Shown: piece after piece, positions 1-64,000 of the stretch
Numbering within the stretch: position 1 is the stretch's first letter
How the letters are laid out: each line of letters starts with the position of its first letter
Assembly (NCBI RefSeq): GCF_028640845.1
Contig: NC_080540.1
Location: forward strand, 130,972,420 to 131,036,419
Direction: 5' to 3'
DNA from: Ahaetulla prasina
Taxonomy: Eukaryota > Chordata > Lepidosauria > Squamata > Colubridae
DNA: 64,000 nt
The notes under the pieces: generated by a model
What the model saw: the letters and a program-made list of their open reading frames with translations, nothing else
Told to the model about the DNA's origin: nothing
The model's database searches: none
Translations under genes and position numbers: made by a program

Positions 1-414
1 TTTCTTCATAAAAAGTCACTGCTATCTATTCAGCTAGAAATAACTTCATTAGGCTCTGCGTAGACATGTATAGGATTATGCTATACATTATTAGTGTTTT
101 GAAAATGTTTCTGAAGAACCATTTTACCTCACTTAGAATACATCTCTCTGCTAATCATGAAAACAGATTGATCTTTTTTTCGGAAGCATACTTAGGCCTA
201 AAATACATGTTTATTTTAATGACACACTAAAGTTAATATGAATCTAAACTGAGATCCAAAGCATTTCTTCATTTTTAGTGTTCACTGATTTATAAAGTAT
301 GTTTCCTATATCTTCCATAGTTTCATTGAATGGTGACTTTAGATCCAACAGCTGTAGCTGTATATATATTTTTTTATATGTAATTTAGAGATACTGGTAT
401 GTCCTGGCTCAGCT
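1..414. other. HID1 intron 1, unassigned sequence
   Basis: AT-rich intron sequence with no coding exon or repeat that I recognise. HID1 exon 1 was looked for here and through 8157 and not found. Confidence 0.5.
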
Positions 415-1900
415 GGCTTTGGTGAGAGATTATCTCCCATTAGGTTGGCATTGAATCCTAGCAACCAGATACATACACTTCTGGACGATTTGTCTTCTCT
501 AAGCTAACCCTTCAGGCTTTCCAACAGTGCATTCACTGGTACTGTAATTTAGTCCATTCAGCTTGTTGCTGGTCATCTTTTTTCCATCTATCTTCCCCAA
601 CATTATAGACATGGTCTTCACATAATTATCCCAGTCATGGTAATTCAAACCTGGTTTTTGTGCCTTTGAGAACTGTGGATTGGTTTGTTCTAAGATTCAT
701 TTTTTGTTTGTTTCCTTGACTATCAATGGTATTCTCAGAGGTCTTCTCCAAGCCACAGTTCAAAAGCATATCTAAATCCATCTAAGTCCAGCTTTCATTT
801 CCATAGAATATCACAATAAATTTTCTGCATGTTTTTGATATTTGCAGTTATGGGAATATCTGACTACCTTTCCACTAGTGCTAGTGAATGTGGCATTTGT
901 TCCCACAGATTTATATTCAGTAGTTTGCCCTACTTTTGTAGGGATGTGGTTTTCTCCTTAGCAATTCCTTGATTGGGATATTATTTTCTGCTTGATTGTT
1001 TATCTGCTTGATTGATTGTCTTTTTGAGAGTTCCTAGACTATGGTATTGTTTTCTATGAAAAGTATAATATTAAAAGTTCTTCATAATGATTTGAGGCAA
1101 CTTTTGGCATAATCTTCTAAGGTTTAAGGGATGTTGACTTCTGTAGTGTCTTTGAATGAATTAATGTCTAATCCTTGGGGTGTTTTAGCTTACTGTATCC
1201 CTTGAATTTGGAGAAGTTTTGGAAGATATGCTTATTTCTCCATGTCTGTTTCTATTTTTGTGTCTTCACAGATGTTATTGTATTGCTTCTGCTTTTTAAA
1301 AAGTTCTTATCTGAAGTTTTAAGTTTTTTTCTATTCCTCCTTCTCTTCAATTTTGTTTATCTGTTCTAACATCCAGTTTGGTTTTTTCTGTTTCTTAATC
1401 TTTGATAGTCTCATTTCACATCCATCCTTTACCAACTACTTTGATTCTATGCCATAGTTCCCCTAGTTCCTTATTAATGAAGTTCAGGACTTCAAAACTA
1501 TTTCTGATGTTCTCGGTGGAAATTTGTTGTCTTTGTTCTTCCACTTTACCTTAGCTTGGAACTTGCACAAAATCAGGCCCCAGCCATATTTTTGCTGTTA
1601 TAACCGAGCTGTTCCATCACCTTGTGTCAATAATGTAGTTGATGTAAGGAGATGTTAGTTTGGTTGTCTGAAGATTGTGTTAACAATGAAGAAATAATTG
1701 CATTGGCAGGAACTAATGAGTTGTTCTCTTGCTTCATTTCTATTTCCTAGGCCATATAATCCAACTACATTTTCTTTCTTGCTCTTTCAGATTTTGGCAC
1801 ATCTTGTTGATTTCAAATTGAATTTGATCAAAAAAACTAATCAGCCATTTCTTCTGCATCGGGATTTAGAAAATAAAGTTGGATAAACCTAACATTTGTG
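415..1900 (-). mobile_element. Old BovB/RTE-type LINE remnant
   Basis: Read on the - strand, 420-790 resembles the RTE BovB 3' region: a decayed match to the tryptophan-rich FELWCWRRLL region near the end of the reverse transcriptase, followed by the family's typical closing sequence. The stretch 1000-1900 on the same strand is purine-rich with broken frames and probably belongs to the upstream part of the same element. Frames are too damaged to be coding. The class is inferred from memory of the family; the 5' limit is approximate. Confidence 0.6.
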
Positions 1901-2214
1901 ATTTTATTGTTTACAGTTCATTGCAATAGAAAGCAAACACTTATGCCCAAGGAAAGACTGTGCAGTGAAGAAATTACAATCTTCAGCAAACAAAACTTTT
2001 CTGCTTAGTAAAATAATGTCTAAATTGTTTGAGATTGTCCTCACTAAGTTATCATTTTGCAATTTGCTTCAAGGTTGTACTGAAAACAGTCACTTGAAAA
2101 CAGTATATATAAGAAATAGATATATTTAAGGAATATAGTTCTCCCCAATTATAGTAATAATACTTACTGTACAATAGCTATTTTGGCCAAATTGAGAGCC
2201 ACTTCCACTAACTT

Positions 2215-2239
2215 GAATTCCATTCCATTCCATTCCATT
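2215..2239. repeat. (ATTCC)n microsatellite
   Basis: About four to five tandem ATTCC units in HID1 intron 1. The surrounding 1900-2715 shows nothing else that I recognise. Confidence 0.8.
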
Positions 2240-2717
2240 TTGCTCTCCTGGACCATCATATACTGTAGCTTTCACAGATGACCTATAAAAATACTTGATC
2301 CACTTATAGGTGTGTTTTTGTGCTCAACTTATCTCAAATGTCTCACCCTTCCTCTCCTTTCTCATGAGTACTGAATGCAGATTTGTTTGTTATCCATTGG
2401 CTAAATGTGCAAATACTTCTTGTATTAAAGCAATCACCTGTGACTAAGTGTCTACTGGTAAGAAAGTTAAAGGAACATATTTTATAGTTTGAAAATGGTG
2501 GCAGAAACAGTCAGTCATTGGCATAATGACTGGAAATATGCAGGAAAACAAAGCCATTGCAGGACAAATCTGCTTTTCTATTTTTAAACTTTTGAAGAGG
2601 AGGCATTCAATTTGAAATACAAGCAACTACAACACCAACAAAAAAAACTATAGTAGGCCTTATATAATTAAAAAAACTCATATATTACAGTAATTAAATA
2701 GGCTAAAAGTAATTCAA

Positions 2718-2940
2718 AAGTGAAACAATTGGTTAGAATGCATTATTGCAAGCTACGTCTGCCCATTGCTAAGAGTTCAATCCTAACCCGCTCAAGGGTG
2801 ATTCAGCTTTCCATCCTTCCGAGGTTGTAAAATGAGGACCCAGATTGCTGGGGGCAATATGCTGACTCTGTAATCCACTTTGAGAGGGCTGTAAAGCACT
2901 ATGAAGATGTATGTAAATATAACTGCTATTGCTATTTAGT
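2718..2940 (+). mobile_element. tRNA-derived SINE with L2/CR1-like tail
   Basis: It has the order seen in other copies in this window: a tRNA-like head (GGTTAGAATGC), the CCTTCCGAGGTTG block, AAATGAGGACCCAGATTG, then GGGCAATATGCTGACTCTG and a tail of the type AAAGCACTATGAAG ending in short CTATTG repeats. The same family recurs near 15733, 29150, 31374 and 62055. Confidence 0.8.
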
Positions 2941-3092
2941 ATCAATATGGGATTGAGTCCTTCAATTTGTCATTAAATCTAGAGCATATATTGCTTCATA
3001 TTCCCATTTTTAGTATTAAATACTTATCAGAAATTGATAACAGGTTTGTATCTTGAATCCACTCCTTAAAATCAGGAAGATATATTTCTTTT

Positions 3093-3848
3093 CAGTATGT
3101 AAAATTATCCTCTTGGCCAAGTCCAGACTTGGCCACAAAACCTGCTCAACTAGTTTATACTTTGCTTACCTCCTTTTACTTTTGCCATTTCTATTTTAAT
3201 GACATATTGCCTATTTGATAAGGTAGTTTCCTTCATCATAGCCAATTTTTAAGCAAGTTTTGCCTTACTTTTAAACAACCTTCCATCTTTATAACAGTGT
3301 AACTTCAGAAAAATGTAAGCCAGGAAATTAAACAAACATATGTTTCCTTGTCACTCATCTTCCTTAAATACAATTCAAAGCCATGATTATTTCAAATAAC
3401 TGCAGTTAGTCAAGAGCTGTTGCATGTTTATTATGTTATCCTGGGAAAAGAGATCAAACAAAGAATATGTTTCATATTTTGACTTACTGGATGCATTCCA
3501 TTAAACCATAATGACTAGAGTGCTAGAGCTGTTCAATGTAATAAAATATGTTCTACATAGTTTTATTATAAAGATGACAACCTTTGGTGTAATTGAAAAA
3601 TAATTGTAAGCATTTTGTTGTCCCTGTGTCATAGTTGAGTATGAATTTGCAGAAAATTGTGCATTGCTCTATCTATGCATGTAAAGCTGTATCTCATTAA
3701 TTTTCCAAAGGGGCCATTTTGACAGGAAATCTATTCTTTAAAAAAGTTACAGCTGATATTTTAATCTTGTCTTGTTTATAGTTTTTACTAACACCCTTGT
3801 ATTATTTTTCTTCCACTTTTTTCCTGGTCAGTAGTAGCTTATTGTATT
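3093..3848 (+). repeat. Left flank of LINE insertion, duplicated at 7166-7921
   Basis: This 756-bp block of HID1 intron 1 matches 7166-7921 at a constant offset of 4073, so there is no net insertion or deletion, with about five base substitutions. Here it is followed by the LINE tail. In the other copy it runs straight on into exon 2. It ends with GTATT, the left target-site duplication of the LINE. Confidence 0.92.
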
Positions 3849-4918
3849 TATTTATTTATTTATTTATTTAATTTAATTTTTATACCGCCCTTCTCCCGAA
3901 GGACTCAGGGCGGTGTACAGGCAAGATAAAAACCAACAATACAAATATACAAGTTAAAATACCCTTTAAAAACTTATTTAAAATAGCCCAAAGTTAAAAA
4001 TTGCCATCAGTTAAAACCCCATTTAAAATTAATAAAATTCCCTTATTAAAATCCAAATTTAAGCCAGCATAAATAAAAGATGGGTCTTCAGTTCATGACG
4101 AATGTCCGAAGGTCAGGTATTTGGCGTAAACCCGGGAAGCTCGTTCCAGAGTGTGGGAGCCCCACAGAAGGCCCTTCCTGGGGCCGCCAGCCGACATTGT
4201 TTGGCGGACGGCACCCTGAGAAGTCCCTCTCTATGGGGCGTGCGGGTCGGTGGGAGGCGTGTGGTAACAGCAGGCGGTCCCGTAAGTACCCAGGTCCTAA
4301 GCCATGGGCGCTTTAAAGGTCGTAACCAACACCTTAAAGTGCACTCGAAGGCCACAGGCAGCCAGTGCAGTCTGCGCAGGAGGCGGTGTTACATGGGAGC
4401 TACGCGTAGCTCCTCTATCACCCGCAGCTGCATTCTGGACTAACTGAAGCCTCCGAGTGCACTTCAAGGAGCCCCATGTAGAGAGCATTACAGTAATCCA
4501 AGCGAGAGGTAACGAGCGCATGAGTGACCGTGCATAAGGCATCCCGATCAAGGAAGGCGCAACTGCGAACCAGGCGAACCTGGTGGAAGGCCCCCTGGAG
4601 ACGGCCGTCAAATGATCTTCAAGCGACAGCGATCATCCAGGAGGACACCTAAGTTGCGCACCCTATCCTTTGGGGCCAATAACTCGCCTCCGACAGCCAG
4701 CTGCGGCTGCAGCTGACTGAATCGGGAGGCCGGCCTCCACAGCCACTCCGTCTTGGAGGATTAAGCTTGAGCCTGTTTCTCCCCATCCAGACCCGTCGGC
4801 TTCCAAACACGGGACAGCACTTCAACAACTTCATTGGGGTGGCCGGGGTGGAAAAGTACAGCTGGGTATCATCAGCGTACTGCTGGTATCTCACCCGAAA
4901 CCACTGATGATCTCACCG
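3849..4918 (-). mobile_element. CR1/L3-like LINE, 3' half (RT palm to tail)
   Basis: On the - strand it begins with the reverse transcriptase catalytic segment (RYQQYADDTQLYFS, near 4850-4894). It continues to DYCNALYMG near 4460-4500 and RRLQLVQNAAA near 4420-4450 in a shifted frame, then an untranslated tail with an ACCGCCCTGAGTCC box and a TAAA-type end at 3849. Several frameshifts make it non-coding. Its upstream half is at 8309-9289: the protein breaks at the same place in both halves, so they were one element of about 2 kb. A 5-bp target duplication GTATT (3844-3848 and 9290-9294) brackets the pair. Confidence 0.88.
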
Positions 4919-4975
4919 GCAAGATAAAACCAACAATACAAATATACAAGTTAAAATACCCTTTAAAAACTTATT
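4919..4975 (-). repeat. Short second copy of the LINE tail region
   Basis: About 57 bp repeat 3921-3977 of the same LINE, with single-base differences in A and T runs. It forms the first piece of the sequence that interrupts the LINE. The joint at 4918-4921 shares GGC with the source. Confidence 0.85.
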
Positions 4976-7165
4976 AAAATCCAAATGAAGCCTGGACTAT
5001 TTTAAAATTAACTTTTCAAACAGGACTAAGAGGAAGAAAATGAAATGAACAAACTCGGGTTTTCCAGTAGAAAACAGTGTAAATATATATGTGACCAAAC
5101 ATTTAATTATTCAGGAGTTATTCAGGAGTTATTCAGGAGTTATTCAGGAGTTATTCAGGAGTTATTCAGGAGTTATTCAGGAGTTATTCAGGAGTTATTC
5201 AGGAGTTATTCAGGAGTTATTCAGGAGTTATTCAGGAGTTATTCAGGAGTTATTCAGGAGTTATTCAGGAGTTATTCAGGAGTTATTCAGGAGTTATTCA
5301 GGAGTTATTCAGGAGTTATTCAGGAGTTATTCAGGAGTTATTCAGGAGTTATTCAGGAGTTATTCAGGAGTTATTCAGGAGTTATTCAGGAGTTATTCAG
5401 GAGTTATTCAGGAGTTATTCAGGAGTTATTCAGGAGTTATTCAGGAGTTATTCAGGAGTTATTCAGGAGTTATTCAGGAGTTATTCAGGAGTTATTCAGG
5501 AGTTATTCAGGAGTTATTCAGGAGTTATTCAGGAGTTATTCAGGAGTTATTCAGGAGTTATTCAGGAGTTATTCAGGAGTTATTCAGGAGTTATTCAGGA
5601 GTTATTCAGGAGTTATTCAGGAGTTATTCAGGAGTTATTCAGGAGTTATTCAGGAGTTATTCAGGAGTTATTCAGGAGTTATTCAGGAGTTATTCAGGAG
5701 TTATTCAGGAGTTATTCAGGAGTTATTCAGGAGTTATTCAGGAGTTATTCAGGAGTTATTCAGGAGTTATTCAGGAGTTATTCAGGAGTTATTCAGGAGT
5801 TATTCAGGAGTTATTCAGGAGTTATTCAGGAGTTATTCAGGAGTTATTCAGGAGTTATTCAGGAGTTATTCAGGAGTTATTCAGGAGTTATTCAGGAGTT
5901 ATTCAGGAGTTATTCAGGAGTTATTCAGGAGTTATTCAGGAGTTATTCAGGAGTTATTCAGGAGTTATTCAGGAGTTATTCAGGAGTTATTCAGGAGTTA
6001 TTCAGGAGTTATTCAGGAGTTATTCAGGAGTTATTCAGGAGTTATTCAGGAGTTATTCAGGAGTTATTCAGGAGTTATTCAGGAGTTATTCAGGAGTTAT
6101 TCAGGAGTTATTCAGGAGTTATTCAGGAGTTATTCAGGAGTTATTCAGGAGTTATTCAGGAGTTATTCAGGAGTTATTCAGGAGTTATTCAGGAGTTATT
6201 CAGGAGTTATTCAGGAGTTATTCAGGAGTTATTCAGGAGTTATTCAGGAGTTATTCAGGAGTTATTCAGGAGTTATTCAGGAGTTATTCAGGAGTTATTC
6301 AGGAGTTATTCAGGAGTTATTCAGGAGTTATTCAGGAGTTATTCAGGAGTTATTCAGGAGTTATTCAGGAGTTATTCAGGAGTTATTCAGGAGTTATTCA
6401 GGAGTTATTCAGGAGTTATTCAGGAGTTATTCAGGAGTTATTCAGGAGTTATTCAGGAGTTATTCAGGAGTTATTCAGGAGTTATTCAGGAGTTATTCAG
6501 GAGTTATTCAGGAGTTATTCAGGAGTTATTCAGGAGTTATTCAGGAGTTATTCAGGAGTTATTCAGGAGTTATTCAGGAGTTATTCAGGAGTTATTCAGG
6601 AGTTATTCAGGAGTTATTCAGGAGTTATTCAGGAGTTATTCAGGAGTTATTCAGGAGTTATTCAGGAGTTATTCAGGAGTTATTCAGGAGTTATTCAGGA
6701 GTTATTCAGGAGTTATTCAGGAGTTATTCAGGAGTTATTCAGGAGTTATTCAGGAGTTATTCAGGAGTTATTCAGGAGTTATTCAGGAGTTATTCAGGAG
6801 TTATTCAGGAGTTATTCAGGAGTTATTCAGGAGTTATTCAGGAGTTATTCAGGAGTTATTCAGGAGTTATTCAGGAGTTATTCAGGAGTTATTCAGGAGT
6901 TATTCAGGAGTTATTCAGGAGTTATTCAGGAGTTATTCAGGAGTTATTCAGGAGTTATTCAGGAGTTATTCAGGAGTTATTCAGGAGTTATTCAGGAGTT
7001 ATTCAGGAGTTATTCAGGAGTTGTTTTATTTTCAGTAACAGTGGCAAATAGTAAATACTTTTAATATTTTCTAAGTCATATATAGAGAGGACCAAAGAAT
7101 CAAAGAGTCAACAATTCTAGTGGTTCAGTTTATTTACACACACTGTGAGTTGAAAAATATTTTCA
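4976..7165 (+). repeat. Copy of 11143-11456 carrying the expanded 11-bp array
   Basis: The flanks 4976-5106 and 7021-7177 match 11143-11275 and 11298-11456 of HID1 intron 3, almost identically. Differences are mainly one- or two-base length changes in G or A runs. The main change is the array: 174 units here against two there. The right end joins 3093-type sequence through a shared 12-base CAGTATGTAAAA. Confidence 0.92.
5107..7020 (+). repeat. Perfect 11-bp minisatellite, TTATTCAGGAG x 174
   Basis: Exactly 1914 bp, or 174 units of TTATTCAGGAG, with no variant seen. At the related site 11276-11297 there are two units, the first with T for C at base 6. All three + frames are open across it and give the same 11-residue cycle (VIQELFRSYSG). 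That is a by-product of the unit having no stop in any forward frame, not evidence of a gene. There is no splice, start or codon-usage evidence for coding. Confidence 0.97.
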
Positions 7166-8308
7166 CAGTATGTAAAATTATCCTCTTGGCCAAGTCCAGA
7201 CTTGGCCACAAAACCTGCTCAACTAGTTTATACTTTGCTTTCCTCCTTTTACTTTTGCCATTTCTATTTTAATGACATATTGCCTATTTGATAAGGTAGT
7301 TTCCTTCATCATAGCCAATTTTTAAGCAAGTTTTGCCTTACTTTTAAACAACCTTCCATCTTTATAACAGTGTAACTTCAGAAAAATGTAAGCCAGGAAA
7401 TTAAACAAACATATGTTTCCTTGTCACTCATCTTCCTTAAATACAATTCAAAGCCATGATTATTTCAAATAACTGCAGTTAGTCAAGAGCTGTTGCATGT
7501 TTATTATGTTATCCTGGGAAAAGAGATCAACCAAAGAATATGTTTCATATTTTGACTTACTGGATGCATTCCATTAAACCATAATGACTAGAGTGCTAGA
7601 GCTGTTCAATGTAATAAAATATGTTCTACAGAGTTTTATTATAAAAATGACAACCTTTTGTGTAATTGAAAAATAATTGTAAGCATTTTGTTGTCCCTGT
7701 GTCATAGTTGAGTATGAATTTGCAGAAAATTGTGCATTGCTCTATCTATGCATGTAAAGCTGTATCTCATTAATTTTCCAAAGGGGCCATTTTGACAGGA
7801 AATCTATTCTTTAAAAAAGTTACAGCTGATATTTTAATCTTGTCTTGTTTATAGTTTTTACTAACACCCTTGTATTATTTTTCTTCCACTTTTTTCCTGG
7901 TCAGTAGTAGCTTATTGTATTAATGATGCATTCATGTTTATTCTGTCGGAAATATTGAATTGCTTTCATGCTACAGTATAGTATGTAATATTTTTCAGCC
8001 TTATATTTTAGTAGAGATCAGCAGAAGTTATCTTGAGGTATCTTGACATACTTATCAGATCAAATATTAAGTAGTATGAATATTGATCATAAATGAATAT
8101 CAAAATGAATATTTTATAGCTTTTGTGTTCCCAAATCGATTTTTATTTGTTTTTCAGCCCGTAGAGGCCACAGACGATGCCTTCTGGGACCAGTTCTGGG
8201 CAGACACAGCTACTTCAGTTCAAGATGTCTTTGCTCTAGTTCCAGCTGCAGAAATCAGAGCTGTGAGGGAAGAATCTCCTTCAAATTTGGCTACTTTGTG
8301 TTACAAGG
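7166..8308 (+). repeat. LINE-free (empty-site) copy of intron 1 end and exon 2
   Basis: 7166-7921 equals 3093-3848 and 7917-8307 equals 9290-9680. The two meet at one GTATT (7917-7921) with no LINE between them. This is what the locus looked like before the LINE inserted. The right half has one substitution in 391 bp, in the intron. The block ends at the first bases of the intron after exon 2, where LINE sequence resumes. Confidence 0.92.
8158..8307 (+). CDS. HID1: HID1 exon 2, duplicate copy (LINE-free version)
   Basis: This 150-bp exon encodes 50 residues starting [14 protein letters not shown] and ending NLATLCYK. It is preceded by a pyrimidine tract and TTTTCAG. It is base-for-base the same as the exon at 9531-9680. 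Its native donor is lost: after AAG the sequence reads GTAGAT, and those bases belong to a CR1-like LINE. It starts and ends in phase 0, so using both copies would add 50 residues without a frameshift. It may be an assembly duplicate rather than a second exon. Confidence 0.6.
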
Positions 8309-11300
8309 TAGATGTTGAACAGGGGGCGAGAGACCGACCCTGTGGGACCCCACAAGTGAGGCCTCGCGGCCCACCTCTGCCCCCGTCAACACCGTCTGCC
8401 GGTCGGAGAGATAGGAGGAGAACCACCGATATACGGTGCCTCCCACTCCCAATCCCCCAGCCGGGCGCAGCAGGATACCATGGTCGATGGTATCAACGCC
8501 GAGAGGTCTAATAGGACCAGGGCAGAGGAATAACCCTGTCCCTGGCCCTCCAGAGATCATCCACCAATGCGACCAAAGCTGTCTCCGTGCTGTATCCGGG
8601 TCGGAAGCCGGACTGGAACGGCTCTAGATAGACATCTTCATCCAGGTATTGGGGTAGCTGTCGCGCCACGGCACTCTCTACAACCTTCGCAACAAAGCGC
8701 AGGTTGGAACTGGGCGATAATTACCCAAAATAGCTGGGTCCAGGAGGCTTCTTAAGGAGGGTCTCACCACCGCCTCTTTCAAGGCGGCAGGAAAACCCTT
8801 CCAATAAAGAAGCATTGATAATCCTCTGGAGCCAGCCTCGTGTCACCGCCTGTGTGGCCAGTACCAGCCAGGGAGGACACGGGTCCAGTAAACATGTCGT
8901 GCCGTGCAGCCTCCCCAACAACCTGTCGACGTCCTCGGGTGCCACAGGGTCAAACTCATCCCAAATGACTCAACAAGGCGTGCCTCCTCTCCCTCGCTTG
9001 GATCATCCCAAATTCGGTCCAGACCGTCCCTCAGCTGGCGATTTTATCGTATAGATAACCACTAAACTCCTCGGCTCGTCCCTGCAAGGGTCATCCGCAC
9101 CTCCTGATGTAGGAGGCGGGTCACCCAAACAGGGCGGCCGGGCGGTTATCTGCCGGCGCAATGAGGGTGGGCGTGGGCGCCTCGCTTCCCTCATTGCCAC
9201 TAGGTAGGTCCTAGAATAGGACCTAACTAGTGTCCGATCAGCTTCGGAGCGACTGGACCTCCAGGTGCTCTCCAGGCGTCTTCTTCGGCGTATTAATGAT
9301 GCATTCATGTTTATTCTGTCGGAAATGTTGAATTGCTTTCATGCTACAGTATAGTATGTAATATTTTTCAGCCTTATATTTTAGTAGAGATCAGCAGAAG
9401 TTATCTTGAGGTATCTTGACATACTTATCAGATCAAATATTAAGTAGTATGAATATTGATCATAAATGAATATCAAAATGAATATTTTATAGCTTTTGTG
9501 TTCCCAAATCGATTTTTATTTGTTTTTCAGCCCGTAGAGGCCACAGACGATGCCTTCTGGGACCAGTTCTGGGCAGACACAGCTACTTCAGTTCAAGATG
9601 TCTTTGCTCTAGTTCCAGCTGCAGAAATCAGAGCTGTGAGGGAAGAATCTCCTTCAAATTTGGCTACTTTGTGTTACAAGGTAAGATTGAGCATATTTTT
9701 TTCCTGTTGCAATTCAGCCATAGCAGACCTGGGCCTTCTATGGCCCATAGGCCACATACAGCCCTTTGGCTGTCCGTGTCCAGCCCACGGTGGTGGCAAC
9801 AGCAGGGACCATGGCAGTGGTCCTATCAATTTGATCCTCCACAACTGTCTCTGGTTCAGTATTTCTTAGAGAACAAATTACTTTAAAATAATTGTGGGGG
9901 AAAGATATTGCCCTGTTTTCTGAAAAGCACTGACATTAAAAGCATCTCATTCACATATCCCTAAACAGGTATCTATGCTGACATGATTGCCTCCAATTTC
10001 TAAAAGCTCCACTTTGCGTCTTTCTCCCACATTTAAATTTATATGTGGACCAATGTGTTTCATCTACAAAGTCGCAAGAGCTCCTCTGTTACAGCGATTC
10101 AACTCTTTAAAGAATCTTCACAGTAATTTTCCTAGAACAGGCTAGAAAATGAGGTTTTGATGTCATAGCTTAAATCTTAGAATTCTCTCTCTCACTCAAG
10201 CATTATATGCAGCATATATGCAATCTCCATGAATCAAGCTGTCACATTCTGAGGGATTGTCTTTTTACGATAGATTTCCAGCGTATGTCCAAAAGGCATT
10301 AGCAACAATATAAAACTATTGCCTATTCGTTGTGGTATTAAGTTTTTAGTTCGTAATTCAGAAATCTGAGGCACTGGGCAAAAATTGTTACCCGCATACC
10401 AATAATTCATGTCCTTTGCTTTATTCTAATTCACTCCAGGCCGTAGAAAAACTAGTGCAGGGTGCAGAGAGTGGCTGTCACTCTGAGAAAGAAAAGCAGA
10501 TTGTCCTGAATTGCAGCCGTCTCTTGACCCGCATCCTACCGTATATATTTGAAGATCCCGATTGGAGAGGTTTCTTCTGGTCAACTGTTCCAGGGGCGGG
10601 ACGAGGAGGGGTATGTATTTATTAAATTGCATTATTCCTTTTCTGGAGAATGGAGAAAGATGCAGAAGCCAGTGCTGTTCGTTAATCAAAGGGCGTTAAT
10701 GGGAATCTAAATATCTTACCTGCTGGATTATGTTTATTCACAGTGAAGGAACTCTTATCAGGTTTGGGCATATTTGCCTTGTGTAATTTGTCTTGCTCTG
10801 ATCCTTTTAGATTTCTGTCTTTTAGAAAAATGCTGCAACATTCTTGCCTGGGAGATGGACTGAGACTCATGAATGGAAGGTTGATAAAGGAGCAGTCTGT
10901 TTTTATCACATGATTTTTATAGTACTAGCCTGTTTCCCCCGAAAAAAAATATCCCTTGATAATAAGCCTAATCGGGCTTTTGAGCGCATAGCAATAAAGC
11001 CAAGTGCTTTTTTCAGGGTTCAAAAAAATAGGGGAATCATTATTAATAATTATTAATTATTAATAATTAAAATTGAATTTCCACCTGTGGGAATTTCAAG
11101 AGAAAGTTTTGAACAGTAGCAAAACAGTAGCAAAAAGCAACCAAAATCCAAATGAAGCCTGGACTATTTTAAAATTAACTTTTCAAACAGGACTAAGAGG
11201 GAAGAAAATGAAATGAACAAACTCGGGTTTTCCAGTAGAAAAACAGTGTAAATATATATGTGACCAAACATTTAATTATTTAGGAGTTATTCAGGAGTTG

Positions 11301-14300
11301 TTTTATTTTCAGTAACAGTGGCAAATAGTAAATACTTTTAATATTTTCTAAGTCATATATAGAGAGGACCAAAGAATCAAAGAGTCAACAATTCTAGTGG
11401 TTCAGTTTATTTACACACACTGTGAGTTGAAAAAAATATTTTCACAGTATGTAAAAGTATTCCTATCATATGTTCATTTACTGAACAGTAAGATTTTTGT
11501 TCTATCATGATTCTGCCTATTTCTGGAACTGGGATATTTTGTAGTTCCACAAAATATGGGCAGTTCCAACACTGTGTATATGTACTAACCTTTTGTGTAT
11601 GTTTCACTGCATGCTTTTATATTTATTCCTGAATGTCCAAAATATATTCATTCTAAACCATTGCTTTTCATTGTTGTTCCCGGTACAGCAATTGAAAGAG
11701 CTTTTTTACCGTACATGAATTTTAATAACTTTTGTTATAGTTGCAGCACAGGCTTCACATGTATCCCATTATTGGCTTTTCTAATATGGAGGCATTATTT
11801 TTGTGTGGTGGCTATGTATCCCTACTGTATCTTCTCTGTTTGCCTTCTATCCTGAGTCCTATCCTTAAAATCCACATATCTTATGTTAATAGTGTGAGAA
11901 CTGATATTGATGCCTGTGTAGAGTTTTGTGAACAAAGTACATGCACAAGGTATGTACATTCACATAGAAAGTATTTTTATTGAAGCATCAGGAACTGTTA
12001 TAACTCTAAAAGAATATGCCTGAGGACTCTTCCAAAAACTGCTCTAGTCTGATATAGAAAGCCTGAATCCAGATTCTTGTTTCACTCCCTTCCCCACCAG
12101 TAATGAAGTAATTGTTTTTCAAAGATGTTTTAATCCATTTTTTTACCCATCTTTGGATCATTTGGTTACTAAATAAATAAAAACGTTCATACTCTGTTTC
12201 CCTGAAAATAAAACATCCCCTGATAATAAGCCCAATTGGCCTTTTGAGCACATATGCTAAAATAAGCCTCCCCCCTGAAAATAAGCCCCCCCGAAAATAA
12301 GCCCCCCCAAATATTTAAATGCAGAGATGGAAATCAGGTAAGATGGCAAGAGGAGTCCCATCTTGCTCCACGCACCCCAAAATAATAAGACCACCCCAAA
12401 AATAAGGCCAAGCGCTTATTTCGGGGTTCAAAAATATAAGGCAGAGTCTTATTTTCGGGGAAACATGGTAGTTACTCTTTTGAATGCTCCTGGCAGTAAT
12501 TAAGAAGTGTGTGATTAGAATTGAGCATCTTTAGTTCTATAGTAATACTAAAAATGTTTTGCTATCATGTGGAAACACCTGTATGAATAATTTTTTTCTC
12601 CTAGTTCCATGTTTCTCCCATTTCCTGTCAAAGAATGTGACCAGAATTCAAATCATGGTTCAAATATAATCATTCAGACACTTTCAATATGTGCTGATAT
12701 GCATATACCACACAGCCATTTATACTTGTAATATGATTTCTCAATTAGATTTTTTTCTTAATTTTGAAACAGTTTGATCAAATCAGCCATTCTGGTCAAA
12801 TTCCCCTTATGAGATGTAACACAAGGTCCTATCTTAATCCTCATAATTCTGTACTGAAACAGAAAATGTGAGGGGACAGGGTTTTTTTTAAAAAAGCAAA
12901 CAATCATTAATTAATATGAAAATAGAACAGAATGTTGTTTCTTATTCACTTGCAATTTGTCCTGACTGCAGCTATGACTTATGTACCTGCATTGGTTGCC
13001 AGCTCACTGGATTTTTCCTGCATCCTATTCTACCTTGGAATCACTCAGACCTATGCAGCTGATTTAAGTGTGTTGCTTTGTAAAACATTTTAAATAATTA
13101 ATCTAGCAGGTGGCAACCTACAGCTGTCCTTGCTGATCTCAGAAGCTAAGCAGGATCAACCCTGGTTAGTACATAGAGAGGGGGTAGCTTGGGAATCCCA
13201 GAACTGTAGACCAGAAATATGACCCCCAGCTCCAACTCTGAAAATGACAGTGGTAAAACATTTCCATAATGCTATTGTATCCTCTGGCATAGAAGATCCA
13301 ATTACTATGCTAAGTTCAACTCGAAGGCATCTTTATTATTTTACTAGATATTATAATTCTGGAAATGCATGAAAATGCTTGATATTTAGAATAGAATAAG
13401 AGAGTTGGAAGGGATCTTGTAGATCATCTAGTCCAACCTCCTGCTCAAGCAGGACACCCCACATAATTTCTGATAGATGGCAGTCCAATCTGTTCCTGAA
13501 AGCCTCCAGTGATGAAGCACCCACAACTTCCGAAGGCAAGCTGTTCCATTGGTTGATTGCTCTCACTGTCAGAAAATTTCTTCTTATTTCTAGGTTGAAT
13601 TTCTCCTTGTTCAGTTTCCATCCATTATTCCTTGTCTGGCCTTCAGGTGCTCTGGACAAATAGGTTGACCTTCTCCTCTCTGTGACAACTCCTTATTTGT
13701 AAAATAACAGATTAATCTTCACTCAGTAAATTCTATAAATACAATACTTCTGAGCTAGTTCTATTGAGCTCAGCAAAAGTTAAAAGTATACAATTATTGT
13801 AGTGTTTTCTGTTCATTTGACTGAGCTGGAGAATCTCAGGTAGAATTGTAATCAGTAATTTATCAGTGCTGTACAGCTTTTTTCTGCGTGGTATGGCTTT
13901 GTTTTAAATATCCTCATTATTATGGGTTTGATGGAGTCATAAAATGATCTCTTTAGTAAACTGATTCATGCTTTTAACCTTTAAGATTCTAAGGCTCCTT
14001 TTTCCTTCTGTAATTTCAAAGCTAAATGAAAGTATCTGCAGTTGATTTTTTTTAATGTCTTGCGACTGTTTACTGCATTTGAAACACTTTTATTAGATGT
14101 TCTGATGTGGCACTAGATAATGTCAGATCAATACAGGTTATTATTATAATCCAGTCTGCTTGCTGTGAGTGAAAGGCTTTGTGTCTATGTCATTCATAAG
14201 CTGATACAGCCTGGCTGTCGCAGATAAGAGCCTGTCATTTTTTTTCAGCATGGGGTGGGGGCAGGAATATGAGATCCGGAATGAGTATGGAGGTGGGGGG

Positions 14301-17300
14301 GGAAATGAGCTAGAGCCCTGCTGACGAGGATCTCTGGTTCCCTTGGAAACTCTTGTAAATGTGGAGTGAAGCGTCAGCATTGAGACAAAAAGACAGAGCT
14401 TGATTTGAAAGCCTTGAAGTACTCAGGGTGCTTTGCAGGAAGATATTTTGGTCTCAGCAAGACGAGAGCATCTCTTCTATAAGTAATCTCTACTTCTATT
14501 GTATATTGGTCACGGGCTGCACCACAGCAAATGAAGTTATGTGCTTTGCTGAAATTCTGTTCATACGAAAGGTAATGAATTGAAGCCCATCTAAATTGTA
14601 GTTGCAAGTATCAGACTTCAGTAGTTTGTAGTCATGGTAGTTCAGTCTGCTTGAATTTTGCCTGGGGTAGCGCATATAGGGATAAATCATACAGTACCTA
14701 TAGTGTAAATGAAATTTCTGGCTCATGTAAATGCCATATTTCCATGTGTTATATAATACAGGTAGTCCTTGACTTATAACAGTTTGTCTAGTGACCCTGC
14801 AGTTACAATGGCAGTGAAAAATGTGACTTATGACCATTTTTCACAGTTATGACCTTTGCCATGATCAAAATTTAGATGCTTGGCAACTGGCTCATATTTA
14901 TGACTGTTGCTGTGCCCCAGAGTCATGCGATCACTTTTTGACATCTTCTGACAAAGTCGGTGCAGAAGCCGGATTCACTTAACAACTGGGTTACTAACTT
15001 ATCCACTGCCGTGATTCGCTTAACAACTGCAGTGATTCACTTAACAACTGTGGCAAGAAAGGGTCATAAAATGGGACAAAACTCACTTAACAAATTCTCA
15101 CTTAACAACAAATTTTGGGCTTCATTGTGGTCCTAAGTTGAAGATTACCTGTATGTCATAAATTATCAGTATCAATATTGACTTAATGAATGAAGAATTA
15201 TCACCCAGATTTCTCTACCTCCCCCCTCCCCCCATTGTGGTCTGCAATGATATAGGGTCAGAAATATTGTAAATATTGTAACTTATTGCTGATTTATAGG
15301 GAGATGAAGATGATGAAAATGCTAGGCCACTGGCTGAGTCACTGCTTCTAGCCATTGCAGATCTGCTTTTCTGTCCAGAATTCACTGTCCAGAGCCATCG
15401 AAAAAACAATGTGGTAAGTCAAACTTTGGTTGTTTAGGAACTAAAATGACAGTCTCAATTTTTAAGATGGCCAAAGTCAATTGTCGGTAGGAAACATTTA
15501 TTGATATAATAGTTTTTTGTATACAGTCCAGTGCAGTTACTGAGCTGTCTGGATTCAGGTGGAATTTTCAGTAAGCAAAATAGTGACTGCCCTGAGCTAT
15601 CAAACTTCGTCAAAGATGGAGATCAGCTAATATGGAAAATGGAGGAATGGAGAATTCTGACATATATGATTCATTTAATGCCATTTTAATTATTTATTCA
15701 TCAAATTTATATACTCCCCATCTCATTATGGACTGTGGTGGTGCAGTGGTTAAAATGCAGTATATGGTTAGAATGCAGCATTGCAGGCTATTTCTGCCAG
15801 CAATTTGGCAGTTAGAATCTCACCGGCTCAAGGTTGACTCAGTCTTCCATCCTTCCAAAGTTGGTAAAATGAGGACCCAGATTGTTTGGGGTAAAAAACA
15901 GATCCAAAAAGACAGTTTAAAAAAAATATGAAGGAATTATTTCAAATCACCAGTTATCCCAATGCTGCATTCCGATCTTGGATCCCCTTGACAATTGACA
16001 GAGCCAGTTTTTAACCCTTTTCCACAAGTCCAGAAAGATGGGAGCCACCCTCGCCTCAGGGCAGGATGTTCCATAGGACAGGGGCAGTGGTAGAGAAGGG
16101 CCTCTTCCTGGTCCCTGCTAGTTGAAATTCTTTAGCTGTCAGGGTTTGAAACTTGCCCTTCCTGTCTGACCAGGTAGGAAAAACTGATATAATTGGGATG
16201 AGGCTGTTCGTCAGGTAACTTGGTCCCATGCCATGAAGGATTTTAAAGATGATCTTCAACATCTTGAATTGGCCCTCGAAGCAAACCAACACCCAATGCA
16301 GCGTACGCAGCAGAGGTCTTATATATGTGCCACTAGAAGTGCCCCAGACTGTCTATGCTGCTGCATTCTGCAGATACCTTTTAAGGGTAACCCCATGTAG
16401 AGCATTTCACAGTAGTCCACATAGGAGATGATCAGGGCATGGTTGACTGAGAGAATTCCGGAGTCCTGATGACTTATCTCTCAACTGAGGTTGCTATACC
16501 AATTGGGGACCATTGCTCATATTTTTTGCGAAACATACTGAAATTATGTTCATGTTGCTTCTCCAGCCACCTAGGATTTTTAATCAAGAATTGATTTGTA
16601 GACCTTCTTGCTTGTTACAGCAGGAACAAGCGTCAGATTCTGGTTTGCATGTAACACTATAACCAAATCATGAGTGAAATCACTATTTGATAACAGAAAA
16701 ACCAGTAAATATGTGGAACAGCATATTGCTTAATAACAACAAATCAGAACTATTCAAAATTCTGATTTACTCTGAATTTTGTCACTGATCTTGAGGGGAT
16801 TTTAGAAAGAAGAGATATTACTGCAATGCAATAATATCTTCCTTGCATTGCATTGCATTGCCCTGCCTTAACATGAATGCTATGCTAAGGAAGATTTTTT
16901 AAAATATAGCTATTATTGTCTATGGATCCAAGAAGATTGTGGGTTCAGTACTTGTATTCTTGGTCTTTGTGGGAAGTTTACTTGTAAGATTTCTGTGCAC
17001 AAATATTGAAAACTCTTGTATAGCAGACCTCTAGCAAACCTGTAAAACTGAACTCTGCAAAATAATGACTCGTATATCTCTAGGCCACAGTATGACTAAT
17101 TCTGAAACAGCAACCCCCACCTTTATATTTGGGCTGCATTTGATGATAGGACCTTCCTGAATATGTCAGCTTTCATTGAGATTAGCCAGAAATATTGAAA
17201 AGACCTATGGAAACTTATAGTAGCTTAGTTTTGCAGGCCAAAGTTGTCCTCATCAGAAGCATGAAACAATAATCTAGGTGGATGTTAGTTGAACTATTTT

Positions 17301-20300
17301 CATTTAACTGTTTTTAATATGCTTATTGTTTTATTTAATTGTTGTAGGCTGCCCAGAGTCACTTTTTGTGAGATTGAAAGCATAAATTTAATAAATCAAT
17401 AAATAGCAAGCAATTTCTGAAAGTGATTGGAAAGAAAGTACATGAACCCAATACACTTTTGAAGGCTTTGGTTGTAGTTTGACCAAAAAGATAACTATTC
17501 CCTTATCTCTAAATGTCCTAAACCTGCTGAAGACACCTGCCTTGTGATCTCTGCACAAGGAGCAACTGTTTGGAGCACTTGTGGGCAATCTCAAGTTTTC
17601 TCCTCATTTGGAGAGGAGTTACAAAGAGCTGGTCTATTTCCTGGCTATTCATTCCACGACTCTGCTATTAGTGGAGCCATCCTCACTCTGTCATTTTGGA
17701 TTTTTGACATTTACTGTGATATAATATGATTCTCTGAGTTCTCCGTATGAGCAGTGGTGGGATTCAAATAATTTAACAACTGGTTCTCTGCCATAATGAT
17801 TTCTTTCAACAAACAGTTCACCAAACTACTTAGAAAGTTAACAACTGGTTCTCCTGAAGTGGTGCGAACTCACCACTGCGTATGAGACTTTTAATGTGCA
17901 ACCAGTACGCCTCATTCACACAATCCTGTAAACTTCTTTTTTTTTTTATTATTCAAAATGTTTTACAAAAAAAAAATGGCCATCTCACAGGATTTGCATT
18001 AGTAATGCTAGAAGTCTCCTCTAATTCTATGCCACTGGTCATTGTTTTTTCCATCTGCAAAAGAATTGAGAGATTTTGTATAAATCTTCATAGTCCTATT
18101 CATACTTTTACCGGGAAAGTTTGGCACTATTTGATGTACTAACTTCTTTTTCTTTTCCAGGACACGGCTGAAGATATCCATGCAATTGATAGTTGTGAAT
18201 ACATCTGGGAGGCTGGTGTTGGATTTGCTCATTCACCGTCACCCAATTTTAGCCATGATTTAAATAGGTGAGGACATCAGCAAATGACAGATCAGGCTAT
18301 GAGAGACAATGATTGGCTCAAGGTCACCCAGCCAGCTTTCATGCCTAAGGTGAAACTAGAACTCATGGTCTCTTGCTATTTAGCCTGGTGCCTTAATCAC
18401 TAGACTTCAAGTTCATCTTCTGGATGACCATCATAGAATATGAAAACCAGGACACTCTTACTTTATTACAGTGCAGAAATTGCCAGTACTATTACAAATG
18501 CCTTATAAAAGACTGCACAGTTCGTTATCTTTTACTTCATTGTTAGTTGTTACTTCATTGTTACTTCATTTCTGTAACCACTGTACATAAACTCTGATAT
18601 TCTCTAAGCAGAATATCCAGTTGAAATAAACTGACTGTGAGGTCCGAACAACTAAACCCACAGGTGAAGACTTCAATTAGTTGTTTTATTGATCAAGCCT
18701 GTACACAGGAATCTTCTCAGACTGATGGTTTGCACCTGGATAAGACTAGATAAGGTTCAATGGCATTCAAGGAGGTGGTCAGTCTTCACCCTCTTATGCT
18801 CACATAGGAATTCCAGATTTTGACTCCCTCCTCCTCCCCTGCTTGGCCAGTCTCTCTCCTTTATTCAATATTGTAGTAAACTTGCTTGCAGTGAATAAGG
18901 AAATGTCTTTGTGGCTCCTGATGGCTTAAAGCAGGGGTCTCCAACCTTGGCAACTTTAAGACTTGTGGATTTCAACTCCTAGAATTCCTCAGCCAGCTTT
19001 GCTGGCTGAGGAATTCTGGGAGTTGAAATCCACAAGTCTTAAAGTTGCCAAGGTTGGAGACCCCTGGCTTAAAGGACTTGAATTGTACACTATTTCTTTA
19101 AGATATCCTGCTGTAGGAAAGCCTCATTCTAGTTTTAGCACAATTGTTTTAAAACAGTTTAACAAACTTACTCCTACAAAATAAAGAATAAAACCGTGGC
19201 AAAATCTCTGCGAATAATAATGCATTCTCTCTCTGACCAAGACTTGCTATTCATGCATTTTTCAGGACAGAGCTATTGAAACTTCTGCTGACTTGTTTCT
19301 CAGAGGTCATGTACTTGCCTCCCTCCTCCGATAGCAGCAACACTAATCCCTGGGTCCAGTTCTTCTGTTCTACAGAGAACAGGTGAGAAATAGCAAATTG
19401 CATGTGACGGATGCTTTGAAACACTTCTGTTTGATCTAAGCCTTCTTTTATTAAAAGGATTGCATATATATCCATGGGGGCAAACCTATGGCACGCGTGC
19501 CCAAAGTGGCACACGAAACCATGTTGCCCTGCACGCGTGGCTTTGCCTGTTTGTCTTCTGGGTTTCTGGTATGCATGCACGCATGACAATCAGCTCTCCT
19601 TCGTGTGCGTGGCAGTGCCGAAAACCAGTGTGCGCATGTGCGCCGGCCAGCTGATTGTCAGTGTGCATATGTGCCACAATCCGAAAGTTTGGCTTCTCCG
19701 GAGCACGATTCCTTCACACGAGTCGCACTGCCGAAAATTGATGTGCACATGCACGCTGGCCAGCTGATAGGCACGCATGAGCACTAGAACCCGGAAGTTC
19801 GGCTTTTCCAGAGCGTGGCCCTGACTAGCGCGCACAATGTTTCTGCGCGACCTTTTTGACACTCAGTGACGAAAAGGTTTGCCATCCCTGGTGTATATGA
19901 TAGATACTCCATTTCTCACCGCCTTATGCCTTCAATTATTTCTTTTTCCTTATTACTTCAGTACATATGTCTTTAGGGCTATGTTTGCCTAATTGGAGCC
20001 AATCAACGTTTGAGCCAAATAGCCAAATTGAGCAACCCCAGATTTTGCTGCTCCCAGCTCACGCTAGTAGTATACTAAACATTTGTCTTTAAGACAGGAG
20101 GCACTTTAAAATATGCAGTTTGCAATAATTAGCAAATTGTGCAATATGAATGGATTCTTTTTATTATAAATTGAAGAAATTTTTAGAAAGAGTTGGGTTA
20201 TTGTTTAAATAGGTGACATTCTTTCGCAGCCACTCAGCCATACTGGAGAGCAAAATAGGGCGTTTTAATCTATATTGTCATTCATATAGCATATTATTTC

Positions 20301-23300
20301 ATTTATTAAAATAACTAAGAATAATGACCTCAAATGCATTTTTCTTTTCACTAATGAATGTTTCTGAGGAATAAAAACACTATTTAATCACTGCTAATAA
20401 GTCAAAAGCTTATTCTTTGTTGCTTTTAACACTTCAAGTTTCTGATGCGCTTTTTTGAGCATGTTGGATCCTCTTCCAGGCACGCCCTTCCGCTTTTTAC
20501 TTCCCTCTTGAATATCGTTTGTGCTTATGATCCAGTGGGTTACGGGATTCCCTATAACCATTTGCTCTTCTCGGACTATCGTGAACCGCTGGTGGAGCAG
20601 GCGGCTCAAGTCCTTATTGTCACATTGGACTATGACACTTCTACCAGCTCCAGTCCCACAGTAGATGGCACTACCACTGGAACAGTCATGGATGATACCG
20701 ATGTGAGTTGCTCCCAGATTTAGCTGTGTTTATAATGTGGAGGACCGGCAGATACTGTATGCATATAAAACTTCAACCGGCTTTCTTAAAGCAGCTTTGA
20801 ATGGAAGCTTTTAGTACATAAGCAACCTTGGAAAGATGGCGCTAATTTCTTCTCTCAAATGGTAGCCTTCCATGGTACCCAGGAATCCAGATAATTGGCC
20901 TGAAAATGTTTGGGCTCAAACATGAAAATGGATTTTACCCACCTTTCTGGTTTTGTTTTAAGCAAGCATGTATCAACTACAGGTAGTCTTTGATTTATGA
21001 CCACAACTGAGCCCAAAATGAATGTGGTTAAGTGAGACATTTAAATGAATTTTGCTCCATTTTACGACCTTTCTTGCAGCAGTAGTTACATGAATCACTG
21101 CTATTGTTAAGATAGTGGCAGAGCTGTTAAATGAATCTGGCTTCCCCATTGACTTTGCTTGTCAGAAGGTTGCAAAAGATGGCCACACAACCCCTTTTGC
21201 ATAACCCCAGGAAACTGCAACGATGATAAATATAAACCAGTTGTCAAGTGTCCAAAATTTGATCCTTTGACCTTAGGAACACTACAACGGTTGGAAGTGT
21301 GAAAAATGGTCATAAGTCACTTTTTTCAGTACTGTTGTAACTTTGAATGGTCCACTAAATGAACTGTTTTAAGTCGAAGAATACTTGCATCTTAAAGCAA
21401 TGTGATGGATCTGAAATATTGTCTCTTAAGTGTTTAAAGATGTACATTTGCCTTCTGAATACCAAACTAATTTGAATTCTTTTTGCATGAGCAGATTTAT
21501 TAATTCAGACCTTTTCATTCACTGCATTACTAGCATAAATATTTACGTTTTCTTGTCTTTCCTCATTGTACTACATACTGGAGAGGTATTCATAATACCC
21601 ATGAATCAACAGAGACCTGAGCACTTTAGACGTTTGCTTTCTGATGAAAATTAACTAATTAATCTATTCTGCGCTGTACATTTTTTTAAACTAGGAAATA
21701 TTAGCCTATTTTTATTCATTTCATAAAATGATGAGCAACCATTATATTCTAGTGCTTAGCATAGCGAAGGCTCTCCAGATGTTGCTGAATTATAACTCCC
21801 AGTACCTTGCCATTGATCATCCTGATTGAGGCTCCTAGGAATTATAGTTCACCGATATCTGAGATCACAGGTATCAGTTGTAGTTTAATACTTTCATAGT
21901 ATCAGGATTGTTTAACTGATTTAGTCAAAATGTCATTTGCCAATGAATTCAGAGACAACATGCATAACCCAAGGTTGAATCTAAGAAACATTTACTTGGT
22001 TTCTTTCAATGCAGCCTCCAGGACCAGACAACCTGTTTGTCAATTACCTGTCCAGAATACACAGAGAAGAGGTAATGTATCAGATTTGTTTTTATTTTGA
22101 TTGGCTTAATCTTAGGTTTCCAGATCGCAACATATTTATGTTTTTTTATGTTGTCAGGATTTCCAGTTTGTTTTGAAAGGAGTGGCTCGTCTGCTATCCA
22201 ACCCTCTGGTCCAAACGTACCTGCCAAATTCTACTAAAAAGATCCAGTTCCATCAAGAGCTCCTGGTTCTCTTCTGGAAACTCTGTGATTTCAACAAGGT
22301 TCTGCCTTTATATTGCTGGCATTATTAAGGAATTGGGGTAGGAGAGCAGGATCAGGGCCTGTTAAATGAACACGTGGGAGAATCTTAGTAATGGTGAGCT
22401 GGTCAACAGTAACAATTTTGGATTCGAAAAGAAACAAATGGTTTGAAAGATTGGGTTATGATGCAGTAGTGGTAGTTGTTTGGAGTCACTGACCCATTGC
22501 TGATGCTGCATACCTAATAAGTCTCAATCTCTGCCTATATGTTCAGATATCAGCCCTGTTGAATCTGTAGTTTTCATGACATTTATAGAGTGTCACAAAA
22601 ACTACCCTCCACCAACTTGGTGCTTAATTGTTGTTTTTCTTTTTCAGAAATTTCTCTTCTTTGTTCTGAAAAGCAGTGATGTTTTAGATATTCTGGTGCC
22701 AATCCTCTTTTTTCTTAATGATGCTAGAGCAGATCAATGTAAGTTTGGTTTTATCTATTCTCAGAATTTATGCTGGAAAAAGTTGATTCGGAGTCTTTCC
22801 AACTGATTCCCCAGTCTTGAGACTGATTCCAGAAATATAAATTGTATTTGGATCTAAGTCCCTGGATGACTGGTGCTTATTTACAAAATGACAAATCTGG
22901 CATTTCTAATCTATATAGCAAAAGGCAACATTGCAAACAGCCTGTTTCGTTCCTGCCTTAATATCGGTGAAATTGTATGTGACACCAAAGACCCCATTCC
23001 AATGCTCCCAACTGGTGTCTGTAGTCTTTGTCATCCGGCATAGGGCCGGGATAGCTCAGGCAATAGAGAAGCCTGTTATTAGAACACAGAGCCTGCAATT
23101 ACTGCAGGTTCGAGCCCGGCCCAAGGTTGACTCAGCCTTCCACCCTTTATAAGGTAGGTAAAATGAGGACCCAGATTGTTGGGGGGGCAATAAGTTGACT
23201 TTGTAAAAAAAAAAAATACAAATAGAATGAGACTATTGCCTTATACATTGTAAGCCGCCCTGAGTCTTCGGAGAAGGGCGGGGTATAAATGTAAACAAAA

Positions 23301-26300
23301 AAATAATAATCCCAAAGGCATGGTGGGGTAGCATTGGACATCCTGTGGCTCCATTTTTTTGTAACCTTGAGAACTTGGCTTCATCAACAGATTTCATCTT
23401 TTCCACAATTTAGAGATAGGATAAAATATAATCTCTAATGTTACTGTGGTTAACTGTGAAACACTAGGAAATTGAAGAAACTGTCTGGTTTATGATACAC
23501 TGCAACTCACTAATTTTGCATCATGCTGTTCCCTTTCTTCACAGCATAGTATCCAAAAGTGTAGCTCTTTGGCATTAAAATGTTGTCCCCCCCCACCCTC
23601 TCTCTCTCATACACACACTACACACCCACATTCTACAAACACCACACACACACTCTCTCTACACACACTCTACACACACACACAGTCTACATACACACAC
23701 ATGCTTCCACACCTGTGTGTATCTCTTAATAGTAATAAAGGACTTGATAGGTGGATAAAAATGCCAATCCTAGTCTAACATTGGGCTGGCTGTGTAACCA
23801 GCCATACTGGATAATAATGGTAGAATATGGCAGAGAAATGTGTTTGTTTATAGGCTTTAAAGATCAAACGAATGAATTCAGATAAGACCACAAGCTATTT
23901 CCATGTCATTTTGTGGGATAGATTAAGATCAGTGATTTTTGAGATCCTTTGGAGAAGGGCCAGAGCTGAGTTGGGACCAAAAACAACCACATGTATATCC
24001 ACATATTGAGTCATATGGGTTACATTTGGAGTTCTGCATAAAATTTAATAGCAACAGCTATTCAACAGCTTCTTGATGAAACTGTCTGCTGGACAGCAGC
24101 ATGGGTGACATTGAACCATACTTTTTTTTAAAGAATACCTCACCGAATTAGAGTGAGGTATTTATGTTAGTAAGCATTATATTTTATTTTTGATCTGCTA
24201 TTGTTAATGACTGGCTTGCCTTCCAGCCACTGACAGATTTAATTTTGGCACCATATTTTTACAGCTCGAGTTGGTCTTATGCATATTGGTGTCTTCATCT
24301 TATTGCTGCTGAGCGGGGAAAGAAATTTTGGTGTCCGCCTCAACAAGCCATATTCTGTACGAGTACCGATGGATATTCCTGTCTTTACAGGGACACATGC
24401 GGATCTTCTCATCATTGTGAGTCTGGAATTTGCTAGCCGCGTCATTGCTCGTAGCAGAGACTCTAGCTGCTTATAAAAATAGTACAACAACTCTGCAATC
24501 TTTTGTTTACATTCTTACTTTCTATTCTACCCTGCAGGTTTTTCATAAAATCATCACTAGTGGACATCAGCGGTTGCAGCCCCTGTTTGACTGCCTCCTT
24601 ACCATCATAGTGAATGGTAATTTGCCTACTCTACAATGACAGCCAAAATGGAAAGCCTTAATATATATTTAAAATATATTTTTATTTTCAAAAACTTGGG
24701 GGCGAATAGTGCGGTGTGGTTTTTCTTCAGAATTGAAACCAGTATAGTTATGCATGCAGGCCTTACCATGCCTAGAAATTTAATTTTAGTACCCAAGATT
24801 CCTTTTGGAGGTAACTGTTGAAAAAAAATAGGAGATATATGTGTAGCTTTGAACCTCTCTTGGTTTTATTTGAGGGATACCATCGTTCAGAGCGGACATC
24901 ATTTTAAAAATGGTTGAAGAGTTGCTGTAATACTGGCTTCTTCTCAGTAGATGGCGTTCATTTTCTTTACCATTATGATGTAGCTGTTCAAGAGTTCAGT
25001 GAACTTGGATATTACACTACTGCTGTTTTCCTTTATAAAATTAATTTCCCAGCACTTTCCCATAGCACTTTCCCATAGCAAGTGTTAATATATGGATGTT
25101 ACTCTTAACTGATATGGATCTTAATACTTGGATCTTAATACTTGGATCTTAACTGATTGTATACGAATATGTAATTATAATGGATATTTGATCTCCCCAA
25201 ATGACTTTTTCTTTCTTTTTAAATTTTTCCGTCTCCTAGTATCTCCATACTTGAAGTCTCTTTCCATGGTAGCAGCTAACAAATTGCTGCATCTATTGGA
25301 AGCATTTTCAACTACTTGGTTCCTTTTCTCCATGGTCCAAAACCATCACCTTGTCTTCTTTTTGCTGGAAGTCTTCAACAATATCATCCAGTACCAGTTT
25401 GATGGTGAGTGGCTGAACAGTAAAAAAAAAAAAAAGGCAATTCCTCTCTGATAGTTTAATCTATGCAAGAATAAATATTTATGTAGGTATAAAGTACGAA
25501 ACTTCTTCATCAAATATGGTGCAAATACCCCTTCTTTCTTTCTTAGATTTGCCATTTCTGGTTAGTAAAGTAAAACAGGAAGTTCCTGTTACTGATAACC
25601 ACTGTTGCCCTCAACACTTCTCGCTCATTACTTTATGGCATTTTTAAACTACAAAGTGCAATTTAGCCCTCTTTTGATTTTTTCACTTGTTGGTGAAATC
25701 TTTTCAAATATATGCTTCTGTGTTATAAACTTCATTTATAAGTTGGGAATGAAGTCTGAGAGGTCATGAATAAAACAGACTCTCGGTTATTTGATAGCCA
25801 GTTAGAAAGCCAAATATGCCTGAAATACTAAATCTTACATGCCGGTCAATGTAGCATAATCAATCACTTTATTTCATTGTGTTTTTAAATGATTTCTGGG
25901 AAACATCAGCTGGGATAATGTTTAGTAACATTTCTTGATATACTGCTGAAACAGACAGAGTTATCTGCAACAGATAAGTTATCAGTTTTGTAATAGATAA
26001 CATCAGTTTGTTCTTTTGTGGTACAGTAATCTAGTGATGAGCTAAAAGGTGTAGAGGTCACCATCTGAAGGAACAACTGTTCAAAAATTTCAGGCTATAA
26101 TTTGACTAACATGAAGAAAGGCGCTAAGGTAGGAAGAACAGAACAATGCTAATCCTCTACTACTTCCTGAGCATGAAACTGAGCATAGAGATCTAGCTAT
26201 AGTTAATTTCTCATCATCTCGCCATTAGGGCTGTCAGATCTAAGCTGCAAAGATTCAGACAGCCATTAAATTGCAGCAAACCATTGATAACTTGTTTTTT

Positions 26301-29300
26301 TTGTGTAGTCCTACCCATGATCTTTTTCAGTTTGTGTTTCCCAATTACAGAAGGTTAAAGGTGTTATTTTTCTCCTCCTGTTGTTGTGATTTCCCAGGTA
26401 ATTCCAATTTGGTATATGCCATTATTCGCAAGCGAAATGTATTTCATCAGCTGGCCAACCTGCCTACTGACTTGCAGTCTATCCAGAAAGCTTTGCAACG
26501 CAAAAAGAAAGCTCCTGAGCCCATCTCTCGTACCAACTCTCAGGAGGGGATGTCCATGGAAGGGTCACGACCTGCTGCACCTGCAGAACCTGGAACACTA
26601 AAGGCCAGCCTAGTAGCAACCCCAGGTCAGTCCAGAGTATTTGAGACACTGATGCTCACGGAAGATTTTAATTTAGTCCAGAAGATAGACAGGGGTAAGC
26701 CTTTGATGGTTTAAGACCTGGATCTACTGTAGGTTTCTGATAGTAAAGAATTTTTATTCTGTGATCTGTATGGCTTTATTATTTATTTCTGCCTTTTGCT
26801 TTTATATAATCTAAGTTTTATTTTGTTGATTTAGGATTCTCCTTTCTTAAAAGCTGTTTGGATGCCTACAACAGGGCTGTCAAACTCCTGGCCCAGGGGC
26901 CAGATGCATCACACGCTGGCTACACCCATGCCCGGTTTAGCGAAGGGAAAAAAAATCCCGATACGTCACGTGATGCTGCCGTGATGACATGAGTTTGACA
27001 CCCCTGGTGTAGAACAAGTAAAAATAAACAGTAGCCATGTCATAAAAATGCAAAATGCATTATTTTAAACTATTGTAAAATGTTAAAAATCATCTGTTTT
27101 GCCAACAACTTGGTTTATTTATTTTTTTGTTTCCTAGCAAAGTGCTAGTGAAACTTGCAGTAGGTAAAATTGTGTTCTGATCTTGACTAAGAAGATGGAG
27201 TAGGTTGCTAAACTCTCGAAGTGTTGCCCAATTTTTTTCTTAATGTTGCCTCTCAAAAATCAGGCATTGACAAACTCACAGAGAAATCTCAGGTGTCAGA
27301 GGATGGGACCATGCGCTCCCTAGAGCCAGAGTCCTCTCAGTCTCCAGCAGAAGAAAGCCCACCAGGCATGGCCAGTGATACTGAAACTTGGAATATGGTA
27401 AGTTTGCAAATTGTTCTTGGGTAGCTAAGTGGTTGAAGAACACAGCAATGATTGAACAATTCAGAGTAGCATCTTAATATATTGTTAGATGCTTCATAGA
27501 TGGGTAGTCAAGGGTTTCATTATTCTTGACAGTAGATCCCAAAAAACTGGAGAAAACATTCTCTGTGCAGAAAATAATTTGATAGAAGGTTGGGGCTCAT
27601 TTTATTTATGTCAATTTGAACTCTGCATTTTCTTACAGGAAACTTAGGAAATTTTAGACATAATGGTTAAACTCAGTTCACTCCCTCCTATCAATGGGAA
27701 CAATCTAGGGAATATATGTATTTGACTCATTGCTCATTCGAATTATCCTGCAATAAACTCCTAACCTATTGGATAGGTTCTCATGATTGGGGAATAGGAC
27801 AGTACAAGTTGTGCCCAAAGCAAATATTTTTATGAATTTATTTTAAAGAGAATTTATTGGAAGTGATACCAATCTCTGAGCCTATGACAACAAAGTTACA
27901 GTAATTGTAAATAATGCATGTTTGATTGATTGTTTTATGCAACAGTAAATCCCAGAGACAGCAAAGCTAACAGCTCAGGGCATCCTGCGTCTTGCTTGTT
28001 TTAGAGATCAGCTCTGAAGATAAATTATATCTCTGAAGGATTCTGATTCTGCTCAGCTTGAAGCACTTGGCTGTGGTAATATACTATAGCAATGATGGCA
28101 ACCCTTTTTGGCACTGAATGCCCAAACTGGAATGCGTGTGTGCATACATCCGCGTGCATGTGTGTGCTGGAGCGCCAGAAACCCGAAGACCAGTTGGCTG
28201 GCACTCCAGCGCATGCAAAGGCTAGCTGGCCGATGTACATGCATGTGATGGAAACAAGACCAGCTGGTGACGGCATGCGTGCCCACAGATAGGGCTCTGT
28301 GTGCCACCTCTGGCACGTGTGCCATAGGTTCGCCATCACGATACTATAGCTTTCTCCTGCTCGGGTGCTGTTGTTGGGGATATATATATTTCCTCCCGAT
28401 AATTAATGAACATAGGGATGAGTAAGAATAATAAGAATATGTGTATGGATGTGTGTTTCTATGTCTGTATGTAGGTGATCCTTGGCTTATGACTGCTTGT
28501 TCAGTGATTGCTCAAACCTGTGATGGTGCTGAACAAGAAGGATTTACGACCAGTCCTGGAGCACTGGATTTTGCAGCGTCTCTGCAGTCACATGATTGCA
28601 ATCCGGGTGCTTTTGCAACTGGCTGGTGATTACAATGTCATAGTCAGGCACAGTCACTTCATTGTGATTTCCAACATCCCTACCAGCTTCCCACAAAGTC
28701 AATGGGGAAAACGGCAATTTGGAAGTCATGGTACATGAGACCCTCCCTTAAGGACCTGCATGGTCCTTGCTTAACGATGGAACTGCTATAAAACTGCTAT
28801 AAAACTAAGCAATGCTGTCATGCAAAGTTTCACTTTATGATTTACGATTGCATTGCTTATCAATGGCAATTCTGGTCCCAGTTGCCATCCTGAGGACTAT
28901 ATTTGTGAAACACACATACACACACACAATATCCAGCACATGGCATGGTGATTAAAGTGCTGGACTAGAAATGGGAGTTTTTCTTTTGACACAGAAGGGC
29001 AGCTGGGTGACTTTAAGCCAGTCCCCCTCTCTCAGCCTTGCACTGGGACGCTGAAAAGCAGATCCTTGCTAAATAATATTTGATTTTATGTGTAGCAGTA
29101 TACAACAGAGGGAAGTTGTAGCCCTTGGATAAACAAAACAATTTAGCAATAGCCGACATGGCGCAGTGGTTAGAGTGCAGCATTGCAGGCTACTTCGGCT
29201 GACTGCTAGCTGCCGTTCGGCAGTTCAAAACTCACCAGCCTTCCATCCTTCCGAGGTCGGTAAAATGAGGACCCAAATTATTGGGGGCAATATGCTGACT

Positions 29301-32300
29301 CTATAAACTGCTCAGAGAAGGCTGTTAAAGCACTATGAAGCAGTATATAAGTCTAAGTGCTATTACTATTTGCATTCTGTCCTTAGGAGTCCTCACAATC
29401 CAGACGGGATCGACGACGTCTGTCCAGCACATCCTCAGTTGGGCAGTGGAATCCAACTCCTGAATGGGTGAGAGATGCTTGTTAACAAGTAATACAGAGA
29501 TATAACTTGCTTTTTAATCACATGAGCGACATTCCTTGTTATCTTCATTTGATAAGGAAGCAAGCAATGATGTGAGAAGAGAAAGTCGAATCATCCACAG
29601 AGGGTGATATAGTATCTGTTTACTAGTTTCTGGAGTACTTCTCTCTTTAGCCAACATGATAATGGTCTGCTGCTTTCATTTAGGACAGGGGTGGGGAACT
29701 ATGGCCCTTTTATGACTTTTTGGGCTTCAACTTCATGGCTGGCTCAGGAATTCTGGGAGTTGATGATCACAAGTCATAAAAGGGCCATAGTTCCCCACCT
29801 CTGATTTAGGAGGAAGGACATGCCTTACCCCATTTTGCCATTTATGCTTAAAAAGTGCTAGATAATATATCTTCATGGAAGTATTTTAACTTTATTTATG
29901 GGTTGTATTTTACCTGACCAGAAACTAGGTTATCTCAGCTGCTATTGAACTGATGAGAGTTGAAGGAGAAGGAATGTTGAAACTCTGATTCATAAAAGCC
30001 CAGATGATTGTCTTCCTGAATAGCAGGATCGTTATTAATTTAAATTATGGAATAGTTATCCCTGTTATCATCTACAGCTTTTCTTCCCTTCATAATAAAT
30101 AGGTTGCTCTGCTTCTCAAACATTCTCATTTTCTATAGCTGTTTTCTTTCAGAAAGTTTTAGGATTGCTTCAACTTCATGGCTGGCTCAGGAATTATACT
30201 ATATCACCCTCTGTGGATGATTCGACTTTCTCTTCTCACATCATTCCTTATCAAATGAAGATAAGACCTTTCGCCGTGAGCTAAAAACACACTTATTTAT
30301 TCAAGCAGGACTGGCTTAATAGTTTTATTAAATTTTAAATTGGGTTTTTATTGTTTTAGGGTTTTAAATTTTCAAATTTTTAATGTCGGCCTTTTTTGTA
30401 ATTTGCTCTGTTTTAAATTTTGGTTTTAAAAATTGTATATATATTGAGTTTTTATCCTTGGCTGTACACCGCCCTGAGTCCTTCGGGAAAAGGGCGGTAT
30501 AAAAATCTAATAAATAAATAAATAAAATAAAAATGCTCTGAGGTAGAGGTTTCCTGTAAAAAATGAAGCACTCATAAAAAGGCTGGATATATTAATGAGC
30601 TAGCTCCCCCCGCCCCATGGCAGGGAACCCATTAGTGGAACATCTCCTGGAATAGGAGATTGCTTTCTCTAAAGCCTTTCCTCCCCCAATATTAGGAATA
30701 ATCAGAAGGCTATGCTACTACACCTATGTCAGTGGGTGAAATCTGAACTGGTTTACTATGGGTTTGCTGGCTGCGCATGTGCACTGCGTGTGCATGCGCA
30801 GTGCACGCCACGCACCAAATGTGATGTGCGCGTGTGCAATGCACACCAAAAGGAGGCATGGGGTAAGTAGAACAGCGCGAGGTGGGGGGTGATCAGCTGT
30901 GGTGATCACCCACCACCTCTTTGGCTGAAGAGGTTGTAAAAAAATGCTTTTAAAAGTGGAAAAAAAAAAACCTCTGATGATCACATGACTCAGTTGGGCA
31001 TGGTAAGGAGGGGAGGAATTTTTGCTACTGGTTTTCTGAACCACCTGCCGCCATCGCTACCGGATCAGCCGATCCGGTCCAAACCGGGAGCATTTTACCC
31101 CTGACCTATGTAGTTATTTTTTCTTCATCTGAAAGAAAAGTGCTGAATTTTTCGTCTCTAGATGGTCATTCTCTGTCCTCATCTTCCAAAACTCAAGTAG
31201 CAACCATGGTTACATGCATTCATGTGCACAAAAGTACTTGTGAAAGTAAAAGGCAAGGTCAGAGATAGGGAAGTGGCCTTAGACTCAGACTGTTGGTAGG
31301 TGCCTTTCTTTTTAGACTGAAAGCTGGTCTATTTGCAGAACTATTTTTAGGAGTGTTAGTAAGTTCTAATTAGAGCTGTGGTGATGCAGTGTTTAGAATG
31401 CAATATTTCAGGCTAATTCTACTGACTGCCAGCAGTTCGATTCTCACTGGCTCAAAGTTGACTCATCCTTCCATCCTTCCATCCTTCCGAGGTCAATAAA
31501 ATGAGGATCCAGATTGTTGCTCCCCATATTGCCCCCAACAATATGTAAACCACTTAGAAAGGGCTGTAAGGCACTATGAAGTGGTATATAAGTTAGATTT
31601 GGATGCATTTTTTTTCATCTGAATGAAAGCGTTCCTGTCAGATATTGATTTCTGAGTTGGCTCAAACTCTTAGATTTTCACTGCTATCCTTTTCCTTTGT
31701 AGGTGGTGTCTTGGAAATCAAAATTGCCCCTGCAGACAATCATGAGGCTGTTGCAGGTCCTGGTTCCCCAGGTAGAAAAGATTTGTATTGACAAGTAAGT
31801 GCCACAGGTCTTATAGATAAACCTATTTAGGAATGGGGGGTGGGAATTGTAAGGTGGTATGAATTTTCTTATTGACCACTAAACATAATTCCTGTAATAA
31901 AATTAGTCTTATCCTCTTTTCATATTTCTACAGATAAAATCAACAAAAACTATTATTGTGGAATTGGGTTGATTGGATCATGCATATGGACATACCAGTC
32001 ACAGTGTTCTAGTATGGGATAAGAAGTAGAATTAGAATTAGAATTAGAATTAGAATAGAATAGAATAGAATAGAACAGAACATTCTTTATTAGCCAGGTG
32101 TGATTGAACACACAAGGAATTTGTCTCCTTTAATAATAATAAGCTACTTTATGCAGAGCGTATTAAAGGAGTAAGAACTCATGAGTCAAAGACATTAGAT
32201 GCATAAGAAAAATAAAAGGAAACATAGTTTACATTAATACTATTCACTATACGCCTCCATACTTATCCAGCCTTGTAAATTGTACTTGCTTCCATTTTAT

Positions 32301-35300
32301 GTATATACTGCTACATACATTGCCTTTTGTTCTCTAAATTTTTCATATCACTCTTTTTGCAGATCTCAAATCTGTCTATACATGATTCCTTTGATCTTTC
32401 CTTCCGTCCTCACCATCCATTTATTTTTTCTTCATGTTTGTTTTGCACCTTGATCATCATTCACTCTGCATATGACCAACCTTAATGAATATTGTTTCTA
32501 CAGTCACTAATTTGTGTAATGCTTTATCTTCCTGATCAGTCAAACTTGATCCTATCATATCCTGTTTTACTCTACAGATTTTAAATACTCTATTCCCTGT
32601 ATTCTATTTATATTTACATATCTCCACTTCCCTAAAGTGGACAGAAACATGTTGTTATAAGGAGCCATTTCTTCCTTTTTTGACAAATACTCATTTCTCA
32701 CAATAGTCAGTGTCCTTCCCTTCCCTTTTTGTGACCCTAATCCCAAAACTAGATGGTTCCACATTCAAAACTTCTCCTTACCTTTACATTCTTCACTAAT
32801 TCCCTCAGTCATTCGCAGGAGACATCACACTTTTTGGTTTCTATTCATTCTTTTGCCATGTACAAAAATGAGAAGACTTATGCTTAAACCATGTAATAAA
32901 ACCTGTAAATCTTTTTCTTATTTTTTTCTTGTCTCTTTGACTGGCCCATTCACTTTTTCTGCATTTTCTCTCACCTAGCAGAATATTTTTCCTTTAAGTC
33001 TAATTTACTGGGAAGGTTGCAAAATTGTTCCCCAAACTAATCTCTAGTTGTCCCATTGTCACCATTCACTGGATTGTAAGATGTAATTGTCACCAACTAT
33101 TGACTTATACTTTGATATTCTCCCATAGTAATGTAGATAATGCCAATTCATACTTTCAGAAAAGTATGTAATACTTAGCACTTTCATTCATTATTAAACC
33201 TGTACATTCACTTCCTTGCATATATTCATCAATTCCATATCACGGTATCAGGCTGCCTTCTTTCAAATATATTATATCATTCCACTTTCTCACAAACACA
33301 TTTTTCCACTTCTTTGGTTTGCTAATTTATGCTCTTTACAATTCACTCCTCTGCTCTTCCAAGTTGTGATTTTTGTAGGCCATAGACACTACTGGATATG
33401 CCATACATGTTGCACATCACGGCTTTGGTCAATTGAGGCTTTCACATAGTGCTTTTTTGTAAGGTAGAAAAAAATATAGATTGTGTTACTAGCCTTTGTT
33501 GCACCCATCCTCCATGCAGTATTACATTCTATTTCTAAGGATAGTGTGGACTTGTTTGGATATATATTGATATTATAGTACAAGCAAAACCAAAACTCAA
33601 TTTGAACTTTAAAGACACTTATGCTATTCAAAACAAGCTGTAATATCTAACTGGCATCTACCTTGCAAGTTAGCATACTGTTACTTACATCCTGCCAATT
33701 AATACATCCAGGGCTTTGGATCATAGGTCATGCATATGATCTTAACATTAGTTGATGTTCTTTATGATCTTTATCCTTATGGTTGTCTGTGTTATGTATT
33801 AACAGTTGTGCCTTTAAATATTTGGGCGGGAAATCAGCACGTTGCTGATTGGACGAAGCCTCCAGCAGAACTGTATAAAAGGAGAGGTTTTTCCCCCAGC
33901 CTGTCGCTGGGTTCACCCTATATTAAAGAGCTGTTGTCACTACCCTGGTCTCCAGCCTCGTTACTTCCCGAACTTAACATTGGCGACGAAGGTGGGATCT
34001 CGAGGCTAAGGAGAACCAGAACCGAGCTGAAGCACGCTAGTCCCGAACCCAGCAAACTCAGGGCAGAATGGCAAACACGCCACCCGCACCGTACAACCCG
34101 GGCAAGGAGAAATGGGGGACATATATGACCCGTTTCGAAAGCTTTCTAGAAGCCAACGAACTACAGGGGATCCCCGATAACCGCAAACGGGCTTATTTCC
34201 TAAGCCATTGCGGGCCGGAGGTAATCGAGATTGCGGAAGCCCTGGCAGAGCCAACGCCGATACAATCGGTATCGTGGCCGACTCTGCAGACTTTACTGAA
34301 GAACCATTTCGCACCGACGCCGTCCAAATACGTGCAACGGTTTGAATTCGGAGAACGTAGACAGATGGAGGGCGAGTCCATCGGTGACTACATGGCCGCC
34401 TTAAGAAGAGCGTCCAAGGACTGCGGATACCGAGACTTAGACGAAGTGCTACTCGAGCAACTCATCCGAGGGGTCAAGGACATCCGCCTACGGCGACGAC
34501 TGCTAGCCAGGAGCAACCTGACACTAGCCACCGCTCTGGACGAGGCCAGAGCACACGAAATGTCTACTAAAGCAGCAGAGACTCTGCAAAAGCCTCTTCA
34601 ATCCAAGGCGAGCGCAAAGCCAACGCCAGTACACCAGGAGGAGATTCAGTCCGAATCCGAAGGTGAGGGCGAGGATGAGGAAGGGGTCTGCCGGACCGAG
34701 AAACGCGACACTGAGGACCGTGACGAGTGCGGAAGCTGCGGAGGGCAGCATCAGCGCCAACGCTGCAGGTTTAAAGACGCAACATGCCGGCGGTGTGGGA
34801 AGAAAGGACACTTAGCTCAGGTTTGCAGAGCGGCCCAACCTTCCCGCCGAAAATTCAAATCGGCCAATCAAAACGCGGAACCGGAAAGGCGGCCCGCGAT
34901 TGGTTCAAACAAGAAAGGCGCGAAGTCTAACCAAACGACTGTCATTATAGGCCGCGCCTCAACCAAAGTGGAAAAGAAGATTTTCACAAAGCCCAAGATC
35001 GAGGGAGTACGGTGCAGGCTTGAAGTAGACACGGGATCAGCGATCACCATCATGTCCTGGGACACCCTGGCGAAGTCGCTGCCGTCCGTCGCGAAGCGCC
35101 ATCTGCAAGCACAGCGGCTACGAGTGCACGACTACCAGGGAAATCGCATCCCTGTTCGAGGGACCACCTCCGTCCGAGTCGAGTACGGCCCTCACAAAAA
35201 GACCCTGCCCATCACGATCGTCGAAGGAACTCTGCCCAGTCTGTTGGGACTAGACTGGTTTCGTGCCCTGGGCATGGGAGTGACTGGCATCTACAGAAGT

Positions 35301-38300
35301 GACTGCAATTTGAAAGACATTCTCTTTAACGAGTTCAAGATGTCTTCAAGGACTGCCTGGGCAAGTACAAGGGGACCCCTATTTCCTTCAACTTAGACCC
35401 CAGGTAGCCCCCATTAGGCTTAAGGCGAGGAGAGTCCTTTGCCCTAAAACCAAAATTGATAAGGAGCTGGACAAGCTCATAAATCAGGGGTTTTGGTGCC
35501 AGTCGATCACGCAAAGTGGGAGACGCCAATCGTCACCCCATCAAATCGGACGGGTCAATTAGAATTTGCGCTGACTACAAGGCGACGCTTAACAAAGCCT
35601 TACAGAAAAGCGCTTACCGGTTCCGTGGTGCAACATTTATTGCACTCCTTGGGGCAAGGGCAAGTCTTTGCAAAGTTAGACTTGGCCCAAGCCTACCAAC
35701 AACTGCCAGTAGACGCCCGCACAGCGAAGCCCAAACGATTGTGACGCACAGGGGGCATTCAAGTGCACCGATTGCAATTTGGGGTTAGTGTGGCACCAGG
35801 GCTGTTCCAAAACCTGATGGAACGACTACTGCAAGGGCTCCCAGGGGTAGTTCCCTACTTCGATGATGTCCTAATTTCAGGGGAAGACATGGAGGAATTG
35901 GGGGAGCGGTTAAGAAAGGTCTTGAGCATTTTCCGGACAGCGGATTAAAAGTCAAGACAAATAAATGTCAGATAGGGGTCGAATCGGTCGATTTCTTGGG
36001 CTACGGATAGACAAGAAAGGAATTCACCCTACTGAGAGCAAAGTTAAGGCAATTAGGAAGGCTCCAGCGCCCAAAAACAAAGCAGAGCTGCAGGCATTCC
36101 TGGGATTGGTTAATTTTTACGCGGTCTTTTTAAAGAACAAAGCAACCGTTGCGGAACCGCTGCATAGGCTCTTAGGAAAAAATACTGTTTGGTCTTGGGG
36201 AAAGTCAGAAAATAGGGCTTTTGAAGCAGTAAAGAACCTGCTCTCAAGTGATAGCCTGCTCATCCAATATCACGACTCACTACCCCTAGTGCTGGTTTGC
36301 GATGCGTCCCCTTATGGGGTGGGGGCTGTACTCAGCCATAGGCTTCCAAACGGCACAGAAGCCCCTATAGCGTTCTACTCTAGAACGATGTCCTCCCCAG
36401 AGAGGAACTACAGCCAATTAGACAAAGAAGCATTAGCCATTGTATCAGGGGTCAAAAAATTCCATGAGTATGTCTTTGGGCGGAATTTTGAAATCGTGAC
36501 TGACCACAGACCGTTACTGGGATTACTGGCTGGCGACCGGCCAACGCCTGTGGCACTTTCGCCACGTTTGACTCGATGGACTATATTTATAGCCGCTTAC
36601 TCATACAAGCTGCAGCATCGACCGGAAAAGAAGTGGGGCATGCAGACGCATTGAGCCGATGCCCACTGCCAGGGGCGATCAAGACCCCACCCGGGACACC
36701 CATCCTCCTTATTGACTCGTTGGACTCTGGCCCAGTCACATCAAAGGAAGTGGCTCGGCATCATACCGACATTGTGTTAAGGACTGTACTCGGTTGGGTA
36801 CAGAGAGGGTGGCCGCTGCGCCGGGCGAACGGTTCAAAGAATTTGTTAAGAAACGTGATGAGCTCTCGGCTCAAGGGGTGCCTGTTATGGGGTGATCGTG
36901 TAATAATTCCTGTTAAGTTAAGGGCAAGGTATTGGACCTCCTCCACGAGGGTCACCCAGGCATCGTAAGGATGAAGGGTTAGCTAGAAGCTATGTATGGT
37001 GGCCACTCATGGACGCAGAGATTGCTGAGAGGGTAGGGAAATGCCAAGCTTGCCAAGAGTCCAGACCGCTACCCCCAACAGCCCCAGTCAGAGAATGGGA
37101 AAAGCCCCAAGGGCCTTGGTCAAGAATCCACATTGATTTTGCTGGCCCCTTTCACGGCCAAACGTTCCTAGTGGTGGTGGACGCATTTTCCAAATGGTTA
37201 GAGATCATACTTATGAAATCCACCACAGCCGAAGCAGTAATCGCAACCCTGCGCCACCTATTCGCAACTCACGGGTTGCCGGACACTCTGGTGTCCGACA
37301 ATGGGCCCCAATTCACGGCAGCCCAGTTTGAAGAGTACCTGGCAGAGGAAGGCATCCGACATGCCCTCTCTGCACCTTTCCACCCTGCGTCGAATGGCCT
37401 TGCAGAGCGTTCCGTCCGGAGCGCTAAGGAGGCATTGTCCAGGCTCAAGCCAGGTGACTGGCAAACAAAAATAGACTTTTTCCTAGCCGTCCAACATAGA
37501 ACCCCAAGCACAGCCACTGGGAAAAGCCCAGCCGAATTGCTAATGGGACGAAAACTCCGGTGTCCCCTTGACCGTTTGAACCCCCATTACACACCCGAGG
37601 GTTACAAGGGGGAGCTAGAAAAAACAAGGGAAATGAGCATAGGCGACCGGGTGTGGGCCCGAAACTATGGGGACGGCCCTAGTTGGCTCGCAGGACACGT
37701 AACAAAGGTAACAGGGCCAAAATCGTATGTGGTAGAGCTACCAGACAACCGAATGTGGCGGCGCCACATAGATCAGTTAAGGAAACGAATAACTGACCAA
37801 ACCGAACCAACAGAGACAGGTAATGACCAATACCACTTTGAATCCACAGCTGACAATGACCCGGGGGAGGCGCAAGACTTAGCTGAGGTCCCAGAGTTCC
37901 AGCGACGCCATCAGGTCCCCGAGGGAAACAGCAAGGAAAATTCCAAAATTAATCCAAGGCCGGATGGCCAAGAAAAAGAGTCGGCCAATAATCCAGAGCC
38001 CGATGGCCCAGAGAAAGAGCTGGGAGGAGAAAACAGCCCCTCCGACCAGCTCAAAACACCACCCAGAACTGAACCGCGCAGGTCAGAAAGAACTAGGAGA
38101 CGCCCAGGTTATTTGCGTGACTACGTCGAAAAATAACATGTAAATAAATATGTAAATAAGACCAAGTGTTTTCTGGGAGGGGAGGAGTGTTATGTATTAA
38201 CAGTTGTGCCTTTAAATATTTGAGCGGGAAATCAGCACGTTGCTGATTGGACGAAGCCTCCAGCAGAACTGTATAAAAGGAGAGGTTTTTCCCCCAGCCT

Positions 38301-41300
38301 GTTGCTGGGTTCACCCTATATTAAAGAGCTGTTGTCACTACCCTGGTCTCCAGCCTCGTTACTTCCCGAACTTAACAGTCTGCATATGCACAAGAACAAT
38401 TTGGGTGTTCAAGCAGTAGTTCCCAAAACATCAAGGTTTTGTTTTTAAATAGCATATTAGGAACAGTATTGTTTCTGTTTTAGTGTGAGGAGGCTTTCTG
38501 ATAACAGATTAATCATTCTGCTGATTCAGGAAAATGATAACCAAAACCAGAGGTGGTATTCAGCAGGTTCTGACTAGTTCTGAAGAACCGGTAGTGGAAA
38601 TTTTGAGTAGTTTGGAGAACCAGTAAATACCACCTCTGGCTGGCCCTGCTATTCTCTGCCTCCTGAGTCCCAGCTGATCGGGAGGAAATAGAAGTTTTGC
38701 AGTAATCTTCCCTTGGAGTGGGTGGGAATGGAGATTTTTACAATATCCTTCCCCTGCCACGCCCATCAAGCCATGCCATGCCTACCAAGCCACGTCCATA
38801 CAACCGGTAGTAAAAAATTTTGAATCCCACCATTGACCAAGACTTTTAACTCAACCCACTTCCATCACCTCTTCACCTCAAACAGAGCCATTTCTCTCTT
38901 CTTGTCAGCCCAAAGGCCAGAAACGTGGCAGTGAAATCCAATTGAGTCCAATCCTTAGTTTGCTTATACCTAATAGACAGAATCTTACCAAACTAAAGCT
39001 ATAACTTTCTAAGCTACTAGATATATCCTGAAAGATTCTAGGGTGTGGCTACACTGAATTGTTTTCCCCTTCAGCTTGTAACCTCTCCGTCTTTTGATCT
39101 TGGTCTCTTCCTGGGAACACACTCAGTGGACAAAATCCTCCCCTGCTGTTGCGGCGGCAAGTGCACATTCCATCACACTTCTTAACCATGTGCAGCCTAA
39201 TATTTCTCTACTTCATTATTTGTTTATTCCACCAAACTTTGTTTTCTTCAGTTTTTCTGTGGGAAAAGAAACAGCTTTCCTACATATGAAGACTCAGTGC
39301 AGTATGTTGTCAGATTAATGAGAGCGACAATGAGGAAATGATTTCTTGGTTTGAAGCTGAAGCTTGCCCTAAAGGTTTCATTAGCTAATCATGATCTTCC
39401 ATAGAAACTAAGATTGCAGTAACTGTCCTAGGAACCACATCTTCTACTTGTCTCTACTTGTATGACCTGTATATCTCACCCGTGGTTGTCCTACAAGTCT
39501 TTCCTTTTTTTAATCTTTCAATTTTTTATTAAGTTATAAAGTATTATAAAATGCAAATGCAAATAGGAGAGTAATGGGGGGAGGGGGAAAAAGTGAGGAA
39601 AGATAGCGGGGGTGGGGGTGGGAGGAAGAAAAAGAAGCACTGACTTCTGACTCTCTGTTACAGTAGAATAAGGCATTAACAACAGATCACGCTTTTCCAT
39701 AATAGTATGAAGAAGTCATTTCTATAAAGATCGATCAATCTAATCTGTAAAACCCAAATCAAGGTTTCATTCTTTTCCACATCAAGCATGAAGTTCAGAA
39801 GTGGTTTCCATGCAGAAATAAAAGTACTTATGTTCTTTTCTTTAATCAAGTTAGTCAGTTTTGCCATTTCAGCCAATTCCATCAACTTCTGCAACCATTC
39901 CTCCATGGTAGGAATCAAAGTGTCCTTCCATTTTTGTGCATACAATAAATAGTCTTGCTGCTGTCAACATATATATAGTAACAAAGTTCCATATATTTTC
40001 TCCACTTCTTTTTCCATTAGACCCAAGAGGAAAAGTTCTGGTTTCATTTTTATCTCCATTTTCAGAATTTTATGCATTAAAATATGAATCATAGTTCAAT
40101 TTTTTTTGCTTTATCACATATCCACCATAGACAATAAAAAGTGCCTTCTTTATTTTTACACTTCCAACATACATTTGGCATGCCTTTATACACTTTAGAT
40201 AACACCAGACAAGCTATACAAAGTTTTCTGCAAGTCTTACCTATCATGGAGGACTGTCAAAGAATGCCCAAATTTCTGGGCTCTATAAAAAATGGCAGTT
40301 GCAGAACTACAAAGGCTTAGAGATTAATCCAGCTCCTAGGATCCCTCTTTGGAAATACATCTGTGGGAACATACACTACAAGTGCCATCTAGAATCTTGA
40401 TTCTTGGCTCCTTCACATTTCTAGTAAAATTATGGCCCACTGTAGGACAGGATTAGGGTGAGATGGCTCAGTGGTTAAGATGCTGAGCTTGTCACCTGGA
40501 AAGCCAACAGCCTAGGTTCGAGACCTGAACACTGTGCAACAGGGTGAGCTCCCGTTACTTGCACCAGCTTCTGCCAACCTAGCAGTTCAAAAGCATGCAA
40601 ATGTGAGTAGATAAATAGGTACCACTTCGGTGGGAAGGTAACAGTGTACCATATTTTCATGCTGGCTACATGATAATGGAAACATTTCTCAAACAATGCA
40701 GGCTCCCTAGGCTAAGAATTGGAGATGAGCACTGCTCCCTTGAGTTGGTCACAACTGGAAAGGGGAAACCTTTAAACTTTTAGACAGAATATTTGGTTCA
40801 TTGCTGCTTCTGACCACTGGATGGCAGCACCTACTTGAGATCTTGGCTCTTGCGCCATTCAACTATTGGTATTTGATGAATAACTCTTTCTGACTATTAT
40901 TTTATTTATTTGTCACAACATTATATACAGGAACATATATTGAAAGGAAAAAATAGGACAGGAACGGTAGGCACTTTTGTGCACTTATGCACGCCCCTTA
41001 AATATTAGATAGCAAGCTTTCCAGAGAATAAATGTAACTTTCTCATGTTAGAGTATCTTCCAGACTCTCAAGCTGATAGCAACAGAATATTTGGTTCATT
41101 GCTGCTTCTGACCACTGGATGGCAGCACCTACTTGAGATCTTGGCTCTTGCGCCATTCAACTATTGGTATTTGATGAATAACTCTTTCTGACTATTATTT
41201 TATTATTTTATTTTATTTATTTGTCACAACATTATATACAGGAACATATATTGAAAGGAAAAAATAGGACAGGAACGGTAGGCACTTTTGTGCACTTATG

Positions 41301-44300
41301 CACGCCCCTTAAATATTAGATAGCAAGCTTTCCAGAGAATAAATGTAACTTTCTCATGTTAGAGTATCTTCCAGACTCTCAAGCTGATAGCAACAGAATA
41401 TTTGGCCACTGCCACTAAGTTAAAATTGGATATTTTGCTACCAAATTCTGGCACTGCAACTTTATGGTACTTCAAGGCAGCATTAATGACTAATGGAGTC
41501 AAGTCAAAGATTTTACAGAGGACATCTTTGTACTTCTTTTTTTAAATTGTTAACATTATTCAAAATAAAACATCCAGTGACAAACGCCAACAATAATAGT
41601 ACTAGGCTAAACAAATGAAATGAAAAAACGAAATGAGCAATGTAGAATCATTCCTCCTGGTGTTTTTCCTCAACCTCAAACAATCCACTGTAATATAAAG
41701 TCCTCTTTCTTGAAGATTGAGGGCCATAATCAGCGTGGGTGGCTGATTTTTTCCAGGCTAGGGCTTAGAAAGGGGGACTGATCTGAAATCATTCAGCCAG
41801 TTCTGTGTCCAATGAAATCTTAGAACTTGGATCTTCCTGCTCTTAGTCCAGCATCTTAACCATTACATTACTCTGGTTCTCAATATTTTCAATTAGTTAC
41901 TCTTAGTATTTTAAAATCATATTTCAGTGCATATAAATCCTATTGGGGAGGGAATAGGGCCAGGAAGGGTCTTCAAAATTACAGATTAAACTGGCTTCCA
42001 ATCCACAGCTTCCTTTATTTCTGGATAGTGTGGATCTTGGAGCAGGACCTCTTTAGATGATCTCACAGAGAGGGCAGAAGCAGTTTGAAGAACCTGGTCC
42101 CTGATACAACTCAAAGTTATACTGCAAAGAATTTTATAGCACTTTACATTAGATCTGGAAGGTTGCCAGTAACCAGTGTAGTGGGCCAAAAGTAGGCATA
42201 CTGCAATGTTGAGTCACCTATCAGCATTCTGCAATACAGGCTACTACATCCTGTACCAATTGAAACTTATTTTCAAAGGATCTTGTGGAGAGCACAGTGT
42301 AGCAGCTGAGGAATGCAGTGATGAGTGAATGAGTATTTGTTGTTGGGGTTTGATTATCCTTTGGAACTAGTGTTCCTTCCTAAGCTTGGCAACGGGGGCC
42401 ACCATTTTCTCTTTTAGCAGGATTCAAACGTTGGATACTTCCAAGTCATACTATCACTGGGAACATTTTTTCTGGGCAGCCCAAATGTATATAATGGTGC
42501 ATCTATCTTGCTAGTAGTTAATTTGAATACATTTTGCCCTTAACAACATCCAGTTCTCCATAACATCGCTGCCCAAGCTTGGAAGGCAACATACAGCTGA
42601 ATATTATCAACATGGTACCTCATCCCAAACCAACTGGTGACTGTACCCAGTTATTATATGCTATACATTATACGCTATATACTATATACTGGTGACTGTA
42701 CCCAGTTATTATATGCTATACATTATACGCTATATACTATATACTATATATTGTATGCATGTGTGTTTGTTAGTTAAATGGCATGGAAAAAGGCCCTGAG
42801 CCCTATTGGATCATCTATATGCTCAACTATTTCTCCCTTAATGACTGTCAGCTAGTAGTGCCCACTCAAGGAGTGGAATCACCCTTAAAGGGCGCTTCTT
42901 GTCTTTGCAGGTAGTCCAGAAGAAAATTGTGGTTGATTATATTGCATGCTAGTGAGAGGCATAAAAAGACTCCCATTCAAGCCCTAATGAAAATCATTTG
43001 CAGCATGGTGATGATTAAAATAATGTTTTAAATGAGATCAGTGTAAAACACACTTAACGATAAAATAGACTGATGATGACACTTGTTACGCATAATACAA
43101 CAGTGCAATATTCCTTAACCAAGGAGATCATATATATCACCAAAACAAATGCATTAATAAAGAAGAGCTATATGGTATTTAAAATTATATATTGAATTCG
43201 ATTTTCTAGCCTGTTTTCCCCAAAATAAGACATCCCCTGATAATAAGCCCAATCGGGCTTTTGAGTGCATGGCAATAAGGCCAAACACTTATTTTAGGGT
43301 TCAAAAAAATATAAGACAGGGTCTGATTTTCAGGGAAACATGGTAGTAGGCTCATCTCTGTTATCTTAGTAATAAATAGGAAAAGCTTATTTTGCCCTGA
43401 CTACTAGTAAGCACTCTGAAAAACAAAATTGTTCATGGAAGGAAACAACAGGTGGAACATTTCTAGAAGGCCTGGAATTTGTATATATGGATGTTTCGTG
43501 GGTGTTTGAGTTGGAAAGGGGAAGCTCTTTTATTTCTTTGGAAATAATCAGAAGTTGGAACGACTGCAACATTTTTTAAAAAATTATATCCTAATTGAAT
43601 TGGAGCCTTGCTTCATTTAATAGGTTGGAATATCCTTTTCTGTGCCAGACCTGTGATATAGACAGGAGGGATCCTGTGATGCATTTTTCATGAATAAATG
43701 TAGTTTGACATCCCCACTGTAATATAGAATGTTCAACAGTTTGTCGCTAGATCAAAGTAATGCTCTTGTACAAATAGAAAATAATGTATATGTAGCTCAG
43801 GGTTGGACTGTGGAGTCCTTAGTTCTTCCTGTGGTTGGTGTTCTCTAAGAGAGCCAAGGACTCCCTAATGTTTTTGGGTGCTCAGGAGAAAGAGTGAGTG
43901 AATATTTATGGATAACATTTGGTAAGGTTTCCTGAGAATGCTAGAGAATTTTTGTGGTTTTTCAAAATCACCCTTTCATATTTGTTATGGAAGAATCTAA
44001 TCTATGGCTGGCTGGGGAAGCTGAAGTCCACAAGTCTTAAAGTTGCCAAGGTTAGACAGCCTTAATCTAATCTAAGTTTATACACTATAATATATTTTAC
44101 TATATAATATCATATAATATAAATATTAAGCAAAAATAAGAACATGGGGACATAGCCTCAAACTAATGAAGAGAAGTTTAGAAGTATTTCAGAAGTATCA
44201 CTTCACAGAAGGAGTAGTTGGAAATTTGGAACCAACATCCAGGGGAGGTAACAACAGTAACTAAGTTTACATACACTTGAGATAAATACATGTCCATAAA

Positions 44301-46958
44301 AAATTAAGTAAAATAACCTCAAAGGGCAGACTCGATGGCTCACTAGGTCTTGTTCTGCTGTCAGTTTTCTATGTTTCCATAAATCTGTATGTCCAATTAT
44401 CTGTAATTTGCATTAGAGAGAATGCAGTGCGTTGTATAGATAAATGTGTTCCCACTGTCTGCAGGGGCCTTACGGATGAATCTGAGATTCTGAAATTCTT
44501 GCAACATGGCACATTGGTGGGGCTCCTTCCTGTCCCTCATCCCATCCTGATCCGGAAATACCAGGCTAATTCTGGTACCGCTATGTGGTTCCGCACTTAC
44601 ATGTGGGGAGTTATATATCTGAGGTAAGTTAGCAGGCTTCTATCCAATTTCCTCTTACTTATCCTTAGCATGCTGAATGAGAACATTCTTTGAGTCAGAA
44701 GTTTTAGCCTGAGATTTAGCTTTTGTCTTTAAATTCAGTGGTTAGAATCACAGAATACCCTTACAGTATCAGCTAGAAAAGGGATCTCCATCCTTGGCAA
44801 CTTTAAAACTTGTGGACTTCAATTCCCAGAATTCCTCAGCCAGCAAAGCTGGCTGAGGAATTCTGGGAGTTGAAGTCCACAAGTCTTAAAAGTTGCTAAG
44901 GTTGGAGACCCCTGAGCTAGAAGGATGCAGTTAATTCACTGAAGGTAATTTGCATTAATTTTGTACTGCTGAGTTATATAATATACAATGTATGTAACAA
45001 CAACAACAGAGTTGGAAGGGACCTTGGAGGCCTTCTAGTCCAACCCCCTGCCCAGGCAGGAAACCCTACACCATCTCAGACAGATGGTTATCCAACATTT
45101 TCTTAAAAATTTCCAGTGTTGGAATATATTACTCTTTCTTCAAATTCTGTGATTCTAATGTGTCCAGATTGTGCATAGGGAGTGGCATTTCATTTTTTAA
45201 TGAACTATTTGATGTTTAGTAAAAAGTGACCAAATTCTTTTTACTCACTGAAAGTAAGATGCATTTGGTGTTGAAATGAATTAGGATTTGAACATTTGAA
45301 AAAAAAAAAAAAAGTACTCCTTGATTTACGAACACAATTAAGCCCAAAAGTTTTCATTGCTAAGCAAGATAGTTGTTAAGTGAGTGTTGCCTCCTTTTAC
45401 GACCTTTCTCGCCACAGTTGTTAAGTGAATCACTGCAGTTAGTAACAAGGTTGTTAAGTGCATCTGGCTTCCCCAATTGCCTTTGCTTGTTAGAAGGTTG
45501 CAAAACGGGATCACATGGTCCTGGGATACTGCAACCATCATGAATACATGCTACCGTGTTTCCCCGAAACTAAGACCTCTCCGGATAATAAGCTCAATCG
45601 GGCTTTTGAGCGCATGCGCTAAAATAAGCCCTCCCCCGAAAATAAGGCCCTCGAAGCGTCTGTGCAGCAGGTCTCACCATTTCCAGGGGGGAAAAGTGAT
45701 GGAACATGCCCCGCGCGCCCCTCACGCACCTGCCATCCACACAGAACGGCCTCGCTGAGGCCAGTCCCGCAAACACTAGCTACCGCGCCCCTCTCTTAGT
45801 GGTGGCCGCAAAAACAGCAGGACTTCCGGTGGCAGCACAACACAGCCATTTGTCAGCTATTCGCCCCTGCGGCCGTGCATGCGCTTCCAGCCATGCTTCC
45901 CAGGACTCTGCAACATGGCGTCGGCCTGGCCATGCCAGGAGAGCGGCCTACTGACAAATGGCTGGCTGGCACTGTCCTGATGTGTCCTGCTGCCACCTTG
46001 TTGCAATCCTGGTATACGCTGAAGGCTCAGAATGGGGCTTTTTTGCGAATGGCTTGAAAATGGGGAAGGAGGATTTTCCTGCCTCTCACCCTGTTCTGAA
46101 GCTCAGCCTTCCGAGCCTTCAGCATATTCCAGAATTGCAACAAGGTGGCGGCAGGGGTGGGACATGTCAGGACAGCGCCGCTCAGCCGCTCAACGGTAGG
46201 CCGCTCTCCTGGCCGGGTCTGGCCATGAGTGGCAACAGCAGCCAATGGAGATGAAACATTTGGTTGCAGCTGACGGCATGGTGCAGAGTCCTGGGATGGT
46301 TGGAAGCGTGTGCACGGCCGCAGGGGCGAACAGCTGACATGCAAGAACGGTTACATAACCATCTGCTTAGCCCTGGGAAGGAAGAGTGGGCGAGAACAGA
46401 ATGCTGGATTAAGATAGGCTTTGTCTGATCCAGGGCATTTGTCTTATATTTATTAGTTTTCCAAATAATTCAAAGAAGTGAATATATCCCAACACACTTT
46501 CCTCCATTTTCCCCACAACAACCACCCTGTGAGGTGAGTTGGGTTGAGAGAGAATGACTGGCCCAAAGTGACCCAGCTGGCTTTTATGCCTAAGGCGGAA
46601 TTACAACTCATGGTCTCTTGCTTTCTAGCCTGGTTACTCTGATGGACGTTATACATGTTAAAGATCACATTAGTGCTAAGACATATAGATTACAAATGAA
46701 TTTGAAGAATTCACGTAACCTAAAAATGTCATTAGAAATGGCTGTCTGTTAAATGGCTTCCTTTTCTATATCGCTGGGTCTATTGATTTTGCTTGTTTGC
46801 ACATATAAAAAAGTGCTTGAAACGTACTGGTTTTCCTAGTTCCGCCATGAGGTTTATGTTATGTACAAGGGAATGAATATCTGTTTCTCTTTAGGAATGT
46901 GGATCCACCTATCTGGTATGACACGGATGTAAAGCTGTTTGAAATTCAGCGTGTTTGA
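8158..46958 (+). CDS. HID1: HID1 (HID1 domain-containing protein), all coding exons except exon 1
   Basis: I recognise HID1 from the near-complete match of the spliced product to the vertebrate protein, for example [40 protein letters not shown] and the C-terminus [16 protein letters not shown]1 is a peripheral, N-myristoylated protein of the medial/trans-Golgi that is required for dense-core vesicle and secretory-granule biogenesis in neuroendocrine cells (family knowledge). Eighteen exons (2 to 19) join in frame with GT/AG introns and give 774 residues. The short first exon, about two dozen codons with the myristoylation glycine, is not found and should lie left of the window. With it the length would be close to the 788 residues of human HID1. 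Exon 2 occurs twice, at 8158-8307 and 9531-9680; the second is taken as the working copy because its donor is the native one. The next gene, OTOP3, is convergent. The span given here includes introns. Confidence 0.97.
8309..9289 (-). mobile_element. CR1/L3-like LINE, 5' half (linker to RT fingers)
   Basis: On the - strand it reads from a basic linker ([20 protein letters not shown], near 9250-9300) through the early reverse transcriptase. DTIDHGILL is near 8470-8500 and LFNIY lies at the 8309 edge. The endonuclease domain is absent, so the element was truncated at its 5' end on insertion. Frames are shifted several times. It is continuous in protein terms with 4918-3849. Confidence 0.85.
9290..9294. 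repeat. Right target-site duplication of the CR1-like LINE (GTATT)
   Basis: GTATT here pairs with GTATT at 3844-3848 on the other side of the split element. The empty copy has a single GTATT at 7917-7921. The pattern fits target-primed insertion. Confidence 0.85.
9531..9680 (+). CDS. HID1: HID1 exon 2
   Basis: This exon encodes 50 residues near the N-terminus, including [20 protein letters not shown]. The acceptor is TTTTTCAG and the donor AAG|GTAAGA, both strong. It begins and ends in phase 0 and joins exon 3 at [11 protein letters not shown], as expected for the family. The intron upstream carries the right-hand end of the split CR1-like LINE (8309-9289). Confidence 0.95.
9681..10439 (+). 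other. HID1 intron 2
   Basis: Mostly unique sequence. 9725-9800 has a GGCCCATAGGCCACATACAG type motif that resembles the end of a hAT-like transposon, but both ends are not found. Confidence 0.4.
10440..10610 (+). CDS. HID1: HID1 exon 3
   Basis: This exon is 171 bp and 57 codons, phase 0 at both ends. It reads [12 protein letters not shown] through [20 protein letters not shown] to GRGG. The acceptor is CTCCAG and the donor GGG|GTATGT. It matches the conserved N-terminal part of HID1 without a break. Confidence 0.96.
10932..11035. mobile_element. Short inverted-repeat MITE remnant (TTTCCCC/AATAAG family)
   Basis: It contains CCTGTTTCCCC, TGATAATAAGCC, ATCGGGCTTTTGAGCGCAT and CAAGTGCTT blocks shared with 12191-12470, 43207-43347 and 45548 onward. 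The right terminal repeat is damaged here. Confidence 0.6.
11143..11456 (+). repeat. Unexpanded counterpart of the minisatellite region
   Basis: This part of HID1 intron 3 matches 4976-7177 but has only two 11-bp units, TTATTTAGGAG at 11276-11286 and TTATTCAGGAG at 11287-11297. It reads smoothly into unique intron on both sides, so it is probably the source location. Confidence 0.9.
12191..12471. mobile_element. Inverted-repeat MITE (TTTCCCCGAAAATAAG family)
   Basis: The left end CTGTTTCCCTGAAAATAAAA is mirrored by TTATTTTCGGGGAAACATGG at the right. The interior holds several AAAATAAGCCCCCC blocks. There is no coding capacity. Confidence 0.7.
13110..13225 (+). pseudogene. 5S rRNA-derived pseudogene or SINE head
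   Basis: It contains CTGATCTCAGAAGCTAAGCA and CCTGGTTAGTAC, then GGGAATCCC and a closing GAACTGTAG. These correspond in order to the internal and 3' parts of 5S rRNA (CTGATCTCGGAAGCTAAGCA in the gene). The middle is degraded. No attached LINE tail was recognised. Confidence 0.65.
13385..13685 (-). mobile_element. CR1-group LINE 3' end
   Basis: On the - strand it gives [20 protein letters not shown] then LPSEVV and [10 protein letters not shown], the C-terminal tail of CR1/L2-group polymerases. This is followed by the common untranslated end (CTAGTCCAACC on +). It is a fragment without catalytic domains. Confidence 0.8.
14759..15151. mobile_element. Tc1/mariner-like non-autonomous DNA transposon
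   Basis: The terminal repeats start CAGGTAGTCCTTGACTTA on the left and CAGGTAATCTTCAACTTA on the opposite strand at the right. TA flanks both ends (14757-14758 and 15152-15153). The interior repeats CACTTAACAACTG. There is no transposase frame. Related copies lie at 20980, 28470 and 45313. Confidence 0.75.
15300..15413 (+). CDS. HID1: HID1 exon 4
   Basis: This exon is 114 bp and 38 codons, phase 0 at both ends. It starts with an acidic run ([10 protein letters not shown]) and continues [20 protein letters not shown]. The acceptor is TTATAG and the donor GTG|GTAAGT. The acidic start is typical of a variable stretch in HID1. Confidence 0.95.
15733..15905 (+). mobile_element. tRNA-derived SINE, 3' truncated
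   Basis: GTGGTGCAGTGGTTAAAATG (A-box type), then CTCAAGGTTGACTCAGTCTT, and AAATGAGGACCCAGATTG. The tail is missing. Confidence 0.75.
15985..16460 (-). mobile_element. CR1/L3-like LINE fragment
   Basis: Matches the same class as 3849-4918 on the - strand. A broken frame includes [19 protein letters not shown], a C-terminal polymerase motif, and + strand text such as CACAGTAGTCCACATAGGAG parallels 4490-4510. The tail box is not present. Confidence 0.65.
16461..17751 (+). other. HID1 intron 4, mostly unique
   Basis: AT-rich intron with a short (GCATT)n run near 16835-16860. I recognise no gene or clear transposon. Confidence 0.4.
17752..17878. mobile_element. hAT-type MITE, CAGTGGTGGGATTC family
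   Basis: The ends are CAGTGGTGGGATTC and its mirror GAACTCACCACTG. The 8-bp target duplication CGTATGAG is exact (17744-17751 and 17879-17886), as expected for hAT elements. Sister copies lie at 38548, 55150 and 60578. Confidence 0.88.
18161..18267 (+). CDS. HID1: HID1 exon 5
   Basis: This exon is 107 bp. It reads [16 protein letters not shown] then [19 protein letters not shown] and ends with two bases of the next codon (AG), phase 2. The acceptor is TTTTCCAG and the donor AG|GTGAGG. An old L2/MIR-like repeat lies a short way into the following intron. Confidence 0.95.
18290..18420 (+). mobile_element. Ancient L2/MIR-like repeat
   Basis: It has TGGCTCAAGGTCACCCAGCC, CATGCCTAAGG and AGAACTCATGGTCTCTTG in order. 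These are the conserved end of an old L2/MIR-like family that is also seen at 46495-46640. It starts just after the exon 5 donor. Confidence 0.6.
18932..19066. mobile_element. Palindromic 135-bp hAT-type MITE
   Basis: A near-perfect inverted repeat from end to end (CAGGGGTCTCCAACCTTGGC at the left, its mirror at the right). The exact 8-bp target duplication GCTTAAAG is at 18924-18931 and 19067-19074. It can fold into one hairpin. Copies of the family are at 44779 and 54810. Confidence 0.92.
19266..19382 (+). CDS. HID1: HID1 exon 6
   Basis: This exon is 117 bp. Its first base completes an arginine codon begun in exon 5, and it then reads [19 protein letters not shown] and [12 protein letters not shown], ending in phase 2. 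The acceptor is TTTTCAG and the donor AG|GTGAGA. Confidence 0.95.
19473..19890. mobile_element. CpG-rich non-autonomous hAT-like element
   Basis: The ends are CATGGGGGCAAACC and GGTTTGCCATCCCTG, and the interior has CACGCGTGCC-type blocks. It has far more CpG than the surrounding intron, which fits a young or methylation-poor insert. The flanking duplication is only partly conserved. Related to 28090-28340. Confidence 0.65.
20480..20702 (+). CDS. HID1: HID1 exon 7
   Basis: This exon is 223 bp. It reads [20 protein letters not shown], then [20 protein letters not shown], then a serine/threonine-rich stretch ([20 protein letters not shown]). It enters in phase 2 and leaves in phase 0. The acceptor is CTTCCAG and the donor GAT|GTGAGT. 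This is one of the most conserved parts of the protein. Confidence 0.96.
20980..21389. mobile_element. Tc1/mariner-like non-autonomous transposon
   Basis: It starts TA|CAGGTAGTCTTTGATTTATG and ends with a degenerate mirror AAGTCGAAGAATACTTGCA. It shares interior blocks with 14759-15151 (GAATCACTGC, TTTACGACC). Confidence 0.65.
21770..21870. mobile_element. hAT-like MITE fragment
   Basis: It has CTCCAGATGTTGCTGAATTA and TAACTCCCAGTACC facing an inverted GGAATTATAGTTCACC. It is an old palindromic element without clear ends. Confidence 0.4.
22015..22071 (+). CDS. HID1: HID1 exon 8
   Basis: This is a 57-bp micro-exon encoding [19 protein letters not shown], phase 0 at both ends. The acceptor is ATGCAG and the donor GAG|GTAATG. 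The next intron is only 86 bp, so exons 8 and 9 probably splice by intron definition (inference). Confidence 0.95.
22158..22298 (+). CDS. HID1: HID1 exon 9
   Basis: This exon is 141 bp and 47 codons: [20 protein letters not shown] then [20 protein letters not shown] and KLCDFNK. It is phase 0 at both ends. The acceptor is GTTGTCAG. The donor AAG|GTTCTG is weak after position +2. The 349-bp intron to exon 10 shows no recognised repeat. Confidence 0.95.
22648..22738 (+). CDS. HID1: HID1 exon 10
   Basis: This exon is 91 bp. It encodes [20 protein letters not shown] then [10 protein letters not shown] and ends with the first base of a split serine codon. It is strongly hydrophobic and helical. 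The acceptor is TTTTCAG and the donor CAAT|GTAAGT. Confidence 0.95.
23036..23310 (+). mobile_element. tRNA-derived SINE with L3/CR1-type tail
   Basis: A-box-like GGGATAGCTCAGGC and B-box-like GGTTCGAGCCC are both visible and well spaced. The body shares AAATGAGGACCCAGATTGTT with the other SINEs. The tail carries CCGCCCTGAGTCTTCGG, the same box as the CR1/L3-like LINE in this window, so that LINE family probably mobilised it. Confidence 0.85.
23587..23705. repeat. Compound (CA)n / (ACACACTCT)n simple repeat
   Basis: A C run, then CT and CACACACTCTCTCTA units in HID1 intron 10. The rest of that intron (22739-24264) outside this and the SINE is unassigned. Confidence 0.85.
24265..24416 (+). CDS. 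HID1: HID1 exon 11
   Basis: This exon is 152 bp. It completes the split serine and reads [20 protein letters not shown], then [20 protein letters not shown], then [10 protein letters not shown]. It ends in phase 0. The acceptor is TTTTTACAG and the donor ATT|GTGAGT. Confidence 0.95.
24538..24616 (+). CDS. HID1: HID1 exon 12
   Basis: This exon is 79 bp. It encodes [20 protein letters not shown], then LTIIVN plus one base of the next codon. The acceptor is CCTGCAG and the donor AATG|GTAATT. It is separated from exon 11 by only 121 bp. Confidence 0.95.
25240..25404 (+). CDS. HID1: HID1 exon 13
   Basis: This exon is 165 bp. It completes a valine codon and reads [20 protein letters not shown], then [20 protein letters not shown] and [14 protein letters not shown]. 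It ends with one base of a glycine codon. The acceptor is CTCCTAG and the donor GATG|GTGAGT. Confidence 0.95.
25405..26397 (+). other. HID1 intron 13, nothing recognised
   Basis: Unique AT-rich sequence with a 13-A run near 25424-25436. The 623-bp intron 12 (24617-25239) is equally featureless apart from a repeated ACTTGGATCTTA. Confidence 0.4.
26398..26625 (+). CDS. HID1: HID1 exon 14
   Basis: This exon is 228 bp. It starts by completing DG and continues [20 protein letters not shown]. It then enters a basic, serine/proline-rich linker ([20 protein letters not shown] and [20 protein letters not shown]). The linker is probably disordered. The acceptor is TTCCCAG and the donor CCAG|GTCAGT. 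Confidence 0.95.
26872..27006. mobile_element. hAT-type MITE, TGTCAAACTC family
   Basis: The ends are CAGGGCTGTCAAACTC and GAGTTTGACACCCCTG, with degenerate 8-bp flanks. A better preserved copy is at 55661-55785. Confidence 0.75.
27264..27397 (+). CDS. HID1: HID1 exon 15
   Basis: This exon is 134 bp. It encodes [20 protein letters not shown], then an acidic, proline/serine-rich linker ([12 protein letters not shown]) ending NM. It leaves in phase 0. The acceptor is AAATCAG and the donor ATG|GTAAGT. The linker is the least conserved part of HID1. Confidence 0.93.
27398..28080 (+). other. HID1 intron 15, first part, nothing recognised
   Basis: Unique intron sequence before the hAT-like element at 28090. 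Confidence 0.4.
28090..28340. mobile_element. Non-autonomous hAT-like element
   Basis: The ends are CAATGATGGCAACCC and GGTTCGCCATCACG, flanked by TACTATAG at 28082-28089 and 28342-28349. The interior has TGTGCCACCTCTGGCACGTG. It is the same family as 19473-19890. Confidence 0.78.
28470..28905. mobile_element. Tc1/mariner-like non-autonomous transposon, decayed
   Basis: It begins GTAGGTGATCCTTGGCTTAT and has the family's CACTTTATGATTTACGATTG interior. The ends are approximate. Confidence 0.5.
29150..29371 (+). mobile_element. tRNA-derived SINE abutting exon 16
   Basis: Full-length copy: ATGGCGCAGTGGTTAGAGTG (A box), the B-box region GCAGTTCAAAACTC, CCTTCCGAGGTCGGTAAAAT, and the tail AAAGCACTATGAAGCAGTAT then AAGTCTAAGTGCTATTACTA. 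It ends about 16 bases before the HID1 exon 16 AG. TCTAAG within its tail (29352-29357) is well placed for a branch point, so the SINE is likely part of this splice acceptor (inference). Confidence 0.85.
29387..29467 (+). CDS. HID1: HID1 exon 16
   Basis: This exon is 81 bp and 27 codons: [20 protein letters not shown] then WNPTPEW. The arginine-rich run resembles the basic stretch at the same place in other HID1 proteins. It is phase 0 at both ends. The acceptor is CCTTAG and the donor TGG|GTGAGA. A tRNA-derived SINE ends about 16 bases before the acceptor and probably supplies the branch point. Confidence 0.94.
29686..29803. mobile_element. Palindromic hAT-type MITE, GTGGGGAACT family
   Basis: The ends are CAGGGGTGGGGAACTATGGC and GCCATAGTTCCCCACCTCTG. 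The 8-bp target duplication ATTTAGGA is exact at 29678-29685 and 29804-29811. Confidence 0.9.
30167..30265. repeat. Filler copied from nearby DNA at a LINE 5' junction
   Basis: 30167-30195 is an exact 29-bp direct copy of 29724-29752, inside the MITE. 30195-30264 is an inverted copy of about 29539-29616 with an 8-bp deletion. LINE sequence starts immediately after. The arrangement points to template switching during LINE insertion. Confidence 0.85.
30266..30535 (+). mobile_element. CR1/L3-like LINE 3' end
   Basis: It starts with the polymerase C-terminus ([15 protein letters not shown]), then a T-rich untranslated region, the ACCGCCCTGAGTCCTTCGGG box and an (AATAA)n tail. It is the same family as the split LINE near exon 2. 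Only the last 270 bases are present. Confidence 0.82.
30730..31103. mobile_element. hAT-type non-autonomous element, 374 bp
   Basis: The ends are CAGTGGGTGAAATC and GCATTTTACCCCTG. The exact 8-bp target duplication ACCTATGT is at 30722-30729 and 31104-31111. The interior has alternating GTGCACTGCGTGTGCATGCG and no transposase. Confidence 0.88.
31374..31605 (+). mobile_element. tRNA-derived SINE with internal CCATCCTTCC triplication
   Basis: It has GTGATGCAGTGTTTAGAATG, CAGTTCGATTCTCAC and the shared GAGGATCCAGATTGTTG and CACTATGAAGTGGTATATAA tail. The CCATCCTTCC block occurs three times in a row instead of once. Confidence 0.8.
31703..31794 (+). CDS. HID1: HID1 exon 17
   Basis: This exon is 92 bp. 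It reads [20 protein letters not shown] then [10 protein letters not shown], and ends with two bases of a lysine codon. The acceptor is TTTGTAG and the donor AA|GTAAGT. It is followed by the gene's largest visible intron, 12.7 kb. Confidence 0.95.
32028..32130 (-). mobile_element. LINE 3' tail with (AGAAT)n microsatellite
   Basis: An (AGAAT/AGAATT)n run of about 45 bases adjoins AACATTCTTTATTAGCCAGG and TGTGATTGAACACACAAGG. This is the mirror of the + strand element at 55985-56065 (ACACTTGGCCAATAAAATTC then ATTCT repeats). Confidence 0.75.
32131..33784 (-). other. Intron 17, probable decayed retroelement, unclassified
   Basis: Long pyrimidine-rich + strand sequence with no frame longer than about 80 codons. 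Base composition and style suggest an old retroelement on the - strand, but I see no conserved motif and cannot name a class. Confidence 0.3.
33785..33789. repeat. Target-site duplication of the LTR element (left, GTCTG)
   Basis: GTCTG here is repeated at 38378-38382 directly after the right LTR. Confidence 0.9.
33790..33979 (+). repeat. Left LTR of the Gypsy-type element
   Basis: 190 bp from TGTTATG to TTAACA. TATAAAAG at 33874-33881 is a TATA box and ATTAAA at 33922-33927 a possible polyadenylation signal. GATTGG upstream resembles a CCAAT box on the opposite strand. Confidence 0.93.
33980..33997 (+). promoter_or_regulatory. Probable tRNA primer binding site
   Basis: Directly after the left LTR the sequence is TTGGCGACGAAGGTGGGA. 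The TGG pairs with a tRNA CCA end. I did not identify the tRNA. Confidence 0.6.
34068..35396 (+). CDS. Gypsy-type gag-protease frame (442 aa)
   Basis: An open frame from ATG at 34068. Residues 1 to about 180 are a helical gag domain (for example [17 protein letters not shown] and [14 protein letters not shown]). After an acidic linker come two zinc knuckles at about residues 221-254: C-x2-C-x3-H-x4-C, then [14 protein letters not shown]. An aspartic protease follows with DTGS at about residue 321 and LLGLDWF near 395. The frame ends shortly after the protease, where a frame change takes the expected continuation out of phase. Confidence 0.9.
   Translation: MANTPPAPYNPGKEKWGTYMTRFESFLEANELQGIPDNRKRAYFLSHCGPEVIEIAEALAEPTPIQSVSWPTLQTLLKNHFAPTPSKYVQRFEFGERRQMEGESIGDYMAALRRASKDCGYRDLDEVLLEQLIRGVKDIRLRRRLLARSNLTLATALDEARAHEMSTKAAETLQKPLQSKASAKPTPVHQEEIQSESEGEGEDEEGVCRTEKRDTEDRDECGSCGGQHQRQRCRFKDATCRRCGKKGHLAQVCRAAQPSRRKFKSANQNAEPERRPAIGSNKKGAKSNQTTVIIGRASTKVEKKIFTKPKIEGVRCRLEVDTGSAITIMSWDTLAKSLPSVAKRHLQAQRLRVHDYQGNRIPVRGTTSVRVEYGPHKKTLPITIVEGTLPSLLGLDWFRALGMGVTGIYRSDCNLKDILFNEFKMSSRTAWASTRGPLFPST
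35397..35964 (+). pseudogene. Reverse transcriptase region, frame-shifted
   Basis: Recognisable pieces occur in different frames: [10 protein letters not shown] near 35565-35595, [18 protein letters not shown] near 35660-35715, [19 protein letters not shown] near 35775-35835, and the catalytic YFDDV at 35856-35870. The YxDD-type site is present, but no single frame covers the domain. Confidence 0.85.
35965..36654 (+). CDS. RT thumb and RNase H frame (229 aa)
   Basis: It starts in the connection region ([20 protein letters not shown]), then AFLGLVNFY, and the RNase H domain with [18 protein letters not shown] and [10 protein letters not shown], which carry the expected acidic residues. It stops early by a frame change near 36640; HADALSR continues in another frame. 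Confidence 0.85.
   Translation: MSDRGRIGRFLGLRIDKKGIHPTESKVKAIRKAPAPKNKAELQAFLGLVNFYAVFLKNKATVAEPLHRLLGKNTVWSWGKSENRAFEAVKNLLSSDSLLIQYHDSLPLVLVCDASPYGVGAVLSHRLPNGTEAPIAFYSRTMSSPERNYSQLDKEALAIVSGVKKFHEYVFGRNFEIVTDHRPLLGLLAGDRPTPVALSPRLTRWTIFIAAYSYKLQHRPEKKWGMQTH
36655..37008 (+). pseudogene. RNase H to integrase junction, frame-shifted
   Basis: It carries [13 protein letters not shown] near 36640-36680 in one frame and, near 36930-37000, the remains of the integrase H2C2 zinc-binding stretch split between frames. Confidence 0.7.
37009..38136 (+). CDS. Integrase frame (375 aa)
   Basis: An open frame with CQACQ of the zinc domain, then the catalytic core: HIDFAGPF (first D, near 37130), VSDNGPQF (second D, near 37295) and SNGLAERSV (E, near 37400). 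It is followed by [19 protein letters not shown] and a C-terminal domain with [10 protein letters not shown] and a charged tail. The DDE residues are all present. The start is taken at the first ATG; the true polyprotein would begin upstream. Confidence 0.88.
   Translation: MDAEIAERVGKCQACQESRPLPPTAPVREWEKPQGPWSRIHIDFAGPFHGQTFLVVVDAFSKWLEIILMKSTTAEAVIATLRHLFATHGLPDTLVSDNGPQFTAAQFEEYLAEEGIRHALSAPFHPASNGLAERSVRSAKEALSRLKPGDWQTKIDFFLAVQHRTPSTATGKSPAELLMGRKLRCPLDRLNPHYTPEGYKGELEKTREMSIGDRVWARNYGDGPSWLAGHVTKVTGPKSYVVELPDNRMWRRHIDQLRKRITDQTEPTETGNDQYHFESTADNDPGEAQDLAEVPEFQRRHQVPEGNSKENSKINPRPDGQEKESANNPEPDGPEKELGGENSPSDQLKTPPRTEPRRSERTRRRPGYLRDYVEK
38174..38187 (+). promoter_or_regulatory. Polypurine tract before the right LTR
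   Basis: TGGGAGGGGAGGAG sits immediately before TGTTATG, the expected primer site for plus-strand DNA. Confidence 0.8.
38188..38377 (+). repeat. Right LTR of the Gypsy-type element
   Basis: 190 bp, differing from the left LTR by two single-base changes (near the TTTAAATATTTG and CAGCCTGT stretches). It is followed by GTCTG, the target duplication, at 38378-38382. Confidence 0.93.
38548..38835. mobile_element. hAT-type element, CAGTGGTGGGATTC family, long version
   Basis: The left end is CAGAGGTGGTATTCAG and the right GAATCCCACCATTG. The flanks ACCAAAAC (38540-38547) and ACCAAGAC (38836-38843) agree in 7 of 8. It contains AACCGGTAGT blocks. Confidence 0.8.
38844..39489 (+). other. HID1 intron 17, nothing recognised
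   Basis: Unassigned intron sequence between the hAT-type element and the L1 fragment. Confidence 0.4.
39490..40265 (-). mobile_element. L1-type LINE 3' end
   Basis: On the - strand it encodes the C-terminal part of an L1 ORF2: PNVCWKCK near 40160, then [20 protein letters not shown] and [13 protein letters not shown] near 39840-39945. A G/C-strand-biased 3' UTR follows and an A-rich end near 39500. It has frameshifts and is 5' truncated. Confidence 0.78.
40452..40775 (+). mobile_element. Sauria-type SINE
   Basis: GAGATGGCTCAGTGGTTAAG (A box), GGTTCGAGACCTG (B box), then AGCAGTTCAAAAGCATGCAA, GTAGATAAATAGGTACCACT and CATGCTGGCTACATGA, the squamate SINE layout. This family is thought to be moved by BovB LINEs. 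Confidence 0.85.
40784..41392 (+). repeat. Tandem duplication, two units of about 300 bp
   Basis: Unit 1 is 40784-41081 and unit 2 is 41082-41392. They match closely; unit 2 is 13 bases longer in a TTTTATTATT stretch. Each unit includes the antisense end of a CR1-type LINE (TTTATTTATTTGTCACAAC). The copying is recent, or the second unit is an assembly repeat. Confidence 0.9.
41393..42635 (+). other. HID1 intron 17, mostly unassigned
   Basis: An L2/MIR-like fragment is probable at 41755-41880 (GAACTTGGATCTTCCTGCTC, CATCTTAACCATTACATTAC). The rest is unclassified; 41985-42190 on the - strand is gene-like in style but has no recognised motif. Confidence 0.35.
42636..42745 (+). repeat. Two exact 55-bp units
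   Basis: GGTGACTGTACCCAGTTATT begins each unit, at 42636 and 42691, and each ends in an AT-rich ACTATATACT run. Confidence 0.9.
42746..43206 (+). other. HID1 intron 17, nothing recognised
   Basis: Unassigned intron sequence. Confidence 0.4.
43207..43347. mobile_element. Inverted-repeat MITE (TTTCCCC/AATAAG family)
   Basis: The left end CTGTTTTCCCCAAAATAAGA and the right end TCTGATTTTCAGGGAAACAT are mirrored. It is a short version of the element at 12191-12471. Confidence 0.75.
43348..44464 (+). other. HID1 intron 17 end, mostly unique
   Basis: Only a half-copy of the palindromic hAT MITE family is visible at 44005-44062 (GAAGTCCACAAGTCTTAAAG). Confidence 0.4.
44465..44623 (+). CDS. HID1: HID1 exon 18
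   Basis: This exon is 159 bp. It completes the lysine and reads [20 protein letters not shown], then [20 protein letters not shown] and [12 protein letters not shown]. It ends in phase 2. The acceptor is GTCTGCAG and the donor AG|GTAAGT. Confidence 0.96.
44779..44914. mobile_element. Palindromic hAT-type MITE
   Basis: Same family as 18932-19066, with target duplication AGCTAGAA at 44771-44778 and 44915-44922. The two arms differ at several bases, so it is an older copy. Confidence 0.88.
45005..45125 (-). mobile_element. CR1-group LINE 3' end fragment
   Basis: AGAGTTGGAAGGGACCTTGG and CTAGTCCAACCCCCTGCCCA on + are the mirror of the CR1 end seen on + at 49850-50027. Confidence 0.75.
45313..45545. 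mobile_element. Tc1/mariner-like transposon fragment
   Basis: GTACTCCTTGATTTACGAAC, TTAAGTGAATCACTGCAG and AAGGTTGCAAAACGGGATCA parallel 20980-21389. The right end is cut off where the next element begins at about 45548. Confidence 0.65.
45548..46400. mobile_element. Long GC-rich member of the TTTCCCCGAAAATAAG MITE family
   Basis: It starts CCGTGTTTCCCCGAAACTAA with GATAATAAGCTCAATCGGGC and continues into about 800 bases of GC- and CpG-rich sequence unlike the intron around it. The right terminal repeat was not found, so the end is approximate. Short open frames inside show no recognised domain. Confidence 0.55.
46495..46645 (+). mobile_element. Ancient L2/MIR-like repeat
   Basis: CCTGTGAGGTGAGTTGGGTT, AGTGACCCAGCTGGCTTTTA and ACTCATGGTCTCTTGCTTTC, in the order of the family's 3' part. 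Confidence 0.6.
46895..46958 (+). CDS. HID1: HID1 exon 19, terminal coding exon
   Basis: It completes an arginine codon and encodes [20 protein letters not shown] followed by TGA at 46956-46958. The acceptor is TCTTTAG. The C-terminus is identical in kind to the vertebrate HID1 end, so there is no truncation. Confidence 0.96.
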
Positions 46959-49060
46959 AGAACGGAACTTGCCTCCGATTGAGTAGAAACACTGGAAACA
47001 AGGATCTCGCTGTGTGCTTGTTCATCACAGCTCTTTCTTCATTTCACTGCCTCCTGCATGTTCTAGAGGACAATCACAGCCATTTCCCTTCCACTTTTAA
47101 AACTCAGCAGCCCTTCCTAACTTTGCCCACCCCCCAAGAAAAGGTGTGATGGAAAGTTGTTGAAGGAATGGCCATTGTTAGGAATCATACTGAAAACCAA
47201 ACAAGAGTTTAATCAAACCTTCCCCATGTTTTTTGGTGCAATTTTGAATCTGACTAGCTAGAGAAACCATCTTTTCACTCCCTGGTCAGATTCAGCCTTT
47301 ATGTAGAAAGACAGTGAATGTAAAGAATTAGAAAGTGGACCAGTGAAGGAAGCTCAACTGCAAGAAGTAGCTTTGTGGTTCTTTTCCAAAGAATGTAGGC
47401 TTTCAGCCCTTCCTTTCCAATCCTCTGTTCCCAGGGCCCCAACTGTTTTATTGCATTGTATGAGGGACGAGAAGGAGTTTCCTTTAGGAGGTGACTGTTG
47501 ACCCAACAGTCTACTTATTTATGTTACTTCAGGGAAACATTTTGGTTTTGTTCACTCTCCCTCATGAAAATGTGCTTAATTCCTTTGTCCTGATGTTATT
47601 ACGGAACATTCAAATTCCATTTTTGTTTGTTTTCCCAACCTTGTAGGAACTCCTTTTAAATATGGATATGTGTCTTAAATACATTTCACATTTTAAAATT
47701 GGTGTTTATTGAAAGAATTGTTTCTGGGAAAAATACTGTGGGACATTTTGAGAGATGAGGAAACGGCTTGGGCACATGCTATTTTCAGGGATTTAGAAAT
47801 TATTGTGTGGGATTTTTTTTTTTTTAACGTATTGAAATGAGCAGTCAGACTGCTGGAATGGAGTTTTATTCTCTAGATAGTCACATAGTGTGGCTTGTAT
47901 TCTAAGTTGATTAATTAAACTATAATTGATGTAAAGTAAAACAAATTTTCCTGCTTATAAATTTTCAGCATGGCCTTGCAGGATCCATAGCATCATATTA
48001 GTGTAAGTGTGTTTTGCTCAACACTAAGGATGGCAAGTATGTTATCTCCTTCTTGCCGGTTTTTATTTGAGCCTTAACCAGAGAATCTGAAATATGAGAG
48101 GCTGTTTTGACATAGCCCTTTTTATAAAAACTTGTCTTTTTTCATACCTGACATTAAACAAATATTGTCACCTTGTGGCATAGGAAAGTGCAACTTAAAC
48201 TTGTAAAATTAATTCTAAATGCAGTTTGTTTTTTTCTGCTCAAAATTTTTTTTCCAAATTTTTTTTATTACAATAAAGTGAGCAAATTGTAGGTGCAGTT
48301 GGAGATTAGACTGGATAAATGAGAAGATCATTGTTATTCCTTTTTGAGATTTCTTCCTTTGACATTTATCATTTCATGTCCTCCTCATTAACAAAAACCT
48401 GTATTTAATTCTTATTACATGCCGATAGAAAGAAATGAAGATTATATTTTCCTTTGAATGTCTTTGGTGATGCCCACTTAAGGTTCTGATGAATTGCACC
48501 ATATTTCTATCTCACTACAGAGTGAAGATTCTTGTAAGTATACACTCATCCATGTCTTTCACCTGTATTCACAAACACTCCCATATATGTGTGTATTCAC
48601 ACTTCTGTGATGCTCCAATATTTTATTGTATATTAATGTGTGGGTTTTTTTGTGTGAATTTATCTTGACTTTTTCTTTCTTCAGAATGGCATCTCTGCTC
48701 TTTGTTCCCTGAAGAATCAAAATTGCACTATAAACTATTTACTTTACATATGGAGATAAAATTATCTTAAACGCTGTAGCTGGCTTTATATCACAAGAGG
48801 TTTATTAGCTTATTTGTGTTATTGTTTGATTTATGATGCTGTGGCATTCTTTGCAACATGTACCTTTCCATTAAAGGCATGGCTGCAGAGGAACTCTTGG
48901 ATCGATATTTTACTGTTCAGTATCTGAAAGAACAATGGTGTAGCACATTTTACACTAGCACATCTGCTGATGAGAAGAAGGGGATAGGTGGACTGTACCT
49001 CAGATTCTAGATGACTTTGTGGAATTAAAATGTACAAAATAAACGTACCTTTGAAGCAAC
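46959..49060 (+). other. HID1: Probable HID1 3' UTR, end uncertain
   Basis: This is AT-rich, repeat-free sequence directly after the HID1 stop codon. AATAAA occurs at 48272-48277 and 49038-49043, either of which could end the message, giving a 3' UTR of about 1.3 or 2.1 kb. Further AATAAA copies occur at 49393-49398 and 49607-49612. The sequence alone does not decide between them. Confidence 0.45.
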
Positions 49061-49849
49061 ATGAAATTTAAAGAAATTAGCATGAATTTGCCAGCTGTTG
49101 TGACTGAGAAATGTGATACTTCTTTTTTTTTTCAGAATTTGAAAAATATATTTAGATTCTGGGTAACTAGTTGGTCTGAGAGCCATGGCTTATGCATCTG
49201 CTCCAGACTGCACCAGTCTTTATTGGCAGAGCTCTAAACTTTTCACTGCTTTTTCCTCAAAACGCATCAACTTTCAGTAAGTCCCTTTGCTAGGACCTTG
49301 GGTTTCAACCTGTGAAGAATGGGACAACTTTTTAAGAAGGCTAATTTACAAAACTCTTATTTCCTCTGGTAACTTTTATTGATGCAAAACAGAATAAAAC
49401 TAGCCAAAATGCAAAATTCCAACTGCTAATAATGTTTGTTCTTTAGGGTTTGAACCAGCTTCCTCTTTGGAGCAAAAGTTTTCTGAATGGAGCCTGAATA
49501 AACTTGCAGCCTATTTTGACTTGGTTTTCTGAAGTAAGAGTTGTGAGAAAGCCAAGCCCTGGACTCTATCTCAGTAATTCTTAAATGATTTATTTTACAG
49601 GAGAGCAATAAAACAAGAAATGTTTACACTTCCACCTGTTACCCTTTATCAAAGAGAAAGGTTTAGTTATTACTAAAAGGGTAGATAGATCACAAAGCTT
49701 GGATCAGTTTTAATCCCTTATATAATCAAACATCTATAATAACTTACAGGCGATTTTTCAATGCAGTCTGTATTTTTGTATCCTGAACTCTGGGCAAAGC
49801 AACTAGAACATGTGTAATAAATCTGAGAAGTTTAGCTACTTACCATCTT

Positions 49850-50027
49850 TAAGAGGTTGGAAGCTTAATTAATCAATGGAACAACTTGCCTGCAGAAGTT
49901 GTGAATGCTCCAACACTGGAAGTTTTTAAGAAGAGATAAGCTAACCATTGGTCTGAAGTGGTGTGGGGTTTCCTGCCTAAGCAGGAGGTTGGACTAGAAG
50001 GTCCCTTTCATCTCTGTTACTCTATTC
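49850..50027 (+). mobile_element. CR1-group LINE 3' end, interrupted
   Basis: AATGGAACAACTTGCCTGCA then GAAGTTTTTAAGAAGAGATA and GGAGGTTGGACTAGAAGG. Its tail (CTCTATTC repeats) is split by the hAT-type element at 50028-50337 and resumes at 50338-50350. Confidence 0.8.
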
Positions 50028-50337
50028 CAGGGGTCGGCAGCCTTAAACACTCAAAGAACCACAAAGGTCCTAACCGGAAGTCCCCATTCAATTCTGGAGC
50101 CAACTGGAAGTCCAGTTTCCCCATCATAGTCTCCTCCTAGCACGACATCCTTTTTCCTCTGCTGACCGGAAGTTCAGTTCCCCCACCACAGTCTCTCCTC
50201 CTAGTGTGGTATCCTTTTTCCTCTACCTGTCCTAACCGAAAGCCCTATCAATTGTGGAGCCGACCAGCAACAGGGAGCCGCAGCAGAGGGATGAAAGAGC
50301 CACATGCGGCTCCAGAGCCACCGGTTGCTGACCCCTG
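50028..50337. mobile_element. hAT-type element, GGGGTCGGCAGCC family
   Basis: The ends are CAGGGGTCGGCAGCC and GGTTGCTGACCCCTG. The target duplication CTCTATTC (50020-50027, 50338-50345) is exact and is itself one period of the LINE tail. The interior has AAAGAGCCACATGCGGCTCC. Confidence 0.88.
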
Positions 50338-50350
50338 CTCTATTCTATTC

Positions 50351-51533
50351 TAAATCAGCTTTTCAGAATTCCCCACTGTTCAGCTTCTGCGTTTTTCAAT
50401 AATTAGTAGTTCTGATCAGATCCTGAACTTGATTTTTTTATTCTGCTTTAATATATTTATTCCTATTCCAGTTTTTTTTTTTATTTAGATATTTGGTGTG
50501 CAAGATAAATAATGAAAATAGGACTATGTCTGACCTATCTTAACTTAAAATTTGTATGGTCCTGGTTAACAAGGCAGCCTTGGAAGAAGCAATCATTTTG
50601 TCATGGTGTGGAGATCATCTGAGTTAGGCTGTCCACTGCAAGGCATGACTATCCAAGTGCGGATGGGTCTACTGGCATGGTGTACAGCGGTATCCTAAAC
50701 AAAGTTGCTTGTTGTCTTATAAGGAGAGGCCCTTGCTCTTTTCCACACTTTTTAATCATTTAATTAAAAAAAATTGCAACAGATCCAAGTTATAAAGTTT
50801 GAATTGCTCCAAAGTATATCAGCAAACAGAAACATTTTCTGATTATCTGCTTGATATCAAAGTTATGTTTCAGTCTTCCTAAATATTACATTTTCTGTTT
50901 TGTGCTTTATTGCCTCCACTGATGTGAAATATAAGACTGATTGTCACAAACGTATCTAGAATGGCCTTATATTGTGACATATGCATGATAGACACAATCT
51001 TTTATGGTTTTGATTATAGATGTAAATCAATGCCACACCTGGGATGTTTTCATGCCTTTTCAAAAGACATTGATAGAATTGTCCTTTACTTAAAAGTGGT
51101 CCATTTCTCGGTCTCTGTTCAATGATTCAGCCATATCCAAGGATTGATGCAGTAATAAAAAGTGACCATTTTACCCAAGGGATTGCTATGCTCAACATAG
51201 TTTACCTCTCTTTCAAACATGACATTAGCCATGTATTCTTAAGGTTAATAATTGTTCAGCGTCACTGTAATTAGGTTTTGTAAGTAATGTGTACAGAAGA
51301 AATCAATCCTATTAAGAGCTATTATGGAGAAATGAATCTTCAGAACCTTCAGTGATTAATGGACTACTTACCGACAAGATCAGATTATTCTTTCTGATTA
51401 AAGAATTATTCAAAATGATATCACAAATCTCTCTAATGTGAAATTCTCATAATTTTACCCATTTTATTACTGGTCTTCATAATTGCATTTGTAGCGGAAT
51501 AAAAACAGCAATGTGAGAAAATTTAGATTTGTT
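50351..51533. other. HID1-OTOP3 intergenic / OTOP3 3' UTR
   Basis: Unique AT-rich sequence. The part nearest 51533 is presumably the OTOP3 3' UTR (- strand). The candidate signals are TTTATT on + at 51463-51468 and 50906-50911. Confidence 0.4.
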
Positions 51534-51704
51534 TCAGGCAGAGCGATACACCTCCAGAAGATCACCAACAGAATGCATTCTGTAGAACACACCCAATGGA
51601 AGCCCGAAGTTGACAATGGCAAACCAGGTGGAGTAGCCATAAAATGACTTCTCTATTCCATTCTCAAACACTGGATGTGCTCCAAACGATGGCATAATCC
51701 ACAG
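51534..51704 (-). CDS. OTOP3: OTOP3 exon 6, terminal coding exon
   Basis: This exon is 171 bp. It reads LWIMPSFGAHPVFENGIEKS, then FYGYSTWFAIVNFGLPLGVF, then YRMHSVGDLLEVYRSA and TGA at 51534-51536. It forms helices 11 to 12 and the short C-terminal tail, both typical of OTOP3. The acceptor is CTTTCCAG. On the - strand an AATAAA-type signal (TTTATT on +, 51463-51468) lies close downstream and could end the message. Confidence 0.95.
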   Translation of the reverse strand: MWIMPSFGAHPVFENGIEKSFYGYSTWFAIVNFGLPLGVFYRMHSVGDLLEVYRSA

Positions 51705-54700
51705 CTGGAAAGGAGATATAAAAATACACCAGGATCAGTAAAAAGTGGTCTTCTGAGAAAAACAACATGGTAATTTTATCTTAATTTTTGGTACTACTTC
51801 CTAGTTTCCCCACTTCCAGTGAGTGAAAAACTTCACAACTTTGGTTTCTGTATTACACAAAGAGAAAATCTGAACAAAATTTTGTTCCTTTGCTTTCACT
51901 CTGCAATTTCCATGCCTAATCCATGATTCAGGCATTTCCTGTTCCTCATGTTTTTGTTCTGCATCTTTAGCCATTTTTCTTGTCCCAGAAAATCCATTAC
52001 AAAGATGAAGTTAGAAATCCTGCATCTTTCACTGTCTTTCTGGGCTAGGTTATTTTGATCTCAAATGATTTTTTAAAAATCTTTTGTGGATGCTGATCCA
52101 CACTTTACTTTAAGGTCTAGTCATATTTGTCCATTGTTGACAATGGTGCTTAAACATATGACAGGATAGAAAGTTACAGTTCTCCAAATATTTTGGACTA
52201 CATTTTTAAGCAAAGTTTGTCACAATGCCTTTGGTCAGAGATTTCAATAGAACAGTCATTCAAAACATCCGGAAGGAACTTAATAGGTCATTTCTAAGTA
52301 CCTTGTATATAGTAGGCTATACTTTCAATTATTATTTCATTTATATTAGTACTTACAATGATATTGCACATGATCAGGAAGCTGGAGATCTCCTTCAGAG
52401 CTCTTCTTTTCCAGTTCAAATGTCTGTAGGCCTTGATGTAAGTCCACGAAACACTCTGGTTTTCCTGTCTTGTCTCTAGGTTATCCACGTTTGGGGAGCT
52501 TTCTTCACATTTCTGTCTTTCATTTTTGTCTGTGTCCTCATTGGCAGTGGATGAGACAGGTTCTTCATAGAGATGAGATGGAACCCTATCTTCATTAGGC
52601 AGAACTTGGGTGGAGGGAGGCCCTTGGGTGGAATGTGCAGCAAGTTGAGAGTCCTCACTCATCAGTAGTGGTTGCCTGTGGAGCCCCTCAATAATGAAGA
52701 TATTCTGGGAAATGTATTGAATGATGAGGCTTATTGAATAGGCTAGAATGATGCTGTTCAACATGCTTATTGGATGGGTGGCCACAATGGCTACAATGGA
52801 AAAATATGAGATGGCAATTTGGCCTAAAGCTGTTCCCATGAGCAGGATGACATCAAGGCTTCTGGTTGGATTTTTCAGGGTATCCAGCTCTCTTTCTTCT
52901 AAAGCATGGATAACAGTTCCAGCCAAAGCTGCCACAGTCATTACAGGCAATAAACAAATGTAGTAGGAATAATACAGTATGAATGACATATGACTGGGGA
53001 AAGAACTGGTGACTTGGATTTGATAGATCATGAAAATGCAAATGCCAATAATTATTGCAGCGATACCAAGCAAAGGTCCCCAAATGATGCCATGGAGTTT
53101 GAATCTAGGCTGGATTCCAGAGGTATGGCTATGAGTGATGCGCCGGCCCACGTTCTTCCACATGACATACAGCATGGAGCAACAGATCAAACTATATTCT
53201 GTATTGAAGGGATATAACAAAATATATCCCTTTTGGAAGATCTTGCAGATGGTCGCGTTTGAGTCCTTGCAGGAGTATGTCAAATTACCTGAGCAAAATA
53301 GGGGAAACGAAGGATTTTCCTAATGAAGGTAGCTATGAGATTTCCAGATCACAAGATTTTCTTAGAACAAAATGCATAAAGTTATAATATGTTAACTTCT
53401 AGGCTGAATAAGGAATATTCTCACACTTTGGTGGTATTATCATAGAAGACAGAACATATCCTTGGCAATGATTATGAATTTTGTTTCGATCAGTACGTGA
53501 ATATTTTCATTTCTCTGTTGAGTAGTGAAATGCTAAACATGAAAGTCCACCATACACCAGGTAATGCATTGATTTATCATGCTACCAATTTGAATGAGTA
53601 TTGGGAAGTTTTAGATTATTTCTTTTCTACGTACTAATGGCTGGATTTGTTATGCACACATGTTCAAAAGAGGTGGAACTTGTATCTCAATTCTTCATCT
53701 TTCACCTTCCTGATTTGGTCTCTCCCTCTGTCAGTCTGTCTGTCTCTCTCTCTCTCCTCCCTCCTTCCCTCCCTGGGAGGGAGAGGGAGAGGGACCAAAT
53801 CAGCAAGGTGAAAGATGTATTTAGCCACACAAAGATTAAGCAGACTATCCTTGGTGTGGCTAATTCTCTCTCCTCCCTCCCTCCCTCTCTCTCTCTCTCT
53901 CTCTGAAGAGAGAGAGGGAGGGAGAGAGAGAAAGGGAGGGAGGGAGGATTAGCCACACCAAGGTTAGCCTGCTTAATCTTTGTGTTGCTAGATACATGCA
54001 TCACTGTGTATCTAGCCACACAAAATCCAGGAAAAGACCAGGATTTATCAACCATTGAAACAATCCCTTATGCCAAAACCAACAGTGATTGAAATATGTG
54101 GGATGGAATTCTTTGCTCTATGATACTTACGGGAAGAACATGTTAAATTCATTGGAATTAATTTAAAACAGAAAATGACCCTTGCCTTCATATCTTTGCA
54201 GAGACTGGTTCAATTCTGATTCAATTTGTCTGTGAACTGTATCATTGGCCACTGCTAAAAACCATAGCAGGAGGTTAGTGGCCAAGGTCAGCATTAGCCC
54301 ACATCTGTCAAAGAAGGAAAACACACCTTTTAAGTCATCTTTGCCATTGATCTTTATGAAACAAATTGTGATATACTGGTTTACAGAATATTCTTTTTCC
54401 AGAATGCTGCACCTTGTGCAGTGTGAAAATCAGCATGTCAGTAACCAAATTGGAGACTTCCAAATGACAGCAATGTAAGAATTAAGGAACCGAGTTAGAA
54501 TGAGAATACAGTTTTACCTAAAAAATACCATCCCATTCCAAAAGTTGGCTTTTCAATATGGAGACAAACCTGAGAACTGCAGATAATTGTCATAAGAAGA
54601 AACAGTGTGTTTGTGTGTGTCAGGTTTGTGGAACTTTTTGCCACCCCTCTACTCTGGATCCCAAGGCAGAGGGAAAGGGTCTTAGAATGGGGCAAATAGT

Positions 54701-57296
54701 GATGTCCCCCTCCCCCCTGGATTTTATTCTCCATAGTCCCTGGCCTGATCTGATTCATATTCAGTTTTTCTTTTGCCACTTCTCCATCATGGAAAAATTG
54801 GTTCTAAACCAGGGGTCTCCAACCTTGCCAAGTTTAAGACTTGTGGACTTCAACTCCCAGAGTTCCTCAGTCAACTTTGCTGGCTGAGGAATTCTGGGAA
54901 TTGAAGTCCACAAGTCTTAAACTTGACAAGGTTGGAGACCCCTGTTCTAAACTATTCAGTTTTCAGATTCAGATGACAGAATCCCTGGATCTCTTCACAT
55001 AATTTCTTTTTAACATTTTGCTGCATTGGAAAGAATATAAAGACTTAAGACTTTGTATTATGGAAGAAATTTTGAAGGGCAGGGCTCAAGCTAAAAAGAG
55101 TATTCTCTTTTCTGTTTTAATTAGTTCGTATGTTCTATTGAGGTACAAGCAGTGGTGGGATTCAGCCAGTTCGCACCACTTCGGGAGAACCGGTTGTTAA
55201 CTTTCTGAGCAATTTGGTGAACTGGTTATTGGAAAAAATCATTAGGGCAGAGAACCGGTTGTTAAATTGTTTGAATCCCACCACTGGGTACAAGTATGAA
55301 TGGAAAAATAAGAAAATCTAAGGCAGTGTTTCTCAGACTTGACTAGTTTAAAATGTGTGGACTTTAGCTCCCAGAATTTCCATTAAAAAAGTTAGAAGGA
55401 CACTTTCAGTTCCAATAGGTATGAGAATTAAGTGGTACCTTGTAACTTTTCCCCAGTAATCTTGATATAAGACAGAAAATTAGCAACAGACCCACATCAA
55501 AAATGATACAAACCAATGGAAATCTATAGTAACACAAACAGAATCATTTTTGCTGTATCTGGATTTCTATTTCATCTGTAATTTTCTCTTATGTAATTTT
55601 GAGATTTTTACCAATTTTATATCTGTGTTACATTCATTTAGCCCTGTCATTCGTTTAAGGCAAGGCTATCAAACTCCCGGCTCGTGGGCCAGATGCGTCA
55701 TGTGCTGGCCATGCCCACGCCTGGTTTAGTGAAGGGGAAAAAAGTCACATGACACTGCCATGATGATGTGAGTTTGACACCCCTGGTTTAAGGTAAACTG
55801 TTAGGGACACAGAAGGATAGAATAGAAGCATTCTGAAGACGATAATAGAATTGAACATTGGAAACTGGCTTTGAAATATATATATTGTTGCTGGCAATCC
55901 TTATGATTTATATTGATATATTGATCATCAATTGTGTTGTAAATGTTGTACCTTGATGAACGTATCTTTTCTTTTATGTACACTGAGAGCATATGCACCA
56001 AGACACATTCCTTGTGTGTCCAATCACACTTGGCCAATAAAATTCTATTCTATTCTATTCTATATATTCTTCTTCAGAAAATTTGTGTCAATACAGATGA
56101 AATATACTTTTATTATTCACTGCAAAGAATAATATACAGGGTATTGCTTCCATCTGCTCAAAAGCAGCATTTGCTGCTTCTATTTTCCTACCTGGTGAGG
56201 TTGTGCTGAACCTGGATACAGTCTTTTGCATGACACCATACAAAGTAGGTCTGAAAGCAACGCAAAGAGTAAACTTAGGTGAGAAGCATTGAAACGCATC
56301 TATGCAACCGTTTATACAGTGGTTTGTAAGGGAAAGGGTGCAGTGTCTTGCATGCTTGGTCAAGAAAAAACGGTATTGCAGAGACGAAAAGCTATTTCTC
56401 AGTGTGCTACTCAGTGGCTGTCCGGTCTATACGCACTATTTAAGAACCCGTAGTAAAGCAGGTATATTACCTGAATGCAGATGAAGAGTATTTCTATGGA
56501 TGGGAACAAGATTTCCATTTGCAATTCGCTCTGAATATAGATAACGTCATATCCAATCCGGAAACTGTGCAAGAGAATGCTGCATGCTCCAAACAATATT
56601 AAAGACCCTATATGGACATACAAGACCCCTCCCCAAGTTTTATTAACAAAGAACTAGTTATATTTATCACATGTAGAATGCAGCATATTTAGAAAGTGAA
56701 GTAGATCAAATAAAGCAAATTATTTTTCAGTTTTTCCAGAGTCTGCAGTATCTATACAAAAAGCGCTGTACACCATGCTTCTGTGTCACCAGATACCTTT
56801 CTGATAATGTTTGGAGGCCTTAAGGGGTAGCCTTCATTGAAAAGATTGCTCACTTATGCCTGAATGTTACAAATAATCAGTTATGGTATTGTGAGAAGGA
56901 TATAGGACAGCAATACTTACCTCTAATCCAAATAGCCCCTGCATGGGCATCCTGATACAAGATGGCAAATGGTTTCCTTCTAGTGAACAGCAAGTAATAT
57001 GCTATCCAGCTCAAGGATAGGATCTTGAGGATGGACAGGAAAATCCAGACATCTCTCATTGTAATGGCTACTTTGTTGAAAATCATACTACATAAGAATG
57101 CACTGCCAAGAAACACGACATTCATGGCTAGAAGTCCGGAGAAGAGCTGCCCAGTCTTCTGGGCCTGCTTGTCACGGTGTAATAAGGAAGAACAATGTTG
57201 GTGGAGCCATGACTTCTCATAATGGATCTTCCAAGACTCTGGTTGTGTAGGCAACGATTCATTTCCAGCTTCTTGGAGTTGGTGTTCCTCCCCCAT
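51534..57296 (-). CDS. OTOP3: OTOP3, otopetrin-3 proton channel (six coding exons)
   Basis: The spliced product is 599 residues (1800 bp of coding sequence including the stop), against 596 in human OTOP3. Otopetrins are dimeric, proton-selective plasma-membrane channels with 12 transmembrane helices, opened by extracellular acid (family knowledge). OTOP3-like landmarks include RDKQAQKTGQLFSGLLAMNV, FNKVAI, RIGYDV, LYPFNTEYSLICC, VMWKNVGR, HALEERELDTLKNPTRSLDV, NIFIIEGLHR and HLNWKRRALKEIS. I prefer OTOP3 to OTOP2 because of the NWKRRALKEIS segment and because OTOP3 is the otopetrin next to HID1 in other vertebrates. The ATG at 57294-57296 is the first methionine after an in-frame stop about nine codons upstream. 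All five introns are GT/AG and all exon phases match. The span includes introns. Confidence 0.95.
51705..52356 (-). other. OTOP3 intron 5, nothing recognised
   Basis: A 652-bp intron between exons 5 and 6 with no clear repeat. Confidence 0.5.
52357..53288 (-). CDS. OTOP3: OTOP3 exon 5 (large exon)
   Basis: This 932-bp exon encodes about 310 residues. It opens with NLTYSCKDSNATICKIFQKG (two N-glycosylation sequons). It then covers helix 6 (YPFNTEYSLICCSMLYVMW), helices 7-10, and a long hydrophilic cytosolic loop of about 100 residues (around LAAHSTQGPPSTQ to RQENQSVSW). It ends YRHLNWKRRALKEIS and FLIMCNII. The loop is the variable part of otopetrins and is rich in E, S, N and P here. The acceptor is TTTTGCTCAG and the donor ATT|GTAAGT. 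Confidence 0.95.
53700..54025. repeat. Long CT/GA inverted repeat in OTOP3 intron 4
   Basis: The arms of about 90 bases (53812-53902 and 53907-53998) pair through AAGATTAAGCAG, CCTTGGTGTGGCTAAT and a pure CT/GA stretch, with a tip near CTCTGAAGAG. A smaller hairpin lies at 53713-53803 (TGATTTGGTC with GACCAAATCA). A further TAGCCACACAAA copy follows at 54013. It looks like a composite of foldback elements. Confidence 0.85.
54180..54304 (-). CDS. OTOP3: OTOP3 exon 4
   Basis: This exon is 125 bp. It completes the arginine codon and reads CGLMLTLATNLLLWFLAVAN, then the extracellular loop DTVHRQIESELNQSLQRYEG. The chosen donor is AAGG|GTCATT, which is weak, but it is the only one that keeps the frame into exon 5. 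Reading on meets a stop within a few codons. The family places this loop before the LYPF helix. Confidence 0.82.
54810..54944. mobile_element. Palindromic 135-bp hAT-type MITE
   Basis: Same family and length as 18932-19066. The exact target duplication TTCTAAAC is at 54802-54809 and 54945-54952. It lies in OTOP3 intron 3. Confidence 0.92.
55150..55286. mobile_element. hAT-type MITE, CAGTGGTGGGATTC family
   Basis: The ends CAGTGGTGGGATTCAGCC and GAATCCCACCACTG are matched, and the target duplication GGTACAAG is exact (55142-55149, 55287-55294). Confidence 0.93.
55661..55785. mobile_element. hAT-type MITE, TGTCAAACTC family
   Basis: The ends are CAAGGCTATCAAACTC and GAGTTTGACACCCCTG. The target duplication GTTTAAGG is exact (55653-55660, 55786-55793). 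Confidence 0.88.
55985..56066 (+). mobile_element. LINE 3' tail with (ATTCT)n microsatellite
   Basis: CCTTGTGTGTCCAATCACAC, TTGGCCAATAAAATTCTATT, then ATTCT repeats. It is the same tail as 32028-32130 in the opposite orientation. Confidence 0.75.
56192..56250 (-). CDS. OTOP3: OTOP3 exon 3
   Basis: This is a 59-bp exon encoding TYFVWCHAKDCIQVQHNLT plus two bases of an arginine codon. The acceptor is TGCTTTCAG and the donor AG|GTAGGA. The KDCIQVQ segment is a family hallmark and precedes the next membrane helix. Confidence 0.9.
56471..56607 (-). CDS. OTOP3: OTOP3 exon 2
   Basis: This exon is 137 bp. It completes a glycine codon and reads SLILFGACSILLHSFRIGYD, then VIYIQSELQMEILFPSIEIL and FICIQ. 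It covers the third helix and the start of the fourth. The acceptor is CATATAG and the donor CAG|GTAATA, phase 0 at the end. Confidence 0.93.
56921..57296 (-). CDS. OTOP3: OTOP3 exon 1 (coding)
   Basis: This exon encodes residues 1-125 plus one base. A hydrophilic N-terminal tail (MGEEHQLQEAGNESLPTQPE) is followed by the conserved cytosolic entry (LLHRDKQAQKTGQ) and the first two membrane helices, around residues 50-72 and 80-103. It ends with YQDAHAGAIWIR. The donor is GAG|GTAAGT. A 5' UTR exon further upstream cannot be excluded. Confidence 0.93.
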
Positions 57297-59190
57297 TATT
57301 TTTTTGCTGTCATTGACAGTTGCTTAATAAAGTTCTGGATTTTTTAATCTATGGTATTAAAACAAAGTTAAGATTACTGAAGATTTAGATGTAGGTCCTG
57401 AATACTCAATGTGGCATCTGTGGACCTCCCTTGATACTGATGAGGTTCCTTGTGTCATCAATTCTTTGGGAGGTGGGGCATATGTAAATTTGTTTAAATA
57501 AAACAAATAGGTGCCAAGGCCTCTCATTGAAAAGATGGCATTGTATCTACACGATTGGCTAGCTAGATCAAATAAATAAATACATGCTGAACATTTCAGA
57601 AATTCCTGGCATAATATCCTGATCTATCCTCCAGTGAGGATCATTTCTGTCTAAAGCTGTATCTTTTGCTGTGGAAGCAGCATTGAATCAATGTGAATCA
57701 TTTCATGTGGTCTCTGATATTGTCTCATTAGAGGAGACAGTTCTGCCTTCCAGGTCCTAGTATTCTGCTACCCCAACATTTTTACATAAAAAGGGCCGGA
57801 TACAAAACAGGTGCCATGTCAATAGTAGTTTGGAATGGAAAGGAGGAATGCAAACATGGAGAAGACAAACATTCTAATATTTCTTAAGATGGGGAAGAGA
57901 TGTGTGTTATAGGGCGCAAACCAAGAGGGAATAATAAGGTTGAAGTGGTTGAAACAATACTGATTGATCACTGAACATTTTGAACTGGAATTGGAAGGGT
58001 GAGGGGTGAGAAGAAATTATAAAGACTGGTTAATTGGAAGTGATGTTTAAGCCCAAGAATTCTTGGGAGACCCACTAATTTTCTGGAAGCGTTTTTAGAG
58101 AAAATTGACATGATAGGGAGGTGAAGCCCAGAGCTCTGCTTAGAGTTCTATGCCCACCTGTCTCAAAAACAGATACAGGTAAGGTGAAGTGGTAGACAGC
58201 ACTCCAACATGTCAAGTTGTAGAGTGACCTCACTAATTTGTTCTGGTAAATTGATGTTTTGTTAGGGAGTGCTCCCTAACCTCAAGGGAGTTCAAAACCT
58301 GTTTGCAAATTTCCTAAAAGTGCCTACACTGAGATAGGATTAGGAAGTCACCTTCAAGGTCATTGAGATCAAAAAGCCCCCAGGAACAACAACTTCAATT
58401 ACTCATATATGTGTGAAGAAATAGTAAGAATGTTTGAAATGTGTACAAGGTCAACCATTTCATAATCACCTCAAGCTATTATGTGTCTTTACGTGAAGAA
58501 AAAAGTTACCTTCAGCCCCATCTGCTTGCCCAATTATGGAACTTTTGACTTTGTAAAAAGTTGAATATATGAGAACTTTCTCAGTCGAAGTTCGATAGGC
58601 TGAATTCAAACATTATTAAATCATTTGTTATAACCATAGTTTTTAAATAACTCACAGCAGGTGACTTTCTACATGATTTTAAACATAAACTACGACTTAA
58701 TACCAATAGACAACAGTATTTGTAGCTCAGGTTGCACTATAGATCACACTAGCTAAATATTATTTATTGCACACAAATAAATTTCACATTACAAATGAAC
58801 ACAGTGTATGAATATGAATTATGACTTTTGATTCTATTTTGCTTGTGGATCAAGAAATCATGAAAAAAAAGACCATAAATTAGCAAAATCTCCAAACTAA
58901 GTCTATTGAAAAAGAGTTTGAAGGTTTCATTTCCCATGTGGGCTACGCTACTGACTAGTTGAGTATATTTTATACAACTTTTCAATCATATTTTCAATGA
59001 TTTATAATAACATATTAAAATGTAAATTTAAAAAATCAACTCAGGATTATAAAATGATAGAACTTTTATCTCTGTCTAATAAATTTGCTAAAGTATTAGT
59101 TTTCTCTGTTCCCCTGGTGATTTGCTTAAACATCAAAATGTTTCTGTTCCATAAAAATATTCTAAGAAAAGATTAATGTCTTTCAATAAA
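57297..59190. other. Upstream region of OTOP3, nothing recognised
   Basis: Unique sequence. It should hold the OTOP3 promoter and 5' UTR, but no convincing TATA box, CpG island or exon was seen. OTOP2, the usual next neighbour, is not in the window. Confidence 0.4.
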
Positions 59191-59194
59191 TAAC

Positions 59195-59372
59195 AATATA
59201 AGCAAGTTTGGAGAAGGAACATCACTGTAGGTTTTTAAGAAGAGACTGGACAGCCACCTGTCTGACATGGCATAGGGTCTCCTGCTTGAGCAGGGGAGTT
59301 GGACTAAAAGAACACCAAGGTCCCTTCCAGCTCTATTCTGATTGATTGGCTGATTGATTGATTGATTGAAAT
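59195..59372 (+). mobile_element. CR1-group LINE 3' end with (GATT)n tail
   Basis: GTTTTTAAGAAGAGACTGGA, CTCCTGCTTGAGCAGG and GTTGGACTAAAAGAACACC then CCAGCTCTATTCTGATTGAT and a run of TGATTGAT. Confidence 0.8.
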
Positions 59373-59730
59373 GCCACTGGATTCTATGGGAAACTTGCTT
59401 CTGGGGAAAAGGGGTGTGATTGCTGCCTAAGTCATCAAAGCCTGAAAGCAAATACAGAAGAGGATTAGGGCTGGGGCAATAAAAGGAAAAGCACCCTGGT
59501 AAATGATTTGCAGATTCCCAGGATTAAGAGTTGATGCATTGCTGTACTAGCATAATATAAATCTTGACAAATTAAAAATAAGGGACAGAAAAGAATTCTA
59601 AATGGCAGCAAAGAAAAATAATTATTAAACAGGCCAGACACTTCAGAGGGGTACTTTTTCAGGGGTATTTGAATCAGACTTTATTAAAACAACAAAGAGA
59701 TTTGTCTGGGGCTTTTTAACTCTTTGATTT

Positions 59731-59811
59731 TCCTTCCTTCCTTCCTTCCTTCCTTCCTTCCTTCCTTCCTTCCTTCCTTCCTTCCTTCCTTCCTTCCTTC
59801 CTTCCTTCCTC
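59731..59811. repeat. (CCTT)n microsatellite
   Basis: About 20 uninterrupted CCTT units. Confidence 0.95.
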
Positions 59812-60569
59812 TTTCATTCACTTTTACTTGAAATGATGGTTGGTGCCAAGACATCTCAGTCCAATCCATAATCTTCTATTTGTATTGAATTAAAAGCCAG
59901 AGGTACATACCTATTTTTGAAAGCATAATAAGCTGCTTTGTATTTTTTTAAAATTTAGATATTTTTGAATGCCAACATAAATGTCAACAATTGCTGTGAT
60001 TAATTTTTTGTAGTCCTTTTTAAAAGACATTTTGCAATATATTGCTGTACATTTAATTTTTTTAAAACAACCATGCTGCCAAACTCTTCAACTTGTGTAT
60101 AATAACTACTGTCATGTGTCCAGATTCACCTTTCTTTTATTAAATATTTCTGAAGGAAGATAAAACTAATACAAACTGCTATAAAATAAGAAATTAGAAA
60201 AAGAAAAGGAAAAACAAACAGTCAAAGAAAAAGCTGAGGGTTCAGAAAAATGGTAAAAAAAACAGAAAAAAGAATAAACTGTTTTAAAATTATTGTATGC
60301 ACAAAGATGGAAAGATTTGCCACTATCAACAATGAAGGAATGGCTAGTGAAGTCTGAATCACAACTCTTCCATGTTTTTCTTCTCCTACCGTTCAGGTCA
60401 TTCAAACATGCAAAGTGACATTTACCCTTTTAAAAAACCCTTCTATCTCCATTTTGCTCAGTATAGGATGATGCAGGCATATAGGAGAAGGGACAGCTCC
60501 TGGAGCCACGGTACTGTATTATAATTATGCATAGACTCCAGCAGTTCTGTGTTTGGTTTTTGCCCTTGA
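59812..60569. other. Intergenic, nothing recognised
   Basis: AT-rich unassigned sequence. Confidence 0.4.
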
Positions 60570-60577
60570 GTAACAAC

Positions 60578-60702
60578 CAGTGGTGGGATTCAGCCAGTTC
60601 GCACCACTTTGGGAGAACCAGTTATTAACTTTCTGAGCACTTTGGTGAATTGGTTGTTGGAAGAAATCATTAGGGCAGAGAACCGGTTGAATCCCACCAC
60701 TG
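60578..60702. mobile_element. hAT-type MITE, CAGTGGTGGGATTC family
   Basis: Same ends as 55150-55286. The flanks GTAACAAC (60570-60577) and GTAACAAA (60703-60710) agree in 7 of 8. Confidence 0.88.
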
Positions 60703-60710
60703 GTAACAAA

Positions 60711-62040
60711 TAACCAAAACAAGTAACAAATAATAAATTGCACCATCAAAATATCAATGTTAGATGGCAGCTCTTCCAGTTATTCTTCTTTTTCAGCACC
60801 ATTAACACTGCATACAAATGGAGGTGATATTATTGTAAATCAGCTAATGCAAAAACCAAAAAAGGAAAAAAAAAAGAAAGAAAAAAGAAATTGGCACAGG
60901 CAGCTTTGACCTTATATAGCTTGTTGATGCCATACTTACTTAAGTATGGAGCTACGAATGACCCCTCTAATTCCAAATCTATGCATCTTTAAACACACAT
61001 CAACCACAGAGTTACTCTAGAAGCTGAAGTTTCACCACAATCTGCCTATGATATTTTGCCATTGGCTAGACTTAGTCTGAGGAGACGCATGACCTTGAGC
61101 CCATGAGGATTGAGGCAATAGATAAATAGTATTTTAAAAACAAAGCACTCTACCCAAATTACAGCTTTAAGCCTTTTGTTTAAGATGTTAAACCACACCT
61201 TCTGGCCAAAAGCCCAGATCCATTTAAGATGAATTTCCATTGTTAATAACACTCTGTGTGTTGGGTTGCTTTAAGCTATTGTTTCTTGCAGGAGTCACTA
61301 GAGATCCCAAATTGCCCAAGTAGCTAGAGTGCGGGTTTCTTTGAGTGTTGTGTGGGGAAGGGTTTTTAGGATTCCTATATACTGATCAGAAATCCTCAGA
61401 TCATATTTCCAAACAATCATTACAGGGCATTTTTCGTTTTGTCATTTGTCATATTTTTGGGATCTACAGCCTTCAGCAAAGTGTGGAGAGCAGAAAATTC
61501 AAGGATTCTATATTTGCTCTTCTTACCTCAAGACTGGTGGCTTAGCTGCAGCCTCTGTGGGAAAAGGACCAGAGATGAATCTTCCAGAGAAACTGAATTA
61601 ACAAAAGGGATTTTCCCCCCCTTTTGAAATGCTATTTCTTCTCTAGGGTGGAAATGTTTTTTCTTCTCAGAAGAGCTGAGAAGTCGTCACTGGCATGCAG
61701 AGTTGCCAATGGAAAGTGTAGTTTGCATTGATTTTTTTCCCCGTCTGTTGACTTATGGGATAGTCTTGTCATTATATTAATTATTAGGCGGAGAGGTTCA
61801 TTAGCCCAGGAGAGCCCAACCAATGGGAATCAAGTGCTTTCCTTTGCACCTGCCTGGTCAATTCCTGTCAACAGGCTGTGGACACAGCTCAGAACATGCT
61901 GAGCACAAAGCCATGGGCTTTCTTGATGGAAGGTGCCAAAGCTGCAGTTTTATAGCCATCCAAAGCTCCAGAAATGGCCCCACTTTGGCAAACTGGATAA
62001 AATACTATAAATCTGTTATGGCCTGTCACACCTGTTTCTT
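60711..62040. other. Intergenic, nothing recognised
   Basis: Unassigned. No frame here has features of a conserved gene. Confidence 0.4.
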
Positions 62041-62054
62041 TGCTTTTGCCAGTT

Positions 62055-62145
62055 ACTTCATTTGTCCAGCATATGACAAATGAAGAGAGGATTGTAAAGC
62101 ACTGTGAAGTGGTATATACTGTAAGTCTAAGTACTATTGCTATGA
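62055..62145 (+). mobile_element. SINE 3' tail fragment
   Basis: GAGGATTGTAAAGCACTGTG, AAGTGGTATATACTGTAAGT and TACTATTGCTAT match the tail of the tRNA-derived SINE family. Confidence 0.65.
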
Positions 62146-62739
62146 CATTTTCTGTAACCCCAAACCTGGGAAGATTGATCAAAATAGTTGAAGTTTTCTC
62201 AGTCCCACCAAGAATGGAGATTGTGAGATGGGGGTGATTCTGGGCACATAATACCATAAGAACAGAGTGTACCAAAGTTCTAGATTAAATTTGATAGACA
62301 CTGTTTTAAGTTAAATTTCATTTCATTTGAGGCATTTCAGGGCTAAAAATGTATTTGTAAATGTACATAACAACACTAATAACACCAACACCAAATTAAC
62401 ACAGTGAAGCAATTTCAAACTTGGAACATAAAAAATGTAAAAAGTCTGAGGCAGCCTCCCTTGAGTGCTATGCTGAACTATAATTCCCAGCATTCCCAGC
62501 ACAAATTTTTGTGACACTCTTGCAGTATGAACTTCCCTTTAGAATATCAGGATCATATCCAAGAGCCAATCAATAGTTTAGCAGATACAATTTTTAAGTT
62601 GCTTGCAAAGATAGCATATCCTGCAATGTACCAGTCAGTTCTGGATATCAAAAAACATGATTTTTGTCCACTGTCTTATTTAAGAAGAAGGCAACTGATG
62701 CAACAGCTTCAGCTAGCAATGCTAGAACAGTGTTTATGG

Positions 62740-62805
62740 CTCACTGGGGAATTCTGGGAATTGAAGTCCACACACCTTAAAAGTTGCTGAGGATGAGAAA
62801 CACCG
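62740..62805. mobile_element. Half copy of the palindromic hAT MITE
   Basis: GAATTCTGGGAATTGAAGTC and CACCTTAAAAGTTGCTGAGG match one arm of 18932-19066. Confidence 0.6.
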
Positions 62806-62825
62806 TGCTGGAGCTTATTCTGCAC

Positions 62826-63215
62826 ATGCTAATTATTGTTGGTGTTAGTTGCGAAGTCGTGTCCAACCCATCGTGACCCCATGGACAACTTTCTTCCGGG
62901 CCTTTCTGTCCTCTACCATCCTCCGGAGTCCATTTAAGCTCACACCGACTGCTTCAGTGACTCCATCTAGCCACCTCATCTGCCGTCCCGGTCTTCTTTT
63001 GCCCTCAATCGTTCCCAGCATTTAGGGTCTTCTCTAGTGAGTCCTTCCTTCTCATTAGGTGGTCAGAGTATTTGAGTTTCATCTTCAGGATCTGGCCTTC
63101 TAAAGAGCAGTCAGAGTTGATCTCCTCTAGGAGTGACTTGTTTGATTGCCTTGCAGTCCAAGGGATTCACAGGAGTCTTCTCCAGCACCACAGTACATGC
63201 CAATTAGTCTTGGAC
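62826..63215 (-). mobile_element. BovB/RTE LINE 3' end
   Basis: On + it reads TTAGTTGCGAAGTCGTGTCC, CATCGTGACCCCATGGACAA, TCATTAGGTGGTCAGAGTAT and GAGTTTCATCTTCAGGATCT. This is the mirror of the squamate BovB terminus. On - the remaining coding end reads LWCWRRLL. It is better preserved than the copy at 415-1900. Confidence 0.88.
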
Positions 63216-63219
63216 AAAG

Positions 63220-64000
63220 CTGGTGTCAGAAACAATCCCAGCCCATGAAGCCAATTCTTCTGAAAAGAGAAGAAGAGGGCTGATCTCTCCACCTTGGTAT
63301 GTTTCTCTAACCAAGATGGCGCCAACGAAGGCTGCCTCGGTGAAATGCTCTCTAATGGTTTCTTTATTTTTAATTGTTCTCTGTGACTCACTACGGATTT
63401 CCTACTCACGAGACCATCTGCTAAAAATTAAGCAATATTTCTTTAAGGAGCAGCTTTCTTTGATCTCACCCCGCCTGTCTTTACAAACACGGAGGAGATT
63501 CTAACACAGGAGGAGGCAATTCCCACGGAGCCATGGATTACTAAAAAAACCAAATGACGGAAACGAAGGAAGAGAGGTAAACGATCTGGGATCTTAAACA
63601 GGCTAAGAAATCGCATTAAAACTCCCACTTGCAAATAAGATGGATGAAATACTCCTCTTAAACAAATACTATTCTGATTTTCGCAATTCAGCAGTCCTAT
63701 ACTTCTCTGAAACCTGGTTAAATGAATCAATTGAAGATAGCAGCCTGAACATTCCAGGGTTTCAGCTTGAACGATCAGACAGGGTTCCAGAAACATCTGG
63801 TAAAAAGAAAGGAGGAGGCTTATGCCTATATATTAACAGCAACTGGTGTCAAGATTTTAAAATAATTTACAAATTCTGTGACAACAATTTAGAGACTTTA
63901 ATTATCAGCTGCAAACCATACTATTTGCCTCATGAATTTTCCTCATTTCTTCTAATTGCTGTTTATGTCCCACCACAAGCCTGTGTAAACAAGGCATTAC
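63220..64000 (+). mobile_element. CR1/L2-group LINE, 5' part with endonuclease start, runs off the window
   Basis: From ATG at 63640 one frame stays open to the window edge (120 codons). It shows SETWLNESI, GGGLCLYINSNWCQDF, ETLIISCKPYYLPHEFSSFL and AVYVPPQA, the order of the apurinic-type endonuclease of CR1/L2-group LINEs. 63223-63630 is probably its 5' region; a separate short frame there has no known domain. The rest lies beyond 64000. Confidence 0.82.

Follow-up and report, generated by a model that had tools for sequence, protein, structure and literature searches.

This locus raises the question of how the unoccupied target site of a LINE, together with a second copy of a neighboring exon, came to lie within that same LINE. 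The window, by which we mean the whole stretch of 64,000 nucleotides that was analyzed, sits on a 304.6-Mb contig in an assembly of 1.77 Gb and 745 contigs. The gene concerned is HID1-like: three exon translations joined as one query, with the ends of the third exon piece placed by eye, matched the Pfam family Hid1 (PF12722; E 2.7e-42) and, more poorly, Dymeclin (E 1.6e-32). A motif search did not find HID1 exon 1 within the window, and exon 2 alone gave no Pfam family and no solved relative. We take the duplicated exon to be exon 2, the number used in the initial annotation. The LINE, presumably of the CR1/L2 type, spans 3849-9289 in all and is split by an insert. The element and its native surroundings are as follows.

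3093-3848, plus strand: A, the native sequence left of the LINE, in the HID1 intron that precedes exon 2; source of A'
3844-3848, no strand: left GTATT target-site repeat of the LINE, read from the sequence
3849-4917, minus strand: L1, the 3' part of the LINE, tailed by (TTTA)n at 3849; other copies in the genome align with it
8308-9289, minus strand: L2, the 5' part of the LINE, which resumes after a 12-bp loss; GTA at 8308-8310 is common with the exon 2 donor
9290-9294, no strand: right GTATT target-site repeat of the LINE, read from the sequence
9295-9683, plus strand: B, the native right flank with exon 2, from sequence comparison
9531-9680, plus strand: native exon 2, inside B

The initial annotation described GTATT on both sides of the LINE and a single GTATT in an empty copy of the site, and both can be read directly from the sequence, the single GTATT being located at 7917-7921. 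Flank and one GTATT are continuous at 7166-8310, as expected of an unoccupied site.

7166-7921, plus strand: A', the copy of the left flank, with 5 substitutions relative to A
7917-8310, plus strand: B', the empty LINE site with one GTATT, the right flank and the second copy of exon 2

The flank copies had been estimated to differ by about 0.3-0.7%, and their near identity was borne out. With the 5 bp of GTATT counted in both comparisons, 3093-3848 and 7166-7921 differ by 5 substitutions and no indels in 756 bp (0.66%), and 9290-9682 and 7917-8309 by 1 substitution and no indels in 393 bp (0.25%). The empty copy does lie inside the split LINE, but the break points assigned to it had to be corrected to 4917/4918 and 8307/8308. 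A break in the polymerase protein had also been placed at the split; the reading frames are broken at other places too, and one of the six LINE frames tried matched RVT_1, weakly (E 0.0075, 16.4 bits versus a cut-off of 29.6). Little weight should be put on the broken frames.

The inserted stretch (4918-8307, 3.4 kb) holds the empty copy, as annotated, but begins 2.2 kb ahead of it. It consists of several pieces copied from nearby templates, the sources of which are still present in the window.

4918-4975, plus strand: LINE scrap, the first piece of the insert, 58 bp matching LINE 3920-3978
3920-3978, minus strand: LINE stretch that matches the scrap, from sequence comparison
4976-7177, plus strand: D', a copy of 11143-11456 enlarged by an 11-bp array, from sequence comparison
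5107-7020, plus strand: the array, 174 identical units of TTATTCAGGAG, from tandem-repeat and sequence comparison
11143-11456, plus strand: D, the native segment copied in D', where the 11-bp unit occurs twice (11276-11297)

Natively the blocks run A, (LINE), B, C, D, with D about 1.5 kb downstream of exon 2. Since the scrap and D' stand ahead of the empty copy, the order in the insert is LINE scrap, D, A, B, and all pieces share one orientation. Sequence comparison gave no match in the insert for block C (9684-11142, 1459 bp). Outside the array, D' differs from D by 1 substitution and three short homopolymer contractions. One of the two native units of the 11-bp repeat has a T/C difference, and the array may either have expanded during repair synthesis or have been copied from a homologue that already carried a long array. 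Judged by sequence, the scrap could have originated in another LINE copy rather than in its own LINE, as copies with similar identity to it are present among the matches listed in a genome search. Two further tandem structures occur elsewhere in the window: a 55-bp unit array at 42633-42745 (2.1 copies, 100% matches), and a tandem duplication of about 311 bp at 40784-41405, with 13 additional bases in a TTTTA-rich stretch of the second copy.

A search of the assembly with 7021-8330, which passes over very common words, returned 4 candidates at 4 places, all in this window. For A', B' and the right-hand portion of D', this search gave matches in the window only; the left-hand portion of D was included in just one other genome search, in which 40 of 1110 candidates were scored. 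With the 7021-8330 query, neither a paralogue or unplaced haplotig nor a second copy of the plain empty allele was found in the assembly.

The LINE lacks 12 bp at the insertion point. Of 38 LINE stretches that were fetched (three pairs overlap), 13 reach the base matching 4917 when counted by eye, and 12 of these run on into L2, all with exactly 12 bp between the equivalents of 4917 and 8308; the insertion therefore removed 12 bp from the LINE. The thirteenth copy (L025, 12.8% mismatched) gave no L2 match. No target-site repeat surrounds the insert in the joint sequences. All four joins in the insert are non-allelic, and microhomology is clear at only one, that between D' and A'.

7166-7177, plus strand: the D'/A' joint, 12 bp CAGTATGTAAAA, common to D (11445-11456) and A (3093-3104)

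The right joint, where the exon 2 donor meets the LINE, has 3 bp in common (GTA, 8308-8310); the joint between the scrap and D' has 0 bp in register, or 5 bp (AAAAT) if one T was lost; and the left joint (4917/4918) has no common bases. Among 4000 random position pairs, at least 8 common bases occurred in 0, at least 5 in 0.6% and at least 3 in 5.8%. A bridge through LINE 4042-4058, where the 17-bp word CTTATTAAAATCCAAAT is present, was considered for the scrap/D' joint; it is possible, but was not adopted, as the loss of one T accounts for the joint equally well.

Our preferred explanation, to which we assign a probability of roughly 0.6, is that a break in the LINE was repaired by serial template switching and that one of the templates was a LINE-free chromosome. 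A young LINE would have entered the HID1 intron with duplication of 5 bp, as is seen from the target repeats and the empty copy, and a later break would have occurred within the LINE on that chromosome. Repair would then have proceeded by serial copying in one direction throughout, with the 3' region of the LINE as the first template and the DNA downstream of exon 2 as the second, followed by a switch back upstream via the 12 common bp, copying through the unoccupied site and exon 2, and rejoining to the LINE at GTA with the loss of 12 bp. The putative process would be a templated insertion, of the kind made by MMBIR/FoSTeS or polymerase theta. The template of A'-B' was most likely the homologous chromosome in an animal heterozygous for the LINE, because this template was without the LINE and LINEs are not known to leave precise empty sites. 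An empty homologue had already been proposed as template for a recent duplication; it is still the best fit, as one step of a multi-piece insertion, whereas plain duplication is not.

We infer the LINE break, the serial switching and the LINE-free homologue; in their support stand the pieces, their order and common orientation, the 12-bp loss, the 12 common bp at D'/A' and the fact that no second place was found. Against them stand the left joint, which is without microhomology, the scrap/D' joint, which has none in register, and the 3-bp match at the right joint, which is not rare by chance (5.8%); in addition, the excess of deletions in the LINE (see below) may signal an imperfect consensus, and the scrap is possibly from another LINE copy. 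If the event is real, the LINE acts as a built-in label marking the template as another chromosome, something that is difficult to establish for small insertions. The locus would then also show how a duplicated exon and a homogeneous minisatellite can arise side by side. It is rather doubtful that one germline repair event in a LINE heterozygote both copied the empty homologue and raised a 2-unit repeat to 174 units, with the birth of a minisatellite; if it did, the in-frame second HID1 exon 2 also arose inside the LINE.

If A' and A separated before the LINE inserted, the divergence of the LINE has to be compatible with the small differences between the flanks. L1 differs from its four nearest copies by 5 clean substitutions in 657 columns, 2 of them private to L1 (13 further differences beside gaps were left out of the count). 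As far as the alignments indicate, this is compatible with the flank differences of 5 in 756 and 1 in 393 bp. An old LINE, hard to reconcile with flanks this alike, was rejected, as the 13 other differences adjoin gaps and 3 of the 5 clean substitutions are also found in other copies of the family. L1 also carries 23 deletion events in 1045 columns (32 deleted positions); among 15 other aligned copies from the 38 stretches, 12 have 0-6 deletions, one has 10 and two have 21. The nearest long copies by substitutions are L041 (24) and L042 (27), yet 21 of the 32 deleted positions are common with L032, which is 57 substitutions away, and 16 with L009. Since the deletions recur against substitution kinship, their excess may reflect errors in the consensus of insufficiently polished repeats. 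Of the 32 positions, however, only 15 fall within runs of at least 3 equal bases, and the source may instead be common ancestry of the LINE copies or gene conversion between them. Apart from its cause, the recurrence of deletions in L1 (3849-4917), L009 and L032, copies that are not near by substitutions, is an observation in its own right. The non-homopolymer deletions and the presence of microhomology at one joint only have opposite effects on the odds, which are left unchanged.

The most serious rival, although unlikely, is an assembly artefact, in which empty-allele DNA came to lie in the LINE through a chimeric read, through gap filling or through an intricate joining of haplotypes. It has to be weighed because the deletion excess may represent consensus errors and the sequence is known from the assembly alone. 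Consensus error would produce the 23 deletion events in L1, against 0-6 in 12 of the 15 other copies, and their recurrence in L032, and an artefact would also fit the three homopolymer contractions in D' and the fact that the plain empty allele was not found elsewhere with 7021-8330. It nonetheless requires that all four joins be non-allelic, that 12 bp of the target be lost and that one joint fall on a 12-bp common word. A' (756 bp) and B' (393 bp) are free of indels, which would be unlike single-read filler, and as fewer than half of the deleted positions are in homopolymer runs (15 of 32), it is not proven that the deletions come from noisy reads. The initial annotation's alternative, in which a filled haplotype was simply joined to an empty one, would have joins only at homologous positions. 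It is disfavored by the LINE scrap, the misordered downstream segment and the four non-allelic joins, as well as by the D'/A' joint on 12 common bp and the 12 missing LINE bp, and was rejected as the main reading.

Improbable, in our judgment, is a circle from the empty homologue, comprising A-B-C-D closed at the 12-bp repeat, which opened in C and entered a break in the LINE. The D-A-B order of the insert is a circular permutation of the native A-B-C-D, the closing joint falls on the 12-bp repeat that flanks the segment, and such a change of order marks circular intermediates as outlined in PMC7450558; the full permutation is nevertheless not seen, as C has no match in the insert, and the LINE scrap demands a separate capture. 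It is more improbable still that the empty locus had undergone an old tandem duplication before the LINE arrived and was later cut down to the present order by deletions: the D'-A' junction is exactly that expected of a tandem-duplication joint, but each LINE half would need an independent cut, at places only 12 bp apart. Formation of the insert during LINE integration, by a switch of synthesis or repair to the still empty sister chromatid, is barely credible, for although the pieces, by their orientation, would follow the first-strand synthesis direction of a minus-strand LINE and a fresh insertion should have an empty sister, synthesis must exit and then re-enter the same LINE RNA 12 bp on.

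The locus resembles several known systems. In humans, templated patches at breaks are known as polymorphisms (PMC5110952). As in the Class 2 templated sequence insertion polymorphisms outlined there, a patch at a break is accompanied by a microdeletion and microhomology (clear here at one joint), with no target-site repeat round the patch. The microdeletion and the lack of a target-site repeat are both found here, but the distant source of the Class 2 patch is replaced by a chain of local pieces, one of them from a LINE-free allele, and a 174-unit array. Interchromosomal template switching by MMBIR, with replicative repair inferred to switch between homologues in large human rearrangements (PMC6480824), is similar in kind; as summarized there, it concerns large triplications in which the homologue is known by allele ratios, whereas here the insert is 3.4 kb and the homologue is known by the absence of the LINE. 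Block order permuted as from a circle has been seen in human duplications (PMC7450558) and is shared with duplication through circular DNA intermediates (PMC7450558, PMC7188851); unlike the cases presented in those reports, the present one has a block missing, an added LINE scrap and a target inside the donor region. Template switching with microhomology has also been reported at human meiotic hotspots (PMC7615360). Such features are combined here in one small locus; the titles and abstract openings covered by our literature search contained no account of a LINE whose own unoccupied site had been copied into it.

Exon 2 is 150 bp long, and both copies give 50 identical residues.

8158-8307, plus strand: extra HID1 exon 2, 150 bp, open in frame, with donor AAG/GTAGAT

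The extra exon retains its acceptor. On a donor-frequency score its donor reached 2.09, whereas native exon 2 reached 6.85 and exon 3 reached 2.29. Of the 3337 GT sites in the window, 3.9% scored at least as high as the extra donor. Given the open frame, the retained acceptor and this donor score, transcripts that contain exon 2 twice are conceivable.

Other candidate mobile elements occur in the window. Direct repeats of 191 bp at 33789-33979 and 38187-38377 have 2 differences, end in TAACA and have GTCTG outside on both sides, so that 33789-38377 looks like a young LTR element of about 4.6 kb. A 147-bp stretch at 18926-19072 matches its own reverse complement at 94% and has relatives at 44780-44914 and 54805-54944; it is perhaps a palindromic DNA transposon.
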